64,000 nucleotides of DNA from Antedon mediterranea (lineage: Eukaryota > Echinodermata > Crinoidea > Comatulida > Antedonidae): assembly GCF_964355755.1 (NCBI RefSeq), contig NC_092670.1, positions 13,639,201 through 13,703,200 on the forward strand. Direction: 5' to 3'. The notes beneath the pieces were generated by a model. That model did no database searches, was not told where the DNA came from, and was given only the letters and a program-made list of their open reading frames with translations. The first letter of the stretch is position 1, and every line of letters starts with the position of its first letter. Shown piece after piece: positions 1 to 64,000 of the stretch. A program made the translations under genes and the position numbers.

Positions 1-223
1 AAAGGCTGTTTTAATGTGAAGAAAAGAGTACGTTAAAACGATGTCTCTTGTACATCCTAGTTTCATGAACACAGCACCTACATTGGGTGAATCAATAAAG
101 AGTCTGTCTTCAGACTAGTTGATGAGAACATTTTTTTAATGAGAGGAATAAATCTCTTTTCGACAAGGTTTTTAATAGCATCAAGATAACCTAAAGAACA
201 TTGCTTTATATAAGTAGATAATA

Positions 224-711
224 CACTGTGAAAATAGTGTTTAGATCTTAAACACCTATTTTGTACCCACTTTTTCCACACGTTTAGCTTTTAGACACGA
301 GTTACATGTTTAGTGTGTTTAAAAGCTAAACGTGTTTATAGCTACATGTTGTTTTCCTCCACTTGACTAATGTCAATATTATGTTCAATTACTCCACATG
401 TTTAGCAGTCAAAATGTTTAGGTATGTGTTTAGCGTTGCGTGCATACTATTTTACTGTGGCGGAAAAAAGCTCCACACATGAGCTCCACACATGGCAAAT
501 TAAACACGTTTAAAACCTAAACTTGTCTTCATATTGCTCCACATGTTTAACAATCAATACGTCACTGATGTGTTGAGTTGGATACAGACTACATGTTTAG
601 AATGTGTTTAGAACCTAAACATGTTTCATATCTAAACATGTTTAAGGCTAAATGTGTGGAAAAAGTGGGTACAAAATACATGTTTAAGATCTAAACACTA
701 TTTTTACAGTG
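224..711. mobile_element. MITE-like element with long terminal inverted repeats, TA flanks
   Basis: The segment begins CACTGTGAAAATAGTGTTTA and ends with its inverted counterpart (CTAAACACTATTTTTACAGTG, one base extra). The inverted similarity continues about 65 bases inward through the ACCCACTTTTTCCACA block at 265-280 and 653-668. A TA dinucleotide lies just outside each end (222-223, 712-713), as expected for Tc1/mariner-type insertion. The inside repeats the words ACATGTTTAG and CCTAAAC in both orientations and has no coding capacity. The two short open frames starting MWKKWVQN are just the two inverted arms being read. Non-autonomous; family assignment is inference. Confidence 0.7.
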
Positions 712-713
712 TA

Positions 714-1872
714 GTCACTGAGTTAGTTGCAGAAACATTAAACACAGCATGCACACTATTATACAATATAGAATTATCATTTTCAATTATGCAGTGTGAT
801 TCATTCATGTATTGTTTATTAGTGTTGACTTTGATGGATGTTTGATGCTCGCTTTGTCGTATGTACGCTTGTAGTAGTAGTCACAGCAGCAAGGTGCGAT
901 GGGTATTGTTTCTGATTGGTCAAAAGTTGATAAGTAATCGTCACCGGGTTGTTGAAAGTAACTACACTATAATTAATAAACCAAGCAGTTTTCCGCTATG
1001 AGGTTAGGGCATCGCGCCCCATGCAATGTCTTATCATAAATAATTCATTAGAATCATTATGACATAATATATCTGTTTTAAAATAATGTGACCCGGAAGC
1101 ATTCAAAAGCAATTACGAACAAGAAGAGAGTCGGTAGAATTAGAGGGACAGGACAGATCAAACCTTGCACAAAACGATTCATGTGATGAATCATGTTAAT
1201 TAAAGTATGTTATATCATACTGATTGAGTACTGCGTGCACGCGCGCGTGTGTATGTGGCTATCAATACATGTGTTTACCTAGCTACAGAGGATGTGGAAG
1301 TATGCAGGGAATTAATGATTTAAATAAGTAGTTTTATAACTGACATGTTGTTGATTTGCCTGAGGCAAGAAACATCACCTACAAAATGCGAAGATGACAG
1401 AAATTAATTAGTGTTCACAACTAAATTGCAAACTGTGTGCTGTATGACATAACACCCTGTCATACTATAAGCAAAATGAATGAAATATGACATGCAACGT
1501 TTCCATTAAACATTACGAGTATATTAAACTAATTGACACCCGTCTGATGCGTAAATGCACATCCTCTTTCGTCGATCTTGTACATTAAATAAAGTTTCTG
1601 TATTTACTGTACATGTCATTGTTGTTAAGATTATTATATTAATTACGGTATTTCTGACCAATGGTCAAGAAACTGTGTGTATAAATCAATGACACTTTAT
1701 TTTAAATTATGCGTATACTTTACTGCCACATCTATACTAACTTTTCAGCCTTTTTTATGTTGTTTGTGGTCAAATTCACAGTATACAACATCACCACCCT
1801 GTACGTGAATGTAATTCTGTACCGGTATCTTACAGACTGGTGACAACGAACACATCCAGTTTGGTATATGGG
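714..1872. other. Intergenic, no feature recognised
   Basis: AT-rich sequence with a short alternating GC/GT stretch near 1235-1255. No coding similarity, RNA gene or repeat with a second copy in the window was recognised. Confidence 0.5.
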
Positions 1873-2063
1873 CAGTGGCGTAACGACTATGAGAGCTCAC
1901 TGGCTAAACCAAGGGCCCCCGGAGTTTATGGGGACCGTGACCAGTACCAAGAGGAACAAACAGGCATTGAAATATGTATACAGTTAAAAACGAGACCTTC
2001 AGCGTTGAAGGGTCACTTAGGATTCCTAAACCAGGGGCATCACGTATCTGCGTAACGCCACTG
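1873..2063. mobile_element. CAGTGGCGTAACG-ended MITE, copy 1
   Basis: 191 bp bounded by CAGTGGCGTAACG and CGTAACGCCACTG. The interior is GC-richer than its surroundings and aligns along its length with 40398-40589 (shared blocks: GCTCACT, GGGGACCGTG/GGGGGCCACTG, AGTGCCAAGAGG-like, AGCGTTGRAGGG, CCACTTAGGGTTCCTAAAC-like). CAGTGGCG-type ends are known from hAT-like elements; the other copy has a near-8-bp target duplication. The apparent 71-residue frame across it is not a gene. Confidence 0.7.
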
Positions 2064-2620
2064 ATGCGCAGATGTATGCAGTATCTGATTCGGTAACTGT
2101 AAGCGATGCTCTATTCCGATTTAGGTCATGTAATTCAAATAAAAATGGTTGATTATACTAACCTAGTATTTAATGAAACTGATACTGAAACGGATATTGT
2201 AGGCCTAAAGCATTTCCTTAAAACACCATGGTATCGTTATGCCCGCGTCTTTATGATATAACCAATCATGCTACGCCTTTTAGAATGCAAGTTGCCAAAC
2301 ATTGTTGGATATCACTGCCAACATCTAACAACCTATACGAAGTAATAATATTTCTAACCGGTCACCTTTAAAGCCTAATGTGTTATTGTAAGAATCTACA
2401 ATTGCCCTTAGTGGTGTATGTCAATGTTCATTAAAGCTTATACAAAACACACCTGTGGCTGAATTCATCACATGTCTTTTGATACAGAATCGATCATGAC
2501 GTTATTTCTAAAAAGTCTATATCCAGGGTTTCATCAAATGCAAAGATATACCCGACTGCGATCGAATCTTCTTGTGACGTTTTGATGTATGCTGTTGTAC
2601 ATATTGAAAGATGTTACATA
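2064..2620. other. Intergenic, no feature recognised
   Basis: No coding similarity or repeated structure seen; ordinary AT-rich sequence. Confidence 0.45.
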
Positions 2621-2621
2621 T

Positions 2622-2865
2622 TGACTGATTAAAACTGACTAACTGATCACGTACTGATCGATAACTGATAACAAATAATGATTGACTGACTAATTGACTA
2701 GCTGATTAACTAAATAAACAACTAAACAACCTGACTGACTTACTAATGACTGAATGATATGACTAACTAGTGAGCGACTGAATGAACTGTGAACAAGTTA
2801 CTGAATGATTAGTTTATTAACTGACTGGCTGATTAACTGACTGTCTAACTGATTACCTCAGAGAT
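2622..2865. repeat. Degenerate ACTGACTA/ACTGATTA tetranucleotide minisatellite
   Basis: About 240 bases are built from imperfect tetramers of the type TGAC, TAAC and TGAT (for example GACTGACTAATTGACTAGCT). It is an old, mutated simple repeat with no reading frame. Confidence 0.7.
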
Positions 2866-3365
2866 AATTAATGTATAGATTTAACAACAACATGTGATAT
2901 GAACACATACGTGAACGACCAAGTGAAAGAATAAAAATCTCGACAAAAAGTCAAATAGGTGATGCGGTCAATGTTATACATTCTAGATATAAAAAGGCAT
3001 TTGAATCAAAGAAAATGTATTGTATGTCTTTAGTGATTTGGATTTAATAAAACCTATTAGAATAGAAACAATGAGAATTCTATTGGGGTGGGGGTAAAAT
3101 ATGAAAAAAAGGCCTAATCAACAATTCTAATGCTCTTTACATAGTAATTTATCTTTGCTGCATATAAGATCACGTGACTTCTAAGCCTACCGCATTAGCA
3201 GTGAACCCCACTCGTTGAGTTATAAAGTTTAACTACTCAAACAAGAGCAAATTGTTTGTTTGTTTGTTTCTTTATTTCCATTCACAACAAAATAAAACCA
3301 TTAACATACATAAATATTCATTACAAAAATGAAAGAATGGAAAGGGGGAATCTCTGAAGCACAGC

Positions 3366-4463
3366 TTATAAGTAGAAACCCCCTGTTACAAAACAGTTTA
3401 TAAATAGTAATATGAAACAAAGGCACAATTTAATCTTTTGGGGAGGGAAATATTTATTGAATAGGTATATAAAATTACCATTAAAAACATCGTAAGCATT
3501 ATTTGGATCTTCTTCATTAAATACACTGTTCCAATCAGTGCAACGCAAATCATTTTTTAAAGCATTCATTTTAACCTCAGTAAAATATCTTTTAGTAATA
3601 TATTCATGTGCAATACTTGGCGTAACATTATAATTAATTGTTGTAAAAATTGGTAAATGATCTGTGATATCGTTAATCAAGATACCACTTTTTATAACAG
3701 AATGAACATCAGAAGTGAAACAATTATCTATTAAGGTTGCTGTTGTTTCTGTTATTCTTGTTGGTTTGGTAATTAGAGGAAAAAGTCCTAAACTAAAACT
3801 ATTATCAATAAAACATTTAGTGTCCCAATTACTCTCATGTTTAAGTAGATCTATATTCCAGTCACCACATATAAATAACCGCTTATCATTCATGGACTTG
3901 ACCAAATCTGAAAATGTGTCGGTAAATATTTTTATATCTGTACCAGGTGCACGATATATACATGATATGTAAATTGGATTAGAATTATTAATATAGACAA
4001 TAGCAGAAATATATTCACAGCAGTCGGGTATCACGGATGACATATTATCAACAACATTATGTTTAAGACTTTCTCTTATAAAAAGAGCAACACCCCCTCC
4101 ATACTTTTCTTGTCTTGAAATACTATAAAATACATAGCCATTAATGTGAAAAGTAATCGGATTATCAGGTCGTATCCACGTTTCTGTAATTGCAATTACG
4201 TCAGGTGATGCTCCCAACTCTGATAAATAATTTTTGATTTTGTCAAAATTTGCACCCATACTACGACTATTAAAATGAATAATAGTAAACTTATTTTTAA
4301 TATTACATTCTCTACTAAATTGTTCATCTGTGTAGTAATTGCACTCCCAATTCATATTATTTAGAATGTTATTATCAGGATCTCTATCTCCGTCAAGATT
4401 GCTAGGATTAAACACAGATGATGAAAGGGAGCCTAAATTAAGGTCAATTAAAGATTCTTCCAT
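3366..4463 (-). pseudogene. LINE ORF2 fragment: APE-type endonuclease domain only
   Basis: The 365-residue frame starts at an ATG at 4463. Residues of about 50-290 carry the exonuclease-endonuclease-phosphatase fold signatures of LINE endonucleases: HFNSRSM near the start, AITETW, GGGVALF, CIYRAPG, the GDWN catalytic block, LIDNCFTSD and the terminal TDHLPIF motif. In a complete element this domain nicks target DNA to prime reverse transcription. After the linker (NKYFPPQKIK) the normal RT domain is missing and the frame ends in hydrophobic 3'-UTR translation (3366-3420). The endonuclease itself looks intact. Upstream neighbours on the same strand are the ORF1 pieces. Confidence 0.8.
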
Positions 4464-4502
4464 AAGTAAGGTTTATATTGGTTGTCTTAATTGCAATATG
4501 AT

Positions 4503-4640
4503 TAAAGAAGATTCACTAATCTCCTTCTGTTTCTTTTGATCTTCCTTGAGTTGAGTTCTTCCAACTGAGAACTGAGGTCCAGTGACTGCTTGCTCTCTTC
4601 CAGTTCTTTCTTGGTTAACATATTTGGTACTTGTGTAATA
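4503..4640 (-). repeat. Second, partial copy of the LINE ORF1 start
   Basis: Roughly 115 bases here repeat 5221-5335 at about 80% identity (shared blocks ATTCACTAATCTCCTTCTGT and CAGTTCTTTCTT-like), coding LTKKELEESKQSLDL versus VTKKELEEIKQSLDF. The copy lies between the ORF1 C-terminal region and the endonuclease ORF, so it represents either an internal duplication or a chimera of two LINE copies. Confidence 0.7.
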
Positions 4641-4643
4641 GTT

Positions 4644-5329
4644 TCAACCATTAATGTCAACAGTATTCTTAATATGCACAATTTTTCCATCAATACGTTT
4701 AATAAAAATTTTACCATTCCTGGTCCATGTGGCTTCTACTTTCTTTTGTTTTTTGAAATCTCTGGTACGCTTGAATAACTCCGCATTTGCTCTAGTCAAA
4801 TGATCATTTATGTAAATATTCTCTCCTTTCAGTTTTACCTTAGCTTCATCACTTCCTGTTTCTTTCTTCGCGAACAAAATCTAACAATAGTTAATTTCGA
4901 CTTACTTTTAGTTGGTAAAATATGTACAGCTTCCAAATCACAAGTGTTAACATCAACATTCATTTTCTCTTTAAATAACTTTAACACAGCTTCTTCGATA
5001 GACCCACGTTCTTTATCTGCGGTCTCCTCCACCGACGAAACACCAAGGTCAGCCGATGCAGCTGATGCGTATGAGGAATGCACATATTTTAGCCCCGTAA
5101 TTAGAACATTATTGTTTCTGCTGTATTGTTCTAATTCGTTCACTCTATTTTCCAGTAATGAAATTTGCTTACTTTTTTTTCCATTGTCGGCCTCCAATAC
5201 TTCAATCCGTTTAATGAAAGATTCACTAATCTCCTTCTGTTCCTTTTGGCCTTCTTTGAGTTCCTCCAGCTGCGATGTTATAAAGTCAAGCGACTGCTTG
5301 ATCTCTTCTAGTTCTTTCTTCGTTACCAT
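4644..5329 (-). pseudogene. LINE ORF1 coiled-coil protein, frameshifted
   Basis: From the ATG at 5329, about 164 residues begin MVTKKELEEIKQSL and continue as a glutamate/lysine-rich heptad coiled coil, followed by the typical NRVNELEQYSRNNNVLITGL block. The frame breaks near 4835-4877. Downstream homology resumes in another frame (LKGENIYINDHLTRAN, then NGKIFIKRIDGKIVHI) down to about 4644, matching the C-terminal domain of LINE ORF1 nucleic-acid-binding proteins. One or more frameshifts therefore inactivate it. ORF1 proteins package LINE RNA; here that is inferred from family resemblance and position. Confidence 0.7.
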
Positions 5330-5399
5330 GATTGTTTGGGCCTAGCGCGTGTTAATCACGGAGCCGCTAAAAAAACACGTCTACCCACGCCGCATAGCG

Positions 5400-7718
5400 C
5401 CCTCAAAATATATATTAAGTAAAACAAATTAATGTAAGTAAGAAATATATATGACCTTAAGAATTGCGATAACTCATTAGGGGTGCTCATTGTAAGGCAG
5501 AAAAAACAATTATAATTCTGTATAGACTGCTTGCATTTAAACGATAAATAGGAATGATTTATGTGATGTAAAAGGAGAGATATTGCAATATACATTAAAT
5601 GTTACTGTTTGTACTTAACGTTTCTGATAATCGTAAGAACCGTCATGGGAATTAAATCAAAAACAAGCGTCAATAATTGACGATCAGTAGAACAGTTATA
5701 CTATAAGATGAATTACTTTAAAGTGTTGTAAATATAAGTTGTAAAAATAATAATAAATAAGCATTATTCAAACCTCAACAAAACTGTTTATTTTATATGA
5801 CATTATATAATTTTTCACTATGCATTCACATAGGCCTACATATGAATTTAGCTTTAGGACTGAATATAACTATACAGGTATACAATAATTAGAATACCAC
5901 TTTGTTATAACAAATTACCACATTAAATTAATCAACGTATGCCTATGCTGAAGTTACAACTTCAGATCTATTCAAAATGTATATTAAAATGTCTATAGTA
6001 AATATTTTCCTTAATTTATTTTAGACTTATCAAAAGAGCCACAGTGTGAGTTAACACCGGTGGATTTAAGACACTATTATTTTGTCATTCTTTGAAGAAC
6101 ATTTCTTAAAACAGTGAAAACCATGCGTTTTAAAATGATGAACTATAAGATACTCAATGAAACAATAATTCAACAGCAGTGGATAGAAAATGTTAACAAG
6201 TTAAGTAATCTTGAGTTCGTTTGAAGTAGCAGAGCCAAAGCAATCATTCTTTCTATGTCTTCACTTGCAGCGCTGCTCATACATCATCAGCGCCACGACG
6301 AAAAAGAAAATGAATCGCGCAGCCTAACTCAACATGACATGAAGTAATTTCAGTTACCTAAGATACTATTTCTATTTCAATTATTAAGTTAAAAGAAATC
6401 ATTCCATAAAATTAGATTAGTGCATGCTACAAAGTAATCTGAAATCTTATCAAGTAATTTGAAATCTATAAGCTGATAGATTTACATCGGATTATAATAT
6501 TGAAACAATAAGAAAGACATTAATAAAAGTCAGCTTAACAGTTATTATAATAGATAGACCTACATATATATTCTACAAACATGCACAGTTTAAGATAAAA
6601 TTCCAAGTGGTGTATATAATGCATAACAAACTCGTTACACGTTTAACCAATTTGTTTTTCAATTCATTTTAAATAATTCTGAATATTATTTCAAACGTCA
6701 GTAGTTCCAATGTTTTAATTACATAGCAACATTTAGCAACTACTTTTCTTAGAAACCTCAATTTAACATTTATCCTGAACAGCAAATCATACAATGATAA
6801 AACAACAAAGCCATTACATTGTGGCCAATTTCACAAGGTAAACAAAACGGTATTTGAGAAAATATAGGAGGAGAACTGCAAAAATACATGAACGTTAAAT
6901 GGTACAACCTGTTAATATAACAGATAAGAGACACATCAATTTAAATAGAAAAAAGTTCTTCCTAAAGTAACTATTAATCATTTAATTTTGTTTAATTACA
7001 ATTAAATTGATTGATCAGACTATAATTTGTATTGTTTGTTCATTATGTGAGTAATTCGTGTTTGTTATTTCGGAGCATAAGTACTTATACTCTGACGTCA
7101 CTGTAGCTCAATCTAATTGGTCAGGAGTTGATACAATATACCGATAGGTGGCGTCCTTCATAGGCGAAAATGTAGTTCTTTCATCTGTAATGATTTTAAA
7201 ATTAATTTAGATCTAATAGGCTGTATTTAATTTCACAACGTAGTGGGTAAGTATTGACTGGAAAGGTTTAGTAAAACGTCACGAAAGAACTAAATCAATG
7301 GCAATGACGGATGTAACTTCGTCCGTTTGCAGTTGGTTACTATAATAATACAGCGTTTGGACACACAATAGACAAACCAATTACATATATATTATGTTAG
7401 ATAATCAAGGTCACTTTTTAATTATGTAAGTGACTCTTCTAAGCAATTACATAGTTGAACAAACATGTACACATAATGTTCACAAATCTATGTTTAAATA
7501 AATTCAAATTTGGCTGATTTTAGACAAGAAACCATAAGGAATGAGATGTTTGTTTTTAGTAACAATTAAATCATTGGTAACATTCAAATACGTTTGGCAT
7601 ACACAAATAGGCCTAATTCATATAACACACACTAATCCGATAATAGAAATATAATAATAAAATGCAAAACAACAATTTTAAAGAAAAGTCTCAACTTATG
7701 AAGAAAAAAGTCAAGCTA
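5400..7718. other. AT-rich intergenic, no feature recognised
   Basis: Over 2 kb of AT-rich sequence with stop codons in all frames at high density. No RNA gene, repeat with a second copy, or coding similarity was seen. Confidence 0.45.
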
Positions 7719-7719
7719 G

Positions 7720-8086
7720 TTGGTTTCTAGTGACGGGTATTTTTTGTATTGTTGTTGAAAATGTATTCGATACCAACTGGTCTAAAAGCCGAACACAAAG
7801 TTACTCGGCTTAGAATGTAAAATTTGAAATATATAAAACAAAATGTGCCTCTGCTCAAAGTTGTTTTCTAGTAATCGTGTTGTTGAATACAATACGATAC
7901 AATAACTAGGAACTATCTGAAAGCCAAGCATAATGTAACTTGACTTAGAATGTACAATTTTAAATGTGCTTCTGCTCAAAGTTGTTTTCTAGTAATCTTT
8001 TTTGTTGTCGAATATCCGATACAATAACTAGGAACTATCTGAAAGACAAACATAATGCAACTCGGCTTAGAATGTTGAATGTTTAT
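7720..8086. repeat. Three-unit tandem repeat, about 120 bp per unit
   Basis: Units start near 7720, 7854 and 7974. Units 2 and 3 share CTCAAAGTTGTTTTCTAGTA, ACAATAACTAGGAACTATCT and CTTAGAATGT; unit 1 is a more diverged version (TTTCTAGTGACGGG, GATACCAACTGGTCTAAAAG, CGGCTTAGAATGT). The two short minus-strand frames here are the same repeat read twice and are not genes. Confidence 0.75.
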
Positions 8087-8755
8087 AAAGGTTAATGAAA
8101 TCATCAACGTGAGTCCGCGTCGACATGAAGCTTCTGCAGGAAGTAATATCATCCTAATAGCAGGGCCTTTGCATCTAAATCGGTTCATATTTTAACCGAT
8201 AAGTGCATTAAGAATCACCAAAACGTGAAGAGCACTTTGCTAGTACAGAGCGAGCTAACTCAGACTTAACTAAATGATAAAACAATCGAAGTTAGAAATA
8301 TCACGTGTCACAGCACGCTTGTGATGAATATCTCAAGTCTAGAGAATAAGCTATAAGAATTTAAATTTTCCAGCTAATGTGTTTTAAGAAATAAATTCAG
8401 GTGATATGAAACACAAACAATTGAATACGGCGACTATTCGTCTCATTGGCTTCAAGCAATAATTTATGAAAGATAAAAATAGAATGTATTCGTGACCCTG
8501 AAAAGGTAATATACCGTAGAGGGTATTGCACCGAAGGGTAGCGCGAAGTAGCACATTCGGCTGAACTAGTGACAGTCATGTGTCGCGTACGCGATAGCTT
8601 AAGATTTGTTAGGCCCTAGTTAAAATTCAACCATCTCTTTTTATTTCAAGGCTAGTCTGTAGCGCATGACAATATAGTCGGGATTGTTCCCTGGTGGCAT
8701 TTTAGTATTGCAATAATTTTATAATTTTGTTTGTTGAAATTGAAATATTCATAAT

Positions 8756-8875
<120 letters not shown>

Positions 8876-8978
8876 CATACTGTAAATTATAGAAACAGTG
8901 CTCATATTCGGAACATGATCTCATAATCGCGTCGAGCATAGCTCATTGGCGAAAGTTCCGTATTTTTTAGTTGTATGA

Positions 8979-9028
8979 AAAAATGTCTCTGGCTGGATTC
9001 AAATTCGAATCCAGCCAGAGACATTTTT
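8979..9028. repeat. Perfect 22-bp-stem inverted repeat (hairpin)
   Basis: The left arm at 8979-9000 (containing TGTCTCTGGCTGGATTC) is exactly complementary to 9007-9028 (GAATCCAGCCAGAGACA), with a 6-base spacer at 9001-9006. It lies between two TA microsatellites. No TIR-flank duplication was found. It could be a tiny foldback element or a cruciform-prone sequence. Confidence 0.85.
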
Positions 9029-9054
9029 ACACACAGTGCTACGCAACATCATTG

Positions 9055-9057
<3 letters not shown>

Positions 9058-9108
<51 letters not shown>
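9058..9108. repeat. (TA)n microsatellite
   Basis: About 50 bases of pure alternating TA directly before the SINE-derived segment. Confidence 0.95.
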
Positions 9109-9110
<2 letters not shown>

Positions 9111-9491
9111 AAATCAGGCAAAGAACATTAATTCTAAACCGCCCGGTGATATACTGCAATTTAATTTTAATTAAATTTCAATTAATTTGAAACGATAAAG
9201 CCGAGACTCGAACTCGGACCGCCTGTTTGATATGCAGTTTCCCTAACCATTAGACCACTGGGGCTTTCATGGTAGTGTTCAAACTCGATTGGATAGTGAC
9301 TCTTTAACATTCTCGGCGTGGTACGGCGGAACAGCACTAGTTCTCAGTTGTACGCACGCGCACCAGAGATCAAATTGATACGCCCTCATCTTTCAGTATA
9401 TTTATTCACTAGGCGGGATCTCCGAAGAGATAATTTTATATATATAAACAAATCAGGAAAAGAACATTAATTCTAAACCGCCCGGTGATAT
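9102..9491 (-). mobile_element. tRNA-derived SINE, with a second tail fragment
   Basis: On the minus strand, 9265-9195 resembles a tRNA: A-box TGGTCTAATGGTTAGG (as in glutamate-type tRNAs) and a T-arm CCGAG-TTCGAGT-CTCGG with B-box. The acceptor stem does not close and the anticodon arm is irregular, so this is not a working tRNA. The body downstream ends with ATCACCGGGCGGTTTAGAAT and a TA-rich tail. A 50-base stretch (9102-9152) recurs at 9439-9491, which looks like the tail of another copy fused in tandem. A second, degraded copy lies at 46090-46330. Confidence 0.65.
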
Positions 9492-9514
9492 ATATATATA
9501 TATATATAATTAAG

Positions 9515-10141
9515 TAAAACTACTTTCTTATTATATTATAATAGTGTTATACTCATAGAGCAAAAGCAGCAAAATGTCGATACATTTTACTCATAAACTT
9601 TGAATAATGCATGATGCATGCATGATAAATGTCTTTGTGTTTTGCTGTCTATCATTAAAAGTAGTGGTTTATATTAATATCCCCTCTCTTGGATGATTGA
9701 CACTAATAAGAGACACAAGCAGCTGGACCGATGATTCTAGCAAATGACCTACCGTTCAAACTACCACGTGACTCAAAATAGCCACGAGCAACTTGTATAT
9801 GTTTAAGTATAGTTTTGATTGATTAAGATTACAGAAACTAAGTCTCGATATTGCTGTTTTTGTATGCAATGTTGTCACCCTGATTGATTCAGTTTCTGCC
9901 AGTCAAAAGAAGAGTGATGTGTTACCACCTTATGTGAACACCTCGCGACAAACATATCAATCAGTCACTGTTGAAATATGACAGTCAATACTTGAAATTA
10001 TACTCAGGTGCAACATAAAGAAGCAGTGAATACTAAACGTAACCTAACGATGCCTCACTTGCACACAATTTATACACTACAAAATGCAATTAAAACTCAG
10101 CAATTAAGATATAAACATTATGTTGCACTTTTAAATTATAA
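9515..10141. other. Intergenic, no feature recognised
   Basis: Contains GCATGATGCATGCATG near 9608-9623. Nothing coding is supported; the open frame beginning at 10008 does not match RT before 10142. Confidence 0.4.
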
Positions 10142-10778
10142 GCGATGGTCACAGAAATGGCGCCATCTTTTGCAAATTTATTTATGGTACAATTTGAGGC
10201 CAATTTTCAGTCCCTCAAACCAAATAAACCACTTGTTTGGTTTAGATACATTGACGACATCTTCATGATCTTGACCCATGGTGAAGATAATTTGGAATCT
10301 TTTTTTCTCAATATTAATGCAGCCCACCCAACTATCAAATTTACAGCTACCAAATCCACTAGTAGCGTTGATATTTTGCACACTATAGTGACCATAGAAA
10401 ATGGTACACTCAAAACTGACCTATTCCGTAAACCCACGGATAAAAATATGTACCTGCTCCCTAGCAGTTGTCACCCCCGATACTGTACTAAAAACATACC
10501 GTACATTATGTATCAGACGTATCTGCTCTTCAGATTTAGATTTAGAAGAACTAACCGGACATCTCCGGAATAGAAATTACAAGAAGGAATACATCGAAAC
10601 TGCTATAAAGAAAGCAAAAGATATTCCTCGATGTCAAACAGTGACGTACAAACCACGTCAGCCAAAAAAATCGACCAGAGTGCCATTGGTCACAACCTAC
10701 GACCCTAGGTTGCCTCCATTACGGGCTATTATTGAGAAAGATATGCCCATTCTACAGTCCACAGAACGTGTACAATGA
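10142..10778 (+). pseudogene. Penelope-like element reverse transcriptase, 5'-truncated and frameshifted
   Basis: The frame from 10142 reads A-M-V-T-E-M-A-P-S-F-A-N-L-F-M, a variant of the Penelope RT block AMGTKMAPSFANLFM. Then come WFRYIDDIFMI (catalytic YIDD, about residues 35-38), HPTIKFTA, LKTDLFRKPTDKNMYL and SCHPRYC. At about 10490 the conserved reading continues in another frame (LCIRRICSSDLDLEEL, then KKAKDIPR), so at least one frameshift is present, and it ends at 10778. An in-frame stop lies immediately upstream of 10142. Only the RT palm/thumb portion survives; no GIY-YIG endonuclease was recognised downstream. Penelope-like elements prime reverse transcription at nicked DNA or telomeres; this copy is dead. 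Confidence 0.85.
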
Positions 10779-10978
10779 CAAACTTCTCTTTGTACAAAGC
10801 AACTTCAAGTAAACATGTACCAATATCATATTCAATGAGAAACTACGGTCTGTACAACAAAACAACTAGAAGGCCACAACATTTACCTAATTTAAATAAA
10901 CATAGTCACTTAAGTGAAATCATAAACATTCATATTGACTTATGTTATATTAGTCAGTATTATGTTTAAGTATTTTAT

Positions 10979-11076
10979 TTATTAATTGTACTATTTATAT
11001 TTAGTTATCTTATCAAAACCTGTAAAAACAACAGATAATGTTATTCTCTTTAAGCAACTAAAAAAAAAACTTCAAT
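10979..11076. repeat. Repeat shared with 12418-12532
   Basis: The block from TTTAGTTATCTTATC through CAGATAATGTTATTCTCTTT and AAGCAACTAAA to CAATCAATAAATTA recurs at 12418-12532 with few changes. It directly follows the Penelope-like RT remnant, so it may be that element's 3' region; this is inference. Confidence 0.65.
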
Positions 11077-11079
11077 CAA

Positions 11080-12340
11080 TAAATTATTGAACAAAAGTAT
11101 TTGATTGACAGTCTGTAAGCTTTCTTTAAAAATAGTAACATCTTTAACAAGGAGTTCCGGAAATTACTAAAGTCAGATCAAGGAAATGAAATAAACACTA
11201 ATTGTTCAGAGAAAAAAAAATGAAAACTGATGCGTTCGAAAAATAATGAATGACAAAGGGAATTATTATTTTTGTTCATAATTAATTGCTAATACATATT
11301 AATTACGTAATCGATACAACTATTAGAATAATTGTTTTTAATATTAGTAATAATTACAAGTATTTTATGGCCAAACTGAAAGGTGATATTTAAATTTAGA
11401 TTATTTCTCGTAGAATTTTATTTCAACTAAAGTTTGATCATTTCCAAACAATTAACAAAATAGAATTTGATTTCAAAACAGTAAATTCTCATAATATTTT
11501 CTATGTTTCTGTTCGGATTTCTTGTACTTTTAACATTTTTAGTGCATTACGGAGGAAGAAATATAAAATAAATTTATCTTTAATTATGCATTTATATCGC
11601 TAAAGGTCAATAAAATGTGGAAACAACAGTTTTTTTTACTGCAGATGTTCATACATTGAATCCTAAATTTTAATGCCTACGTACAAATCTAAAAACGACC
11701 TTAAATTTTGTTTCAAAATCTTCAATTCAATGAATGGTAATGTTGATGTATGATATTATTTCCGTGTATTTGAGCTGTCATTTCCTCAGTATTTCCTTAC
11801 GTCAGTTGCATCCTCAGGTACATAATCGATATAAATTGGCCTCCTCAGGTTAAGAAAAGTTTTCTATAGAAAATGAACAATTAGAAAAACAACCTGAAGC
11901 AATTGACAATCTATTCGCGTCACACGTTGAAGCATCCATCATGTCTTTTTTGGAAACGCAAACACCTAATCCATATCTCTGAAATGTGCGAGCCAAAAGT
12001 ATAGTTTGCATCGCTTCACTGACTGGTTTGTTAATGAATAATTGCATCATCATACTATTCAATGGACATAATGGATTATATATAATATTTATACTTATAT
12101 ATCGGACTTTAAAGTGGAAAGGTATAAAATGTCTAGCAATTACTATACAACATGCAACATAATTTGGCTATCATTCGAACCGAAGTAGAAGGTTGAAGAT
12201 GAAAAGAGAATAACTTGAAATTAGAAGAAATTGTAGGTAAAAGATGTTGCAGAAGAAATAGTTGAAGAAGGTGAATAAGTAGACTTCGAACAAGAACGAA
12301 TTAAGCATGAAGGAGGTGACGAAGAAAAAGAAAATGAAAG
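11080..12340. other. AT-rich intergenic, no feature recognised
   Basis: No supported gene. A 70-codon minus-strand frame at 11850-12062 has no recognisable motif, and the 12180-12340 stretch is GAA-rich. Confidence 0.4.
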
Positions 12341-12344
12341 AAAC

Positions 12345-12647
12345 ATCTCTAAATGTAATAAACAACACGTTTTGTTGTTAATGCTATTAAACGAGTTGGT
12401 GATGTGAGTATCAGCATTGTATTTATATATAGTTATCTATTAGATGTATTCGATTCTCCTAAACATGTAAAACCAACAGATAATGTTATTCTCTTTAAGC
12501 AACTAAACAAAAACGACAATCAATAAATTAATAAGAAGGGAGGTGTGGAAATAAGGATAATGAAAGAAAAATGAAGAATACAAGAAATATCTCTAAATGC
12601 AATAAACACCACGTGTTGTTGTTAATGGTATTAAACGAGTTGGTGTG
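12345..12647. repeat. Direct duplication, about 243-bp period
   Basis: The 60-base block ATCTCTAAATGTAATAAACA ... TTAAACGAGTTGGTG at 12345-12404 recurs at 12588-12647 with about six changes, preceded in both places by GAAGGAGGTG-type, AAAATGAA-rich sequence. The repeat noted at 12418-12532 lies inside the unit. Confidence 0.75.
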
Positions 12648-12859
12648 TGTATTATCTGTTTGAATATTATTGAGAAAGTTATACTGTATACTTTGTGTAA
12701 TTTCAAATTATATCTAAGTACAAAGTTGAATTGAGTCAATTCTCCCACATACTTTAACCAAAAATATAGAAGAAAATAGGAGACAACACTCAAGTAAACA
12801 GTAAAATTAATCGACAATGTTAGTAATATACGGTAATTACAAAATACAAAAAAATACAA

Positions 12860-13810
12860 AATACAAAAAAAAAATAATTATTTTAGCCTACATTGAGTTA
12901 TACGAAATCATCACAACAGTAATATGACATACAGTTTGTGTACATACAAAAAAACAAACAAACAAATCAACTGATTTTAATTGTACATCAATGAATGGTT
13001 ATAGTAATTACATAGCAATAACCAATGGCCACCTTTTGCCAGGTCAGTCATTACATTATAGCAACTGCCAATTCTGATTAAATCAAACTACTGGCTAGTT
13101 TGTTTCAGATCAGTTTTGATTTTATAAACAGGCGACTATTTTCTATAGTTAAGAATAGAATGATAGATATCCAATAGGTTGACAACCTAGAAGGCTAATA
13201 TTCTAACAAAAGCTATACAGTACAAAATGTGAATGTAACTTATCTGGGGGGAATAACCTGTGTCTTTCAGCGCAACCTGGCGCAATTGTGTTAAGTTGAT
13301 TACAGTTAAAGTTACTTTACCCATATGTAGTATAAAGTGTCACATCAAATGGATAAAAAATATAAATGAACAGTATAAAAATTAAAACCAAAAAAATTAC
13401 AATTAGCTTATTATATTAATGTTTGATAATTACAGCCTAAACATTAATTTGATTTTTGCTGGTATAGATAAAATAACAAAGGAAAAAACAAAATTAAAAT
13501 GTCATAATTTGTCAATATAGATGAATGCATCGGATATTCACTTAAAAGATAACGTGAATAATTATTTACAGATTATGCGATAATATTAATTGCTACCTGG
13601 AGACAACTTTATGCATGCATAGCGATGTTAGTTGTTTATACTAAAACATTTTTAAATTATGAGAAAAACATTGTCATCATACAGTATCATTTGATTCTTA
13701 TCTCTTAGTATTTAAAATACATTAAATCATTATAAAACAATATAAATCAAAACATTTAATCTATGTATTCTATGTTATATTCCCAAATGGAAACAGAATA
13801 GACCAACAGG
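12860..13810. other. AT-rich intergenic, no feature recognised
   Basis: Poly-A tracts and a CAAA run (12945-12965) only. Nothing coding seen. Confidence 0.4.
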
Positions 13811-13812
13811 TC

Positions 13813-13920
13813 GTTCTAAAATAAGGAACGACGACAGTTCGGATTGATCCATTGATTGGTCAAAGCATTTACATTGCGCTTACGTCATTGTGTTGTGTCT
13901 CTAGTGGGAACCAAGCTTTA
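13813..13920. mobile_element. GTTCCCACTAG-family MITE, right half
   Basis: Ends GTCTCTAGTGGGAACCAAGC then TTTA, and carries the family's internal ATTGGTCAAAGC and GCGCTTACGTCATTG blocks. The left half is decayed or absent. Confidence 0.7.
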
Positions 13921-16626
13921 TTCCGAATATTGATAGAAGCGTAATTCATCAGAATATATGTAAGGTTATTAGAATATATAAAATATTTTTAAGATTATTT
14001 GAAACGATATAATTTATTGTAATCAATTTTGACGTCTGAATTGAAAATTACATTTTAAATTAATCCATAAATTGCACTACGGTGGCTGAGCTATGTTTTG
14101 CCAAGGAAAACCATCCAATGGTCAACCGATTTGTTTCACGTTTCTAAAAGTTTTCTCAGTCAAATTTTATACTAATTTGTGTTTCAGGACGCTGCTTTTT
14201 TAACTAGGTCCTAACCATTAAAATATGTCAACATTAACAGAAAACAATGATATTTAATAAAAAACTGTATTATTCTAACTTTTATGTAGAGCGCATGCGC
14301 ACGTTTTGTGTTTTCTATTTAGTTAAAAATTAAACTACAGTATTGTATGCGCACATGAATTTAAATTAATATAATATAATATTATAATCCTGTGTTAAAC
14401 GGTCGAATTGTTAAACATAATAACTACTTTTAATTAAAATTGGGTTTTTTTTCTACCATGTAAATTATTATAATATTTATTATTTTTATTGATAAGCCTG
14501 AAACACAAAATAATGTACAAAATTAATGATAATGGACTGACTTTTATTTATCATTTTGTTCACAGATATAAATTATCTCTCTGTTTATTTGTTTTAAGTT
14601 TGTTTTATACATCGATCTATGTCTCTCTATCTTGGATTACGATTTCATTTTAAAGCGATAACGTGTTATAAAGTTCAATTTCAATATAGATCAAGCTGTC
14701 GCAAGAGTGTGATGATGAATAAGTGTAATTTATAATTACGTATTTCTTTTGAATATTGATCGAAGTTAATGTAATAATTATTTCAGATAAACAGACATGA
14801 CAAATATACGTCGAAGATATTCAATTCTATTTAAACTCAAAGAAGTATTACAAAAACAATAAACAGTTATAATTACAAAAGTACTGTAAGTACGTAGAAG
14901 ATATTATTATCTTATTACGTACTTATAATATCTACGCTATAAACTCCCGAAAGACATCGACACATTTGATTGGTTGAAAGTTTAAGTGACGCTCTATAAA
15001 TATTGAGTCCATGTAGCATTTAAGAAACATTATTTCATTACGATTGTTTTTTTTTTTCAATTTTAAAATCATACCCATCACGAATAAATGAAAATTTTCT
15101 TAATTTTTAAAATATCAAGTTGATCAACATACATATTGCTTAAGTGTTTTCTTTATGATTACTTTTCATGAATAAATACATGCATAAAATCATATCAATC
15201 AAATATTTTTATATCTGATTAACATTTTACCATTTCAGACAGCAATTGACTATAGTAATCGCACGACACACACTTGTCTTGCGATCAAAAATATAACCTT
15301 GTTGAAAAATATTATTTAATATAACAGCTTTTAACATTTCCCGTCGACTTAAAAGCACATGAACGTTATTACAAAATTACAATTAAACGTTAGTATTGCA
15401 TGAGGGTGTTTACTATACCTCTCTCCGCTAATGCCTAACAACTATAAATAATTTTTTTTAATATAGGCAACTGAATTGAATTTAAAACATTATTTTGTAA
15501 ATGATACACAAACTCAATCTGTAATGCGTCACTAAAACTTTCAACCAATCAAATTGCTCCATTCTGGGGAGTTATGCTGTTTTAATTAGAGAGAAAGTTT
15601 GAATTACCCATCGACCTTAGCATAACCTTAGCTGTTTATAGTTTGTTTCAAATATTAAAATACCCCGTAGCGTGTTTACATTTGAGTTCAATACAGTTCA
15701 CCTGACGGATAATTACAAAACAAATTATACATTGCTATTAGAAATGCTTTTATTCTCTTGTTCTAGGCTAACACTGTCAAGTCCACTTTTGCTGTCTGAT
15801 TTTTCACAATATTCAACAGCATTATATAATTACTAGTCATTCACGAAGAAATGGTAGATGGTTACTGCCGTATCTATATATTAATGGTAGTCCTAAACAC
15901 GGGAAATGTACAATCAAATGGCAAAGATTATCGATAAAATTCCCCGTTATAATGTTGTCAAATCGCTTCACCTCATTCGTTTCGTCCTGCTGACTGGACA
16001 CGAAAATGATGAACACATTACAACGACAAAACAACATACACGCTTAGTGCCTGCGGTTTACCATACAGTCTCGCTACACTACATACATTGAACACAATTA
16101 ACTTAAAACAATTTGACAGTTGCATGCTATATAATTTCCGTGAGGTGTTTTACTGAAGACAAGGCAATTATAAACGGCAAAAACGTTCGTTTCGTCTTGA
16201 TTTAGTGATGTTTTGACGCACGATTTTCAGTTGATGTGTGGGAATAGTCATATCGGGCAGACTGTTCAATTAACGTTTAAAGGTCAGATCAGCTTAATTA
16301 AAATCAACAATAAGTACAATTTTTTAAAAGTGCGATAATTTGACCTTTGTGATGAATATTTCCTTTCCATGATTTTAATTATGTTTAACCAATTATTATA
16401 CTGTTATGTTGTCAAAAGGACATTGGAATAAAAGAACATGGATGTTGTCTTAACATTGTCATCGAATTGATGTATGAGTGCGTAGGCTGTCATCATAAGC
16501 ATAGAGGGGTCATGGAATGTAGCACTTTCCCAACGTACATCATGTCATTCCGAATGGCTATATACAGTGATTCTTGATATTCACTTAAATTTCGGTATAC
16601 TGTGTCTAGATTTATTTTCCAGTATT
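13921..16626. other. AT-rich intergenic with one short inverted repeat
   Basis: 2.7 kb without a supported gene. At 14887-14927 AAGTACGTAGAAGATA is followed by an inverted, slightly imperfect copy (TATCTTATTACGTACTT), forming a possible hairpin. Two opposite-strand frames at 15837-16091 overlap and have no motif. Confidence 0.4.
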
Positions 16627-16811
16627 AAGCGTGGTTCCCACTAGCGACGCAACACAAGGACGTATCGCAACGCAAGTGAATTGACCAATCACAAGCGATG
16701 GCTTATTCGCTTCTTGTGATTGCTAACATGTCTGTAACTTCGCTTGTCATTGGTTAAAACGCTTGCGTTGCGTTTACGTCCTTGCGTTACGTTCTAGTGG
16801 GAACCAAGCTT
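16627..16811. mobile_element. GTTCCCACTAG-family MITE, complete palindromic copy
   Basis: About 185 bp, folding back on itself. It opens GTGGTTCCCACTAGCGACGC and closes with GTTCTAGTGGGAACCAAGCT. Inside, CAATCACAAGCGATGG and CGCTTCTTGTGATTGC face each other, as do AACGCAAGTG and GCTTGCGTTGCG. No coding capacity. It is the same element as 50767-50947 in the opposite orientation. Confidence 0.85.
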
Positions 16812-16854
16812 CAGTGCATAATACAACATACCATGTGTTTGTTTTATTCTTTTA

Positions 16855-17005
16855 TTGATAACAATTATTTTCATATGTACAATATCTCTTGTAGCATACC
16901 GTATAACATAAACTAACCATATGTGATACAAATGAGATGCTGTGTTACCGAATATTCCTATGATACTGGGAAAATATTTTAGTATGTGGAGATACAGCAT
17001 TGAGC
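16855..17005. repeat. Dispersed repeat, copy 1 (partner at 21040-21215)
   Basis: Shared with 21040-21215 in the same orientation: ATACCGTATAACATAA / ATACATAACCATCTAA, GTGATACA, TTACCGAATATTCCTATGAT / TTACGGAATATTTCTATAAT, GGGAAAATATT / GGGAAATGTTAT and GTATG..G..GATAC. The similar minus-strand peptides (IFGNTASHLYHI, IFRNATGVYHI) follow from the DNA similarity and are not evidence for a gene. Confidence 0.55.
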
Positions 17006-17244
17006 ATCAGGTAAAATAATGAGTGTGATCGTTTATAATTTGGTTAGGTATTTAAAACAAAATACTTTGGTTTTTCCATATAATGTTACTAAGAATATAA
17101 ATTGAGATATAGTCCTAACTGCGCTACAAGTTATATAACACAACGTGGAAGGTATAGTGACTTATAATGAGAAATATCTCACATTAAGTAACACATTATA
17201 TCTTATGTCTATTAGACGCACCAATTAACTGTGTTTGTTTTCAT

Positions 17245-17285
17245 TAAGTTCTGTTCCCACTAGAGCAGCAAGGCGCGTTTGTATT
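17245..17285. mobile_element. GTTCCCACTAG-family MITE, left-end fragment
   Basis: TAAGTTCTGTTCCCACTAGA followed by GCAGCAAGGCGCG matches the family end only; no right end is nearby. Confidence 0.5.
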
Positions 17286-17289
17286 TAAT

Positions 17290-20200
17290 GCATGAATGTG
17301 TTCACACACGAGAACCCTGCCCTGTGTACTTTAATAATAATGTGATGTTAATCCTCGAATTCTACTCAAACAATGTATGTACACGCTAGGCCTATTATGG
17401 TATGCTCTCCACAACTCCACTACGCATGTGCACCTACGAGCACCCCGTGTACTATAATCTGTTTAAACGATAATGCGATTATTAATATTAAATATCGGTG
17501 TACATAGAACGTGATATCAAAGATGCGTATGACGGACAAAAATAAATTGCAAATTACCAGTTCCATTATCGGTCAAGTTTGTCATAATGTTAGTCATCAA
17601 TGACGGCAATAAATTGCTATAGATGAAACATATGACGCTGATATTTATATAATCGTGTTGCGGTATCACATTTCATAATTGTTTTAGCAAAATTCGGTTT
17701 AATATGTAAAGTAATGTGTCATGTGACACCATATAGAGTTTAAATCCACAGGCATCGTAACCTACATTGTGCAGGCTATGGTCATGTTTAATGAAATGTT
17801 GTCTTTGTAATTTAAGCATAACTGTAATTATTACTAATAATATCATATTTAATATTCAATATTAATATTTAATATCATATTCACTATCTTTGCAATCACC
17901 AACATCTTAATGTCGTTACATTATCAATCATAATTTGCTTCATCAAAGTTTCATTTATCTTAAATGTCATGAGTAGTTATTGTGATCATACTCAACAGAC
18001 CATGGAGGAATCATAAAAATTATTTTTGTGATCAAAATCATCATCCCCTTTCGTTCTCAAATTAACATCAATATCATCGCCACCACCGAATCATCCTAAT
18101 CACAATCATCGTGATCTTTTTCATTGTTATCATTCCAACGATGCTTAATTTATTTATGTCATTCATTTATAAATTCATTTATTTATTTTAACATCACTTA
18201 ACATCATCACCATATTATAGATTCCAATTATTTTCTTTGCTTATCAAACATTATCTTCGTGACATTGTGTAATCGATTAAAAGTTCACATTTCACAATAA
18301 AAAAAGTACCGGTAATCCCGTTACATTCTTAAATTTCAATTTATCAAGCGCGCGCGTGGAATCCTAATATATTATACTATACGTCATTAAAAAAAAATTG
18401 AAATCCAAGTTCTACCATTAATCACACACCTTTCGTGTCTGTTTTCATAAATTATATATTACACATATAGTTTGTCATATCGAGTGTCTAACAGTAAAGA
18501 TAAGTGCATGATTAGCACTATTACATTATATTATACTACATTTTGAAACGTACAGTTGTGAACACAGGGGAGGGAGACATTACGGAATAGTAATGCCACT
18601 CTTGATGGCAAACGATAGATAACACAACGTTAAACTGTCATGTCATGCATCATTCGATTTATTGACTACAATATACTTATACCTGTCATTTGCTTGCCGA
18701 ATACCACGGACGATTAGCAAGTATTTATTGATACATAGATTCAAATGGGACATTGCATACCAAAAACAAATCTTTAAGGGTCGTATAAACACGGAAGAAT
18801 ACTAATACTGCATTTTACTATACAGGGGAATTTTCTTGCATTTTATTTTGTATAGACCTATTTTAATTGTAAACCATAGTATTACGACGCGCTATATACG
18901 CAGCTTTCCAATAAAATGTAGAAAATACGTGAATGGATTTTTGATTCGACAGCAGCCCTGTCATGTGGCGCATAGTAAAAATATGAAAACCCTCGTTCGT
19001 TCCTTTACAATGCCACACAGTTAAAAAAGTATTGTTATGTCAAATGTGAGTGTTAAAATAAACGTTTTTTTCTAATAATTTATCTTCGCGTGTCATGTAA
19101 ACATTACACGCAAGTTTTTTTGTTATTGTAACTGAATTAATTCTATACAATAATATCTAAACTCTAAAGAGGGCTCTTCTTGATGTAGATCAAACTGAAA
19201 TAACTATCTAGTATAAATTCATACACGATACAATTGAATCTAATATCACACATGCATATTTTTAATATATATTTATATATTATTACCCAAGAGAGTTTTT
19301 GCCAAAATTAGATTGTTAAACGAACGTGGATCGTTCGCTTATTCGATAAAGTAATTTTGCTAAAAACTGAGTACGATTCCCTTGAGTATTTATATTGGTT
19401 GGCGTTATACGTTTTACTTCAAACTTTTTGATTTTTCTATAGGCTTGTGTGTTTTTGGCTGTTTTTATATCGAACAGTTTAAACAACCGATGCGATTCAT
19501 GCAACATTCAGGTGATCTTATGGAAAGACCTTTATGGTATATTTTGTAAATACGTGGAGAAGTACAGTGGTTAAAATGGGAGATTTGGATAGAGGTGCTT
19601 GTCACCTGTTTATCCCTTTCTTTTCGCTGCTTTTTTTTGTTTTTTTTTGTTTTGTGTTTTTGTATGCAGTGATAAAGTTTAATAAATAAAATATAATAAA
19701 TTAAATAAAGTGGTTTTGTTCTTTATGGTATATTTTGAAGATGTGTCAAAAGAACGTTATGACTTATTACGTAAATTATGAATTATCATGTTTTCAAGTC
19801 GTCATCCAGCTCTGCAATAATATATTTTTTTCTGACCACCGAAGACTAAAAGAAAACAAATAGCATGCGCTTATTATCTGAATCCAAACCTAGACCATAA
19901 TATCGGGTCTGATGACTATATGCCAAAGTTACCAAAGAAAACTCAATGATGTAACTATATGACATCATCGAGTCCTGGGTTCCAGATTGTCACAGAATCC
20001 AAAGCTCCTTAACATGCTACGATAAGGCGCCAATACACATAGTGTGTATCACACGTAACAGTGTGGCTATTGAAATGACAAACTCATTTAATATGATTTG
20101 AAAACGAGTTAAATAATATAATTGTCCGTTTGTATAAATTTCACCACTAAAGCAATTTTCGTCACGTACATTCGACTAAGTCAGATAAAAATAAGTTCAG

Positions 20201-20570
20201 TTTTCGAGTTTAATTCATTATAATTTTATTTACTTTTTAAATAAAGGATCTGTAGTCTACGTAACCACCTATTATTAATTCTTAAAATACAATTTTGAAT
20301 AGCTGACGGCATCGATGTCAAACTGAGATATAGACATGGTAAGAATAAATAGCCGGCGGTTCCTTATTTGGTGAATATTGAATAGTTAGTAAACACAATA
20401 GTGGAAAGGAAAATATAAAGTACAAAAATGTTAGTATTGAATACATAGTTCATGTCGTATTGTTACTATTCATATGCCATTTCAAAGATCCTATGTGCTG
20501 CAGGCAAATCTAACATCACAACTAAAGGACATAGCTCCAATAGTGACGTCATATGTATTATTGGGACAGA
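17290..20570. other. AT-rich intergenic, no feature recognised
   Basis: 3.3 kb with many poly-T/poly-A tracts (such as 19628-19655). Short frames at 18836-19024 and 19316-19507 have no motif and no splice context I can defend. Confidence 0.4.
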
Positions 20571-20577
20571 ACAGCTT

Positions 20578-20885
20578 AAAGGATAGCTCCGGGTTCAAAC
20601 TTAAGTATGGTTTCTTGATGAAACATATACAGTAAATTGATAATAACCCTAATAATATTTTGAATAGCTGTGAAGTAGAACGAGCGTTGTGATGAAAGTG
20701 GTGCTACAAGATTCATTGTAAATCTTTAAGCCTTTAATATATTTTATGTCATTTGAATATTTAAAATTTTATGTGTTGTACTGTATGTATGTTTTATCGA
20801 GAGCCCTGAATGATCAGTTCTATTAGGAACTGGATAGGCTACCCTCAGTAAATATGGTAATAAATAAATAAAAAATAAATAAATA
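20578..20885 (+). repeat. Possible retroelement 3' end with AATAAATAAA tail
   Basis: The stretch ends GGATAGGCTACCCTCAGTAA ATATGGTAATAAATAAATAA, the form of a LINE or SINE 3' terminus with an A-rich simple tail. GGGTTCAAAC at 20588 resembles a B-box. No second copy in the window, so this is a weak call. Confidence 0.25.
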
Positions 20886-21039
20886 CATTTTTTTTCTATA
20901 GGCCTATACAGTAATACAGTAAATATATTGATGCAACCTTTTTTTTTTATAATAAACTAACACACATTCTAAGCCCGGATCTACCTTTAACCATGGAGGA
21001 AATCGGAATCTCGGTACTCTCTAGATTTTCCAAGTATCA

Positions 21040-21215
21040 TAGGAAAAAATCGTAATACATAACCATCTAACCCTTAACCTAACCTTATGATACAGTATCC
21101 ACTCAATGTGATACACTCCAGTTGCATTACGGAATATTTCTATAATAATAGGAAGGGAAATGTTATCGTATGCGGCGATACTACTACAGCTTCTTATCAA
21201 AATCAGCATCTGCTA
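21040..21215. repeat. Dispersed repeat, copy 2 (partner at 16855-17005)
   Basis: See the partner entry; the two are diverged but colinear over about 150 bases. No terminal inverted repeats or target duplications identified. Confidence 0.5.
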
Positions 21216-21219
21216 ATAA

Positions 21220-23387
21220 GATTAAAAATGATATGTTTTCATGGTTTCTATCTATAACATGGTTAAAAGAAAAGTTCGGGTACCCGGAAAACATTTTCAA
21301 ATTTATGATTCCATAGTATCTAATTCCGTGTTGCTGTAACACCTTTATGAAAACAGTACGTTTTACTAATTGGATCGCGAGATAAGATTATAAATAAATA
21401 GGCACGTATGGCGTATTATTTGATAGTCATCTTTTGGAGCATAACAATAACTGGGTAAAATTTCAGAAATCGATCAAGGATAACATAAAGACATGTACAT
21501 AAAAACTATTCATATTTACTGCACGTCATGCAGTGATCGTTTTCAACTAAATCTAGTACACATCAACATGTTATCTTACAAAATATTACACCATAATGAG
21601 TCATTATATGATATACTATGAAATTTAACTACGTTATAAAATCACAATAAATCACGTAGTCGCCACTTTGTCCAACGACCATGCAACGGAAATACAATAG
21701 AGATATTCTATAGTAAGAAATCTGCAATCAATTAAAACAACGATTTCAAAGTATTTTAAATTCATCTGGTACGGTGTTTCTTTTACTGCTATCGTGATGA
21801 TGTATTTCTCTCTCCAAGTTTATAACTATAAATTGGACATAATGTTAGGGGTACTTGACATTGGGAGTTTATTTAGGCGCAACGTACGTGTAACAGTAGG
21901 TATTAGAAAGTAAACTATCATTATTCTACATAATGATATATTATCACTTTTCATTTGTCATCTCGGAATTTTTTTAAAAATTTATTTTTAGTATCCTTAT
22001 TTAAGTTACCTTTTGGCGAATACAAAGCGACCTGTCTGTCACAATTCACTGTTTTACTTTCAAATCTGTACATACATTTAACTATTCTTAATTATATTTT
22101 TAAGGTGTTACAACTATTATAATCATTACAACTATTCTTCTAAGAAGCGTGCCACCGAAGCTTTCAACAACAAATGAATTAATATCGATATTATTACAAG
22201 TGCTGTTAACGTTTTACTTTACACTATGACATTTATAAGAAAAACAATTATACCTCGATTTTTGTTGTTTTTGTTTGACAAATAGGTAAATTAGCGATAA
22301 CGTCGACTAAATGATAATGGATACACACGAGGATTTTTTTTTCTAATATGTATCACGTAAAATATACAAGAAAGAAATGTAATATTTCCTACCTCCGGCC
22401 ACTAACAGCACGGCCACTGCCACAACGAAACGAACCAATATCGAACTGTTTGAACCACTCAGCGCTTAATCCGTTGGTTGCTTTGGCACACTTTCTACTT
22501 AGTCGTAGATTTGTGACTAAATGAGATACTTTGGTCATCTAACCATACTAAGTCCGTGTTTATCCAATTTTCAAACGCTAGTAGTCACATGAGTAAGACA
22601 CGACCAATCGCTACTGACATACGCTATGATTATAATAAACGCATGCGCAGTTTGAATCGAGCAATGCTTTCCGAGTAGTTACTGAGCGACGGGATTTAAA
22701 ATCCATATTACCTCAGCATGAAGCAGTTATAACTTAATGAATGTTCTATGAATCAAAGCAACATTATTTTTACTCTTATCATCATTAACACTTTTAGTAT
22801 TAGACCTACAACATTGACTTTAATTAGTTTTCAATATTATGAATTATTCATTTTAGCTATAGGCCTAATGCATGCCACAACAAACGCGTGTATCGCGTGT
22901 TGCTGTTGCACACAAAGTTTGTGGACAGGCGATCTTTCTCCTCAATGCAGATTGTGCTGAATCGGTGATAGCTACCTGAGAGAGTAATAAACGACACGAC
23001 AGCTAAGTTTATTTTGAATAATGACATATGTTTTAAAGGTAGAGAGAGGAAAAAAGATTGGCCTAGATCGTATCATGAATAACCGAAACTGATAAGTAAA
23101 TCTACACACATGAACGAGGTCAATAACTGCTGATATGAAAACAAATACTGAAATGAGGAAATTAATATGATTTTCAATTTATTAGAAATAAAAGAGGCGT
23201 ATATTATTGCTATATTTCTAATACAGATCTACAAAAGGAAAATATTTTTTCACTGTAATTTAATACTTTATAGTAGGCCTATATATTTGTCGATTAAGTT
23301 GTATTTATTTTATTCCATCATCCCAGCATAAATAATTTTAATATTAGGCAATTCTCTAGTTATCTTCTTAATTGTCAAGTCACTCGT
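21220..23387. other. AT-rich intergenic, no feature recognised
   Basis: No supported coding region. The frame at 22748-22960 contains CIACCCC-like cysteines but has no splice or family support. Confidence 0.4.
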
Positions 23388-23591
23388 TAAAGCTTAGTTC
23401 CCACTAGCGACGCAACGTAACGCAATCTACGCAACGTAAGAAAATGCCCTTCTAATAATTGTGTTTGCCCCCGCCTGCGTGAAATCAAACCTACGATGTT
23501 TGCAGCACACTTGTGATTACGCAATACAACACTTTGTGTCGATATGTCGCTGCGTTACGTTGCGTTGCGTTCTAGTGGGAACCACGCTTTA
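23388..23591. mobile_element. GTTCCCACTAG-family MITE, subfamily 2
   Basis: About 200 bp from TAAAGCTTAGTTCCCACTAG to CTAGTGGGAACCACGCTTTA. The interior (GAAAATGCCCTTCTAATAAT, TTGCCCCCGCCTGCGTGAAA, CCTACGATGTTTGCAGCAC) differs from the 16627 copy but is shared with 23904-24118 and 26358-26555, defining a second subfamily with the same ends. Confidence 0.85.
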
Positions 23592-23903
23592 GGGGCAGAA
23601 AAATACATGGCCTCATCATTTCGTCTATACAGTGGGCTTAATTATGTTCACTTATGGCATGGCGATAAGGGTCCAGTGAATTGGCACCCGTTCTGTTACC
23701 CGGCTGAAGAGACAGTCAGGCCAGTTAAAACAACTAATCGCCGACTCGTGACGATAAAATGCCGTCATCTGTCTTTTCAGTGTATAGGCCTATTGACATA
23801 AATAGTTTATTATAACTCACTGTACAATATTGATATTATTATGGAACAATTCCATCCACAAACCAATATGTTTGTATTATATTTATATGATGATGATGAT
23901 TCC

Positions 23904-24118
23904 TAAAGCCTGGTTCCCACTAGCGACGCAACGTAACACAATCTACGCAACGTAAGAAAATGCCCTTCTAATAATTGTGTTTGCCCCCACCTGCGTGAAA
24001 TCAAACCTACGATGTTTGCAGCACTATAGTGAATCGTCGGTTCCCACTTGTGATTACGCAATACAGCAGTTTGCGTCGATACGTCGCTGCGTTGCGTTCT
24101 AGTGGGAACCATGGTTTA
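23904..24118. mobile_element. GTTCCCACTAG-family MITE, subfamily 2
   Basis: TAAAGCCTGGTTCCCACTAG to CTAGTGGGAACCATGGTTTA. The interior is nearly identical to 23388-23591, with an extra ATAGTGAATCGTCGGTTCCC segment in the right half that is also partly seen in 26358-26555. Confidence 0.85.
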
Positions 24119-24372
24119 CGGTGGGTTCTAACGCAAGGACGTACACCCAACGCAAACGAGTTGACCAATCACAAGCGAACGTTCGAATAAGCTTGATTCT
24201 CACTAGCGACGCAACGCAAGGGGGTAACGCAGCGCAAAGTGATGGATTATTCAAAATGTATTGGTCAACTCGCTTGCGTTGCATCTACGTCCTTGCGTTG
24301 CGTCGCTAGCGAGAACCACGCCTTTCGTTTCGCTTACGTCCTTGCGTTACTTCTCCTAGTGGGAACCAAGCA
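24119..24372. mobile_element. GTTCCCACTAG-family MITE carrying a nested copy (24188-24324)
   Basis: The outer element begins GGTGGGTTCTAACGCAAGGA and ends CTAGTGGGAACCAAGC. Inside, TTGATTCTCACTAGCGACGC ... CGCTAGCGAGAACCACG marks a complete inner copy at 24188-24324, so it was inserted into a relative. It abuts the previous MITE head to tail. Confidence 0.75.
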
Positions 24373-24833
24373 TAATCAATAAAAACATTCATCCAATATT
24401 ATGGACCTTTGACGACGATGAATAGTTTATGACTGCTGGGTTTACGTCATAAACAAAGGTTCATGGTTTAACATTATAATGGAAGGACAATATAAGCTCA
24501 TTTTATTAATGTTATAAGATAACAAAATGCTCTTCATTAATTACAACAAGAAAGTGTCCCCTTAAATTCAACTGTTAAGATATTGAATGACACTAAGCAG
24601 CTGAATTGAATAAGCTATAGTAGCAACGATAGCGATACACTCAATTATTTCTGAAAATAAAATTTAATCGAATAAATCGTCTGCAGAGCAATGCCCGTAA
24701 TCAAGTTTATTTATAATTCATTATGTTAATCTGGACGAAGATAAATCTATTATTTGTACAATTAGACAAGCATGAGCTTATTATCAAAGCAATATGTACA
24801 GAAACAACTGTAATGCTATGTGCAAATATAAAC
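24372..24833. other. Intergenic, no feature recognised
   Basis: Ordinary AT-rich sequence; nothing supported. Confidence 0.4.
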
Positions 24834-24986
24834 TAAATCTCCGACTACATTATCAAAATAATGACAAAAATAAAATGTGATGTGCACAAATAACGGTAGT
24901 GATATGCATAAAAATGGTAGTGATATGACATAATCATGTCCATAATGAGCACACCACATTTTTTGTCACAGGAATTTGAGCTTTAG
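24834..24986. mobile_element. CTGTCTAC-family MITE, diverged copy
   Basis: TAAATCTCCGACTACATTAT ... TTTTTTGTCAC ... GAGCTTTA, with the family interior ATGGTAGTGATATGACATAA and TCATGTCCATAATGAGCAC. Matches 29993-30138 along its length; the left end is eroded. Confidence 0.6.
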
Positions 24987-24989
24987 ACA

Positions 24990-26340
24990 TTAATTTAGCA
25001 GTTAACTGCCTAAAATATCTGACATGATTATAACTGACTTCAGGGGCCTATATTGAGGTATCCAGGATTGTTATGTATACATTTAACAAAAAGTAGATTT
25101 AATTGTGGACGAATGATAAATGACGGAGAGATAGTTTTGAAAGGAGATGTTTCATCATGCAATCATTAACCAGAATCGAGAAGACGTGCGCTGTAGAATT
25201 TAGATGGATAACAATATTCGATAACATTTCTGTTCTCTTTCTTGTACACGTACGCACCCGGTCCTATCCTACGTACATGCCATAAGCTAATTTGACATAG
25301 TTTGACATAAGGACGAATATTTTGCAGAAAAAACTGTCATGCCAATATAAATTGCTAGATCATACGCGTGCGAGTATGTTTCTTATACGTTGTGTGCTAC
25401 GGACCAGGCTATCGGCATTGTCAGCTTGTAAGTACTATACACTATATTACTATTAGGCACGGTGCGCCGATGTAACCAATACATTCAGCAGAATACTATA
25501 CGTTTTATTGTACAATCCAATAATAATCATTGATTACTATCAGCTTTTAGGGCCGTCCCCTATGCTGTTAATTCCGCGAACAAAACATACTGTTTTTCTC
25601 CTGGGAAACGGGTAACTTAGATGACGTAAAATCTCATTATTTCATTACTATTCCGATGTGGTTTTCTACATTAACTTGAACAAAACAGACATGATAAGTA
25701 TGTAAGAAAAAAATGATGAAGAACTATATTGATTGATGCTGCAAACATCAATGGAATAACGTTTGGTCCGAAACTAAAGTAGTAAATCTTGATCATGAAA
25801 GTGAAAATAGAAATAAATCCGGTAACTGAAACTAAATAGTAGGCTAAACTAAAACTAAATCAACTAAAACCTGTAGGTTTATCCTGTATATATCCAAAAT
25901 AGTTGGAAAAAGGGCAAGAAAACATGTATCTATATCAACTTAAACTAATATAAATCGTCATAATGTATTACTACTCGAGAAGCCATCGAATTCCACTCGG
26001 AAATATAATCTCTATGACAACTATTACACGTCGTAACAAAAGACACTTTATACGCAAACGATAGACTTTTTAAAAATATAGTCACGTATACATACTGAAT
26101 ACAACTAAGGCCTTGTTCTATATTAAATTTGCTAGTTATAGAATTACATTAATATGACTCGTTTTTTTCATACTACAGTACATTATAAATTCGCAACCGC
26201 ACTTATGATAAGTTAAGTATTCATAGAATGATTGATCGAATAACATATTGGGAAATAATAATCATTTGTTGGCTTTTATTTCTTTTTTTTTTATTATAAT
26301 TATTTTAAGGAAGCACCATTTCGTACAACAACGGGCCCAA
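24990..26340. other. AT-rich intergenic, no feature recognised
   Basis: No coding or repeat support. Confidence 0.4.
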
Positions 26341-26690
26341 AAGCACGATTCTCACTAAAGCTTGGTTCTCACTAGCGACGCAACGTAACGCAAGCTACGC
26401 AACGGAAGAAAATGCCCTTCCAATTGTGTTTGCCCCTGCCGGCGTGAAACCAAACCTGTGGTATTTGCAGCACTGTTGCGTCGTCGGTTCCCACTTGTGA
26501 TTACGCAATACAACACTTTGCGTCGTTGCGTTGCGTTCTAGTGGGAACCACGCTTTAGACGCAACACAAGCGCTTAAGTGCAACGCGAGTATAACACTAG
26601 ACGACGCGATGGATCATCTGAAATGTTGCTCGTGATTGGTCAACTCACTTACGATGGTCCGATGCGCTATGTCCGAGAAAAAACCAATCT
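26341..26690. mobile_element. Nested GTTCCCACTAG MITEs: inner copy 26358-26555 in an outer copy
   Basis: The inner element runs from AAGCTTGGTTCTCACTAGCG to CTAGTGGGAACCACGCTT and is flanked on both sides by TA (26356-26357, 26556-26557). Left of it stands AGCACGATTCTCAC and right of it GACGCAACACAAGC. Removing the inner copy and one TA restores the outer family end TTCTCACTAGACGCAACAC. The outer element continues with GTGATTGGTCAACTCAC to about 26690. This fixes the target duplication as TA. Confidence 0.85.
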
Positions 26691-28254
26691 TTATATATGC
26701 TTTAGGCCTATATTTTCAGTGTAAATGCATCATCGGACATAAACTCATCTCTTAGACGTGTTGTGTCATCTTAAAAAACGCAACGGTATATCAAAAAGTC
26801 ATTGTTTTGGTTATGTTACAAACGTCGAATTATTTAATCAAATAACATCACATTTATGTTTTATCAAATCCATGATTTACGTCCACGTTCTACGTCCACG
26901 TTCTAATTTTGTTTAAATCAAATCAACCTACATTTTCAATGTTCATCAGTTATAACTAACACGAACATTACGTGCATGTTGTACTGCACTTTTAATGCAT
27001 TGTCGTTTCAGGACAATTTACAACAGGATGAGGAACAATATACTGCTGTTAGCAGTAACTACATTTTTTTTACTCGTAAACCTGTTTATGCAATTATTTA
27101 GAAAGCTGTTTATTGCAGTCTCTACTTCATAAATTACTAATTGAAAGAAACTAAATAATACATTATTGCTGTTGTAAGAAAATATAATTACTGCAGTATC
27201 TGTAGCATAATAATTTAGACAATTTATTATGGTTCTTAAGTCAGACTCGAGTTGTTACGACAAATGCAAAACAGCATTAAACCGTTCGTCTCTTAAATAA
27301 AAACGAACAGTAAATTAAACAAACAATAATTATATATCTAAATACCTACTTTTAATTTTAAGTGAAGTCTTTTAGTTAGTGTTCTCTAAGATCTTTGAAT
27401 ATCATTACTTATTTTCTATAATATTGCCTTAATTGTCTTAATACATTATCTTATACTTTTAATCGACTTGATACTGATTTCATTCTGAATGAGGTACTTA
27501 ATGTTTCCCACAACGTTCTTCTTTGAATGAAGTAACATTAAAATAATAAATACTATAGCTTGATATATTTTTCAATGCTCTGTGGTCTTTAGTAAAAATT
27601 ATCATAAAGGGGATAAAATATAGCAATTATGTTAAGTAATCAAATGGAATATACCTTTAGTACTAGACACAGCAAGGCAATTCTACTACTCAACCAAAGT
27701 AGCATCAATTAACTAATTACATTATATAATGGAAAATCTTCTCTAAAAATAGCAAAATGTAGATTATGAATAAGTAGTAGGATTCCTTCAACAACGTTTT
27801 CATGTCAAACACAACAATCAACAATTGCGTGCCGCAATGTAAACACTTCGAGATTCCAAACACGATTTTATCAAGTCGAATGCCTAATATACATATGTAT
27901 ACGTTACTTGTGATAGCGAATAAAACAAAATAGTGTTTACAATAATAATACACACGTAACGGAGAGCGTTTGATTAATTAATAATTACTAAATTAGATAC
28001 AAATTAGAAACCAGTATGTAGTTCTCTCAACATTTAAAATAACACGGTTGTATAGTTACATCTATAATATCTAAATATTACAGCATTTGGAGAAGAGTTT
28101 GGAGGAAAACTGAAGATTGCATGTCGGCCTATCCTTAAAATAGGCCTAAGCATAAACTTAAAATATATATATATTTTAATGATGAACAAATACACGAAGA
28201 CTATTGAATATACAGAAAATCTATAATGCGCATTGTTTAAAGTGGCATTTTCTA
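26691..28254. other. AT-rich intergenic, no feature recognised
   Basis: No supported gene. A 78-codon minus-strand frame at 27717-27953 has no motif. Confidence 0.4.
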
Positions 28255-28345
28255 AAGATCGGTTGGTTCTTCACGCAACGCAAGGACGTACGCACAAGTC
28301 GAGTAGTTTGACCAATTACTAATGACGTCCTAGCGAGAAAACAGT
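28255..28345. mobile_element. GTTCCCACTAG-family MITE, decayed short copy
   Basis: GGTTGGTTCTTCACGCAACG CAAGGACGTACGC, then TTTGACCAATTACTAATGACG and TCCTAGCGAGAAAAC. Both ends and the CCAAT-box core are recognisable but shortened. Confidence 0.55.
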
Positions 28346-28659
28346 TGCTTTACAATATGCTCCAACCACCAGAACCGCTATCTTTTCATAATAGGCACAG
28401 CAAGCTGTAAATATTCACTAGTAACATATTGATTGGTTAAACTATCATTAATTTGGTAACTGTTCAGAAAAATATATGTACACCTCTGGGGTGGCTTTAC
28501 TCTTGATATTATAAGAGAATATTAGGAAGACGTAGATTTAATTGATGTAATGATTTAAAAATATGGAGTAAAACCTGTATGAACAGAATAAAATAAAAGC
28601 AAAGTAGACAGTAGAAAATAAAGTCATGATGGTCAACCTTCGGGGAAAACAGATGGCAT

Positions 28660-28945
28660 TTGATAATGGTGATGATGATGATGACGACGACGACGTTGGC
28701 GATGACGCTGATAATGATAATGGGAGGAGGATGATGATGATGATGACATTGATGATGATGACATTGATGATGATGATTATGGTGATGATGATTATGATGA
28801 TGATGATGACTTTGATGATTATGATTATGATTATAATGATGACGATGATGATTATGATTGTGATGCCGATGATGATGATAATGATGATGATAACAACGAC
28901 GATGACGTTAGCGATGACGTTGTTGATAATGATGATGATAATTAG
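28660..28945. repeat. (GAT)n-type trinucleotide repeat
   Basis: About 285 bases of imperfect GATGATGAT/GACGACGAT, giving open frames of polyD/M on one strand and polyI on the other. A shorter block of the same kind lies at 29162-29200. Confidence 0.95.
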
Positions 28946-29085
28946 ATGATATTTATTAGAAGTCAATATTGGGAATACCTATGGAAATGATGTGACGATC
29001 TATCAAGACCTCTTATAAAACCGCTACGGGAAAGATGAAAGTAAAATAACAAGGCCACATAAATGGCTGCAGGCGCAAATTTGAG

Positions 29086-29130
29086 TTAGTGTTTACCGAC
29101 TGACCGACCGACATAGTGAAAAGGGAGTCA
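29086..29130 (-). repeat. Fragment related to the element at 57545-58694
   Basis: TTACCGACTGACCGACCGAC ATAGTGAA is the reverse complement of the TTCACTATGTCGGTCGG-type start of the large element at 57545. Only this short piece is present. Confidence 0.5.
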
Positions 29131-29990
29131 CGATGGACACACTTTGGAAAGAAGATGGCATATTAGATGATGACGATGACGATGATGCTGATGGAGAGGA
29201 TGGCCCTTACTTCTGATATTAGAAGACCAGATCGAACTGTGACGTGAGGATTTTCAGGCACGAAGTATCTCTATTACGAGAAGATAAAAACAAAAATATA
29301 AATCGTAATGACCATCCTTCGCAGAGAAGACAACATAGTTGACAACAGATATTTTAAATAATTATAATCAATCGAATGTCTGGACGTAATTATGATTTTC
29401 TATGAAAACGGTAAACTAAAACTAAATTAAGCACATTAACATTTACGATAGAAATACGGTTTTTTTTGCATTGAATACAAAGTTACCCGGGTCACTTCTA
29501 ATATTGTGAGGAAATATTATGTTACAGTTTTTAAACGAGTGCATATAATATGTCGCCAATTCGTTAGGTTTTATGTAACAGATACATTAATATAATTTTG
29601 TTTTCATATGATTATAGAATAGAATCAGACAGGATCGAAAAAATAGTGTGGGTCAAAAGGTTATTCGTGAAAACGCATGTATACACCAACGCAGTAAGTA
29701 ACGGAGGTCCAGGAGCAGACAGCTTTTTGACGCGTTCGGTGGATAAACGATGGAACAGGACTAACTAATTATAGTAATTTTCCCTTTTTCCATCCAAATA
29801 ATTTGCCTTTAGCAAAAAAGCTTTTTATTAGTATACTATTCTTGGAATATTATACTCTTTATATTTTTAATCATCGATTTGTTTTTCAATTTTTTTTGTG
29901 ATAATGTTGACATACACATAATCGCATAATCGTTGTCATTCACACAGTGCCATCTTCCGTTCTGTAACAAAAGGACAAGTGTGAATGCAG
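29130..29990. other. Intergenic with small GAT repeat
   Basis: Includes a short GAT block (29162-29200) and a CATTCACACAGTGCC ... GGACAAGTGTGAATG pair (29938-29989) that could be a very small inverted-repeat element. No gene supported. Confidence 0.35.
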
Positions 29991-29992
29991 CT

Positions 29993-30138
29993 TTAAGCTC
30001 TGTCTACATTATCAAACTAGTTTGATTGATGTGTCAAAACATGGTAGTTATATGGGTAAATATGTTAGTGACATGACATCATCATGTCCATATAGGGCAC
30101 ATCACATTTTTTTGGTCACATAAAGTTTGATAGTGTAG
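29993..30138. mobile_element. CTGTCTAC-family MITE
   Basis: Starts AGCTCTGTCTACATTATCAA ACTAGTTTGA and ends AAAGTTTGATAGTGTAG. The interior has ATGGTAGTTATATGGG, GACATGACATCATCATGTCC and GGGCACATCACA, shared with the other three copies. Confidence 0.8.
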
Positions 30139-30139
30139 T

Positions 30140-30983
30140 TTATACTCGATAAAAAATATGTAAAGAAACACATAAAATGAATTTAAAAAGCTGTATATAT
30201 CATGCTTCAGAATGTTCTTTAAAATAGATATTACAGTATTATACACGGTAACTACATAATCTGTATTCGAGTTTAGTTTTGTTTTAGAGTTTAACTTGTT
30301 CAGTGTGGATATCCACAATTGTATCAAAGTACAATGACCGGAATTTTTCGTCAATAAAATTAAACTATAAATAATATTAATAAACTCAATTTTAAATAAC
30401 ACACTGTTATGAAACCGTCCTAATCTTCCGCATAGTGTAACTTATTAATTATATTTAAAGGTTAATTCCAATAATGAAGTTGTTTGACGGTTCAATTGAC
30501 CGGAACGCTCAACGGAAAGACTCTTCAACGCCCGTGTCCTCCTACCGTAACATCTAATATGTATAGAAAATGTTTATCTAAAAATACGTTAAAAGATAGG
30601 TGAATATATTTGAAAAAAACGAAATTTTGAAAATGAAAATTCCGGAGCTTGATTACTATTGGTGAATAACAATTACAAGCTAAATTAATTATCGGTTAAT
30701 TATACGTCTAATTTATTATTATTAATATGTATGTAACATGTCGGCAAAATAATCACATCCAGCGTTACGAGGTGGCAGGTATTCATATAATTTATATGAG
30801 TTCCAGACGTAAAAGGATAAATGTTTTGGCACACATGGCGTACCATACGTACACTACAGACAAAAATCAAACTAGCATAAAAGAAAAAGACAATACAGGC
30901 TTGGGGCAAGTCTAAATTTATATATAATATATATAATATGCCTTCAATAGGCCTACTGTAATGATGTTCAATGGTGATTTCCG
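30140..30983. other. Intergenic, no feature recognised
   Basis: The 106-codon minus-strand frame (30082-30402) overlaps the MITE and has no motif; nothing else supported. Confidence 0.35.
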
Positions 30984-31092
30984 TAAAGCTCTGTCTAGGC
31001 CTACACTTTCAAACTTGGGCATATCACTACCATATTTGAGCACCTCACACTTTTTTTTGTCAAACTAGTTTTATAGTGTAGACGGAGCTTTA
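30984..31092. mobile_element. CTGTCTAC-family MITE, short copy
   Basis: TAAAGCTCTGTCTAGGCCTA CACTTTC ... TCAAACTAGTTTTATAGTGT AGACGGAGCTTTA. Clear terminal inverted repeats with TA at both borders; the left half of the interior is deleted. Confidence 0.8.
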
Positions 31093-31315
31093 CACACTGA
31101 GTGACGTAACGTCAACGAACTCCTAAAAAATACGTAGCAAGTCTGAATTATGGATCGTACACAATTATTATTACGCATGGATGTATACATTAATACACAT
31201 GCTATTAAGCTATGTGCTGCTTGACATTGTTAATGTTATTAAAATGCTATCGATCAGATAGTGTGAAACGGAATTAAGATATGTCATTATAATTGTTATT
31301 TTGTTTCCAGGACTA

Positions 31316-31453
31316 TAAAGATCTGTCTACTATCTAACGTTATGTGAACAATTTGATGTGCCAATATGGACACGATGACGTCATACCACTACCATATTTG
31401 GGTACATCACACTTTTTTGTAAAACTAGTTTTTAACAGTGTAGACAGAAATTA
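31316..31453. mobile_element. CTGTCTAC-family MITE
   Basis: TAAAGATCTGTCTACTATCT ... AACAGTGTAGACAGAAATTA with the family interior ATGGACACGATGACGTCATA and CTACCATATTTGGGTACATC. One of two copies within about 350 bases. Confidence 0.8.
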
Positions 31454-31455
31454 AC

Positions 31456-33460
31456 ACAATGTCATTGTGTGCAATTCATTTTATTCTAATAATAGCATAC
31501 TGTATGGAAATTCGTTTTATTAATGGTAATGCAAAGTTGTATCAGATAATAAAAGTTTTCCTAAATCAATAAATCTTTACTCCATGCTGTAACTGACAGT
31601 AACACTGTTTATAGTCGCATGTGAAGCGTGTCGATATTTTGTTCGCGTGTAAACTTCTCTATCTAACAAACAAATAATGCTCCATAATGAGAATATACCT
31701 TCTGGGAAGAATGTATCAATCAATCCGATTCTATAGGTATCTTTTATGCATCTATTAAGTATTCCTTATTCTGAGATGCATGCCGCTTAATTGTTTAATG
31801 TTCTAGACTGTATTTAAACCTAATATTGGTAAATATGATAAGTATTTTGGCACAATTATTCAATACATACCGTATAGTGAGCTCGAATTCTAGAAAAAAA
31901 TCAAAACGTCGCTGGTTAGACTGTACTAACACACGGAAACATAGATAGACTTGGGGAAAGTAGGCCTATATTCACATTTCTTATTGTTGAAAAGTTTAAA
32001 AATGACATTATGCTTTAATTGCTCAGGCCGAATTTAATATTAAATCGATCAAACGCATGCGTCGATTGGCATGTATAAATTACCGTCTCCTTTTGTATAC
32101 CCTGTCGATACGAAATTTCACTATCGGGGCTAGTAACGGGCTTAAACACATGTTCACTTCCGGATTCGCAGTTGTCACTTTGGATGCATGAGCGCCCTCT
32201 CGCGATTTGCACCCTCTAGGAAAGTTCAGGCCATACTCTTGCAATATGCAATTCATTTTTTGACTAGCTGTATTATTTTGGAAGTTGTATTAGCTTTTTT
32301 GAACACAACATTATTGTTTAAATAATTTAACATTCATAATCAATTAATTATTAAACCTATGGATTCCTGCTGCAGGCATGATGTGGGAGAATTGAACAAA
32401 ATGCAACCTAGATTACTGTCTTCGGTCAACTACATCCTTGAGACACTTTCATGAATACGGTCCTATAATTATGTTGGAGATAATAAAGTATGCTAATGTA
32501 GAATTATTATATTGTAAGATCATCATGCCTCTTCAAATGGCGTGATTTGTATAAGTTGTTTATTGCCACTTTCACAGGCCTACAAAACTAAGAAAATAAG
32601 GCCTAGAATCGTCTACGAGAGAACTTTAGTCGACGCGAGCTACTTAGGTAGTGCATTGTTTTTCTCTTTTTATCATAATTAACCGTATTAAAACGCACAT
32701 TTAAGACAAGAAATGACCTGGTTTAATGTTTTTAAAGTTATATATAAGCATTATTTTTACAAAACGTTAACAATTGCAGGTGTAGTGTCTTTAACTACAA
32801 CATTGAGAGAAAAAGAGAGTAGAGTAACGCTGATCTGCACTACGTACGTGCATTAGACAGTGTGTTTTGCAAGTATGACGTCATGAACTCAGGCATGCAT
32901 CATGATATATGTACGCCCTCTATAGTTTCTGCCTTAACCTAATAGGAAACAAAATAAACAAAAAAAGAAGTTTCCGTCGGGCCTCGCAGTACGTTGTATT
33001 TTAAAAGAAAATGTTATTAGGTTTTCATTTGTACCAAGCCTACAATGGTTTTCATGAAAGACATTAATCGGTTAATGAGATTTTAATTCATTATAATAAT
33101 TGTAATTTTAAAGTTACGCTTAATGTTAGGTCAAGCATACTTGAATTAAATGTAATATCTATACGTAAATCGTATCTTCCTTCGTGATACGGTAAGAAAA
33201 TCATTATTCTAGTTTCAATTTATCGGTCAGCTTAAATTTCCTATTCATTTTGATTACATCGTAATGTTATAACACATTACAATATCAAACTAGTTCACAG
33301 AAATTGTATCCTAGCCTAAATTGCTGACTGCAAAACATAAAATGTATTTTTAGGAAACCATAACGTTATTTATTATTTCTATTATTTGTCAAGATTCTGA
33401 TTATATTTGTCATATTTGAATAATTGGAGTAGTTTTCGGTAGATTACTTGTGGTTGCTTT
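31456..33460. other. Intergenic, no feature recognised
   Basis: No supported coding region; the minus-strand frame at 32015-32212 has no motif. Confidence 0.4.
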
Positions 33461-33462
33461 AA

Positions 33463-33655
33463 ACGCCGTGCACACTGAGGCGTAAAAACGAAGCGTGCTT
33501 TCGCGAGCGTTTCGAATTCACCCGCATTGAACGTTGGGAATCAACTTCTCGATCGTCTCGCGTTATGTTCACATTGAAATCGTTCGCTGTGTCATAAAAA
33601 TGCAGTTCGTTTTTACGCTTGATGTGTGTCGTTTCAGGTATCCTCAATGTGAACC
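33463..33655. mobile_element. Possible MITE with GCGTAAAAACGAA inverted repeats
   Basis: GCACACTGAGGCGTAAAAACGAA at the left (33470-33492) faces TTCGTTTTTACGCTTGATGTG (33607-33627), followed by CAATGTGAACCGG. The interior has CGTTTCGAATTC and CTTCTCGATCGTCTCGCG. No second full copy in the window, so the borders are uncertain. Confidence 0.4.
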
Positions 33656-33799
33656 GGACTCTAATGTGCTTATCTGGTTAGCTGCTTGCTTAACGCCAAG
33701 CCTTGTGGGATTTGTGTTAATAGTAACAATGATATGGACAGTTTCAGTGGAATCATTCTTTTATGTCTTTGTCCCCACTGATGAGAAATTTCAGTAAGA

Positions 33800-35050
33800 C
33801 ATTCTCCATGCATGATTTATAGTTAACTGGAAATATTATAATAATAATTATCAATTGAATGGTGAACTAATCATTCAATTGAATTGACAATTCAAATATA
33901 ATATGATAGCGAGCCCAACTAATCACACGCCTATATACCTTGCTGAGATTTATTATAATGTACATTTCCCGACATGTTTCTAAAATGTAACATGTTTGAC
34001 ACATGCAGTAGAATTTCTATTAAAGGGATATCTCTGAGACTCAACAACACACTTCAATGCATGTATTGATATGAACGTAATAGGCTAGAACCCCTTATTT
34101 ATGACACGCCTCGGAGGCACTCACATGGGACACTTTCGCAAGATATTTAACTTTACATGCAGCAACCCCGTTCTATATTGAAGAACACTAGGTATCATAA
34201 CAGTCCCCTTATTTAGTGGTGATACTTGCCAAATAAAGAAATTAAATATCCGCCTATAATCATGATAATAATTCATCGTACACAATTAAGTATATTCCGC
34301 GAGATAATCAATTTAAGAAATAGTCAACCTAATCAATGAATCAACATTCCTTACCTGTATTTGTAAACAAATGTATTTAAAGAATTGCCTCAGAAATCGT
34401 TTATACTATACATTCCTCTTAAAGGTTGTTTCTATTGAAAATGCACAATTTCTATTCTTCCGACCGTTTTTGTGACTATAGGCCTAATTGAAGTAAAACT
34501 ATGTCCTTATAGTACCATCGCATTGTGATACACACACATCTAGTTGAATCTCTTTAGCTATCAACAAGATTCGAATGTAATTCATTTCGGTAAATAGCAT
34601 TTTAAACTTTGATTATCCAGTTAGGTAATTAGATAACGTGAGTAAATTAGCATTAAATGCAGCCAACTGGGCCGAAGCCAGGCCCTCGAGTCACAGTAAT
34701 AGAATCGCCAGCTGTTGTAATTGATCGATTTATGCATCTTAACTACAATTATTCATCCCGATTTAATTAGTATGGATAAATATAAAAAAGAATCATATAT
34801 GATTACAATATGATAATTAGAAAATCACATCTAATTTATTTAAATTAATCTATATAAATGAAAAGTATCGGCTTACGTAGTAATATATGCCCAAGGTGGA
34901 TTTAAATTGTATTTCGACCAGACAGCAACAAAGGATTCGACCCATTCCCCAACCTTATCAGAACTCTCTTTTTGCGGCACAAGTTATGTCAGGAACTGAC
35001 AAAATTATTATAAAACTGAGATTCGACACGGTTTGTATAACCTGCAGGAC
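33800..35050. other. Intergenic, no feature recognised
   Basis: AT-rich; a small ATTGAAT/ATTCAAT inverted cluster occurs at 33850-33895. No gene supported. Confidence 0.4.
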
Positions 35051-35059
35051 GAATTTGCC

Positions 35060-35335
35060 TCAGTTCTCACTTGAGGCGTACGGAAGCGCAACGTAAAGCT
35101 TGGTTCCCACTATGATGCAACGCAAGGACGTAAACGCAACGCAAGCGTGTTGACCAATGACAAGCGACAGTAAAATATATCCATCGCTGGTGATTGGTCA
35201 AATCCCTTACGTTGCGTTACGTCCTTGCGTTGTGTCTCTAGTGGGAAAGAAGCATAAGTGATTTCGCTCATCATTGGTCAACTCGCTTGCGTTGCGTCTA
35301 CGTCTTTGCATTCAAGTAGGAATATGGGTTAGGCG
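35060..35335. mobile_element. Nested GTTCCCACTAG MITEs: inner copy 35096-35252
   Basis: The inner element runs AAGCTTGGTTCCCACTATGA ... GTCTCTAGTGGGAAAGAAGC with TA on each side (35094-35095; 35253-35254). Outside it, CAGTTCTCACTTGAGGCG ... GCGCAACG on the left and AGTGATTTCGCTCATCATTG GTCAACTCGC ... AGTAGGAATA on the right rejoin into an outer family member. Confidence 0.75.
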
Positions 35336-35339
35336 ATGT

Positions 35340-38300
35340 ATTTCAAATATACAGTGAGACGAACTTATCTTTAAAGTTAAGTTCACGCTCAACAAATCTA
35401 ATTATTTCTATCATATACCTCATGCAGTTATTTGTACCATCGCACTCATAAACATTCATTATTTTGCATAATATTGCAACGACGTAATATCATTAATTCT
35501 GCCACAATTAAAGTGTATAATTGAACGCTTCCGTTTCAAAATCTTTCAATGTATTTGGGTTATTGAGAAGGTAGGTAATACTTATTCACTTATAACGAAA
35601 GGCTGTACCTTTTAGTGACAATGAAGTAAACCGCATTCTATTTATTATCTTTAAGTGCGAATTATGAAGAAACATATTATTTTTTACGTAACTTAACTCA
35701 CCAAATGTTTTTATAGACCTTATAAATGTGTTATTGTCGGAACAGTAGCAATTTACAGTTCTACTAAAAACATAACATTTTAACTGTATTAATAAAACAA
35801 AAATATGAATGTTTTCTTTAAAAATATACAGAATGTATGTAATGATTGTAATAATTTGTAAAATGTAATGTAAGGTACAGGAGGTAGACGGTGTAGATTG
35901 TGGTGGGTTATAATAATGATAATTTAAGGTAGGCTAGGTTCACATTACTACCGGATTCAGGGCTTGTCTCTACTAGAATCGTTAGCTAGTCAGTCTTTAG
36001 CCGGATCAACACCACTTGCCGTTGGCGTTCCCATCAAAGGGTATTAGGCTACGCCATTCAATTCTATAGCCCAGGTAGTCCACGACTAAAAGCTCGGCTT
36101 TATGGACAAACCTACGGATGACAATTCGTCTCTGCCTATATTGTAAGTGAAAACATGAGGTATTCCCTAAGTCACACTTATTCATGAGTAAAAACTCGTG
36201 CATTTAATTATAAAAAAAAAATCGCTAGCTCGATCGAATTTTGTATTAACACGCTTGCCTGGGAATTCGTGCACATCGATAACTCCAGCACAGCGAGCCA
36301 TGACGACGTGCACCCAGCCCCAGAATATTGCGTGTATCGCGTTTGATAAAACGATACCATGTTAATTTCCGGACTTTTTTTAACCATTCATTTATCTGCT
36401 GTAAATTAATGAGTCGAATGGCTTGAACATTATGTAGTCATAACCGTAGGTGATAATTTAACAGTCTCCAGATATGATCAAAATACTTAATTGGCACATT
36501 GTTGACAGAATTACAATTGTGTTTAGTAAGAATACGCCACGTATTTTGACGGATGTATGTGTAATAACGAACACCTTTGCATCACCATCGGCGTCTAATT
36601 AACCCAATTCGATTAAGAACAGGTAGTGGCAAATCGAAAACATCATTATATTAAACGTATCATTTATAAATAATAAGCACATATACTTATGATGTTGGAT
36701 ATGTACTCTTACGCGGTGATGTGTTGTTAAACATTTAAAGATGTATTGTAAAAAAAATGATTAAAAATGTTTCTGTTCAATATGCCATTTTAATGTTACA
36801 TAGTAGTTATCCACTTTGAAAAAAAAAACAGAAGAAAACAAATTTATTTACCTGAAGTAAAGCAAAAAATAATCCAATTGGCTGCCAGCCAATAGGGTTT
36901 TGGTTGAATTTAACCATTTATTTTGTCATTTTATAAGTGAAAACATTGTTTTTTTGGGGGTTTTTTTTCTGCGAAAGTGATTACCTTGATTAAAACTACA
37001 AAATAACTTATTCAAAGTCTGATTAAATTAATCTTTATTTTTCATGTTTTTGAGAAACAATACATCTTTAAAACAATACAATATTCTTAATGTTAAGGCA
37101 ATGGCAAAATGTACAATTTTAGAAGCGACGACCTCTTTAAGTAGGGGAAACTGAATAGGCATGTCCCCTAAACATGGTGCATATTCATTATAACACACAT
37201 ATTTCCCTTATTAGTTTCACGATAAATTTGCCGAAACATGGGGAAATAACACGGTTGTGTAGTGGCAATGCTATACCGTCTCAAAACTAATAGAAATACA
37301 ATAGTTATTATATCTCTCTAAAAATGTATGGTATATATAAAAGTGCGGAATATTATCGATAACGTAACATCATAACTATTTTATTTAGGTAATTGTTCGA
37401 TTTCTTATTTTATTTCGGAAGCCTGTATTTTTATTCTTATTTTCAATTATAATTGGTTCCACAATAATATAATTTTTTTTAATCGTTCTATTGGAAACAC
37501 ATAGAGTACACAATTCCTTTAATAAGATACACGGTAGATTAATGAATACAGTATATTAATGATATTGGAAATTTGATATGATCGATTGTTTAATAGTTAA
37601 CACACTAATCAAATCCACGTACACCTCTCCCGTAACGTTATAAAAATAGTCTCCCATATCTTTATATCGTAAACATGTTTTTTTTGTTATAAATAATATT
37701 GTTTTTGTATTATAAACATCTTGTTACATAACACTCTGTAATGAACGGGTTTAAAAAATAAATTACACAAATGAGTATGGTCTATACCATGAATAATTTG
37801 AATTACACGAATGATTTGTGTTACCGGCTGTTTATATTTTAAATCCGTAAAATTATGTTTATTTTTCTGATTGGTTTGCTTGGATGTCATGGAGGACATT
37901 GTGTAAGACTGTTTTGTACTGGGACACAAACAGGGAATTCCCTAACACGAGTATGTGGATGGGGCGGGAGTCAATAACATTTACTTTTATGAGGTATTTC
38001 CGTTATCAAGTTTATTATAATCTTAAAAATCTAATACAAATCGTTAGCGAATTTAGTAGAACAGATAACAGTCTCTCCCTATTCTTTACATAATCTACCT
38101 GTATCAACTTATGTAATTACAGTGTCACATGTAATCTATATGTAACACGTACTATTAAGTTAAGCTGGCATATGACACAGAAATCACATGTGATACAGGA
38201 CATCACATGATTTGCTGATAATGCATATGCTGAGAATCGGCTACCCCTTCTCTCCAAACGCATAACTTGAATACAAGACGTATCGGTATGCGTGAGTTAT

Positions 38301-40245
38301 AATCATCATTTTTTACAAATATCAAACTGCATTTTAATGAGTTTAATATAATCTCACGGCGATGGGATTATGCGACGCACATTAATATCGCATAATGTGT
38401 ACGTGATTCAATCAATATCGGAGCGGTGATATTGGAAGAATTATCACATCATGTGGCACAACAACATTAATTTGTTTTCGATGCTGGGGTTTGAAATTTA
38501 AGGATGCACTATTAGACCTGTACAACCATGAGGTAATAAATATACATTTAAAAATAGTATTCACTGAGATTAGGCCTATTGGCAGAGAAACAAAAATGGT
38601 TACGTTACTTCAAAGTGTCATTCTATTAAATGTTACAAATTCTAAAAAATGTGCCTGGGAAGTAAAGTCGATTATCAACCTATAAATCGAACAGATAGCT
38701 CGTTTAACGTTTTGAAAATAAATGGGGCGAATATGTATTATCAGTTGCTGACAGGGTAGCCCGTGGCATGAAGGTCCAGGCAGCGACATGACATCCCTGA
38801 TGTTATCATGATCTCTTACGTGTTTCGGGTGCAATGTCGAGTGGGGAAGAACACCATAAATGACTATCATACCACTAAAATTACATATTTTTCTATTACC
38901 AAAATTTTTCTCAGAATTTAATACATTGTGTGAACAGATTGTTGTGGAACGTTCGGAGGAACGGCTATGTAAATATGATCTCGTTTCTAATGAAATACTT
39001 ATTTTGCCCCTAAAAGACATACAAATAAGGCAGTACTTTCAGTGGGCGTTGTCCCCACCAAATGGATAAAATAACATCGGCCAACATAAAGTCTCGCATG
39101 GTGGATTTAAAAATTCCAAGGTTTGTCCTTTTTGTACATATTATTATTGTAGTCTTTACCCCTACGTAAGTACAAAACTTAAAATAGGACCTTGCATATG
39201 TGAGTACCCAGAAATCAACACCCTCTTGAGTACAATGTACAGACTAGGGTAACGTCAAACAAAAATTATGGACAAATTAAATGTTTTCACTTGTCGAGTT
39301 TATCTAAATACTTACTTTGTACTGAGATACGCAAAGTGATCAGTGTTGTATTTAATAAAAACTGGCATTCATTCGCATCAAAACTTCTGTTATCCACAGT
39401 CAGTCAGTCCGTCTGTTTGATTACCAGAACACGAATATACACAAACCTCTATAAATACGATAGCTGCTCCAATACACGAAATATAAACATTGCTTGAATT
39501 TTGGGTAATTAATCTTGATTAGCCCAGCATTACACAGTTAAACAACATGTACGCTAGAATCGACGGATCAATCTCCTACATCAATGTTCTTTTAATAAGC
39601 CGGCATTTGTATCGCTAGCGATTTGGCCTCAATTCGATTTGATTATTTTCGTTGATAGTTACTGACGTTCTGTTTATGGCATGGATTGAGGATAGGTAGT
39701 TCGTTCTTTAGACCAAATTATAAACACGAATACGGGCACGAATATTAACGACGCGAGATTGTTTTTTACCTATACGAAATAATTCAGCATTCGCCTACCT
39801 TGGTGTTACATCTGAACCCAGATAGGAAAGTATTGTGTTTCGGTGTTTTAGGAGGCATGCGTAGAAATGCACACCATTTATTACACAACGCGCATCAGTC
39901 TCGAGATATTAAGTGACGTATTATTGAATCGTAAGACATTTTCGTATTCAAATACAACATTCTTTTAGAATAACATTCGTTAATTTTATTATCACATAAT
40001 AAACGGATGTTCATGTAAACAATAGTAGCTACAACTTACTTAATCTTGACTGATTTATATTTCTGTTTACGTTAGGTGCATAAAATCGTTTGTATCAATT
40101 TATCTATATTCACATACCTACTTCTGTACACATTGGCATTAGGAGAACATTCACAATACATGTCTCTCCTCTGATTATTTTGTCTGTGACCCGGACGCTG
40201 CGATTTATTTCAATTGATACTTTTAAGCCACCATGGCACCCATTT
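35340..40245. other. AT-rich intergenic, no gene supported
   Basis: 4.9 kb with only short frames. The longest, 136 codons on the minus strand at 38610-39020, lacks recognisable motifs and splice context. Poly-T (36946-36970) and mixed-sequence patches near 35940-36320 and 38740-38830 were inspected without a match to a family I know. Confidence 0.4.
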
Positions 40246-40249
40246 ATAC

Positions 40250-40379
40250 TTATACGCGGCACAAGGATGTAATGCAACGCGAGTGATTTGACCAATCATA
40301 AGCGATGGGTTATTTAAACAGAAGCTCGTCATTAGTTACTTTCAAACGAGTTGCGTTTCTAATGGAAACCAAGCTTTAA
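40250..40379. mobile_element. GTTCCCACTAG-family MITE, eroded left end
   Basis: GCGGCACAAGGATGTAATGC AACGCGAGTGATTTGACCAA TCATAAGCGATGG, then GTTTCTAATGGAAACCAAGC TTTA. Right end and CCAATCA core intact; left CACTAG end lost. Confidence 0.65.
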
Positions 40380-40397
40380 AATGTAGCCTACCGGACG

Positions 40398-40589
40398 CAG
40401 TGGCGTAACGGATATGGGCGCTCACTTAGCTAAACCCGGAGCTTACGGGGGCCACTGAGCAGTGCCAAGAGGTAAAAACAGGTATTAAAAAATATGTCGA
40501 AAAGGCTAAAAACGCCCGAGGCCTCTAGCGTTGGAGGGCCACTTAGGGTTCCTAAACTAGGGGCCTCAGGCATCTGCGTTACGCCACTG
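40398..40589. mobile_element. CAGTGGCGTAACG-ended MITE, copy 2
   Basis: 192 bp from CAGTGGCGTAACG to CGTTACGCCACTG, colinear with 1873-2063. The 8 bases flanking each end are ACCGGACG and GCCGGACT, identical at six central positions, consistent with a mutated 8-bp hAT-type target duplication. Confidence 0.75.
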
Positions 40590-42390
40590 GCCGGACTAGG
40601 CCTAAAATGTTATTATGTATCGTGACGTCATGTTTTACATTTGTAAATAATTATGCATGAAAATTCAACACACACTTATACATCCTTATAGCCTGCGCCC
40701 ACTACGCGAATAACATTCGTGTAAAACTTAACTCACGTGAGATTTGGTCTTCTGTGAAAACCATACACAACTATTTTACAACTTTTACATACCACCCACA
40801 CTCGCTCACATTAGTTATTAATAACAATTATTCGAAACTGTCTTGTCAAGAAGTCTCTCGCCTGAAACAGGAGAAATTGCGTGATACCTCAATAGGTGGT
40901 TGATTTCATCAGACGATTAAAACGTGCCTTTAGAATAAAACGGTACATTAAAGATGGGTTATGTCCACGACTGCTTCAGATAACAAAACTATCAAACTGG
41001 GAACGTTGTAATTAACAACCTCCCAAACATTCCGTGGCAGTCATAATTCTTTCAAATGTTTTACACGTACAAGAGGCTTAAAAACCTTTAAAGGCAGATG
41101 ACATAGGATTAATGAGGATTATAACAGGAATAAGTTAAGTTTAAAGGATAGTTAGGAAAATGCAGTTTTGATATTAAAAAAAGTATAACAATGTAATAGT
41201 AATTATAGTCACATAATGTGTAAAAATAAATTACAATCATTATAGGGCCTATTATTTTTTATTTTATTTTATGTCGTTAGGCAATGTGGCCAATAATTAT
41301 TAAATTAATCACTGTCCTATCAGATTTTGTGAACCAGTAATTCACCGGGGTAACCCACTACTCTTCTCGAATACTGAACTGGGTTCTTTGAAGAAGTGCA
41401 CTCATGCTATAATAGTAATACAGTTTATATTCCTTATACAAGAAGACTTGTTCCAACACCAGAACTAGGGGCGAGTCGGCCTCGAACCCTTGTCGGTTTT
41501 GTTTAGGTACGGCGAACGGCTGCCCTGCCTTTAACTCGCAATTATATGGATTTTAAATCCGTACATTCTTGGAAGAATTTGTTTTTGAATCAAAATAGTT
41601 TTATTTTTTTAGGAAAATGTCGCCGTGTTTATTTTCAAATTAAAAAAAAGTACAGTTAATATATATCCATTGAGCTAATTTTATAGCTCCATGATGTAGT
41701 AACTATCCAAATATGTCAATACTTGATATTAATCGAAAAGTGCAACTTGTGAACGAGCTTGTTAAACCGCATGAAAATAACATTACAACAAACATTGTAA
41801 AGTACGTTCATTTTGTAAATAGCGTTTAAGCGTCTATTAATTTTGACTTACGGAATGATTATAAAACGGCTTACATGACGTATGTTGTGTTTGCATAGGT
41901 ATAGACAATTCATTCCGAAGCATTTCTACACCATTAAGATAAAGCCAAGATAATTAATCACTCAAGATGTTTAATTTAAACGAAATGATTTTTGAAAGAT
42001 CAGTTAACTACATAATTAACTTCCGAAATGTCTAAAAATTTTAAAATACATGGAACACCATTGGTTGATTGTATGAGGAAAAATTCAGTTTACCTTGATG
42101 ACTCTGTGTAGTAGTGGGTAAGGGGGTTATAAAGGGCGTATTAGTGTACAGTTAAACAACACAATGTATATATCACGTCGTATAGGCCCTATATGACAAA
42201 ATATAATGTCTAGCTGATTTGTAAAATGATTATTATCAAATGAATATATATATATATATGAAAATGTATCTTCACTAATTTGTTCCAAATTAGATTTCAC
42301 GTATAATTAGTAGGCTACATATTTAGACATAGATTCGTTACCGAAATGAACTGAAATGTGCCCTTGGATTCGTGTGTGGGGTGAATCTAC
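40590..42390. other. Intergenic; possible tRNA-SINE scrap near 41460-41550
   Basis: Minus strand 41500-41470 reads GGGTTCGAGGCCGACTCGCC, a B-box-like T-arm as in some tRNA-derived SINEs, but no A-box is convincing. A TA run lies at 42245-42260. Otherwise nothing recognised. Confidence 0.3.
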
Positions 42391-42394
42391 CAAA

Positions 42395-42975
42395 AGTAAA
42401 TTTGTACTGTAAACTAAATTGGTTTCGGTCTTCACAAGATCATTTATAACCTACTAAACATGCGCACAATTGTATTACTAACTCTTTGCTACTGCTTCAT
42501 CTAATTGGTTAACACAAACCGTTAAATGTGTTCTTTTCAGTTTTACATTCAATGACAAGTATGCATTTCAGAAGAGGGCGTTTTACTAAACTAAACATGC
42601 GAACATGTTATCAACATGTGTGGTGCTAATGTATACACGTTTCTAATTAGTGTTTACCATGTACAACTCGTTGAATGTTTTGAACTTTTACATTCAAAGT
42701 TTAAAAGAACAGTATAGACGTTATGTAAAGTAAACGTAAGATTGTTGAAGTATCTCAGAAGAGGGCATTGTTTTAGACTATTTGTAATGCGTAACATTGT
42801 TTGCTACTGTTTACATTTTTAATTGGTGACGTGTTTACCACATTATGAACTCTTTAAATGTTTTCCAATCCAATTCTACATTCATTGGAAATTACATGAT
42901 TACAATGATTATATCGTACAGTAAGTAAAATTAAGATTGTCAAACTTCAGAAGAGGGCGCTGTACTGAACCGCAC
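42395..42975. repeat. Diverged tandem repeat, about 190 bp, three units
   Basis: Each unit ends in CAGAAGAGGGC (near 42570, 42757 and 42949; spacing 187 and 191). Each also has an upstream TTTTACATTC / CTACATTCATT block, CATGTTTACCA / CGTGTTTACCAC and TTGAATGTTTT / TTAAATGTTTT. Old, moderately diverged array; no coding. Confidence 0.65.
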
Positions 42976-42979
42976 AAAT

Positions 42980-43645
42980 ACTACTGTATTTTAATATCAT
43001 GGAGATTGCGCTAATGAATATCGAACTAATGAATATCGCCCGTTCGTGCTTATGGATATCGTACTACCTTTAAAAAAGGGACACGTTTGACAAACAAGGT
43101 TAAAACGCAAATTCAGGTTGCCCCATCGTTGTCCGCTTCTAAATTAAGACAAGGGCGTATTACTACTGCCATTGATTTTAGTTATAGATACGTATTTTCT
43201 AAAAAGAAATGCTTACGAATTTGTCTACTGTTTTATTAACTCTAAATGACATGAAAGAGGATCATCATGCACAATACCAATAATTCGTCATGTGATGAAT
43301 ATACAATATTAATCATATTATGTCCTGCAGCTGTATTTTTTTCTGTTCATCATTTTTACTTTATTTTTTCACACTTTATCTACTGGTATGATATTCATTT
43401 GTGGATTTCATTATTTTAAAATTTAAATTTTTTAAACTTTATTTGTATTTATTTTTTCAACATTTTCTTTTTTTTTTAATTGATTTGTAAAGGCAATCCC
43501 GTCAAAAGATTCACATCTTTCTGAGATCTGCCTTCGTTCATTTTCTTGCTGATTGTTGTTTTTTTGTTACTTTTTGTCTTTTGGACGTTAATAAATTTTC
43601 TTTAAATTGAATTAAAATGAATTATCCTGCTGATTTCCACTACGT
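42980..43645. other. AT-rich intergenic, no feature recognised
   Basis: Mostly poly-T/AT sequence (43330-43620). Nothing supported. Confidence 0.4.
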
Positions 43646-43649
43646 ATAT

Positions 43650-44260
43650 GCCTAACTATCAGGTGAATCTCATTCCACTACTCGGAACATCTGGTGGCAT
43701 CCACTTTCGCATAAGTATGCCATCCTTTATATAATAACAAACAGGAACAATAGACATTTCAAGAAAGAGCTGGCTGACCAAAGGACACAAAATCAGGATC
43801 TTTGCTCTGCTCTTCCGCTAACCTAGACCGACTGAGAAGTGCCTGACCGAAATCACACACTTTGGGATGCTGTTGTTCAGCTTGGGAAATGTGTGACTCG
43901 GGACCTGCTGAGCAGACAGTCTCTTGGGAAACGCGACCGGTAATTTAATCACTAAAGTCAATGCTCTCATCCTCATCTATGGTTTTATTGGTCATATATC
44001 ACATCACCGTACACAATGGAAACACATGTGATAATTCTTTCTCTAAATACACCGTGCTTCCACAGTACTCTTCTAACTCATTCCCCAAAAAGAGTTTCAC
44101 ATACCATATTGGAAGACTCGGAACGACACTGAAAAAAAAATCTCCGCTAACAATATCCGTTTCAATCCGAATTACATGAAGTTTGACTTCCTTATAACCC
44201 CTTCAACACCTAGAATGAGCACATTTGCTCCAGCAGAAGACTCGTTTTAAAATGTCAATG
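43650..44260 (-). pseudogene. Decayed Gypsy-type LTR retrotransposon pol (protease to integrase start)
   Basis: Minus-strand reading, several frames. 44240-44040 gives NVLILGVEG, then KEVKLHVIRIETDIVSGD and a GNELEEYCGSTVYLE-like block, which resembles the protease region of Gypsy pol (Q/L-GVEG, PLH-V, LVSG, LLLGNDLAG). Further down, 43830-43790 gives RLAEEQSKDPDF, and 43740-43675 gives VCYYIKDGILMRKWMPPDV, the pre-integrase segment (YYxKDGxLMRKWxPPDVP). The RT and RNase H domains that should lie between are deleted. Multiple stops and frameshifts; no LTRs found. A dead remnant. Confidence 0.6.
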
Positions 44261-44269
44261 TCGATTCTA

Positions 44270-45120
44270 ATATCAGGGATTGTGACGCCCTGTGTCTAAC
44301 TTTACTACTCAGATTCAATTGTTTTCAATGCTACAGAACCAGTCGAGAGGGGCTTAGATAGTTTTTGCACTGTAGATTGACTCAATTTGCACTTCCATCA
44401 ACGTCATGATTCTGTCTATTTCAATTAGGCCTATTAACCAACGTGTTTGTACGTGATTGGTTTCTTTATTCCATTTAACTTTGCTTTGAAACAGCCAGTA
44501 ATCTTCCTTTATTGAAAGAGAATTCCTATCTAACACCTTGTGCATGAGCATTATAATTATGGGCAACAGAAGCCATTTTCACTCAATTACCAACTTTCTG
44601 CTCCACTAGATGTGTACAAACTCCGGTAGGGGAATAAGATAAAAACTCCTCAACTAACAATCTCGGGCGAAGCTTTCCAAATTCACTCCTCCAAACTACA
44701 CCATCTATCAAAACAAATCTGCTTCTTACGTGTAAATTGAGTAAATGGTTGATCATAATGTTTACATAGGTTCCTTAATTCCTGTCGATCCTCTGGAAAT
44801 AACTCATAATCATGTTTTTTGAATTTCTATTGTTATTCTTTCAAATTACAAGTACCATAACAAAATGTTGTTTCCAAGTTATAGGTCCATTAAGTTTTGT
44901 GTCTTTTATTTCATCGTGCATAAAAAGACTAAATATATCTTATAGATCTGTTTAATCAGTGCAGAATCAATATTGATTTGTTATAAACAAACGTAATAAA
45001 TATATTTATTTCAAATATATACATTTTCAAGGGCCTTTTCAAGGAACGAACCCTGTAAAGTTAATACTATTACTACTAACAATTTTAGAACTGCATTAGC
45101 TGACCACTCCTGAAACATTC
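44270..45120. other. Intergenic upstream of the membrane-protein gene
   Basis: 44270-44720 may be more decayed retroelement (minus strand) but I cannot place it. 44720-45120 is AT-rich. A TATAAA at 45127-45132 lies only about 25 bases before the ATG at 45154, too close for a conventional leader; a promoter is not assigned. Confidence 0.3.
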
Positions 45121-45153
45121 CCGTCGTATAAATTGAACTCGCGTTTTGTAGCC

Positions 45154-46490
45154 ATGTTCTCGTATACGATATATGTTGTTTTGGCAATTGCTGGAATTAT
45201 CGGTTATGTCGAAGTAAGTCAATTTCATAATATTATCGTTTTATTTCATAATTGTTACGGTGCTGAAAAATACCCAGGCCCACCATACATGACGCTAGTT
45301 TTCCAGGCAAAGGGCACCAGGGTAGGCCTATATAAAGTTGCATTTGTGTTTGTTAGGTAGGGAGTTCTTCCTGGTTATACTATACAATGTTCACAATTTA
45401 AATATTTTAAATAAAATCACAGTAGAAGAATTATTATGTCCACCTCCACTGGTGGCAGTAACCCTAACAGTACATACTCTTTATTATCGTAAGTTATAAT
45501 TATCGTTATATAGTCATGAATATCAGATAAGTTAATGTACATTTTTTTTTCAAATATAATGAGAACATGCACGAAAATGTTGATACTATGCAGACTTTTT
45601 TTTCCGAAACATTATTTGTAATAATTACATTGTTAAAATAATAAAAAAATAAATAAATATTATAAAATAATTATATTGTTTGTAAAATAGGGAGCGCCGT
45701 CATCGAACGTGACTTGTTATTCTGACTCACGCTATGAGTATTATACGTAAGTTAAAGATAAAACCGTTTAGAATATCAAGATACGTACATTCAATAATAT
45801 TAATCAATTTTCTGCGGTGAGCCTATTGCAGCAGTGATCAAAATAGAATGACATTTAGTAATTAAAATAATAATAATTAATAACTAAATCAATTATAATT
45901 ACCATTACTATTTCCTTGTACCTATAATCCATTGTAGATCCATAATATTTATTATCACGTTATTAGCGTACTAACTTTTTTTTTACTAACAGCTGTTTGT
46001 ACGATCAGTATTGTTGTGCTGATTCGTGTTGCAACAATAATGGTAATGATAACAGTAGTTTTATTTGGTAAGTAAATTTTTAATTTTTAAAAACAGCACA
46101 GAGCAGTTTTAAACCGCCCGGGGATATACTGAAAAGTAATTATTTAATTTGAAACGATAAGGTGAGAACATCTATGAGAATGTAAAAAAATTCCCTCAAC
46201 TGAGATTCGAACCCGGAACCTTCAACTTGGTATAAAGATGTCCTAGTCGTTATTGTTCAAATTCGGTTGGATGGACTTGTACACACCCGAACCAGATATT
46301 AATTTGATAAATATACAAACAAAATATGTAGTTGTATCGATTCAAATGTCAATAATAATTAATACAAATAATATAATTGTTCCGTAGGTGGCCAATACTT
46401 GTATTCATTATCTTCTGTTTTTGTTGTGGCGGCTGCTGTCATGAGCACAAGAGGATTACACGAATTACGCAGATTGATATCATTGATTAG
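45154..46490 (+). CDS. Small Cys-rich single-pass membrane protein (WBP1/VOPP1-like), four exons
   Basis: Exons 45154-45213, 45691-45746, 45993-46067 and 46388-46490 join with consistent phases (0, 2, 2) into 97 codons. Donors are GTAAGT at all three introns; acceptors are AAATAG, ACTAACAG and CCGTAG. Residues 1-20: signal peptide (MFSYTIYVVLAIAGIIGY). Residues 21-62: ectodomain with NVTC, a probable N-glycosylation site, and the pattern C-x10-C-x5-CC-x3-CC. About 63-76: a membrane segment after a WW pair, then CCGGCC and a basic tail (HEHKRITRITQIDIID). The C-x5-CC-x3-CC spacing plus aromatic pre-TM and Cys cluster recalls the VOPP1/WBP1 class of small endomembrane proteins; that is inference. 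Intron 3 holds a SINE. Intron 1 contains another possible exon ending at 45489 before GTAAGT. No PPxY tail in this model; a downstream exon may exist at 48739. Confidence 0.6.
46090..46330 (-). mobile_element. tRNA-derived SINE, degraded copy in intron 3
   Basis: Shares AAACCGCCCGGGGATATACTG (21-base tail block written here in part), TTTGAAACGATAA and TTCGGTTGGATGGACT with the copy at 9102-9491. On the minus strand GGTTCCGGGTTCGAATCTCA is a good B-box/T-arm; the A-box side is eroded. It lies inside the intron between the Cys-rich and membrane exons of the small membrane-protein gene. Confidence 0.6.
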
Positions 46491-46525
46491 TTGATGTTTT
46501 GTTGCAACTACCAATAGTAATCACC

Positions 46526-46555
46526 TGTAATCACCTGTAATCACCTGTCTTGTCG
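46526..46555 (+). repeat. Three tandem 10-bp units AATCACCTGT
   Basis: Three consecutive copies of AATCACCTGT, immediately 3' of the membrane-protein stop codon and followed by CTTGTCGGGCTC and a GTAAGT. Confidence 0.8.
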
Positions 46556-46625
46556 GGCTCGTAAGTAGACCATACATTTCTGTATGGTACATGTCATGCC
46601 CTCCCAATTTCATCAAGTCATCACT

Positions 46626-48585
46626 GCATGGTTTGTTTTTTTTTTTGGTTTGTTTTTTTTTTCATTCGTTTCCTTGATTTAAATTCTTCTGCAATACACT
46701 TTATCCCATAAAAGTAAATTTGTTGTATTTTCTTTCAATGAATTTATCAAGTTTATTTTTAAAGGCGTTTACTGTGGTGGTGTTAACGGCTTCCTCTGGT
46801 AGACTATTCCATAGGTTAACAATTCTGTAAGAAAAATTGTACTTGCGGATATCCAGTTTAGGTCGTCGCTTATATATGGTGTATCTATGTCTTCTTAGGT
46901 TTCTCTCGTATGTTTTCATAGGGAAGAAGTTACGCATTCCACTACCACTTAGGCCTGTCACCATTTTAAAAACTTGAATCATATCTCCTCGTAATCTTCT
47001 AAAGGCCAATGTTGGTAGATTTAGTCGTTTTAGGCGTTCTGTATAATCCAAGTCTTTTAATGATGGAATTGCTTTTGTTGCCCTCCTTTGAACTTTTTCA
47101 ATGCATGTTATATCTTTACGAAGAAACGGAGACCATACACAGTTAGCATATTCAAGGTGAGGTCTCACTAATGATTTAAAAAGTGGAACAAACATTTCCT
47201 CATCAAGGTAGTTAAATGTATGTCTGATCAGACCAACAACTCTATTGGCTCTATTACTGACGATTCCAACGTGTTTGCTGAACTTGAGGGTCTGGTCAAA
47301 TATAACGCCCAAGTCTTTTTCTTCCTCTTTTGCCTGCAAAGCCTCCGCTGACATCGTATAATTGTACAATTCAAGGTTCCTGCCAAGATGCATAATGCAG
47401 CACTTATTGACGTTAAACTTCAACTGCCAAGTTTTTGCCCAATCGTTAGCAGCATCAATATCACGTTGGAGGGCTTCACAGTCAGCCCCACTCTTAATAT
47501 GATTGAACAGTTTGGTATCATCAGCAAACATCTCTGCGTGGGTTTCTAATATATCGGGTAGATCGTTTATGTAGATCAAGAATAGTATAGGTCCGAGGAC
47601 ACTTCCTTGGGGTATCCCGCTTGTAACATGGGACCAAGACGATAAGGTTCCTTTAATTGCAACACGCTGCTTCCTTCCAAGTAAGAAACATTCTATCCAT
47701 TTTAAAAGATTACCATTAATTCCATATGCTTGTATTTTTTTCAGTAGTCGTTGGTGTGGGACAGTATCGAAGGCCTTGCTAAAATCCAGGTATGCTACGT
47801 CTACACCACCTTCTTCATCAATCATAGCTGTCCATTTATCAAGTACCATTATCAGTTGTGTTACACATGATCTGCCTGCTCTAAATCCATATTGATGGTT
47901 ACTTATAAGATCGTTGCCTTCCAGAAACATCATTAGATCATCTCTGATTAAGGATTCCATTACTTTACATATCACTGATGTCAAACTGATGGGCCTATAG
48001 TTGCCTGGATTAGTAGGGTTGCCCTTCTTAAATATAGCGGAAACATGAGCTACCTTCCAGTCGTCAGGAATGATACCTTCCTTTATGGATTTATTAAATA
48101 TGTTTGTTAGTGGATCAGCGATTAGTTCTGCTGCTTCTTTTAGTACACGTGGATGTATGCTGTCTGGGCCCGGAGATTTTGAAGGGTTTAGACTCATCAG
48201 CTTCTTTAGGACTTGCTCTCTTGAAAATGCTAATGTGCTCAATGGTACACCATTATATCTATTTGTAAGTTCTGGTACATCGGATATGTCTTCACATGTA
48301 AACGTGCTACAAAAGAAATTATTCAAGATAAAAGCTTTTTCTTCATCATTTTTTGTTTTAGACCCATCAGGTTTAGTCAGGTGGCTAATTCCACACTTTA
48401 TCCTTGTTTTAGACCTTACATAATTCCAAAAGCATTTTGGGTTAGTCTTAACTTCTTTTGCAAGTTTTTTCTCAAAGATCCGTTTAGCTTTCTTTGACTC
48501 CTTTGAAGCTGCATTTCTTAATTTTGTATATTTCTCATAATCTTTGTAACAAGATGAGTAAGTAGTATTATATTTGAAATGTCCA
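46626..48585 (-). mobile_element. 5'-truncated LINE (jockey/CR1-type) inserted 3' of the membrane-protein exons
   Basis: The coding part is described separately. On the minus strand the ORF ends at 46701 and is followed by about 40 bases and an A-rich tail (A10-CAAACC-A11 as read on minus; poly-T at 46632-46662 on plus). Homology fades near 48575, leaving no endonuclease or ORF1, a typical 5' truncation from incomplete reverse transcription. It lies between exon 4 of the small membrane-protein gene and a possible further exon at 48739. Confidence 0.8.
46701..48575 (-). pseudogene. LINE reverse transcriptase ORF (no endonuclease), open frame intact
   Basis: The frame is open from about 48575 to 46701; no true start is needed because the 5' part is missing. 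Counting from 48326, motifs are: NYRPISLT (about 110), QYGFR (145), DFSKAFDTVPH (181), SGIPQGSVLGP (236), FADDTKL (267, catalytic Asp pair), KTWQLKFNVNKC (fingers/thumb) and a C-terminal RRATKAIPSLKDLDYTERL block followed by a basic region. This order is that of jockey/CR1-superfamily LINEs. The RT copies LINE RNA into nicked DNA. No stop within about 620 codons suggests a young insertion, but without endonuclease it cannot be autonomous. Confidence 0.9.
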
Positions 48586-48738
48586 CAAGTATGACAAAGT
48601 CAATAAAAATAATGAATATAAAGACGACACTGATTACAAGATGATGAACACACTTATGGTGATGATGATAATGATAAACGGTGACTACGACAATTATGAT
48701 ACGAACGACAAGGTATTTATGGGCAGTTTCAAATATAG

Positions 48739-48790
48739 ATGTTGGCGACAACACAAGCATGTGCTCCACTTCCCATCATATACCATGGTA
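48739..48790 (+). other. Possible additional exon of the membrane-protein gene, or a duplicated tail exon
   Basis: After a weak acceptor (AAATATAG) the sequence ATGTTGGCGACAACACAAGC ... CCATCATATACCATGG resembles the tail exons at 56523 and 62257 (GACAGCACAAG, CTTCCC/CCGCCC, CATGGTA). In the matching frame it reads ATTQACAPLPIIYHG. The similarity is short; alternatively it is a chance or intronic match. Confidence 0.3.
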
Positions 48791-48809
48791 GTTCTATAAA
48801 GAATTTAAA

Positions 48810-49080
48810 CGGACTGACGACGACGTTAATACTGAAGACAAAGTTATTAGAACTGACGAAGAAGAAGAAGACTGAAGGTGAATTCACTAGACTTACGGAC
48901 AAGTTGCTAAGACCGAGGGAGAAGTTAAGAAGACTGACTAAGACGTTACTAAGAATAATGAAGAAGTTACTAAGACTTATGATTAATTTTCTGAAACCAA
49001 GGAACAGTGACATTATGGAACTTTTCCCTGTTAAAACTGACAAAGACTGACGAAGAAGTTACAAAGAATAACAAAGATGT
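48810..49080 (+). repeat. Degenerate AAGTTACTAAGACTGACGAAG minisatellite
   Basis: Repeated words GACGAAG, AAGTTACTAAGA, ACTAAGACGTTACTAAGAAT. It gives a Lys/Leu-rich frame on plus and a hydrophobic frame on minus; both are artefacts of composition. Confidence 0.6.
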
Positions 49081-49084
49081 TATT

Positions 49085-49885
49085 ATAGCAAATTTGGGAA
49101 ACTAAATTATAGTTTATACACAATACCATCTGGAGTAACCCGGACTCCACTACAAGGACATTGAATATCAATAGATAATTATACCTACACTATAGTGACC
49201 TCAACAAGTGACAGTTGATGGATGGGTTTGGTACTGCCTCCTTTAAGTCTACTTTTTAAGGAGAATTGGTATTTTACACAAGGTTACCGTACTAATAAAT
49301 TAAACTTAAAAGACTAGGCGACATATTTATAAAAACAGGTGTCCCTATCAAATAGATCAGATTGACTATACATAGTATAACAAACTGGACATGTATCATT
49401 GATGTTACAGCAACTCGCTAGCATCAGTCAGATTTTATTTTCCCACCCAACCATCCCCATCATCATCCCATCTTACTATTATGGTGCTACTTAGCTAGTC
49501 GTTCAATTGGGCTGGTATAATTCTTGACAATTATCTCGCCCCCAATAAAATATTATATTCCACGTAGGCCTACTCGGTACTAATAATTTACCGACACTCA
49601 GTGGAATTCACCTGGGTCCTACTCAGGTCTCATAAAATATCCGTAACACAGCGAACTAGTATGACAAGAGTAGCCCCCGAAATAGCCAAATAACAATTAA
49701 GAATTAAATTATTTAAGGTGTGTAGATCACAGTAGTAGCATAAATATATAATACATAAATAAGCAATAATTACTAAGGTATTTTGTTATTGAGAGTAAGG
49801 TACCACGGCAGTGGCTGGTATTAAATATATAATAAATGTTAACCGATGTATTACTGTACTTATATGGTGTTGTGTATAAAAAATG
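49085..49885. other. Unit A 3' part, no exon recognised
   Basis: Between the minisatellite and the duplicated 3' segment; ordinary sequence without supported coding. Confidence 0.35.
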
Positions 49886-49889
49886 AAAC

Positions 49890-50100
49890 AATAATACCAC
49901 AGGAACAGGATAGGTCCGAAAAACTACATCATTCTACCAAGAAAAGAATTATAGACAGACACCAGTGAATACAATACCAATAAGACTTCCCCTAAACACG
50001 CCATTGATATGTTTTTCTGCATAATACATGTGTGTATTTTCTTTTTGTCTAGATTGCAAATAACAAACAAGTATGGCGGCAAAAGTACATACACAGACTA
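49890..50100 (+). repeat. Duplicated 3' segment, unit A copy
   Basis: Colinear with 56360-56570 and 62085-62300: a GGTCCGAAAAACTACATCATT-like block, then CACCAGTGAATACAATACCA, TTTTTCTGCATAATA, a pyrimidine tract ending in AG, and AACAAACAAGTATGGCGGCA. In units B and C the corresponding end codes a tail peptide; here the matching frame has an early stop. Confidence 0.6.
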
Positions 50101-50129
50101 TAAAAGTACAATTGGCTTTATATATTTCA

Positions 50130-50320
50130 ATGTTTGCGTAGAGGATTGCCGATTATTGTTAACGATAGCATCGAAAAACGATGAAATGTTAACGATTTAC
50201 AGGAAAATGTACTCGATATCGTTATCATTTCAACTTGATCGTTTTCAAGCGATCGAACGATCATCGATTAACTGTTAACGATCAACGACGATAGCGTCGA
50301 ATATCGTCGACAGGAAAACA
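50130..50320. repeat. CGAT/ATCG-rich patch
   Basis: About 190 bases with more than fifteen CGAT or ATCG words, including TTAACGAT in both orientations (GTTAACGATAGCATCG, ATCGATTAACTGTTAACGAT). May be a decayed foldback element; no clear borders. Confidence 0.5.
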
Positions 50321-50324
50321 GGCT

Positions 50325-50690
50325 TTAGCGTTGCGATATCGCTGGAGTTGAACTGGATTTAACTCTTGCGATTATCAAGGATAGCGACTTAACGTCAATT
50401 ATTACATCTTTTCCTGTAAATCTCCGAAGTTTTGTATTACCATCGTTAGTTAAAAAAGGTACCTTTTTCTGTAAATCGTTTGATTTCTTAATTAATTCTA
50501 TGTCTCCTGTGTCAAAAACGGAATTCAGTTTATTAATTAATTTATTGACTGTACAATTAAACCAGGGGTTTTGATTAGGGTACACTCTAACCTTCACAGT
50601 GGGTATACACAGATCCTCACAAAATCTTATATATGACACTATACAGTCTCTGTACAAATCTTATTGTCCTGCAATTAACATGGATCTCCA
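50325..50690 (-). pseudogene. LINE ORF2 fragment: endonuclease-RT linker
   Basis: The minus-strand frame reads YRDCIVSYIRFCEDLCIPT, then NQNPWFNCTVNKLINKLN, the linker between endonuclease and RT in many LINE ORF2 proteins (S-Y-I-x-F-C-E-D-x-C-x-P-T ... N-x-x-P-W-F). It stays open to 50325, but nothing after residue 60 resembles RT, so it is a short rearranged scrap. Confidence 0.6.
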
Positions 50691-50766
50691 GTCTGTAGAT
50701 TCCAAGCACCCTTGTAATCTTCCCGTGATTATAGAACGGATTACGTGACGTATGCTGTGTTTGCTA

Positions 50767-50947
50767 AAGCTTGGTTCCCACTAGAACGTAACGCAAGGAC
50801 GTAAACGCAACGCAAGCGTTTTAACCAATGACAAGCGAAGTTATAGACAGTTAGCAATCACAAGCGGATAAGCCATCGCTTGTGATTGGTCAATTCACTT
50901 GCGTTGCGTTACGTCCTTGCGTTGCGTCGCTAATGGGAACCACGCTT
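50767..50947. mobile_element. GTTCCCACTAG-family MITE, complete copy with TA flanks
   Basis: 181 bp, AAGCTTGGTTCCCACTAGAA to GTCGCTAATGGGAACCACGC TT, with TA at 50765-50766 and 50948-50949. It is the best-preserved copy in the window and matches 16627-16811 in inverted orientation, including CCAATGACAAGCG and CGCTTGTGATTGGTC. Confidence 0.9.
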
Positions 50948-51364
50948 TAGGTTAGGTATATACTTTTATCTTTTAATTATAGTCCTACTGAACAATTCAT
51001 TCCGACACATTTCTACTCCATTAGGATAAAGCGAAGATAATTAATCACTTATACGTTTAATTTACACGAAATTATTGTTGACAGTTAATTACACAATTAA
51101 CTTCCGAACACTCGAAAAATTGAATAACGTGACATCGTAATAAGTGTATAGGTTCCTAGAAATGCGTGCGACTTTAATATAACCTGCATGTTGTGAGGAA
51201 ATAACATAGCCATACCCTGTTGACCGAGGCGAAGAAGAAGCGGGGTGCTGGAGTTGTAATAGGTAGCATACATTGTATATCGTCATCATATCCCCTTTAT
51301 ACTAAAATGATACACATAAATTGACGCACGTAATCAAAAAGGAAAGGACTAATTACGGAACTGC

Positions 51365-51430
51365 TTGTTTGGCCAAATGATTTACGTTGCGTCGTACGTA
51401 TCTGCGTCTCGTCCTAGTGGGAAACTTCCA
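51365..51430. mobile_element. GTTCCCACTAG-family MITE, right-end fragment
   Basis: TTTACGTTGCGTCGTACGTA ... GTCCTAGTGGGAAAC matches only the right end of the family. Confidence 0.5.
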
Positions 51431-51852
51431 CTTACGATGTTAAAACTGTTAATACATATTGCATCTGATTGTCTGTATACTTTTTTTTTATACACGGTGT
51501 TTTGAGATTACTTATTGACAAATGCATATACACAGGCATCACAAGGTGATTGAATAGACACCTACTGTATAATCATAAAAATGTAATAAAAGACCAAATT
51601 GTGTTTCAATAAATTTGTTATAATACATATACATAATACATTGTTTTAATTGGTCAATTTTTAACGTTGACCCCTTATATCTCGATTCATATTAAAAATG
51701 AATATATAGGCTAGTTGAATTGCTTCCTAGATAAGAAAGGAATTATTTCCGCCAATAAGAACTTTAACACATAATACGATTGACACCATAAAAGTTGGTT
51801 CATGTTTTGTACTTTGTACTACTTGCATTCATTTTAATTACATAATGATTAG

Positions 51853-52194
51853 ATGTACACTATTTATCTCATGATATCACTGTACTCAAGCCAACTGGCC
51901 AACACTCATGTAGTATTTCACACCGATAACCTACCCAATGTCTATCATGTTAACAGCAAAACTAGTTCTAATTCTGATGTAATGCGCATAATCAGGCCGT
52001 TAGTGTTAGTATTACTTACACATAATATACATCTAACCGCCAGGCATATACCAGGTATTAAAAATATAAGTGATGCAATTTTCCGTTCACAGATAAAGCA
52101 AAAACTTCTCAAACAGTTCGGAATGCATCAAAACCCATTAACAATACCACCGCATCTGCTACCAGAGAACTTCGCTGCATTCAAGAAAATCTGA
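51853..52194 (+). pseudogene. DIRS-type RNase H domain, C-terminal part
   Basis: The first residues are not conserved; from about residue 18 it reads HVVFHTDNLPNVYHVNSKTS, then MRIIRPLVLVLLTHNIHLTA and RHIPGIKNISDAIFRSQ. This is the end of the RNase H fold of DIRS elements (TDN, K/N-S-T/S, RHIPG-x-N-x-xD-A-x-S/F-R). Catalytic Asp residues of the N-terminal strands lie upstream and are lost. The frame ends at 52194, overlapping the recombinase frame by 50 bases or more. Confidence 0.8.
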
Positions 52195-53057
52195 TAAGAG
52201 CTTCCGTCACGACTGGAACCAGAAAATCATACAACAGGGCGTGGTCAACCTTACTTATGTTTCTACAAAGCCACCACCTACCACATCAAATGCCTATCTC
52301 ACCACCCCACATCTCACTTTTCGTCTGCCACCTCTTTCGGACAGGTCTCAACCAAAATACCATAAAAACGTATCTAAGTGCCATTGCATTCATGCACAAA
52401 ATTACCAACAACCCAGACCCTACTACCATACCATTGTTAACTATTGTCACAAGAGGTGCTGGGAAGCTATACAACGTTGCCAGCCGCCGCCGACGCCTTT
52501 ACCCGGTTACCACTACTATAATGGCGAAGCTTCTCGCTCAACTCAAAGTTATTAAGAGCAACAAATACGAAAGGAACCTTTATAAAGCTTTGTTCTTCAC
52601 CTGTTATTACTACGCTTGTGCGAGAGCAAGTGAAATGGTACGGACCAATAATCCGGAACACGTCCTAAAACTGCGCGACATTACCATATCACACGCTAAT
52701 GTTACCTTACAATTTAAATCCTTCAAACACCACAAGGGCAAATCCCAACATTTCAGCATTAGCAAAAAAGGAAACAGCATATTATGCCCGGTACAGGCGT
52801 TACAGGATTACAATTCGATCAGGCCTACGACTCGGAGGCAATTTTTCATATTTCAAACCGGAGCTCCACTACTTAGGAAACATTTAAGTCATACGTTAAA
52901 AGAAGCCGCGTTACACGCCAACTTAGACCACACCCGGTACAACACTCACTCGTTCAGAATCGGAAGAGCCACGCAACTTAGGGACCTGGGCGCAGGTGAA
53001 CAAGAAATTAAAGCTACCGGAAGATGGAAAAGCGACGCATATAAACGATATATCTGA
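52143..53057 (+). CDS. Tyrosine recombinase of the DIRS-type element
   Basis: The first internal ATG is at 52257, but conserved coding starts earlier: the frame is open and homologous from about 52143 (TRELRCIQENLIRASV, then TGTRKSYNRAW, the usual N-terminal core-binding start). Numbering from 52257: core-binding region 1-75; catalytic Arg in CARASEMV (R123); HSFRIGRAT gives the H-x-x-R pair (H231, R234); GRW (W257) and the nucleophile Tyr in KRYI (Y265). All expected catalytic positions are present. The enzyme would integrate the circular cDNA of the element. It overlaps the RNase H frame in another phase, as is usual in DIRS elements. No stop or frameshift seen, so this ORF could still make protein. 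Confidence 0.85.
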   Translation, partial: NTTASATRELRCIQENLIRASVTTGTRKSYNRAWSTLLMFLQSHHLPHQMPISPPHISLFVCHLFRTGLNQNTIKTYLSAIAFMHKITNNPDPTTIPLLTIVTRGAGKLYNVASRRRRLYPVTTTIMAKLLAQLKVIKSNKYERNLYKALFFTCYYYACARASEMVRTNNPEHVLKLRDITISHANVTLQFKSFKHHKGKSQHFSISKKGNSILCPVQALQDYNSIRPTTRRQFFIFQTGAPLLRKHLSHTLKEAALHANLDHTRYNTHSFRIGRATQLRDLGAGEQEIKATGRWKSDAYKRYI

Positions 53058-53247
53058 CCCCACTGCATAACTCTTAGTAATGACTAATAAAAATGTACAT
53101 TTACATTATAACTCACTTACATCCATGCGTCTATTTATGTTTTTTTTTCCCTTTAGTATTGTTTATTGGCGATGTGTTAGTACAACTTTGCTCCCATTGC
53201 AGTGCACGGTAGTGGAGCCCTCGGATTAGCCTTGGGTGGAAGGTGCT

Positions 53248-53300
53248 GATGCTCAACATACTGCCATGAAGTATCTGCGTATACTTTCATGGGGAGCATC
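53248..53300 (+). repeat. Compound hairpin in the DIRS 3' region
   Basis: Outer arms GATGCTC (53248-53254) and GAGCATC (53294-53300). The inner stem is CCATGAAGTAT (53264-53274) against ATACTTTCATGG (53281-53292), with one bulge and a six-base loop CTGCGT. Confidence 0.8.
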
Positions 53301-53783
53301 GTTGTATTAATGGTGATTTTTGTACCTATCAGTCTCTTTGAAGACATTTCCATTTTGTCTCAGTTTCATGTGGGTAAGTTGTTGTTTCCTGCACTTTGGT
53401 GGGCTGCTCTTGGCGGTGCCTTGGCACCTGCCACGGGCTATTTTTCTCTGAGCATCCCTGTTGTGCTTACTTAGAATTGGAAAATTATTGCTATATAACT
53501 TATATTTGCTTATGACTTTTATGTGCAGTTTTACATGGGCGAATGTTAATTTACTAATAAACTATTTAAGCCAGAACTTATGTTGTATGCATCTTTATTT
53601 GGTATTCTATGAGTTTGTTAATTTCCGCTGTCTCTGAGTAGCAAAATAATGATTGATTATACACCCGATTCTTTAACCGTTACTATGTACTGAACTAGAG
53701 TTACTCCTCACTTATCATTTATATTTATGTCTGCTGTATTCCATTCTTGTTTTGTTATTTTGGAAATCGCGCATAGTGCAGTG

Positions 53784-55956
53784 ATGTTACCGTATACTTT
53801 TTTCGTCGTATTTGGAGTAATCAGTTGTATAACAGTAAGTATAATAATTACAACCATGGTTTAGTAACTTGGCATATCGGTTTCTTGAAAGTAAATCTTT
53901 GTAGAAAAAAAAATGAATCATAATGCTGTAATAGTATACAAATGGAAACGTTTGTAAGTCTATTCTCCATTATTGAACACTACCAAATTAGTTATTAGCC
54001 TATTATGAATAAGTATAATTTTTGTATCGGTACCTATTGTTAGGCCTCATTGAATTTTTAATCGGGGTAAATTATGATTCTAACTAATTGCTTAATATAC
54101 ATATTATCGGAGCACTTGAGAGGCATAGCAATTTCTTCAATAAAGATTGGTTTAGAAATACCCCAAACAATACGTACGTTAAACTGCATTTTGTTTCAGT
54201 GAAAATATACATAGCCTAGATACAAAAAACGGCTGAGAAAATGTAACAGGCATTAAACTATACCAATGTATACGCCTTTTATCACATTGAAATAATAATA
54301 ATCATGACATTAAAACTACAATTTTATTTTATTTTAATTTTATTTTATTCCATCGAAACCAACAGCGATGATTACCGCCACTAACAGGTTTGATACAAAC
54401 AAAGTAATGACTGTTTAAAGCACCTTGATTGGTCCTAACATTGATTAAGGGCTTCTTTCGTCCAGTGTCCACCTTGACCAGAGGAAAGGCATGGGCCAAT
54501 ACGTCTGAGGCAGATACTAGATGCAGGGGCTGCCATAAGAGTCAGCAGTGCTGATTTCAAATGCCTAACAGGACCCCAGCTCCATATACAGCACCCGATA
54601 TTCCCGGATGGTCTCCTATCAAAGCTCTAACCAGGCCCAACGTTGCTTAACTTCGGTGATCTGACGAGAACCGGTATTTCAACGTGGTAAAGCCGTATTA
54701 GCAAATGCAGGAGGAAATCGCCAGGGTAGCAACTAACATAGGATGCAAAATATCGAATGAGCAATAAGTGATATGGGTGTATAATTACAAAACTATTGTT
54801 ATTAGTATTACTTTGGTAATTATTGTTTTAATGAATGGCAACATTGTTGTTTTTTACAGGTTGCCATTCGTATACGACCTGTACTGACTCACGTAATCGG
54901 CTTTATACGTCAGTTATGCCTTGATAGATGCGTTTATACGAACACAGACGCGGGTTTCTGTTTTTCATTTATAATGTTGCGCATGTGGCGGTGACGTGCT
55001 CGTTCATTCCGATGTTCATACCCTTTCCGCCGAAGCTTTACATCTGCCTAATTATCTATGCTGTCTATGCATTACGGCAGCTCATATCCGTAAACTGTCT
55101 CATAGTTACTTAAATGAGGCACTACTTACAGATATCTATTAGTTATTGTGTACGTGTCTATTCTAACTATCTAATAAAAGTTTTAAATGTACTTGTGTAT
55201 TGTGTTAGTTCAAAAGGGAATCAGTTAGTAAATATTAATTATTATATAATTCTTATTATTATTATCATGTTTGTCAGGTGTTGTATTGTTGTTATGATTC
55301 ATGTTGCAACAACAATGACGATCAGAACTATGGGTGGTACTTTTGGTAAGCCAATGCCTTCAAAACCAAAAATATATCTAAATACCAATGCTTTTATAGA
55401 AGTTAAGTTTTGATTCGTTTTATAAACTACATTTTATTACTGTTGCTCAAAAGGTTTTTTATTTTTCTGTTATTGGCAATAACAAATTGAAAAAAAATAG
55501 GAAACAATAATTATAATAATCAATGTCATTTAGTAAAAAAAATCATTTTATAAATGGAATGGTGTAAGATGAATGCTGGACGGTTAATAATTAATGATGA
55601 TGATGTAATTGTGATGATAACGACAAAAATATATAATTATACTAATAAACTAATACTACTAATAATAATGTTACAAACGGGTTTTTTTGCAAGAGGTGCG
55701 TATGTTCGTTCAAGTCTGAACATGTGAGGAACATGTAAATTAGATTCAATTAATTTTTTGTCTTATTATTTTTTTTTTAAATGATAAGTAATTATTTATT
55801 TATTTGTTTTTTTTTTATTGTACCAATTACTTTTATAACATTTGTTGTAGGTTTTTACTTTGTTTAATATTAACATTAGGCCGTGCAATAGGCATAAGAA
55901 TCACTAGTATTAATTATTACAAATCAACGGCAAATTGTATTTGCTGTATGTGTTGA
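53784..55956 (+). pseudogene. Paralogue of the small Cys-rich membrane protein (unit B), possibly broken
   Basis: Four exon-like blocks match unit A: signal exon 53784-53834 (MLPYTFFVVFGVISC, then GTAAGT); 54860-54908 after TTTTTACAG (TTCTDSRNRLY, then GTCAGT); 55278-55345 after TTTGTCAG (VLYCCYDSCCNNN, then GTAAGC); 55851-55956 after TTGTTGTAG (W-FLLCLILTLG, tail with IRITSIN, stop). Each aligns with its unit A counterpart in position, border and sequence. With the obvious donors the phases clash at junctions 1 and 2. They fit only with alternative, weaker donors (GTATAA at 53839, GTTATG at 54913). Either splicing differs or small indels have broken the gene. One of the paired cysteines of unit A (before YCC) is missing. 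A 5S-like sequence lies in intron 1. Confidence 0.5.
54585..54700 (-). pseudogene. 5S rRNA-like sequence, diverged
   Basis: Read on the minus strand it follows animal 5S rRNA from TACGGC-like start to the GGGTGCTGTA end: GATCACCGAAGTTAAGCAAC (A-box region), GGGCCTGGTTAGAGCTTTGA, TAGGAGACCATCCGGGAATA (C-box) and CGGGTGCTGTAT. Length about 116 against 120 for 5S. Several changes fall in helices, including TTTGATAG for the usual TTGGATGG, so it is not a normal gene copy. The 140 bases 3' of it (54440-54583) are GC-richer than the surroundings, which would fit a 5S-derived SINE (SINE3 type) or a retro-copied 5S. Confidence 0.75.
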
Positions 55957-56359
55957 ATAATAAAGGTGATCCGGTAAGGTCTACTCGTAAGTACGTTGAA
56001 AAAGACGACAGTTAATTATTGTTTATGAGTTATGACGAAAACATTTGAAATGATGACAACGCATATGATTATGAACGCAAATAAGGAATGGTAATGAATG
56101 ACTATGATGATAAGAAGAACTGTTTGTAAACCAACAATGTGTACTGCTAAAAAAAACAATTGCTTTGTCTTAATTATGCCAAGCAAAATGAATTTCCATT
56201 TTTTAAATACAATTTTTTTAATCGAGAATCTTTAATGTTGTCAATATATATTTGTTTATATTTCCTTTTCACATACCACAGTCGTTTTAGGCCTACAGAT
56301 AGGTTACCATAATAACTGACGAAGATAAGACTGTACGAAAGTATACAAATTACAAATAC

Positions 56360-57300
56360 AACAGTAACGGGGAAGTCCCAAAAAATTCCATCATTTACAA
56401 ACACTGAACAAGAGTAAAAAAAGGACACACCAATGAATACAACATCAATTGAACACCTCCATCCATCAATAGGCCTAAATCAATACTAATTTTTCTGCAT
56501 AATATTTTTTTTTTTTTTAAAGTTTAGTATGACAGCACAAGGATTTGTTCTGCTTCCCCCATGGTAAACGCATCTTACCAATTTTACAAAAAAAAAAGAA
56601 ATTATTTTGGGTTATATCTTTATTCAGCTATTCCAAATAATGTTGTTTGATTTCGGGTTCTGATAGACAGCACATGCTTCTATATCAGATCAGAACCATT
56701 GTATTACTATGATTTTAAATTATAACTATATAACAAAAATATAAACTCAACCCATAGTTAATGTGAATTTCAGAAGGAAGGAATATATATAATCTTGATA
56801 CTCAGATCAATAGTTTATATTAAAATATCTTTATACGCAGAATGTTAGATTATTATTGACATAATTATTATGCTAATAAAAATTTCAAATAAAAAAAACA
56901 TCAAATTGTATAAATCATTATACAATTTCATGTGTTACGTTTGCGGCAGAAATTCAACCCAAAAAGTTGGCTGAAACATGTTAGCTTTTGCCTGTTGATA
57001 ATGTTGACCTATGTATAACCATGTAGAGAAATTGTATAATTGTGTGCATGGTAACACTTTATATAGGCCTAATGTATGCCTATAAAGATAATTATTATGT
57101 ATCTATCATTATAGTGTTTTATGAATCAACATTGTTTCAATAACATAAATGAATTGTTTATCCTATTAAAACATGTTAAAATGCTGTTTATATTAAACAC
57201 GCTGTGTACATAATTTATTGGGTTTTTTGTTTGATAGTTAGCAAAAAAATTACCTATAACATTGTATTAAATCGTGTAAATTAGCTCCCATATTTTTTCA
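56360..57300 (+). repeat. Duplicated 3' segment, unit B copy, with tail exon-like block at 56523-56567
   Basis: Matches 49890-50100 and 62085-62900. After the pyrimidine tract the frame reads SMTAQGFVLLPPW then stop, against SMTAQVSVLPPSHG in unit C. Further 3', TATTAAATCG and a palindromic ATTGTATAA...TTATACAAT pair (B: 56907-56930; C: 62868-62889) are shared. The tail peptide would be a short cytoplasmic end with a di-proline. Confidence 0.6.
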
Positions 57301-57320
57301 ACCCTTATCATAGAGAAAAG

Positions 57321-57358
57321 TCGACAACGGCAAGCAAAAAAAAATCCCCCGTTGTCGA
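57321..57358. repeat. 10-bp-stem hairpin
   Basis: TCGACAACGG (57321-57330) is exactly complementary to CCGTTGTCGA (57349-57358). GAGAAAAGTCGAC stands both at 57313 and 57357, so the hairpin is bordered by a 13-base direct repeat. Confidence 0.75.
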
Positions 57359-57821
57359 GAAAAGTCGACACTTAGACTTGCTTAGACATAGGTTTAGATA
57401 TACAGATATTTAAATACCTTCCAACCCTCTAACGTTTGGAAAATAAATCTATGAGGTCAAGGGATAAATTTGCTTTCGAAATATGGAAACCATTATTTGA
57501 AAATACTTCATAAATATCATTTGGACCGGAAACAGATGATTTTTAGTCGCGTGGAAGCGACTCTATAGTTCACTATGTCGGTCAGTTGGTCGGTCTGTCT
57601 GTCTGTCGGTCTGCCTGTCGGTCTTTCTGTCTGTCTGTCGGTCCGGTATCACTATGCGTTTTATCGCTTTCTGACATTATGTTGATATCAGTTCAATCTA
57701 GCTAGGTCAATTTTTCACAGTATATTCCTTATGGCCAGGAATCAATGTGGTTATGTTTTCACGGTGCGCAATAAAAAATTACGCGGTCTACGCACGATTT
57801 AACGAAATCACGTTTGTAATC

Positions 57822-58535
57822 ATATCTTGACAACCATGAATCACAATTAAATAAAATTTGGTACTCATAAATTTCAGGGCATAAATCATCATATGGCAAT
57901 ACAATTACGTGCGTAGCGCATGTAACGCATGCGTACGCGCGCTTAAAATTTTCAAAATTTATTTTCGATGAAATAAGAGTACATTTCAGGCAATTTTAAG
58001 CGTTTACAAAATTGCCATGAGTGCGCATATTTTTGCGCGTTAAATGTTATTGTGCACTCTTTTTGCCCGATTTCTGTTTTCTTGACTTACTTTTCAACTC
58101 GAAATTACGTTATACGAGCACGTCGAAAGTGACAGGCTACGCACGTGTAAATTAAAAAATATAAATGTTTTTAAACAAATATCTTCACAACCATGAATCA
58201 CAATTAAATAAAATTTGGTACTCATAAATTTCAGGGCATAAATCATCATATGGCAATACAATTACGTGCGTAGCGCATGTAACGCATGCGTACGCGCGCT
58301 TAAAATTTTCAAAATTTATTTTCGATGAAATAAGAGTACATTTCAGGCAATTTTAAGCGTTTACAAAATTGCCATGAGTGCGCATATTTTTGCGCGTTAA
58401 ATGTTATTGTGCACTCTTTTTGCCCGATTTCTGTTTTCTTGACTTACTTTTCAACTCGAAATTACGTTATACGAGCACGTCGAAAGTGACAGGCTACGCA
58501 CGTGTAAATTAAAAAATATAAATGTTTTTAAACAT
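57822..58535. repeat. Two virtually identical 357-bp direct tandem units
   Basis: 57822-58178 and 58179-58535 match base for base as far as I can read, apart from TTGACAACC versus TTCACAACC at the start. Contains AATTACGTGCGTAGCGCATG and GCATGCGTACGCGCGC. Confidence 0.9.
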
Positions 58536-58582
58536 TTCAACATTTTTAAACATGTTCAGTAATTTCGGTCAGTATAGTTCAC

Positions 58583-58665
58583 TATGTCGGTCGGCCGGTC
58601 TGTCTGTCTGTCGGTCTGTCTGTCGGTCTGTCTGTCGGTCTGTCTGTCGGTCTGTCTGTCGGTCC
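58583..58665. repeat. (GTCG GTCT GTCT)n microsatellite
   Basis: Pure GTCT/GTCG tetramers; a shorter partner stands at 57585-57645. The apparent Arg/Cys/Ser and Asp/Arg/Gln frames on the two strands are artefacts. Confidence 0.9.
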
Positions 58666-58699
58666 GGTATCACTATGCATTGTAGCACGCGACTTAATG

Positions 58700-60700
58700 G
58701 CTTTGGCCTTGTTTTTAATTGGTTGTAATTACGATCGCATAGTATGTACATAGAACCCGCTAATTGATGTGCGAGGAACTTTAAAGGGAAATTTGACTAC
58801 GCAATGTGAAGCTATGCCAAGGCATGTAGCGATAGAAATAAATCGTTCTTTAGGCCTATAGCCTTGAAGAATGGATTGACATAGGCCTAGGCCTAGACAA
58901 ACCGGACGGCAAGGTAAGACTAGTTTATAATTTCACATAAGAGCATGTCTTTTTTTGCTTAGATAAATGCACATATTTATTTTATAAATGAATCAAATAC
59001 TTATTATCAAATGTTTATATTTCGTGTTTTATTAGTGACTTTGACTATGACTATTTGGAATACAAATTTGCTGAGCCTACTAGGCCTAGCCAACAACTGT
59101 TAATCTTTTAATCTTTCAAAGATCGACTGATCTTTATAGAACTATTAAATATCTGCCAATCCATCTTGAATCGAATGAAGAAGATTATATCATTGAAAAA
59201 AAGGCGGGCGATTTTAGGTCGTAGACTAGTGAAAGAGACTAAATACACCATAAACGGTACATTGCAACTACGAGGAAATTTATTGGGTTTCGATCGCACA
59301 TATACGCATTAGATCAAAATCAAAAGCAAGTATTATACTTTTGTTTGTTATAAATTGACGTAAATTGACATATTTAATATTTCATTTGACATTTACGACA
59401 ATCTACTTGTATAATTCAAAATAAAGTTTAAAATTACACTTTCTAAACTGAATGTTACTATATGTTATAATCTATATATACATTATGGTAGATTCTGACA
59501 TAGGCGAGCACAATGGTAAAACTTCGGTACAAATCTCTGCCTTGGATACCTACCTAATCTATCTCAGATGTACCGTGAAATGTAAATTTGAAAACATTAG
59601 TTTTCACTATAACGATATTGTTCCATATTTCTATCTTAGGAAGATATTATAAAGGATTTTATAACAACATTTTTTAATTCATCAGTATATTTTCAATTCA
59701 ATTTCAATTGAACGCGGGTCGAAGTAATTTCCGGGTTCACGATAAGTTCACATGTTCACATTCGGATCGGACCGCGCGTGTGAGGATGAAGGTACGGTAG
59801 TTAAAAAATAAAAATTGTACTGCAAATTAATAAAGATCATATTAAATACACGCCATAAAGCATCGGAATATATTGTAGGGAATAGTATTATAAAATTACA
59901 TAGGGAGATCTGATGAAATCACGATAGCCGAGTTTTATTGAGTAAGCTGGCAGGTATAACTGTAGGCTCCCTGTGTCCCGTGCGTTAGGACCGGGATGTC
60001 TGCCTATGTTGCAAGACGTCTAAAACGTCTTCCTTCTTAGGCCGAAACGGCCCACTCTGTCGCGGAAGTTAGTTTCAAAAGATGTTTAAATTAAATAATG
60101 TATTAATTATTAGGATGACATTTATTTGAATAAACGCCTCCCAATAAAACATCACTTTGAATAATAATCCACACAATATTGTATTATATTTATAGTAACA
60201 CAATGATACTATTTGTAGTAGAATTCATCGCACTGTTATCTACAATTTACCAAGCATTTTTGTTATTCTTTTTTACCACTTTTCATATCTATTAGAGGAT
60301 TTTATTTGATTATAAATGTTACTTATGCTGTTATTATTAAAACGAAAACATATCTCTTGAATAAGCACCTCCCTCAAATGAACTCCGCCTCCTCACCTCA
60401 GCCCTATAAAAGGGCCCTACCAAACAATACACACTATGCCTACTTTAAAATGTTATTAATCATCGAAGACACTGTGAAACAGAGTAGGTTTAGTTTTACG
60501 AATGTCAGGCATTTTCAATAATGGTAACCGACAGTAAACGTACAAGGAGAACGTCCTTTTTACCCGAGTCATTCCGAGAACCATCGTCTACACTTCCTAG
60601 TTAATAGTAATATTAGTATACGCGAAAGCTATACGATTTATTTCTGGATATTTTACTTCAATTACATTTTTGCTTATTTTATTTGTATCTCTATTTTGCC
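58700..60700. other. Unit B 3' flank and intergenic
   Basis: 59280-59430 (GGGTTTCGATCGCACATATA, TTTAATATTTCATTTGACAT, TTACGACAATCTACT) matches 63090-63250 of unit C. AGCCCTATAAAAGGGCCC at 60400-60417 is a textbook TATA box, but no exon with supporting signals follows. No other feature recognised. Confidence 0.4.
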
Positions 60701-61163
60701 TTTTTATTGAAATAATTATCCATAAAGCATCGGTATTTTCTAGTTAGACATTGATATGTCGATATACAGTTACAGTCGCGTTCGAAACACGTTAGCCTAA
60801 AAACGGTTCAACAAAATTAGAACTCTCGACACACGTTTAATTTACCCCTTTGATATATAAACTATAATATGGAAATGGCAATATAAAAGTTGATATACAG
60901 GTGGCCTTCCTGAACCACCTGGATCAAGCGGTGGTGGAAATCGTCGATTTGCGTGAATTCTGTTTTGTATGTTGACAGACACCACACGTCCTGAACGTTT
61001 TTCTGATCAAATCAAATTATCAGAAACAATTATTTCTTATTTAACTTTTACTTTTACAAATTTGGTTTTCGGGTTCTAATTGCTTTCTTCTTCATTGTTG
61101 TTGCAATCATAGGCACCGTTGTCTGTGCTAAAATAGGGATGTGTTGTTTGTATTGCAACATTT

Positions 61164-61736
61164 GCTGTAATTCACACCAAAACTCCGGAGTGTCTCCGGA
61201 GACACCTCGGGGTTTATGACCATTCAAAACGTCGAAAAACTCCGGAGATACCCCTTTCACACCAATCTAGCAACACCGGGGTTTATAAAATAAAATTGTA
61301 AATGTCGCCCTCTATTTTGTTTGTTTACATAGCGACGATCAATAGAATAATTTTAATTAACAATATTTTTAATTTAATAATTACTTTCAAAAGTCTCAGA
61401 AATAATATAATGTTTTATTGATACTAGTTATTATTTTTTAAACCCGCTATATATTTTGTACAGATATTTAAAGTATTTTGAAATAAAACTAAAGCAATGA
61501 GTGATCGTGTGAGGATGACCTTTTGACCCGAAACACTCCGGAGTTTGATGTTGGTACCTTTCACACCAAAACACCGGGGTGTCCCCGCAGTTCACTCTCC
61601 GGAGAATGTTCAGCTGTTCAACCCCGCAGTTTTAAACTCCGGAGTTGCTTGATTTTACCTTTCACACCAAACAGCGGGGCGTCAACTCCGGGGTGTCTCC
61701 GGAGTTTTGCTTTTGGTGTGAAAGGGGTACAAGTGA
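61164..61736. mobile_element. CCGGAG-rich element with TTTCACACC modules
   Basis: Begins TTCACACCAAAACTCCGGAG and ends CTCCGGAGTTTTGCTTTTGG TGTGAA, so its ends are inverted. Inside, TTTCACACCAA followed by CCGGGG or CGGGGC recurs in direct orientation near 61256, 61559 and 61658. CTCCGGAG palindromes occur repeatedly, while the centre (61300-61500) is AT-rich. No reliable target duplication. It is much richer in GC than anything around it and non-coding. It could be several nested copies of one short element. Confidence 0.65.
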
Positions 61737-61871
61737 TGCGGCATGAGTAAGTAACGTTTGATAATGACGACAGTTACAATGTATTGTATAAGCTGTCATT
61801 GAAATGGTGACAATGCATAAACAATGCACAAACATTGAACGAATGATACAGTGACAAATGACAAATTGTAA

Positions 61872-61970
61872 GGGTGTCTAGAAAACTCAGATCTCAGATA
61901 TATCTAAGTTTTCTAGATCTAGAAAAACTCAGATATCTGAGTTTTCTAGATCTGAGTTTTCTAGACACCC
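61872..61970. mobile_element. 99-bp near-perfect palindrome (foldback MITE) with 9-bp target duplication
   Basis: Opens GGGTGTCTAGAAAACTCAGA and closes TCTGAGTTTTCTAGACACCC, palindromic nearly throughout, built of CTAGA and CTCAGATAT words. AAATTGTAA stands directly outside both ends (61863-61871 and 61971-61979). A 9-bp duplication fits Mutator-like transposases; the family is inference. Confidence 0.9.
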
Positions 61971-62084
61971 AAATTGTAAAACTAAAAACATGTTCAATAT
62001 TAGGTATATCACCAGCTTTCCACAAATAACTTGTTGTCAATATACAAATATTTTGTTTTATTTCCTTCTCACAGCATTGCAGAT

Positions 62085-62900
62085 ACAACACTAAAACGGG
62101 GAAGGTCCGGGAAAATCCATCGTTCTTTAGTTAAGAAGTTGAAATAGAGTACACATACAGTGACTTACTGGTACTACACCAATGAGATACCTACCCCAAA
62201 TATTCCAATAATGTTTTCGGCATACTACTTTGTATATTTTCTTCATTTTTTTTTAGCTTCCAACCGAAAAACAAGCATGACAGCACAAGTATCTGTTCTG
62301 CCGCCCTCACATGGTATTATCGTCTTACCAAATAAGGCTGAATGAAACACTGAGTGACATTTAACATAATAATGAAACAGCAATATCTTTTCTAAAACAA
62401 AATTATAGATACTTTGTAAATTTAGTAAATTAGATTGTTTGTTACGTGACGTTTGCGGTTATAAATGCCCTGAATAAAATAATTTTCTGAAGTAGGCCTA
62501 TAAGTAAAGTAAAGCATTTTTCTGGTTAGGATCATTATGTTTTTGTGATTGTCAAAATGGCATATTGGCTGACAGTGTGTGAAAACAATTATACAGGTCT
62601 TGTTGGACTTTTCGAAACAAACACATTAGAAATAGTTATGATTGTTTGCCGTGTAAATGCATTGTAACCCAGAATTGTTAGTGTCATTATGAATGACCAT
62701 TGTTTAAATAATAGGTTAGGCATATAGATATTTTAAAATAAAATGTGGACAATTATGCTATCTGTTTTACAGGAAAATATGCCTACTGTGTATCGATTGT
62801 GTGTTTGGTTGATAGGCCTAATTAGAGAAGAAAGTACCTTATGTATTAAATCGAAAAAGCTCACACATTGTACGAATTATTATACAATGTTTCTGAGTTG
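62085..62900 (+). repeat. Duplicated 3' segment, unit C copy
   Basis: Matches 49890-50100 (unit A) and 56360-57300 (unit B): AAAACGGGGAAGGTCCGGGA, ACCAATGAGATACC, the pyrimidine-tract acceptor, and the tail exon. Downstream GTTACGTGACGTTTGCGGTT (B: TGTTACGTTTGCGG), ATGTATTAAATCG and the ATACAATG block follow. Confidence 0.7.
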
Positions 62901-63434
62901 ATATTTCAAGTTAATCTTTCAAAGACTGACTTATTTTAAAGTAGGCCTAAATAAGTAAATAAAGTAAATGGATCCGCGGTGTGATCCATCTTTAATCGAA
63001 TGTCGAAGGCAAGGCCATTCGAAAACTGCGTTCTTTTTTGCACATGAGTAGTAGTAGAAAATGAGAATGAAGAATCGACAATAGGATTGAGTTTTGATCG
63101 CGCATTATACTTGTGTTTAAAGATGTGACCATTGAAATCGAAGAAAATAACAAATAATTGAAAAATAACAACCATTATTATTATTTAGTTAGAAATAGAA
63201 ATTAACAGAAATATTAAATATTTTATTTGAATATTGACGACAATCTATGAAAATATATTGTTTATAATAAAATGTATTACACTAAATAACTACAATTATA
63301 TTGTATCGTTTCAGTCATTTTTCTTTTGATTGATAAGCATTGATATAATAATTATATATAATGTATATAAAGAATTAGCATTTTTCTGGTTAGACATGGT
63401 CAAGTAATATAGGATCTTCATGGTTATACCATTG

Positions 63435-63658
63435 TCATGTTTCGGCGTCCTGGATAGGTGCACCAGGTAATGTGAACACAATTGGCCTCGCTGGACACGT
63501 ATTCTGTCGTCTGATCCTTGTCCCACTCAAGTCTTCTGTATCGAATCTCTGTGAATTTGTTGTTTCGCTTGGAGACATTGATATAATTATATCCCTTCTA
63601 ACCTCTTGTAAAACGTCCCAGTAAGAGGGCGGGGGTGAGTTTGGTGGACGAAATGCAT
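63435..63658 (-). CDS. Terminal exon with PPPSY motif, gene continues beyond the right edge
   Basis: On the minus strand a T-rich tract and ATTCAAAG acceptor (63659-63660) precede an open exon of 224 bases ending in TGA at 63435. It reads FRPPNSPPPSYWDVLQEV, later MSPSETTNSQRFDTEDLSG, RIRRQNTCPARP and IVFTLPGAPIQDAET. PPxY (PPSY) is the ligand of WW domains and is common in cytoplasmic tails of small membrane proteins bound by NEDD4-type ligases. The polar, Pro/Ser/Thr-rich composition suits such a tail. The upstream exons lie past 64000. Whether this gene belongs to the same family as the plus-strand units cannot be told. Codon-like composition and lack of stops support real coding. Confidence 0.5.
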
Positions 63659-63689
63659 CTTTGAATATAAAGGAAAAATACAATATAAT

Positions 63690-64000
63690 AATAGGCCTAT
63701 ATCAATAATTAAGTATATTCATATCAATAAATACAATGAATACAAAATCATGTTTGAATATTAGATATTAATCTGATTAAGTGACTATGTCAATAACGTC
63801 TTAAAAGAAGACAATTATACAAAAATGTATACAAATAATAAACTCAATACAGCTGGTATACCGTCGATGCAAATTTAAAAATCCTTCGACACATAATTAT
63901 TGGTTTGATGCATAAAGTTACAGCGCATTCAAAACCTGATCACGTTCGGTCACGTTTTCGTTTAATAGAAACGATAATTAAACTATAATGAAAAGTAGAA
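63690..64000. other. Window edge, intron or start of a further repeat unit
   Basis: TAAAGTTACAGCGCATTCAAAACCTGATCACG at 63915 (in part) resembles ATACAGTTACAGTCGCGTTC GAAACACG at 60766, hinting that another tandem unit begins. It also lies in the presumed intron of the minus-strand gene. Confidence 0.3.

Follow-up and report, generated by a model that had tools for sequence, protein, structure and literature searches.

We identified a 25-kb cluster of six units (A to F), probably all copies of a single gene that encodes a small one-pass membrane adaptor of STMC6 (WBP1/VOPP1/CYYR1) type, with D and E open and standing head to head, A and B tail-less, and C and F reduced to remnants. The cluster appears to consist of adaptor genes of a known kind, most of which are decaying. 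Tiny exons that lay hidden in raw sequence now carry a family name, and the site would provide a local example, within the STMC6 group, of duplication followed by tail loss and decay.

The stretch of DNA analysed (the window) comprises 64,000 nucleotides and corresponds to positions 13639201-13703200 of contig C1 in a genome of 354 Mb on 18 contigs. Twenty flanking pieces were joined with the window, giving a region of 262 kb, and coordinates above 64000 carry the window numbering on to the right. The splice models of the units were made by hand and selected for openness. The units and their exons are as follows.

45154..45213, plus strand: A exon 1, hydrophobic signal-like segment MFSYTIYVVLAIAGIIGYVE with donor GTAAGT, phase 0 (splice model and hydropathy)
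45691..45746, plus strand: A exon 2, containing the first Cys, phase 0 to 2; matches D and B
45993..46067, plus strand: A exon 3, CLYDQYCCADSCC core, phase 2 to 2; matches B and D
46388..46490, plus strand: A exon 4, membrane helix, Cys-rich juxtamembrane part and terminal stop, no tail
46701..48599, minus strand: LINE-type reverse-transcriptase ORF of 632 aa (Pfam RVT_1, 126.8 bits), between the membrane exon and the tail relic of A
49874..50115, plus strand: A tail-exon relic, together with the relic of the preceding 3' end of intron 4; matches B and C
53784..53834, plus strand: B exon 1, signal-like segment MLPYTFFVVFGVISCIT (splice model and hydropathy)
54860..54908, plus strand: B exon 2 relic, 49 nt, out of phase; partial match to A
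55278..55345, plus strand: B exon 3, LYCCYDSCCNNN core, acceptor phase unlike A and D
55851..55956, plus strand: B membrane-type exon with terminal stop (sequence match and hydropathy)
56341..56600, plus strand: B tail-exon relic, together with the relic of the preceding 3' end of intron 4; matches A, C and D
59322..61005, minus strand: F, which copies E in part (81.8% identity between 60852-61005 and E 63973-64112; 66.7% between 59322-59463 and the E 3' flank 63164-63306)
61065..61746, plus strand: C membrane exon, no AG at the expected start, donor GTAAGT at 61747
62076..62345, plus strand: C tail exon (62257-62345, SNRKTSMTAQVSVLPPSHGIIVLPNKAE) preceded by the 3' end of intron 4; matches A, B and D
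63435..63658, minus strand: E tail exon with a PPPSY motif (PPSY), from the hand splice model
64017-64177, 65146-65208, 65377-65408 and 65870-65935, minus strand: the other exons of E, beyond the right edge of the window
67665-70269, plus strand: D, five exons, open model of 171 aa, splice sites GT-AG, phases 0-2-2-1

The relationship between the units was analyzed by pairwise same-strand comparison of five spans (A 45000-46700, A-tail 48600-50330, B 53600-57400, C 60900-63250 and D 67500-70600), which were picked after earlier self-matches were known. With low-complexity filtering on and a threshold of E ≤ 0.01, seven of the 10 comparisons gave matches, 15 altogether. One common order was kept by 14 of these, and the sole match out of order was weak (B 56887-56936 with C 62848-62899, E 0.004). 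Over the same 10 comparisons, two matches (E 0.003 and 0.005) were obtained when one partner was reversed and none when it was reverse-complemented. The best matches were A 45977-46077 with B 55253-55355 (70%, 1e-9), A-tail 49874-50040 with B 56341-56518 (67%, 9e-13), A-tail 49904-50087 with C 62095-62291 (66%, 1e-14) and B 56349-56581 with C 62076-62331 (61%, 3e-12). Two pairs of 3' segments (49874-50040 with 56341-56518, and 56349-56581 with 62076-62331) were also visible in a self-comparison of the window. As judged by these alignments, the repeat in 45-64 kb and beyond is real and the units are homologous. The strongest matches among A, B and C lie in approximately 180 bp of non-coding sequence at the end of intron 4 (49874-50040, 56341-56518 and 62095-62291).

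The initial annotation had proposed that three 3' segments align in the same order, and the 14 collinear matches among 15, obtained alongside the controls, bear this out. It had further described units A, B, C and perhaps D in the window. The repeat itself stands, but the count has to be revised to six units in two orientations (A, B, C and D on the plus strand, E and F on the minus strand), with D located outside the window at 67665-70269. Both D and most of E came to light on extension to the right of 64 kb, where a search for more units had been suggested. The units do contain repeated short exons of the signal, Cys-rich, membrane-helix and tail types, as described, except that the signal and Cys exons of C were not found. 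Likewise, the flanks at 59.3 and 63.2 kb match each other (59322-59463 with 63164-63306: 66.7%, 2e-10), but they are members of the minus-strand units F and E.

It is almost certain that the matches are not simply a dispersed repeat or shared low complexity outside any gene family, the case named at the outset as one that would undo the proposal. The region is repeat-rich and F contains a dispersed repeat, but the collinear matches follow exon order despite the low-complexity filter and survive the controls. Five exon profiles built from the cluster units, which match their source units by construction, found no further unit in the 262 kb; outside the units they gave one match, at 48747-48783, with E 0.15. 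Their remaining matches were to their own source units, to the exon-2 copies in D and to F (E 1e-4), and since F is absent from the profiles it counts as a single independent recovery. Across the genome, proteins A, D and E recovered mainly themselves: all four rows for A were its own exons, nine of the 15 rows for D were its own exons or exon-2 copies and six lay elsewhere (E 1.5e-4 to 3.7), and four of the five rows for E were itself, the fifth being F; these searches missed the other plus-strand units, so that distant copies elsewhere would escape them. Four of the outside loci found with D (L030, L031, L036 and L037) looked unrelated by eye in translation, including two with E < 0.001; the minus-strand matches at L031 and L036 were read on the plus strand only, and L038 and L039 were left out.

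In the spliced model of D, a hydrophobic segment at the N terminus is followed by C*C*CC*CC, then by the membrane helix and a basic stretch, and finally by a tail that carries two [L/P]PxY motifs, PPPY and PPSY. D scores 43.5 bits (E 5e-11) with Pfam WBP-1, over the cut-off of 28.1 bits, and also matches DUF1179 and TMEM51, both below cut-off. A single membrane helix is predicted (19-residue hydropathy 2.63 at residue 63), and the N-terminal segment FLLKLVEIVSLI is weakly signal-like, with a 12-residue mean of 2.27 and internal K and E. Exon 2 of D sits where a tandem repeat with a 94-bp unit and 5.1 copies ends (68108-68586 in window numbering; L002:4108-4586). Copies of this repeat hold an acceptor and most of exon 2, and by reading the sequence the donor GTAAGT was found at the expected place in the last copy only.

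Unit E (65935-63435) can be read as an open model of 181 aa in five exons. By reading frame, the phases of D are matched by exons 1 and 3 of E and at the beginnings of exons 4 and 5; the phase agreement is partly by construction, as exon 2 (32 nt) was chosen among seven candidates that had been required beforehand to fit and exon 4 was likewise given an end that suits these phases. E was assigned to the cluster on the basis of these phases and of the similarity of its exon 3, for which tblastn gave E 1.6e-4 to B and 0.005 to A. The helix is hydrophobic (19-residue mean 2.58) and the tail carries a motif of the [L/P]PxY type (PPPSY). The protein stays below the WBP-1 cut-off (16.5 bits vs 28.1) and does not contain the full C*C*CC*CC, CEGCEEGDESCC missing the middle CC. 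A second exon-2-like stretch, seen by eye and lacking a GT donor, is present in E near 65340.

D was placed with the STMC6 adaptors of NEDD4 ligases because it passes the WBP-1 cut-off, and A and E, which are below it, were placed by homology to the other units. The STMC6 group is given as WBP1, WBP1L/OPAL1, VOPP1, CYYR1 and TMEM92 (PMC11399591), and WBP1L is described with C*C*CC*CC and [L/P]PxY (PMC6991692). WBP1L is reported to lower CXCR4 and to bind NEDD4-family ligases via WW-binding motifs, and CYYR1 to bring WWP1 to late endosomes; both proteins are given as PPxY partners of NEDD4-family ligases (PMC6991692, PMC11399591). The cluster shares with this group the Cys-rich C*C*CC*CC ectodomain, the one membrane helix and the PPxY tail, and D passes WBP-1. 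Differences are that the ectodomain of the cluster is spread over two short exons, that the copies are clustered, that E lacks the middle CC and that A and B are tail-less. The Shisa proteins are also described as combining a Cys-rich ectodomain with one helix and a proline-rich tail, but A, D and E have no Pfam match to a Shisa family. A wider Shisa-like set is said to have been described by Pei and Grishin in 2012. Membership in CYYR1 (PF10873) was considered and rejected, since Pfam searches with A, D and E gave no match to this family; a CYYR1 profile search of the genome gave one sub-cut-off match on C4 and none in the cluster. Among the matches listed in the literature search, no paper title concerned such a cluster in an invertebrate.

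A genome search with WBP-1 gave three matches, two of which are STMC6-like exons on other contigs. The first (G000:C4:2141314-2141475) scores 29 bits, 0.9 above the cut-off, and resembles the cluster in having C*C*CC*CC followed by LW. It differs in that all six Cys lie in one exon, that it is located on another contig, that its donor is ambiguous and that no other part of its gene was seen; a reading in which this exon ends in the phase of exon 3 was dropped because of that donor. The second (C8:24735463) is a membrane-tail exon with PPSY and PPPPY and, at 25.4 bits, is under the cut-off; a bacterial control genome likewise gave a WBP-1 signal below the cut-off. The third match, C8:3248440, was rejected as low complexity by eye.

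The proteins of D and E would present their short Cys-rich domain to the lumen or the cell exterior, with the PPxY motifs on the cytoplasmic side. By analogy with these adaptors, they may tie a WW-domain ligase to membrane cargo selected by the helix or the ectodomain. Expression, topology, disulphides and ligase binding are predicted features of the cluster proteins.

Unit A gives an open four-exon model of 97 aa with GT-AG sites, carries C*C*CC*CC and has a hydrophobic helix (19-residue mean 2.26). It falls below the WBP-1 cut-off (11.8 bits, E 0.39, vs 28.1) and lacks the [L/P]PxY tail motif, its stop lying inside the membrane exon. The tail relic of A lies approximately 3.5 kb downstream, past the reverse-transcriptase ORF at 46701-48599; in the tail-exon relic, which starts at 50053, the third codon after the acceptor is a stop in the expected phase. 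For B, no choice of exon 2 or exon 3 fitting the phases of A and D was found, and an open model of 74 aa is obtained once exon 2 is skipped. The tail relic of B has a short frame, SMTAQGFVLLPPW, followed by a stop, and does not keep the expected phase. Complete or partial, a signal-like segment and a Cys core persist in A and B, but both units lack the tail.

Instead of being a relic, A could encode a protein that is expressed without a tail. That A, and possibly B, function as tail-less decoys or modulators of D and E which have the Cys ectodomain and helix in common with them but cannot recruit a ligase seems unlikely to us: the open models of A and of exon-skipping B and the few non-synonymous changes in their Cys cores are what such proteins would show, but the hydrophobic stretch of B is weaker (19-residue mean 1.87), its exons 2 and 3 misfit in phase, and decayed tail relics persist in both units, as loss predicts. 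Less likely still is a self-regulating set in which the head-to-head PPxY adaptors D and E are accompanied by A, and possibly B, as tail-less sister proteins with the same type of cysteine ectodomain and as natural decoys limiting ligase recruitment to the membrane.

The remnants C and F lie next to each other. The membrane exon of C is split by a transposon at about 61171-61732. When 40 of the 358 candidate matches of this transposon were scored, 39 further ones proved to be long and 94-98% identical; given this identity, the insertion looks recent. The exon profiles detected no 5' exons (signal and Cys) of C in the 262 kb. In F, a dispersed repeat at about 59452-60600 sits between the two E-like parts, and no 5' exons were found. 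The end of F and the start of C both fall within 61006-61030, and a single deletion at this boundary could have taken the missing 5' halves of both units. At the level of sequence, the homology of the units, the open splice models of D and E, the Pfam membership of D and the lesions of A, B, C and F are established.

The initial annotation had interpreted the array as a tandem expansion in which the ectodomains diverge rapidly, as in families of recognition proteins or secreted ligands, and had suggested a dN/dS comparison of exon pairs. In hand-aligned blocks of the Cys core (12-13 codons, with one D codon omitted and a gap at the first B position), pN/pS was 0.10/0.44 for A-B, 0.22/0.65 for A-D and 0.18/0.80 for B-D; pN was thus below pS in all three pairs of this tiny sample, which points to constraint on the Cys core. 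The membrane exons were near saturation at synonymous-type and nonsynonymous-type sites alike. Non-coding matches longer than 100 nt were 61-69% identical and exon-centred matches 65-70%, figures which cover detected segments only and leave more diverged ones uncounted, so non-coding sequence aligns about as well as the exons. Rapid divergence of the ectodomains is not what these values indicate, and much of the divergence between the units is decay, in the form of tail loss, phase loss, absent 5' exons and transposon insertion.

A recognition array was the interpretation considered first and was dropped on the PPxY tail of D and its WBP-1 match. It is now very improbable that the units form a recognition or secreted-ligand family in which positive selection drives the ectodomains apart. 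The low identity to D (27% for A and 24% for E) fits such a family, as would the short proteins without a signalling tail expected from A and exon-skipping B, but the substitution pattern of the Cys core, the saturation of the membrane exons, the similar identity of non-coding and exon-centred matches and the PPxY-type WW-binding tails of both D and E argue against it. The case for a recognition locus at this site is lowered, and STMC6-type adaptors remain the preferred reading.

Several other elements were observed in and around the cluster. Between A and B, a tyrosine-recombinase ORF is present at 52074-53054 on the plus strand (Phage_integrase, 27.2 bits vs a cut-off of 27.1), which by eye perhaps derives from a DIRS-like element. 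The segments 57788-58177 and 58137-58534 form a duplication which is 95.7% identical and has a short simple repeat close by; a stretch resembling it was seen by eye at C1:35572494 (L031). A dispersed repeat of approximately 200 bp occurs at 16627-16831, 24130-24339, 35094-35258 and 50750-50950, in both orientations and with roughly 62-93% identity. To the right of the cluster, L011:609-983 contains a 7tm_2 exon (50.9 bits) from a seven-helix receptor of the secretin family. Approximately 100-110 kb to the right, two death-effector-domain ORFs and a Helicase_C exon (L012:6365-6679, L013:6595-6930 and L013:2582-2902) were found, a set which by eye resembles RIG-I-like receptors.
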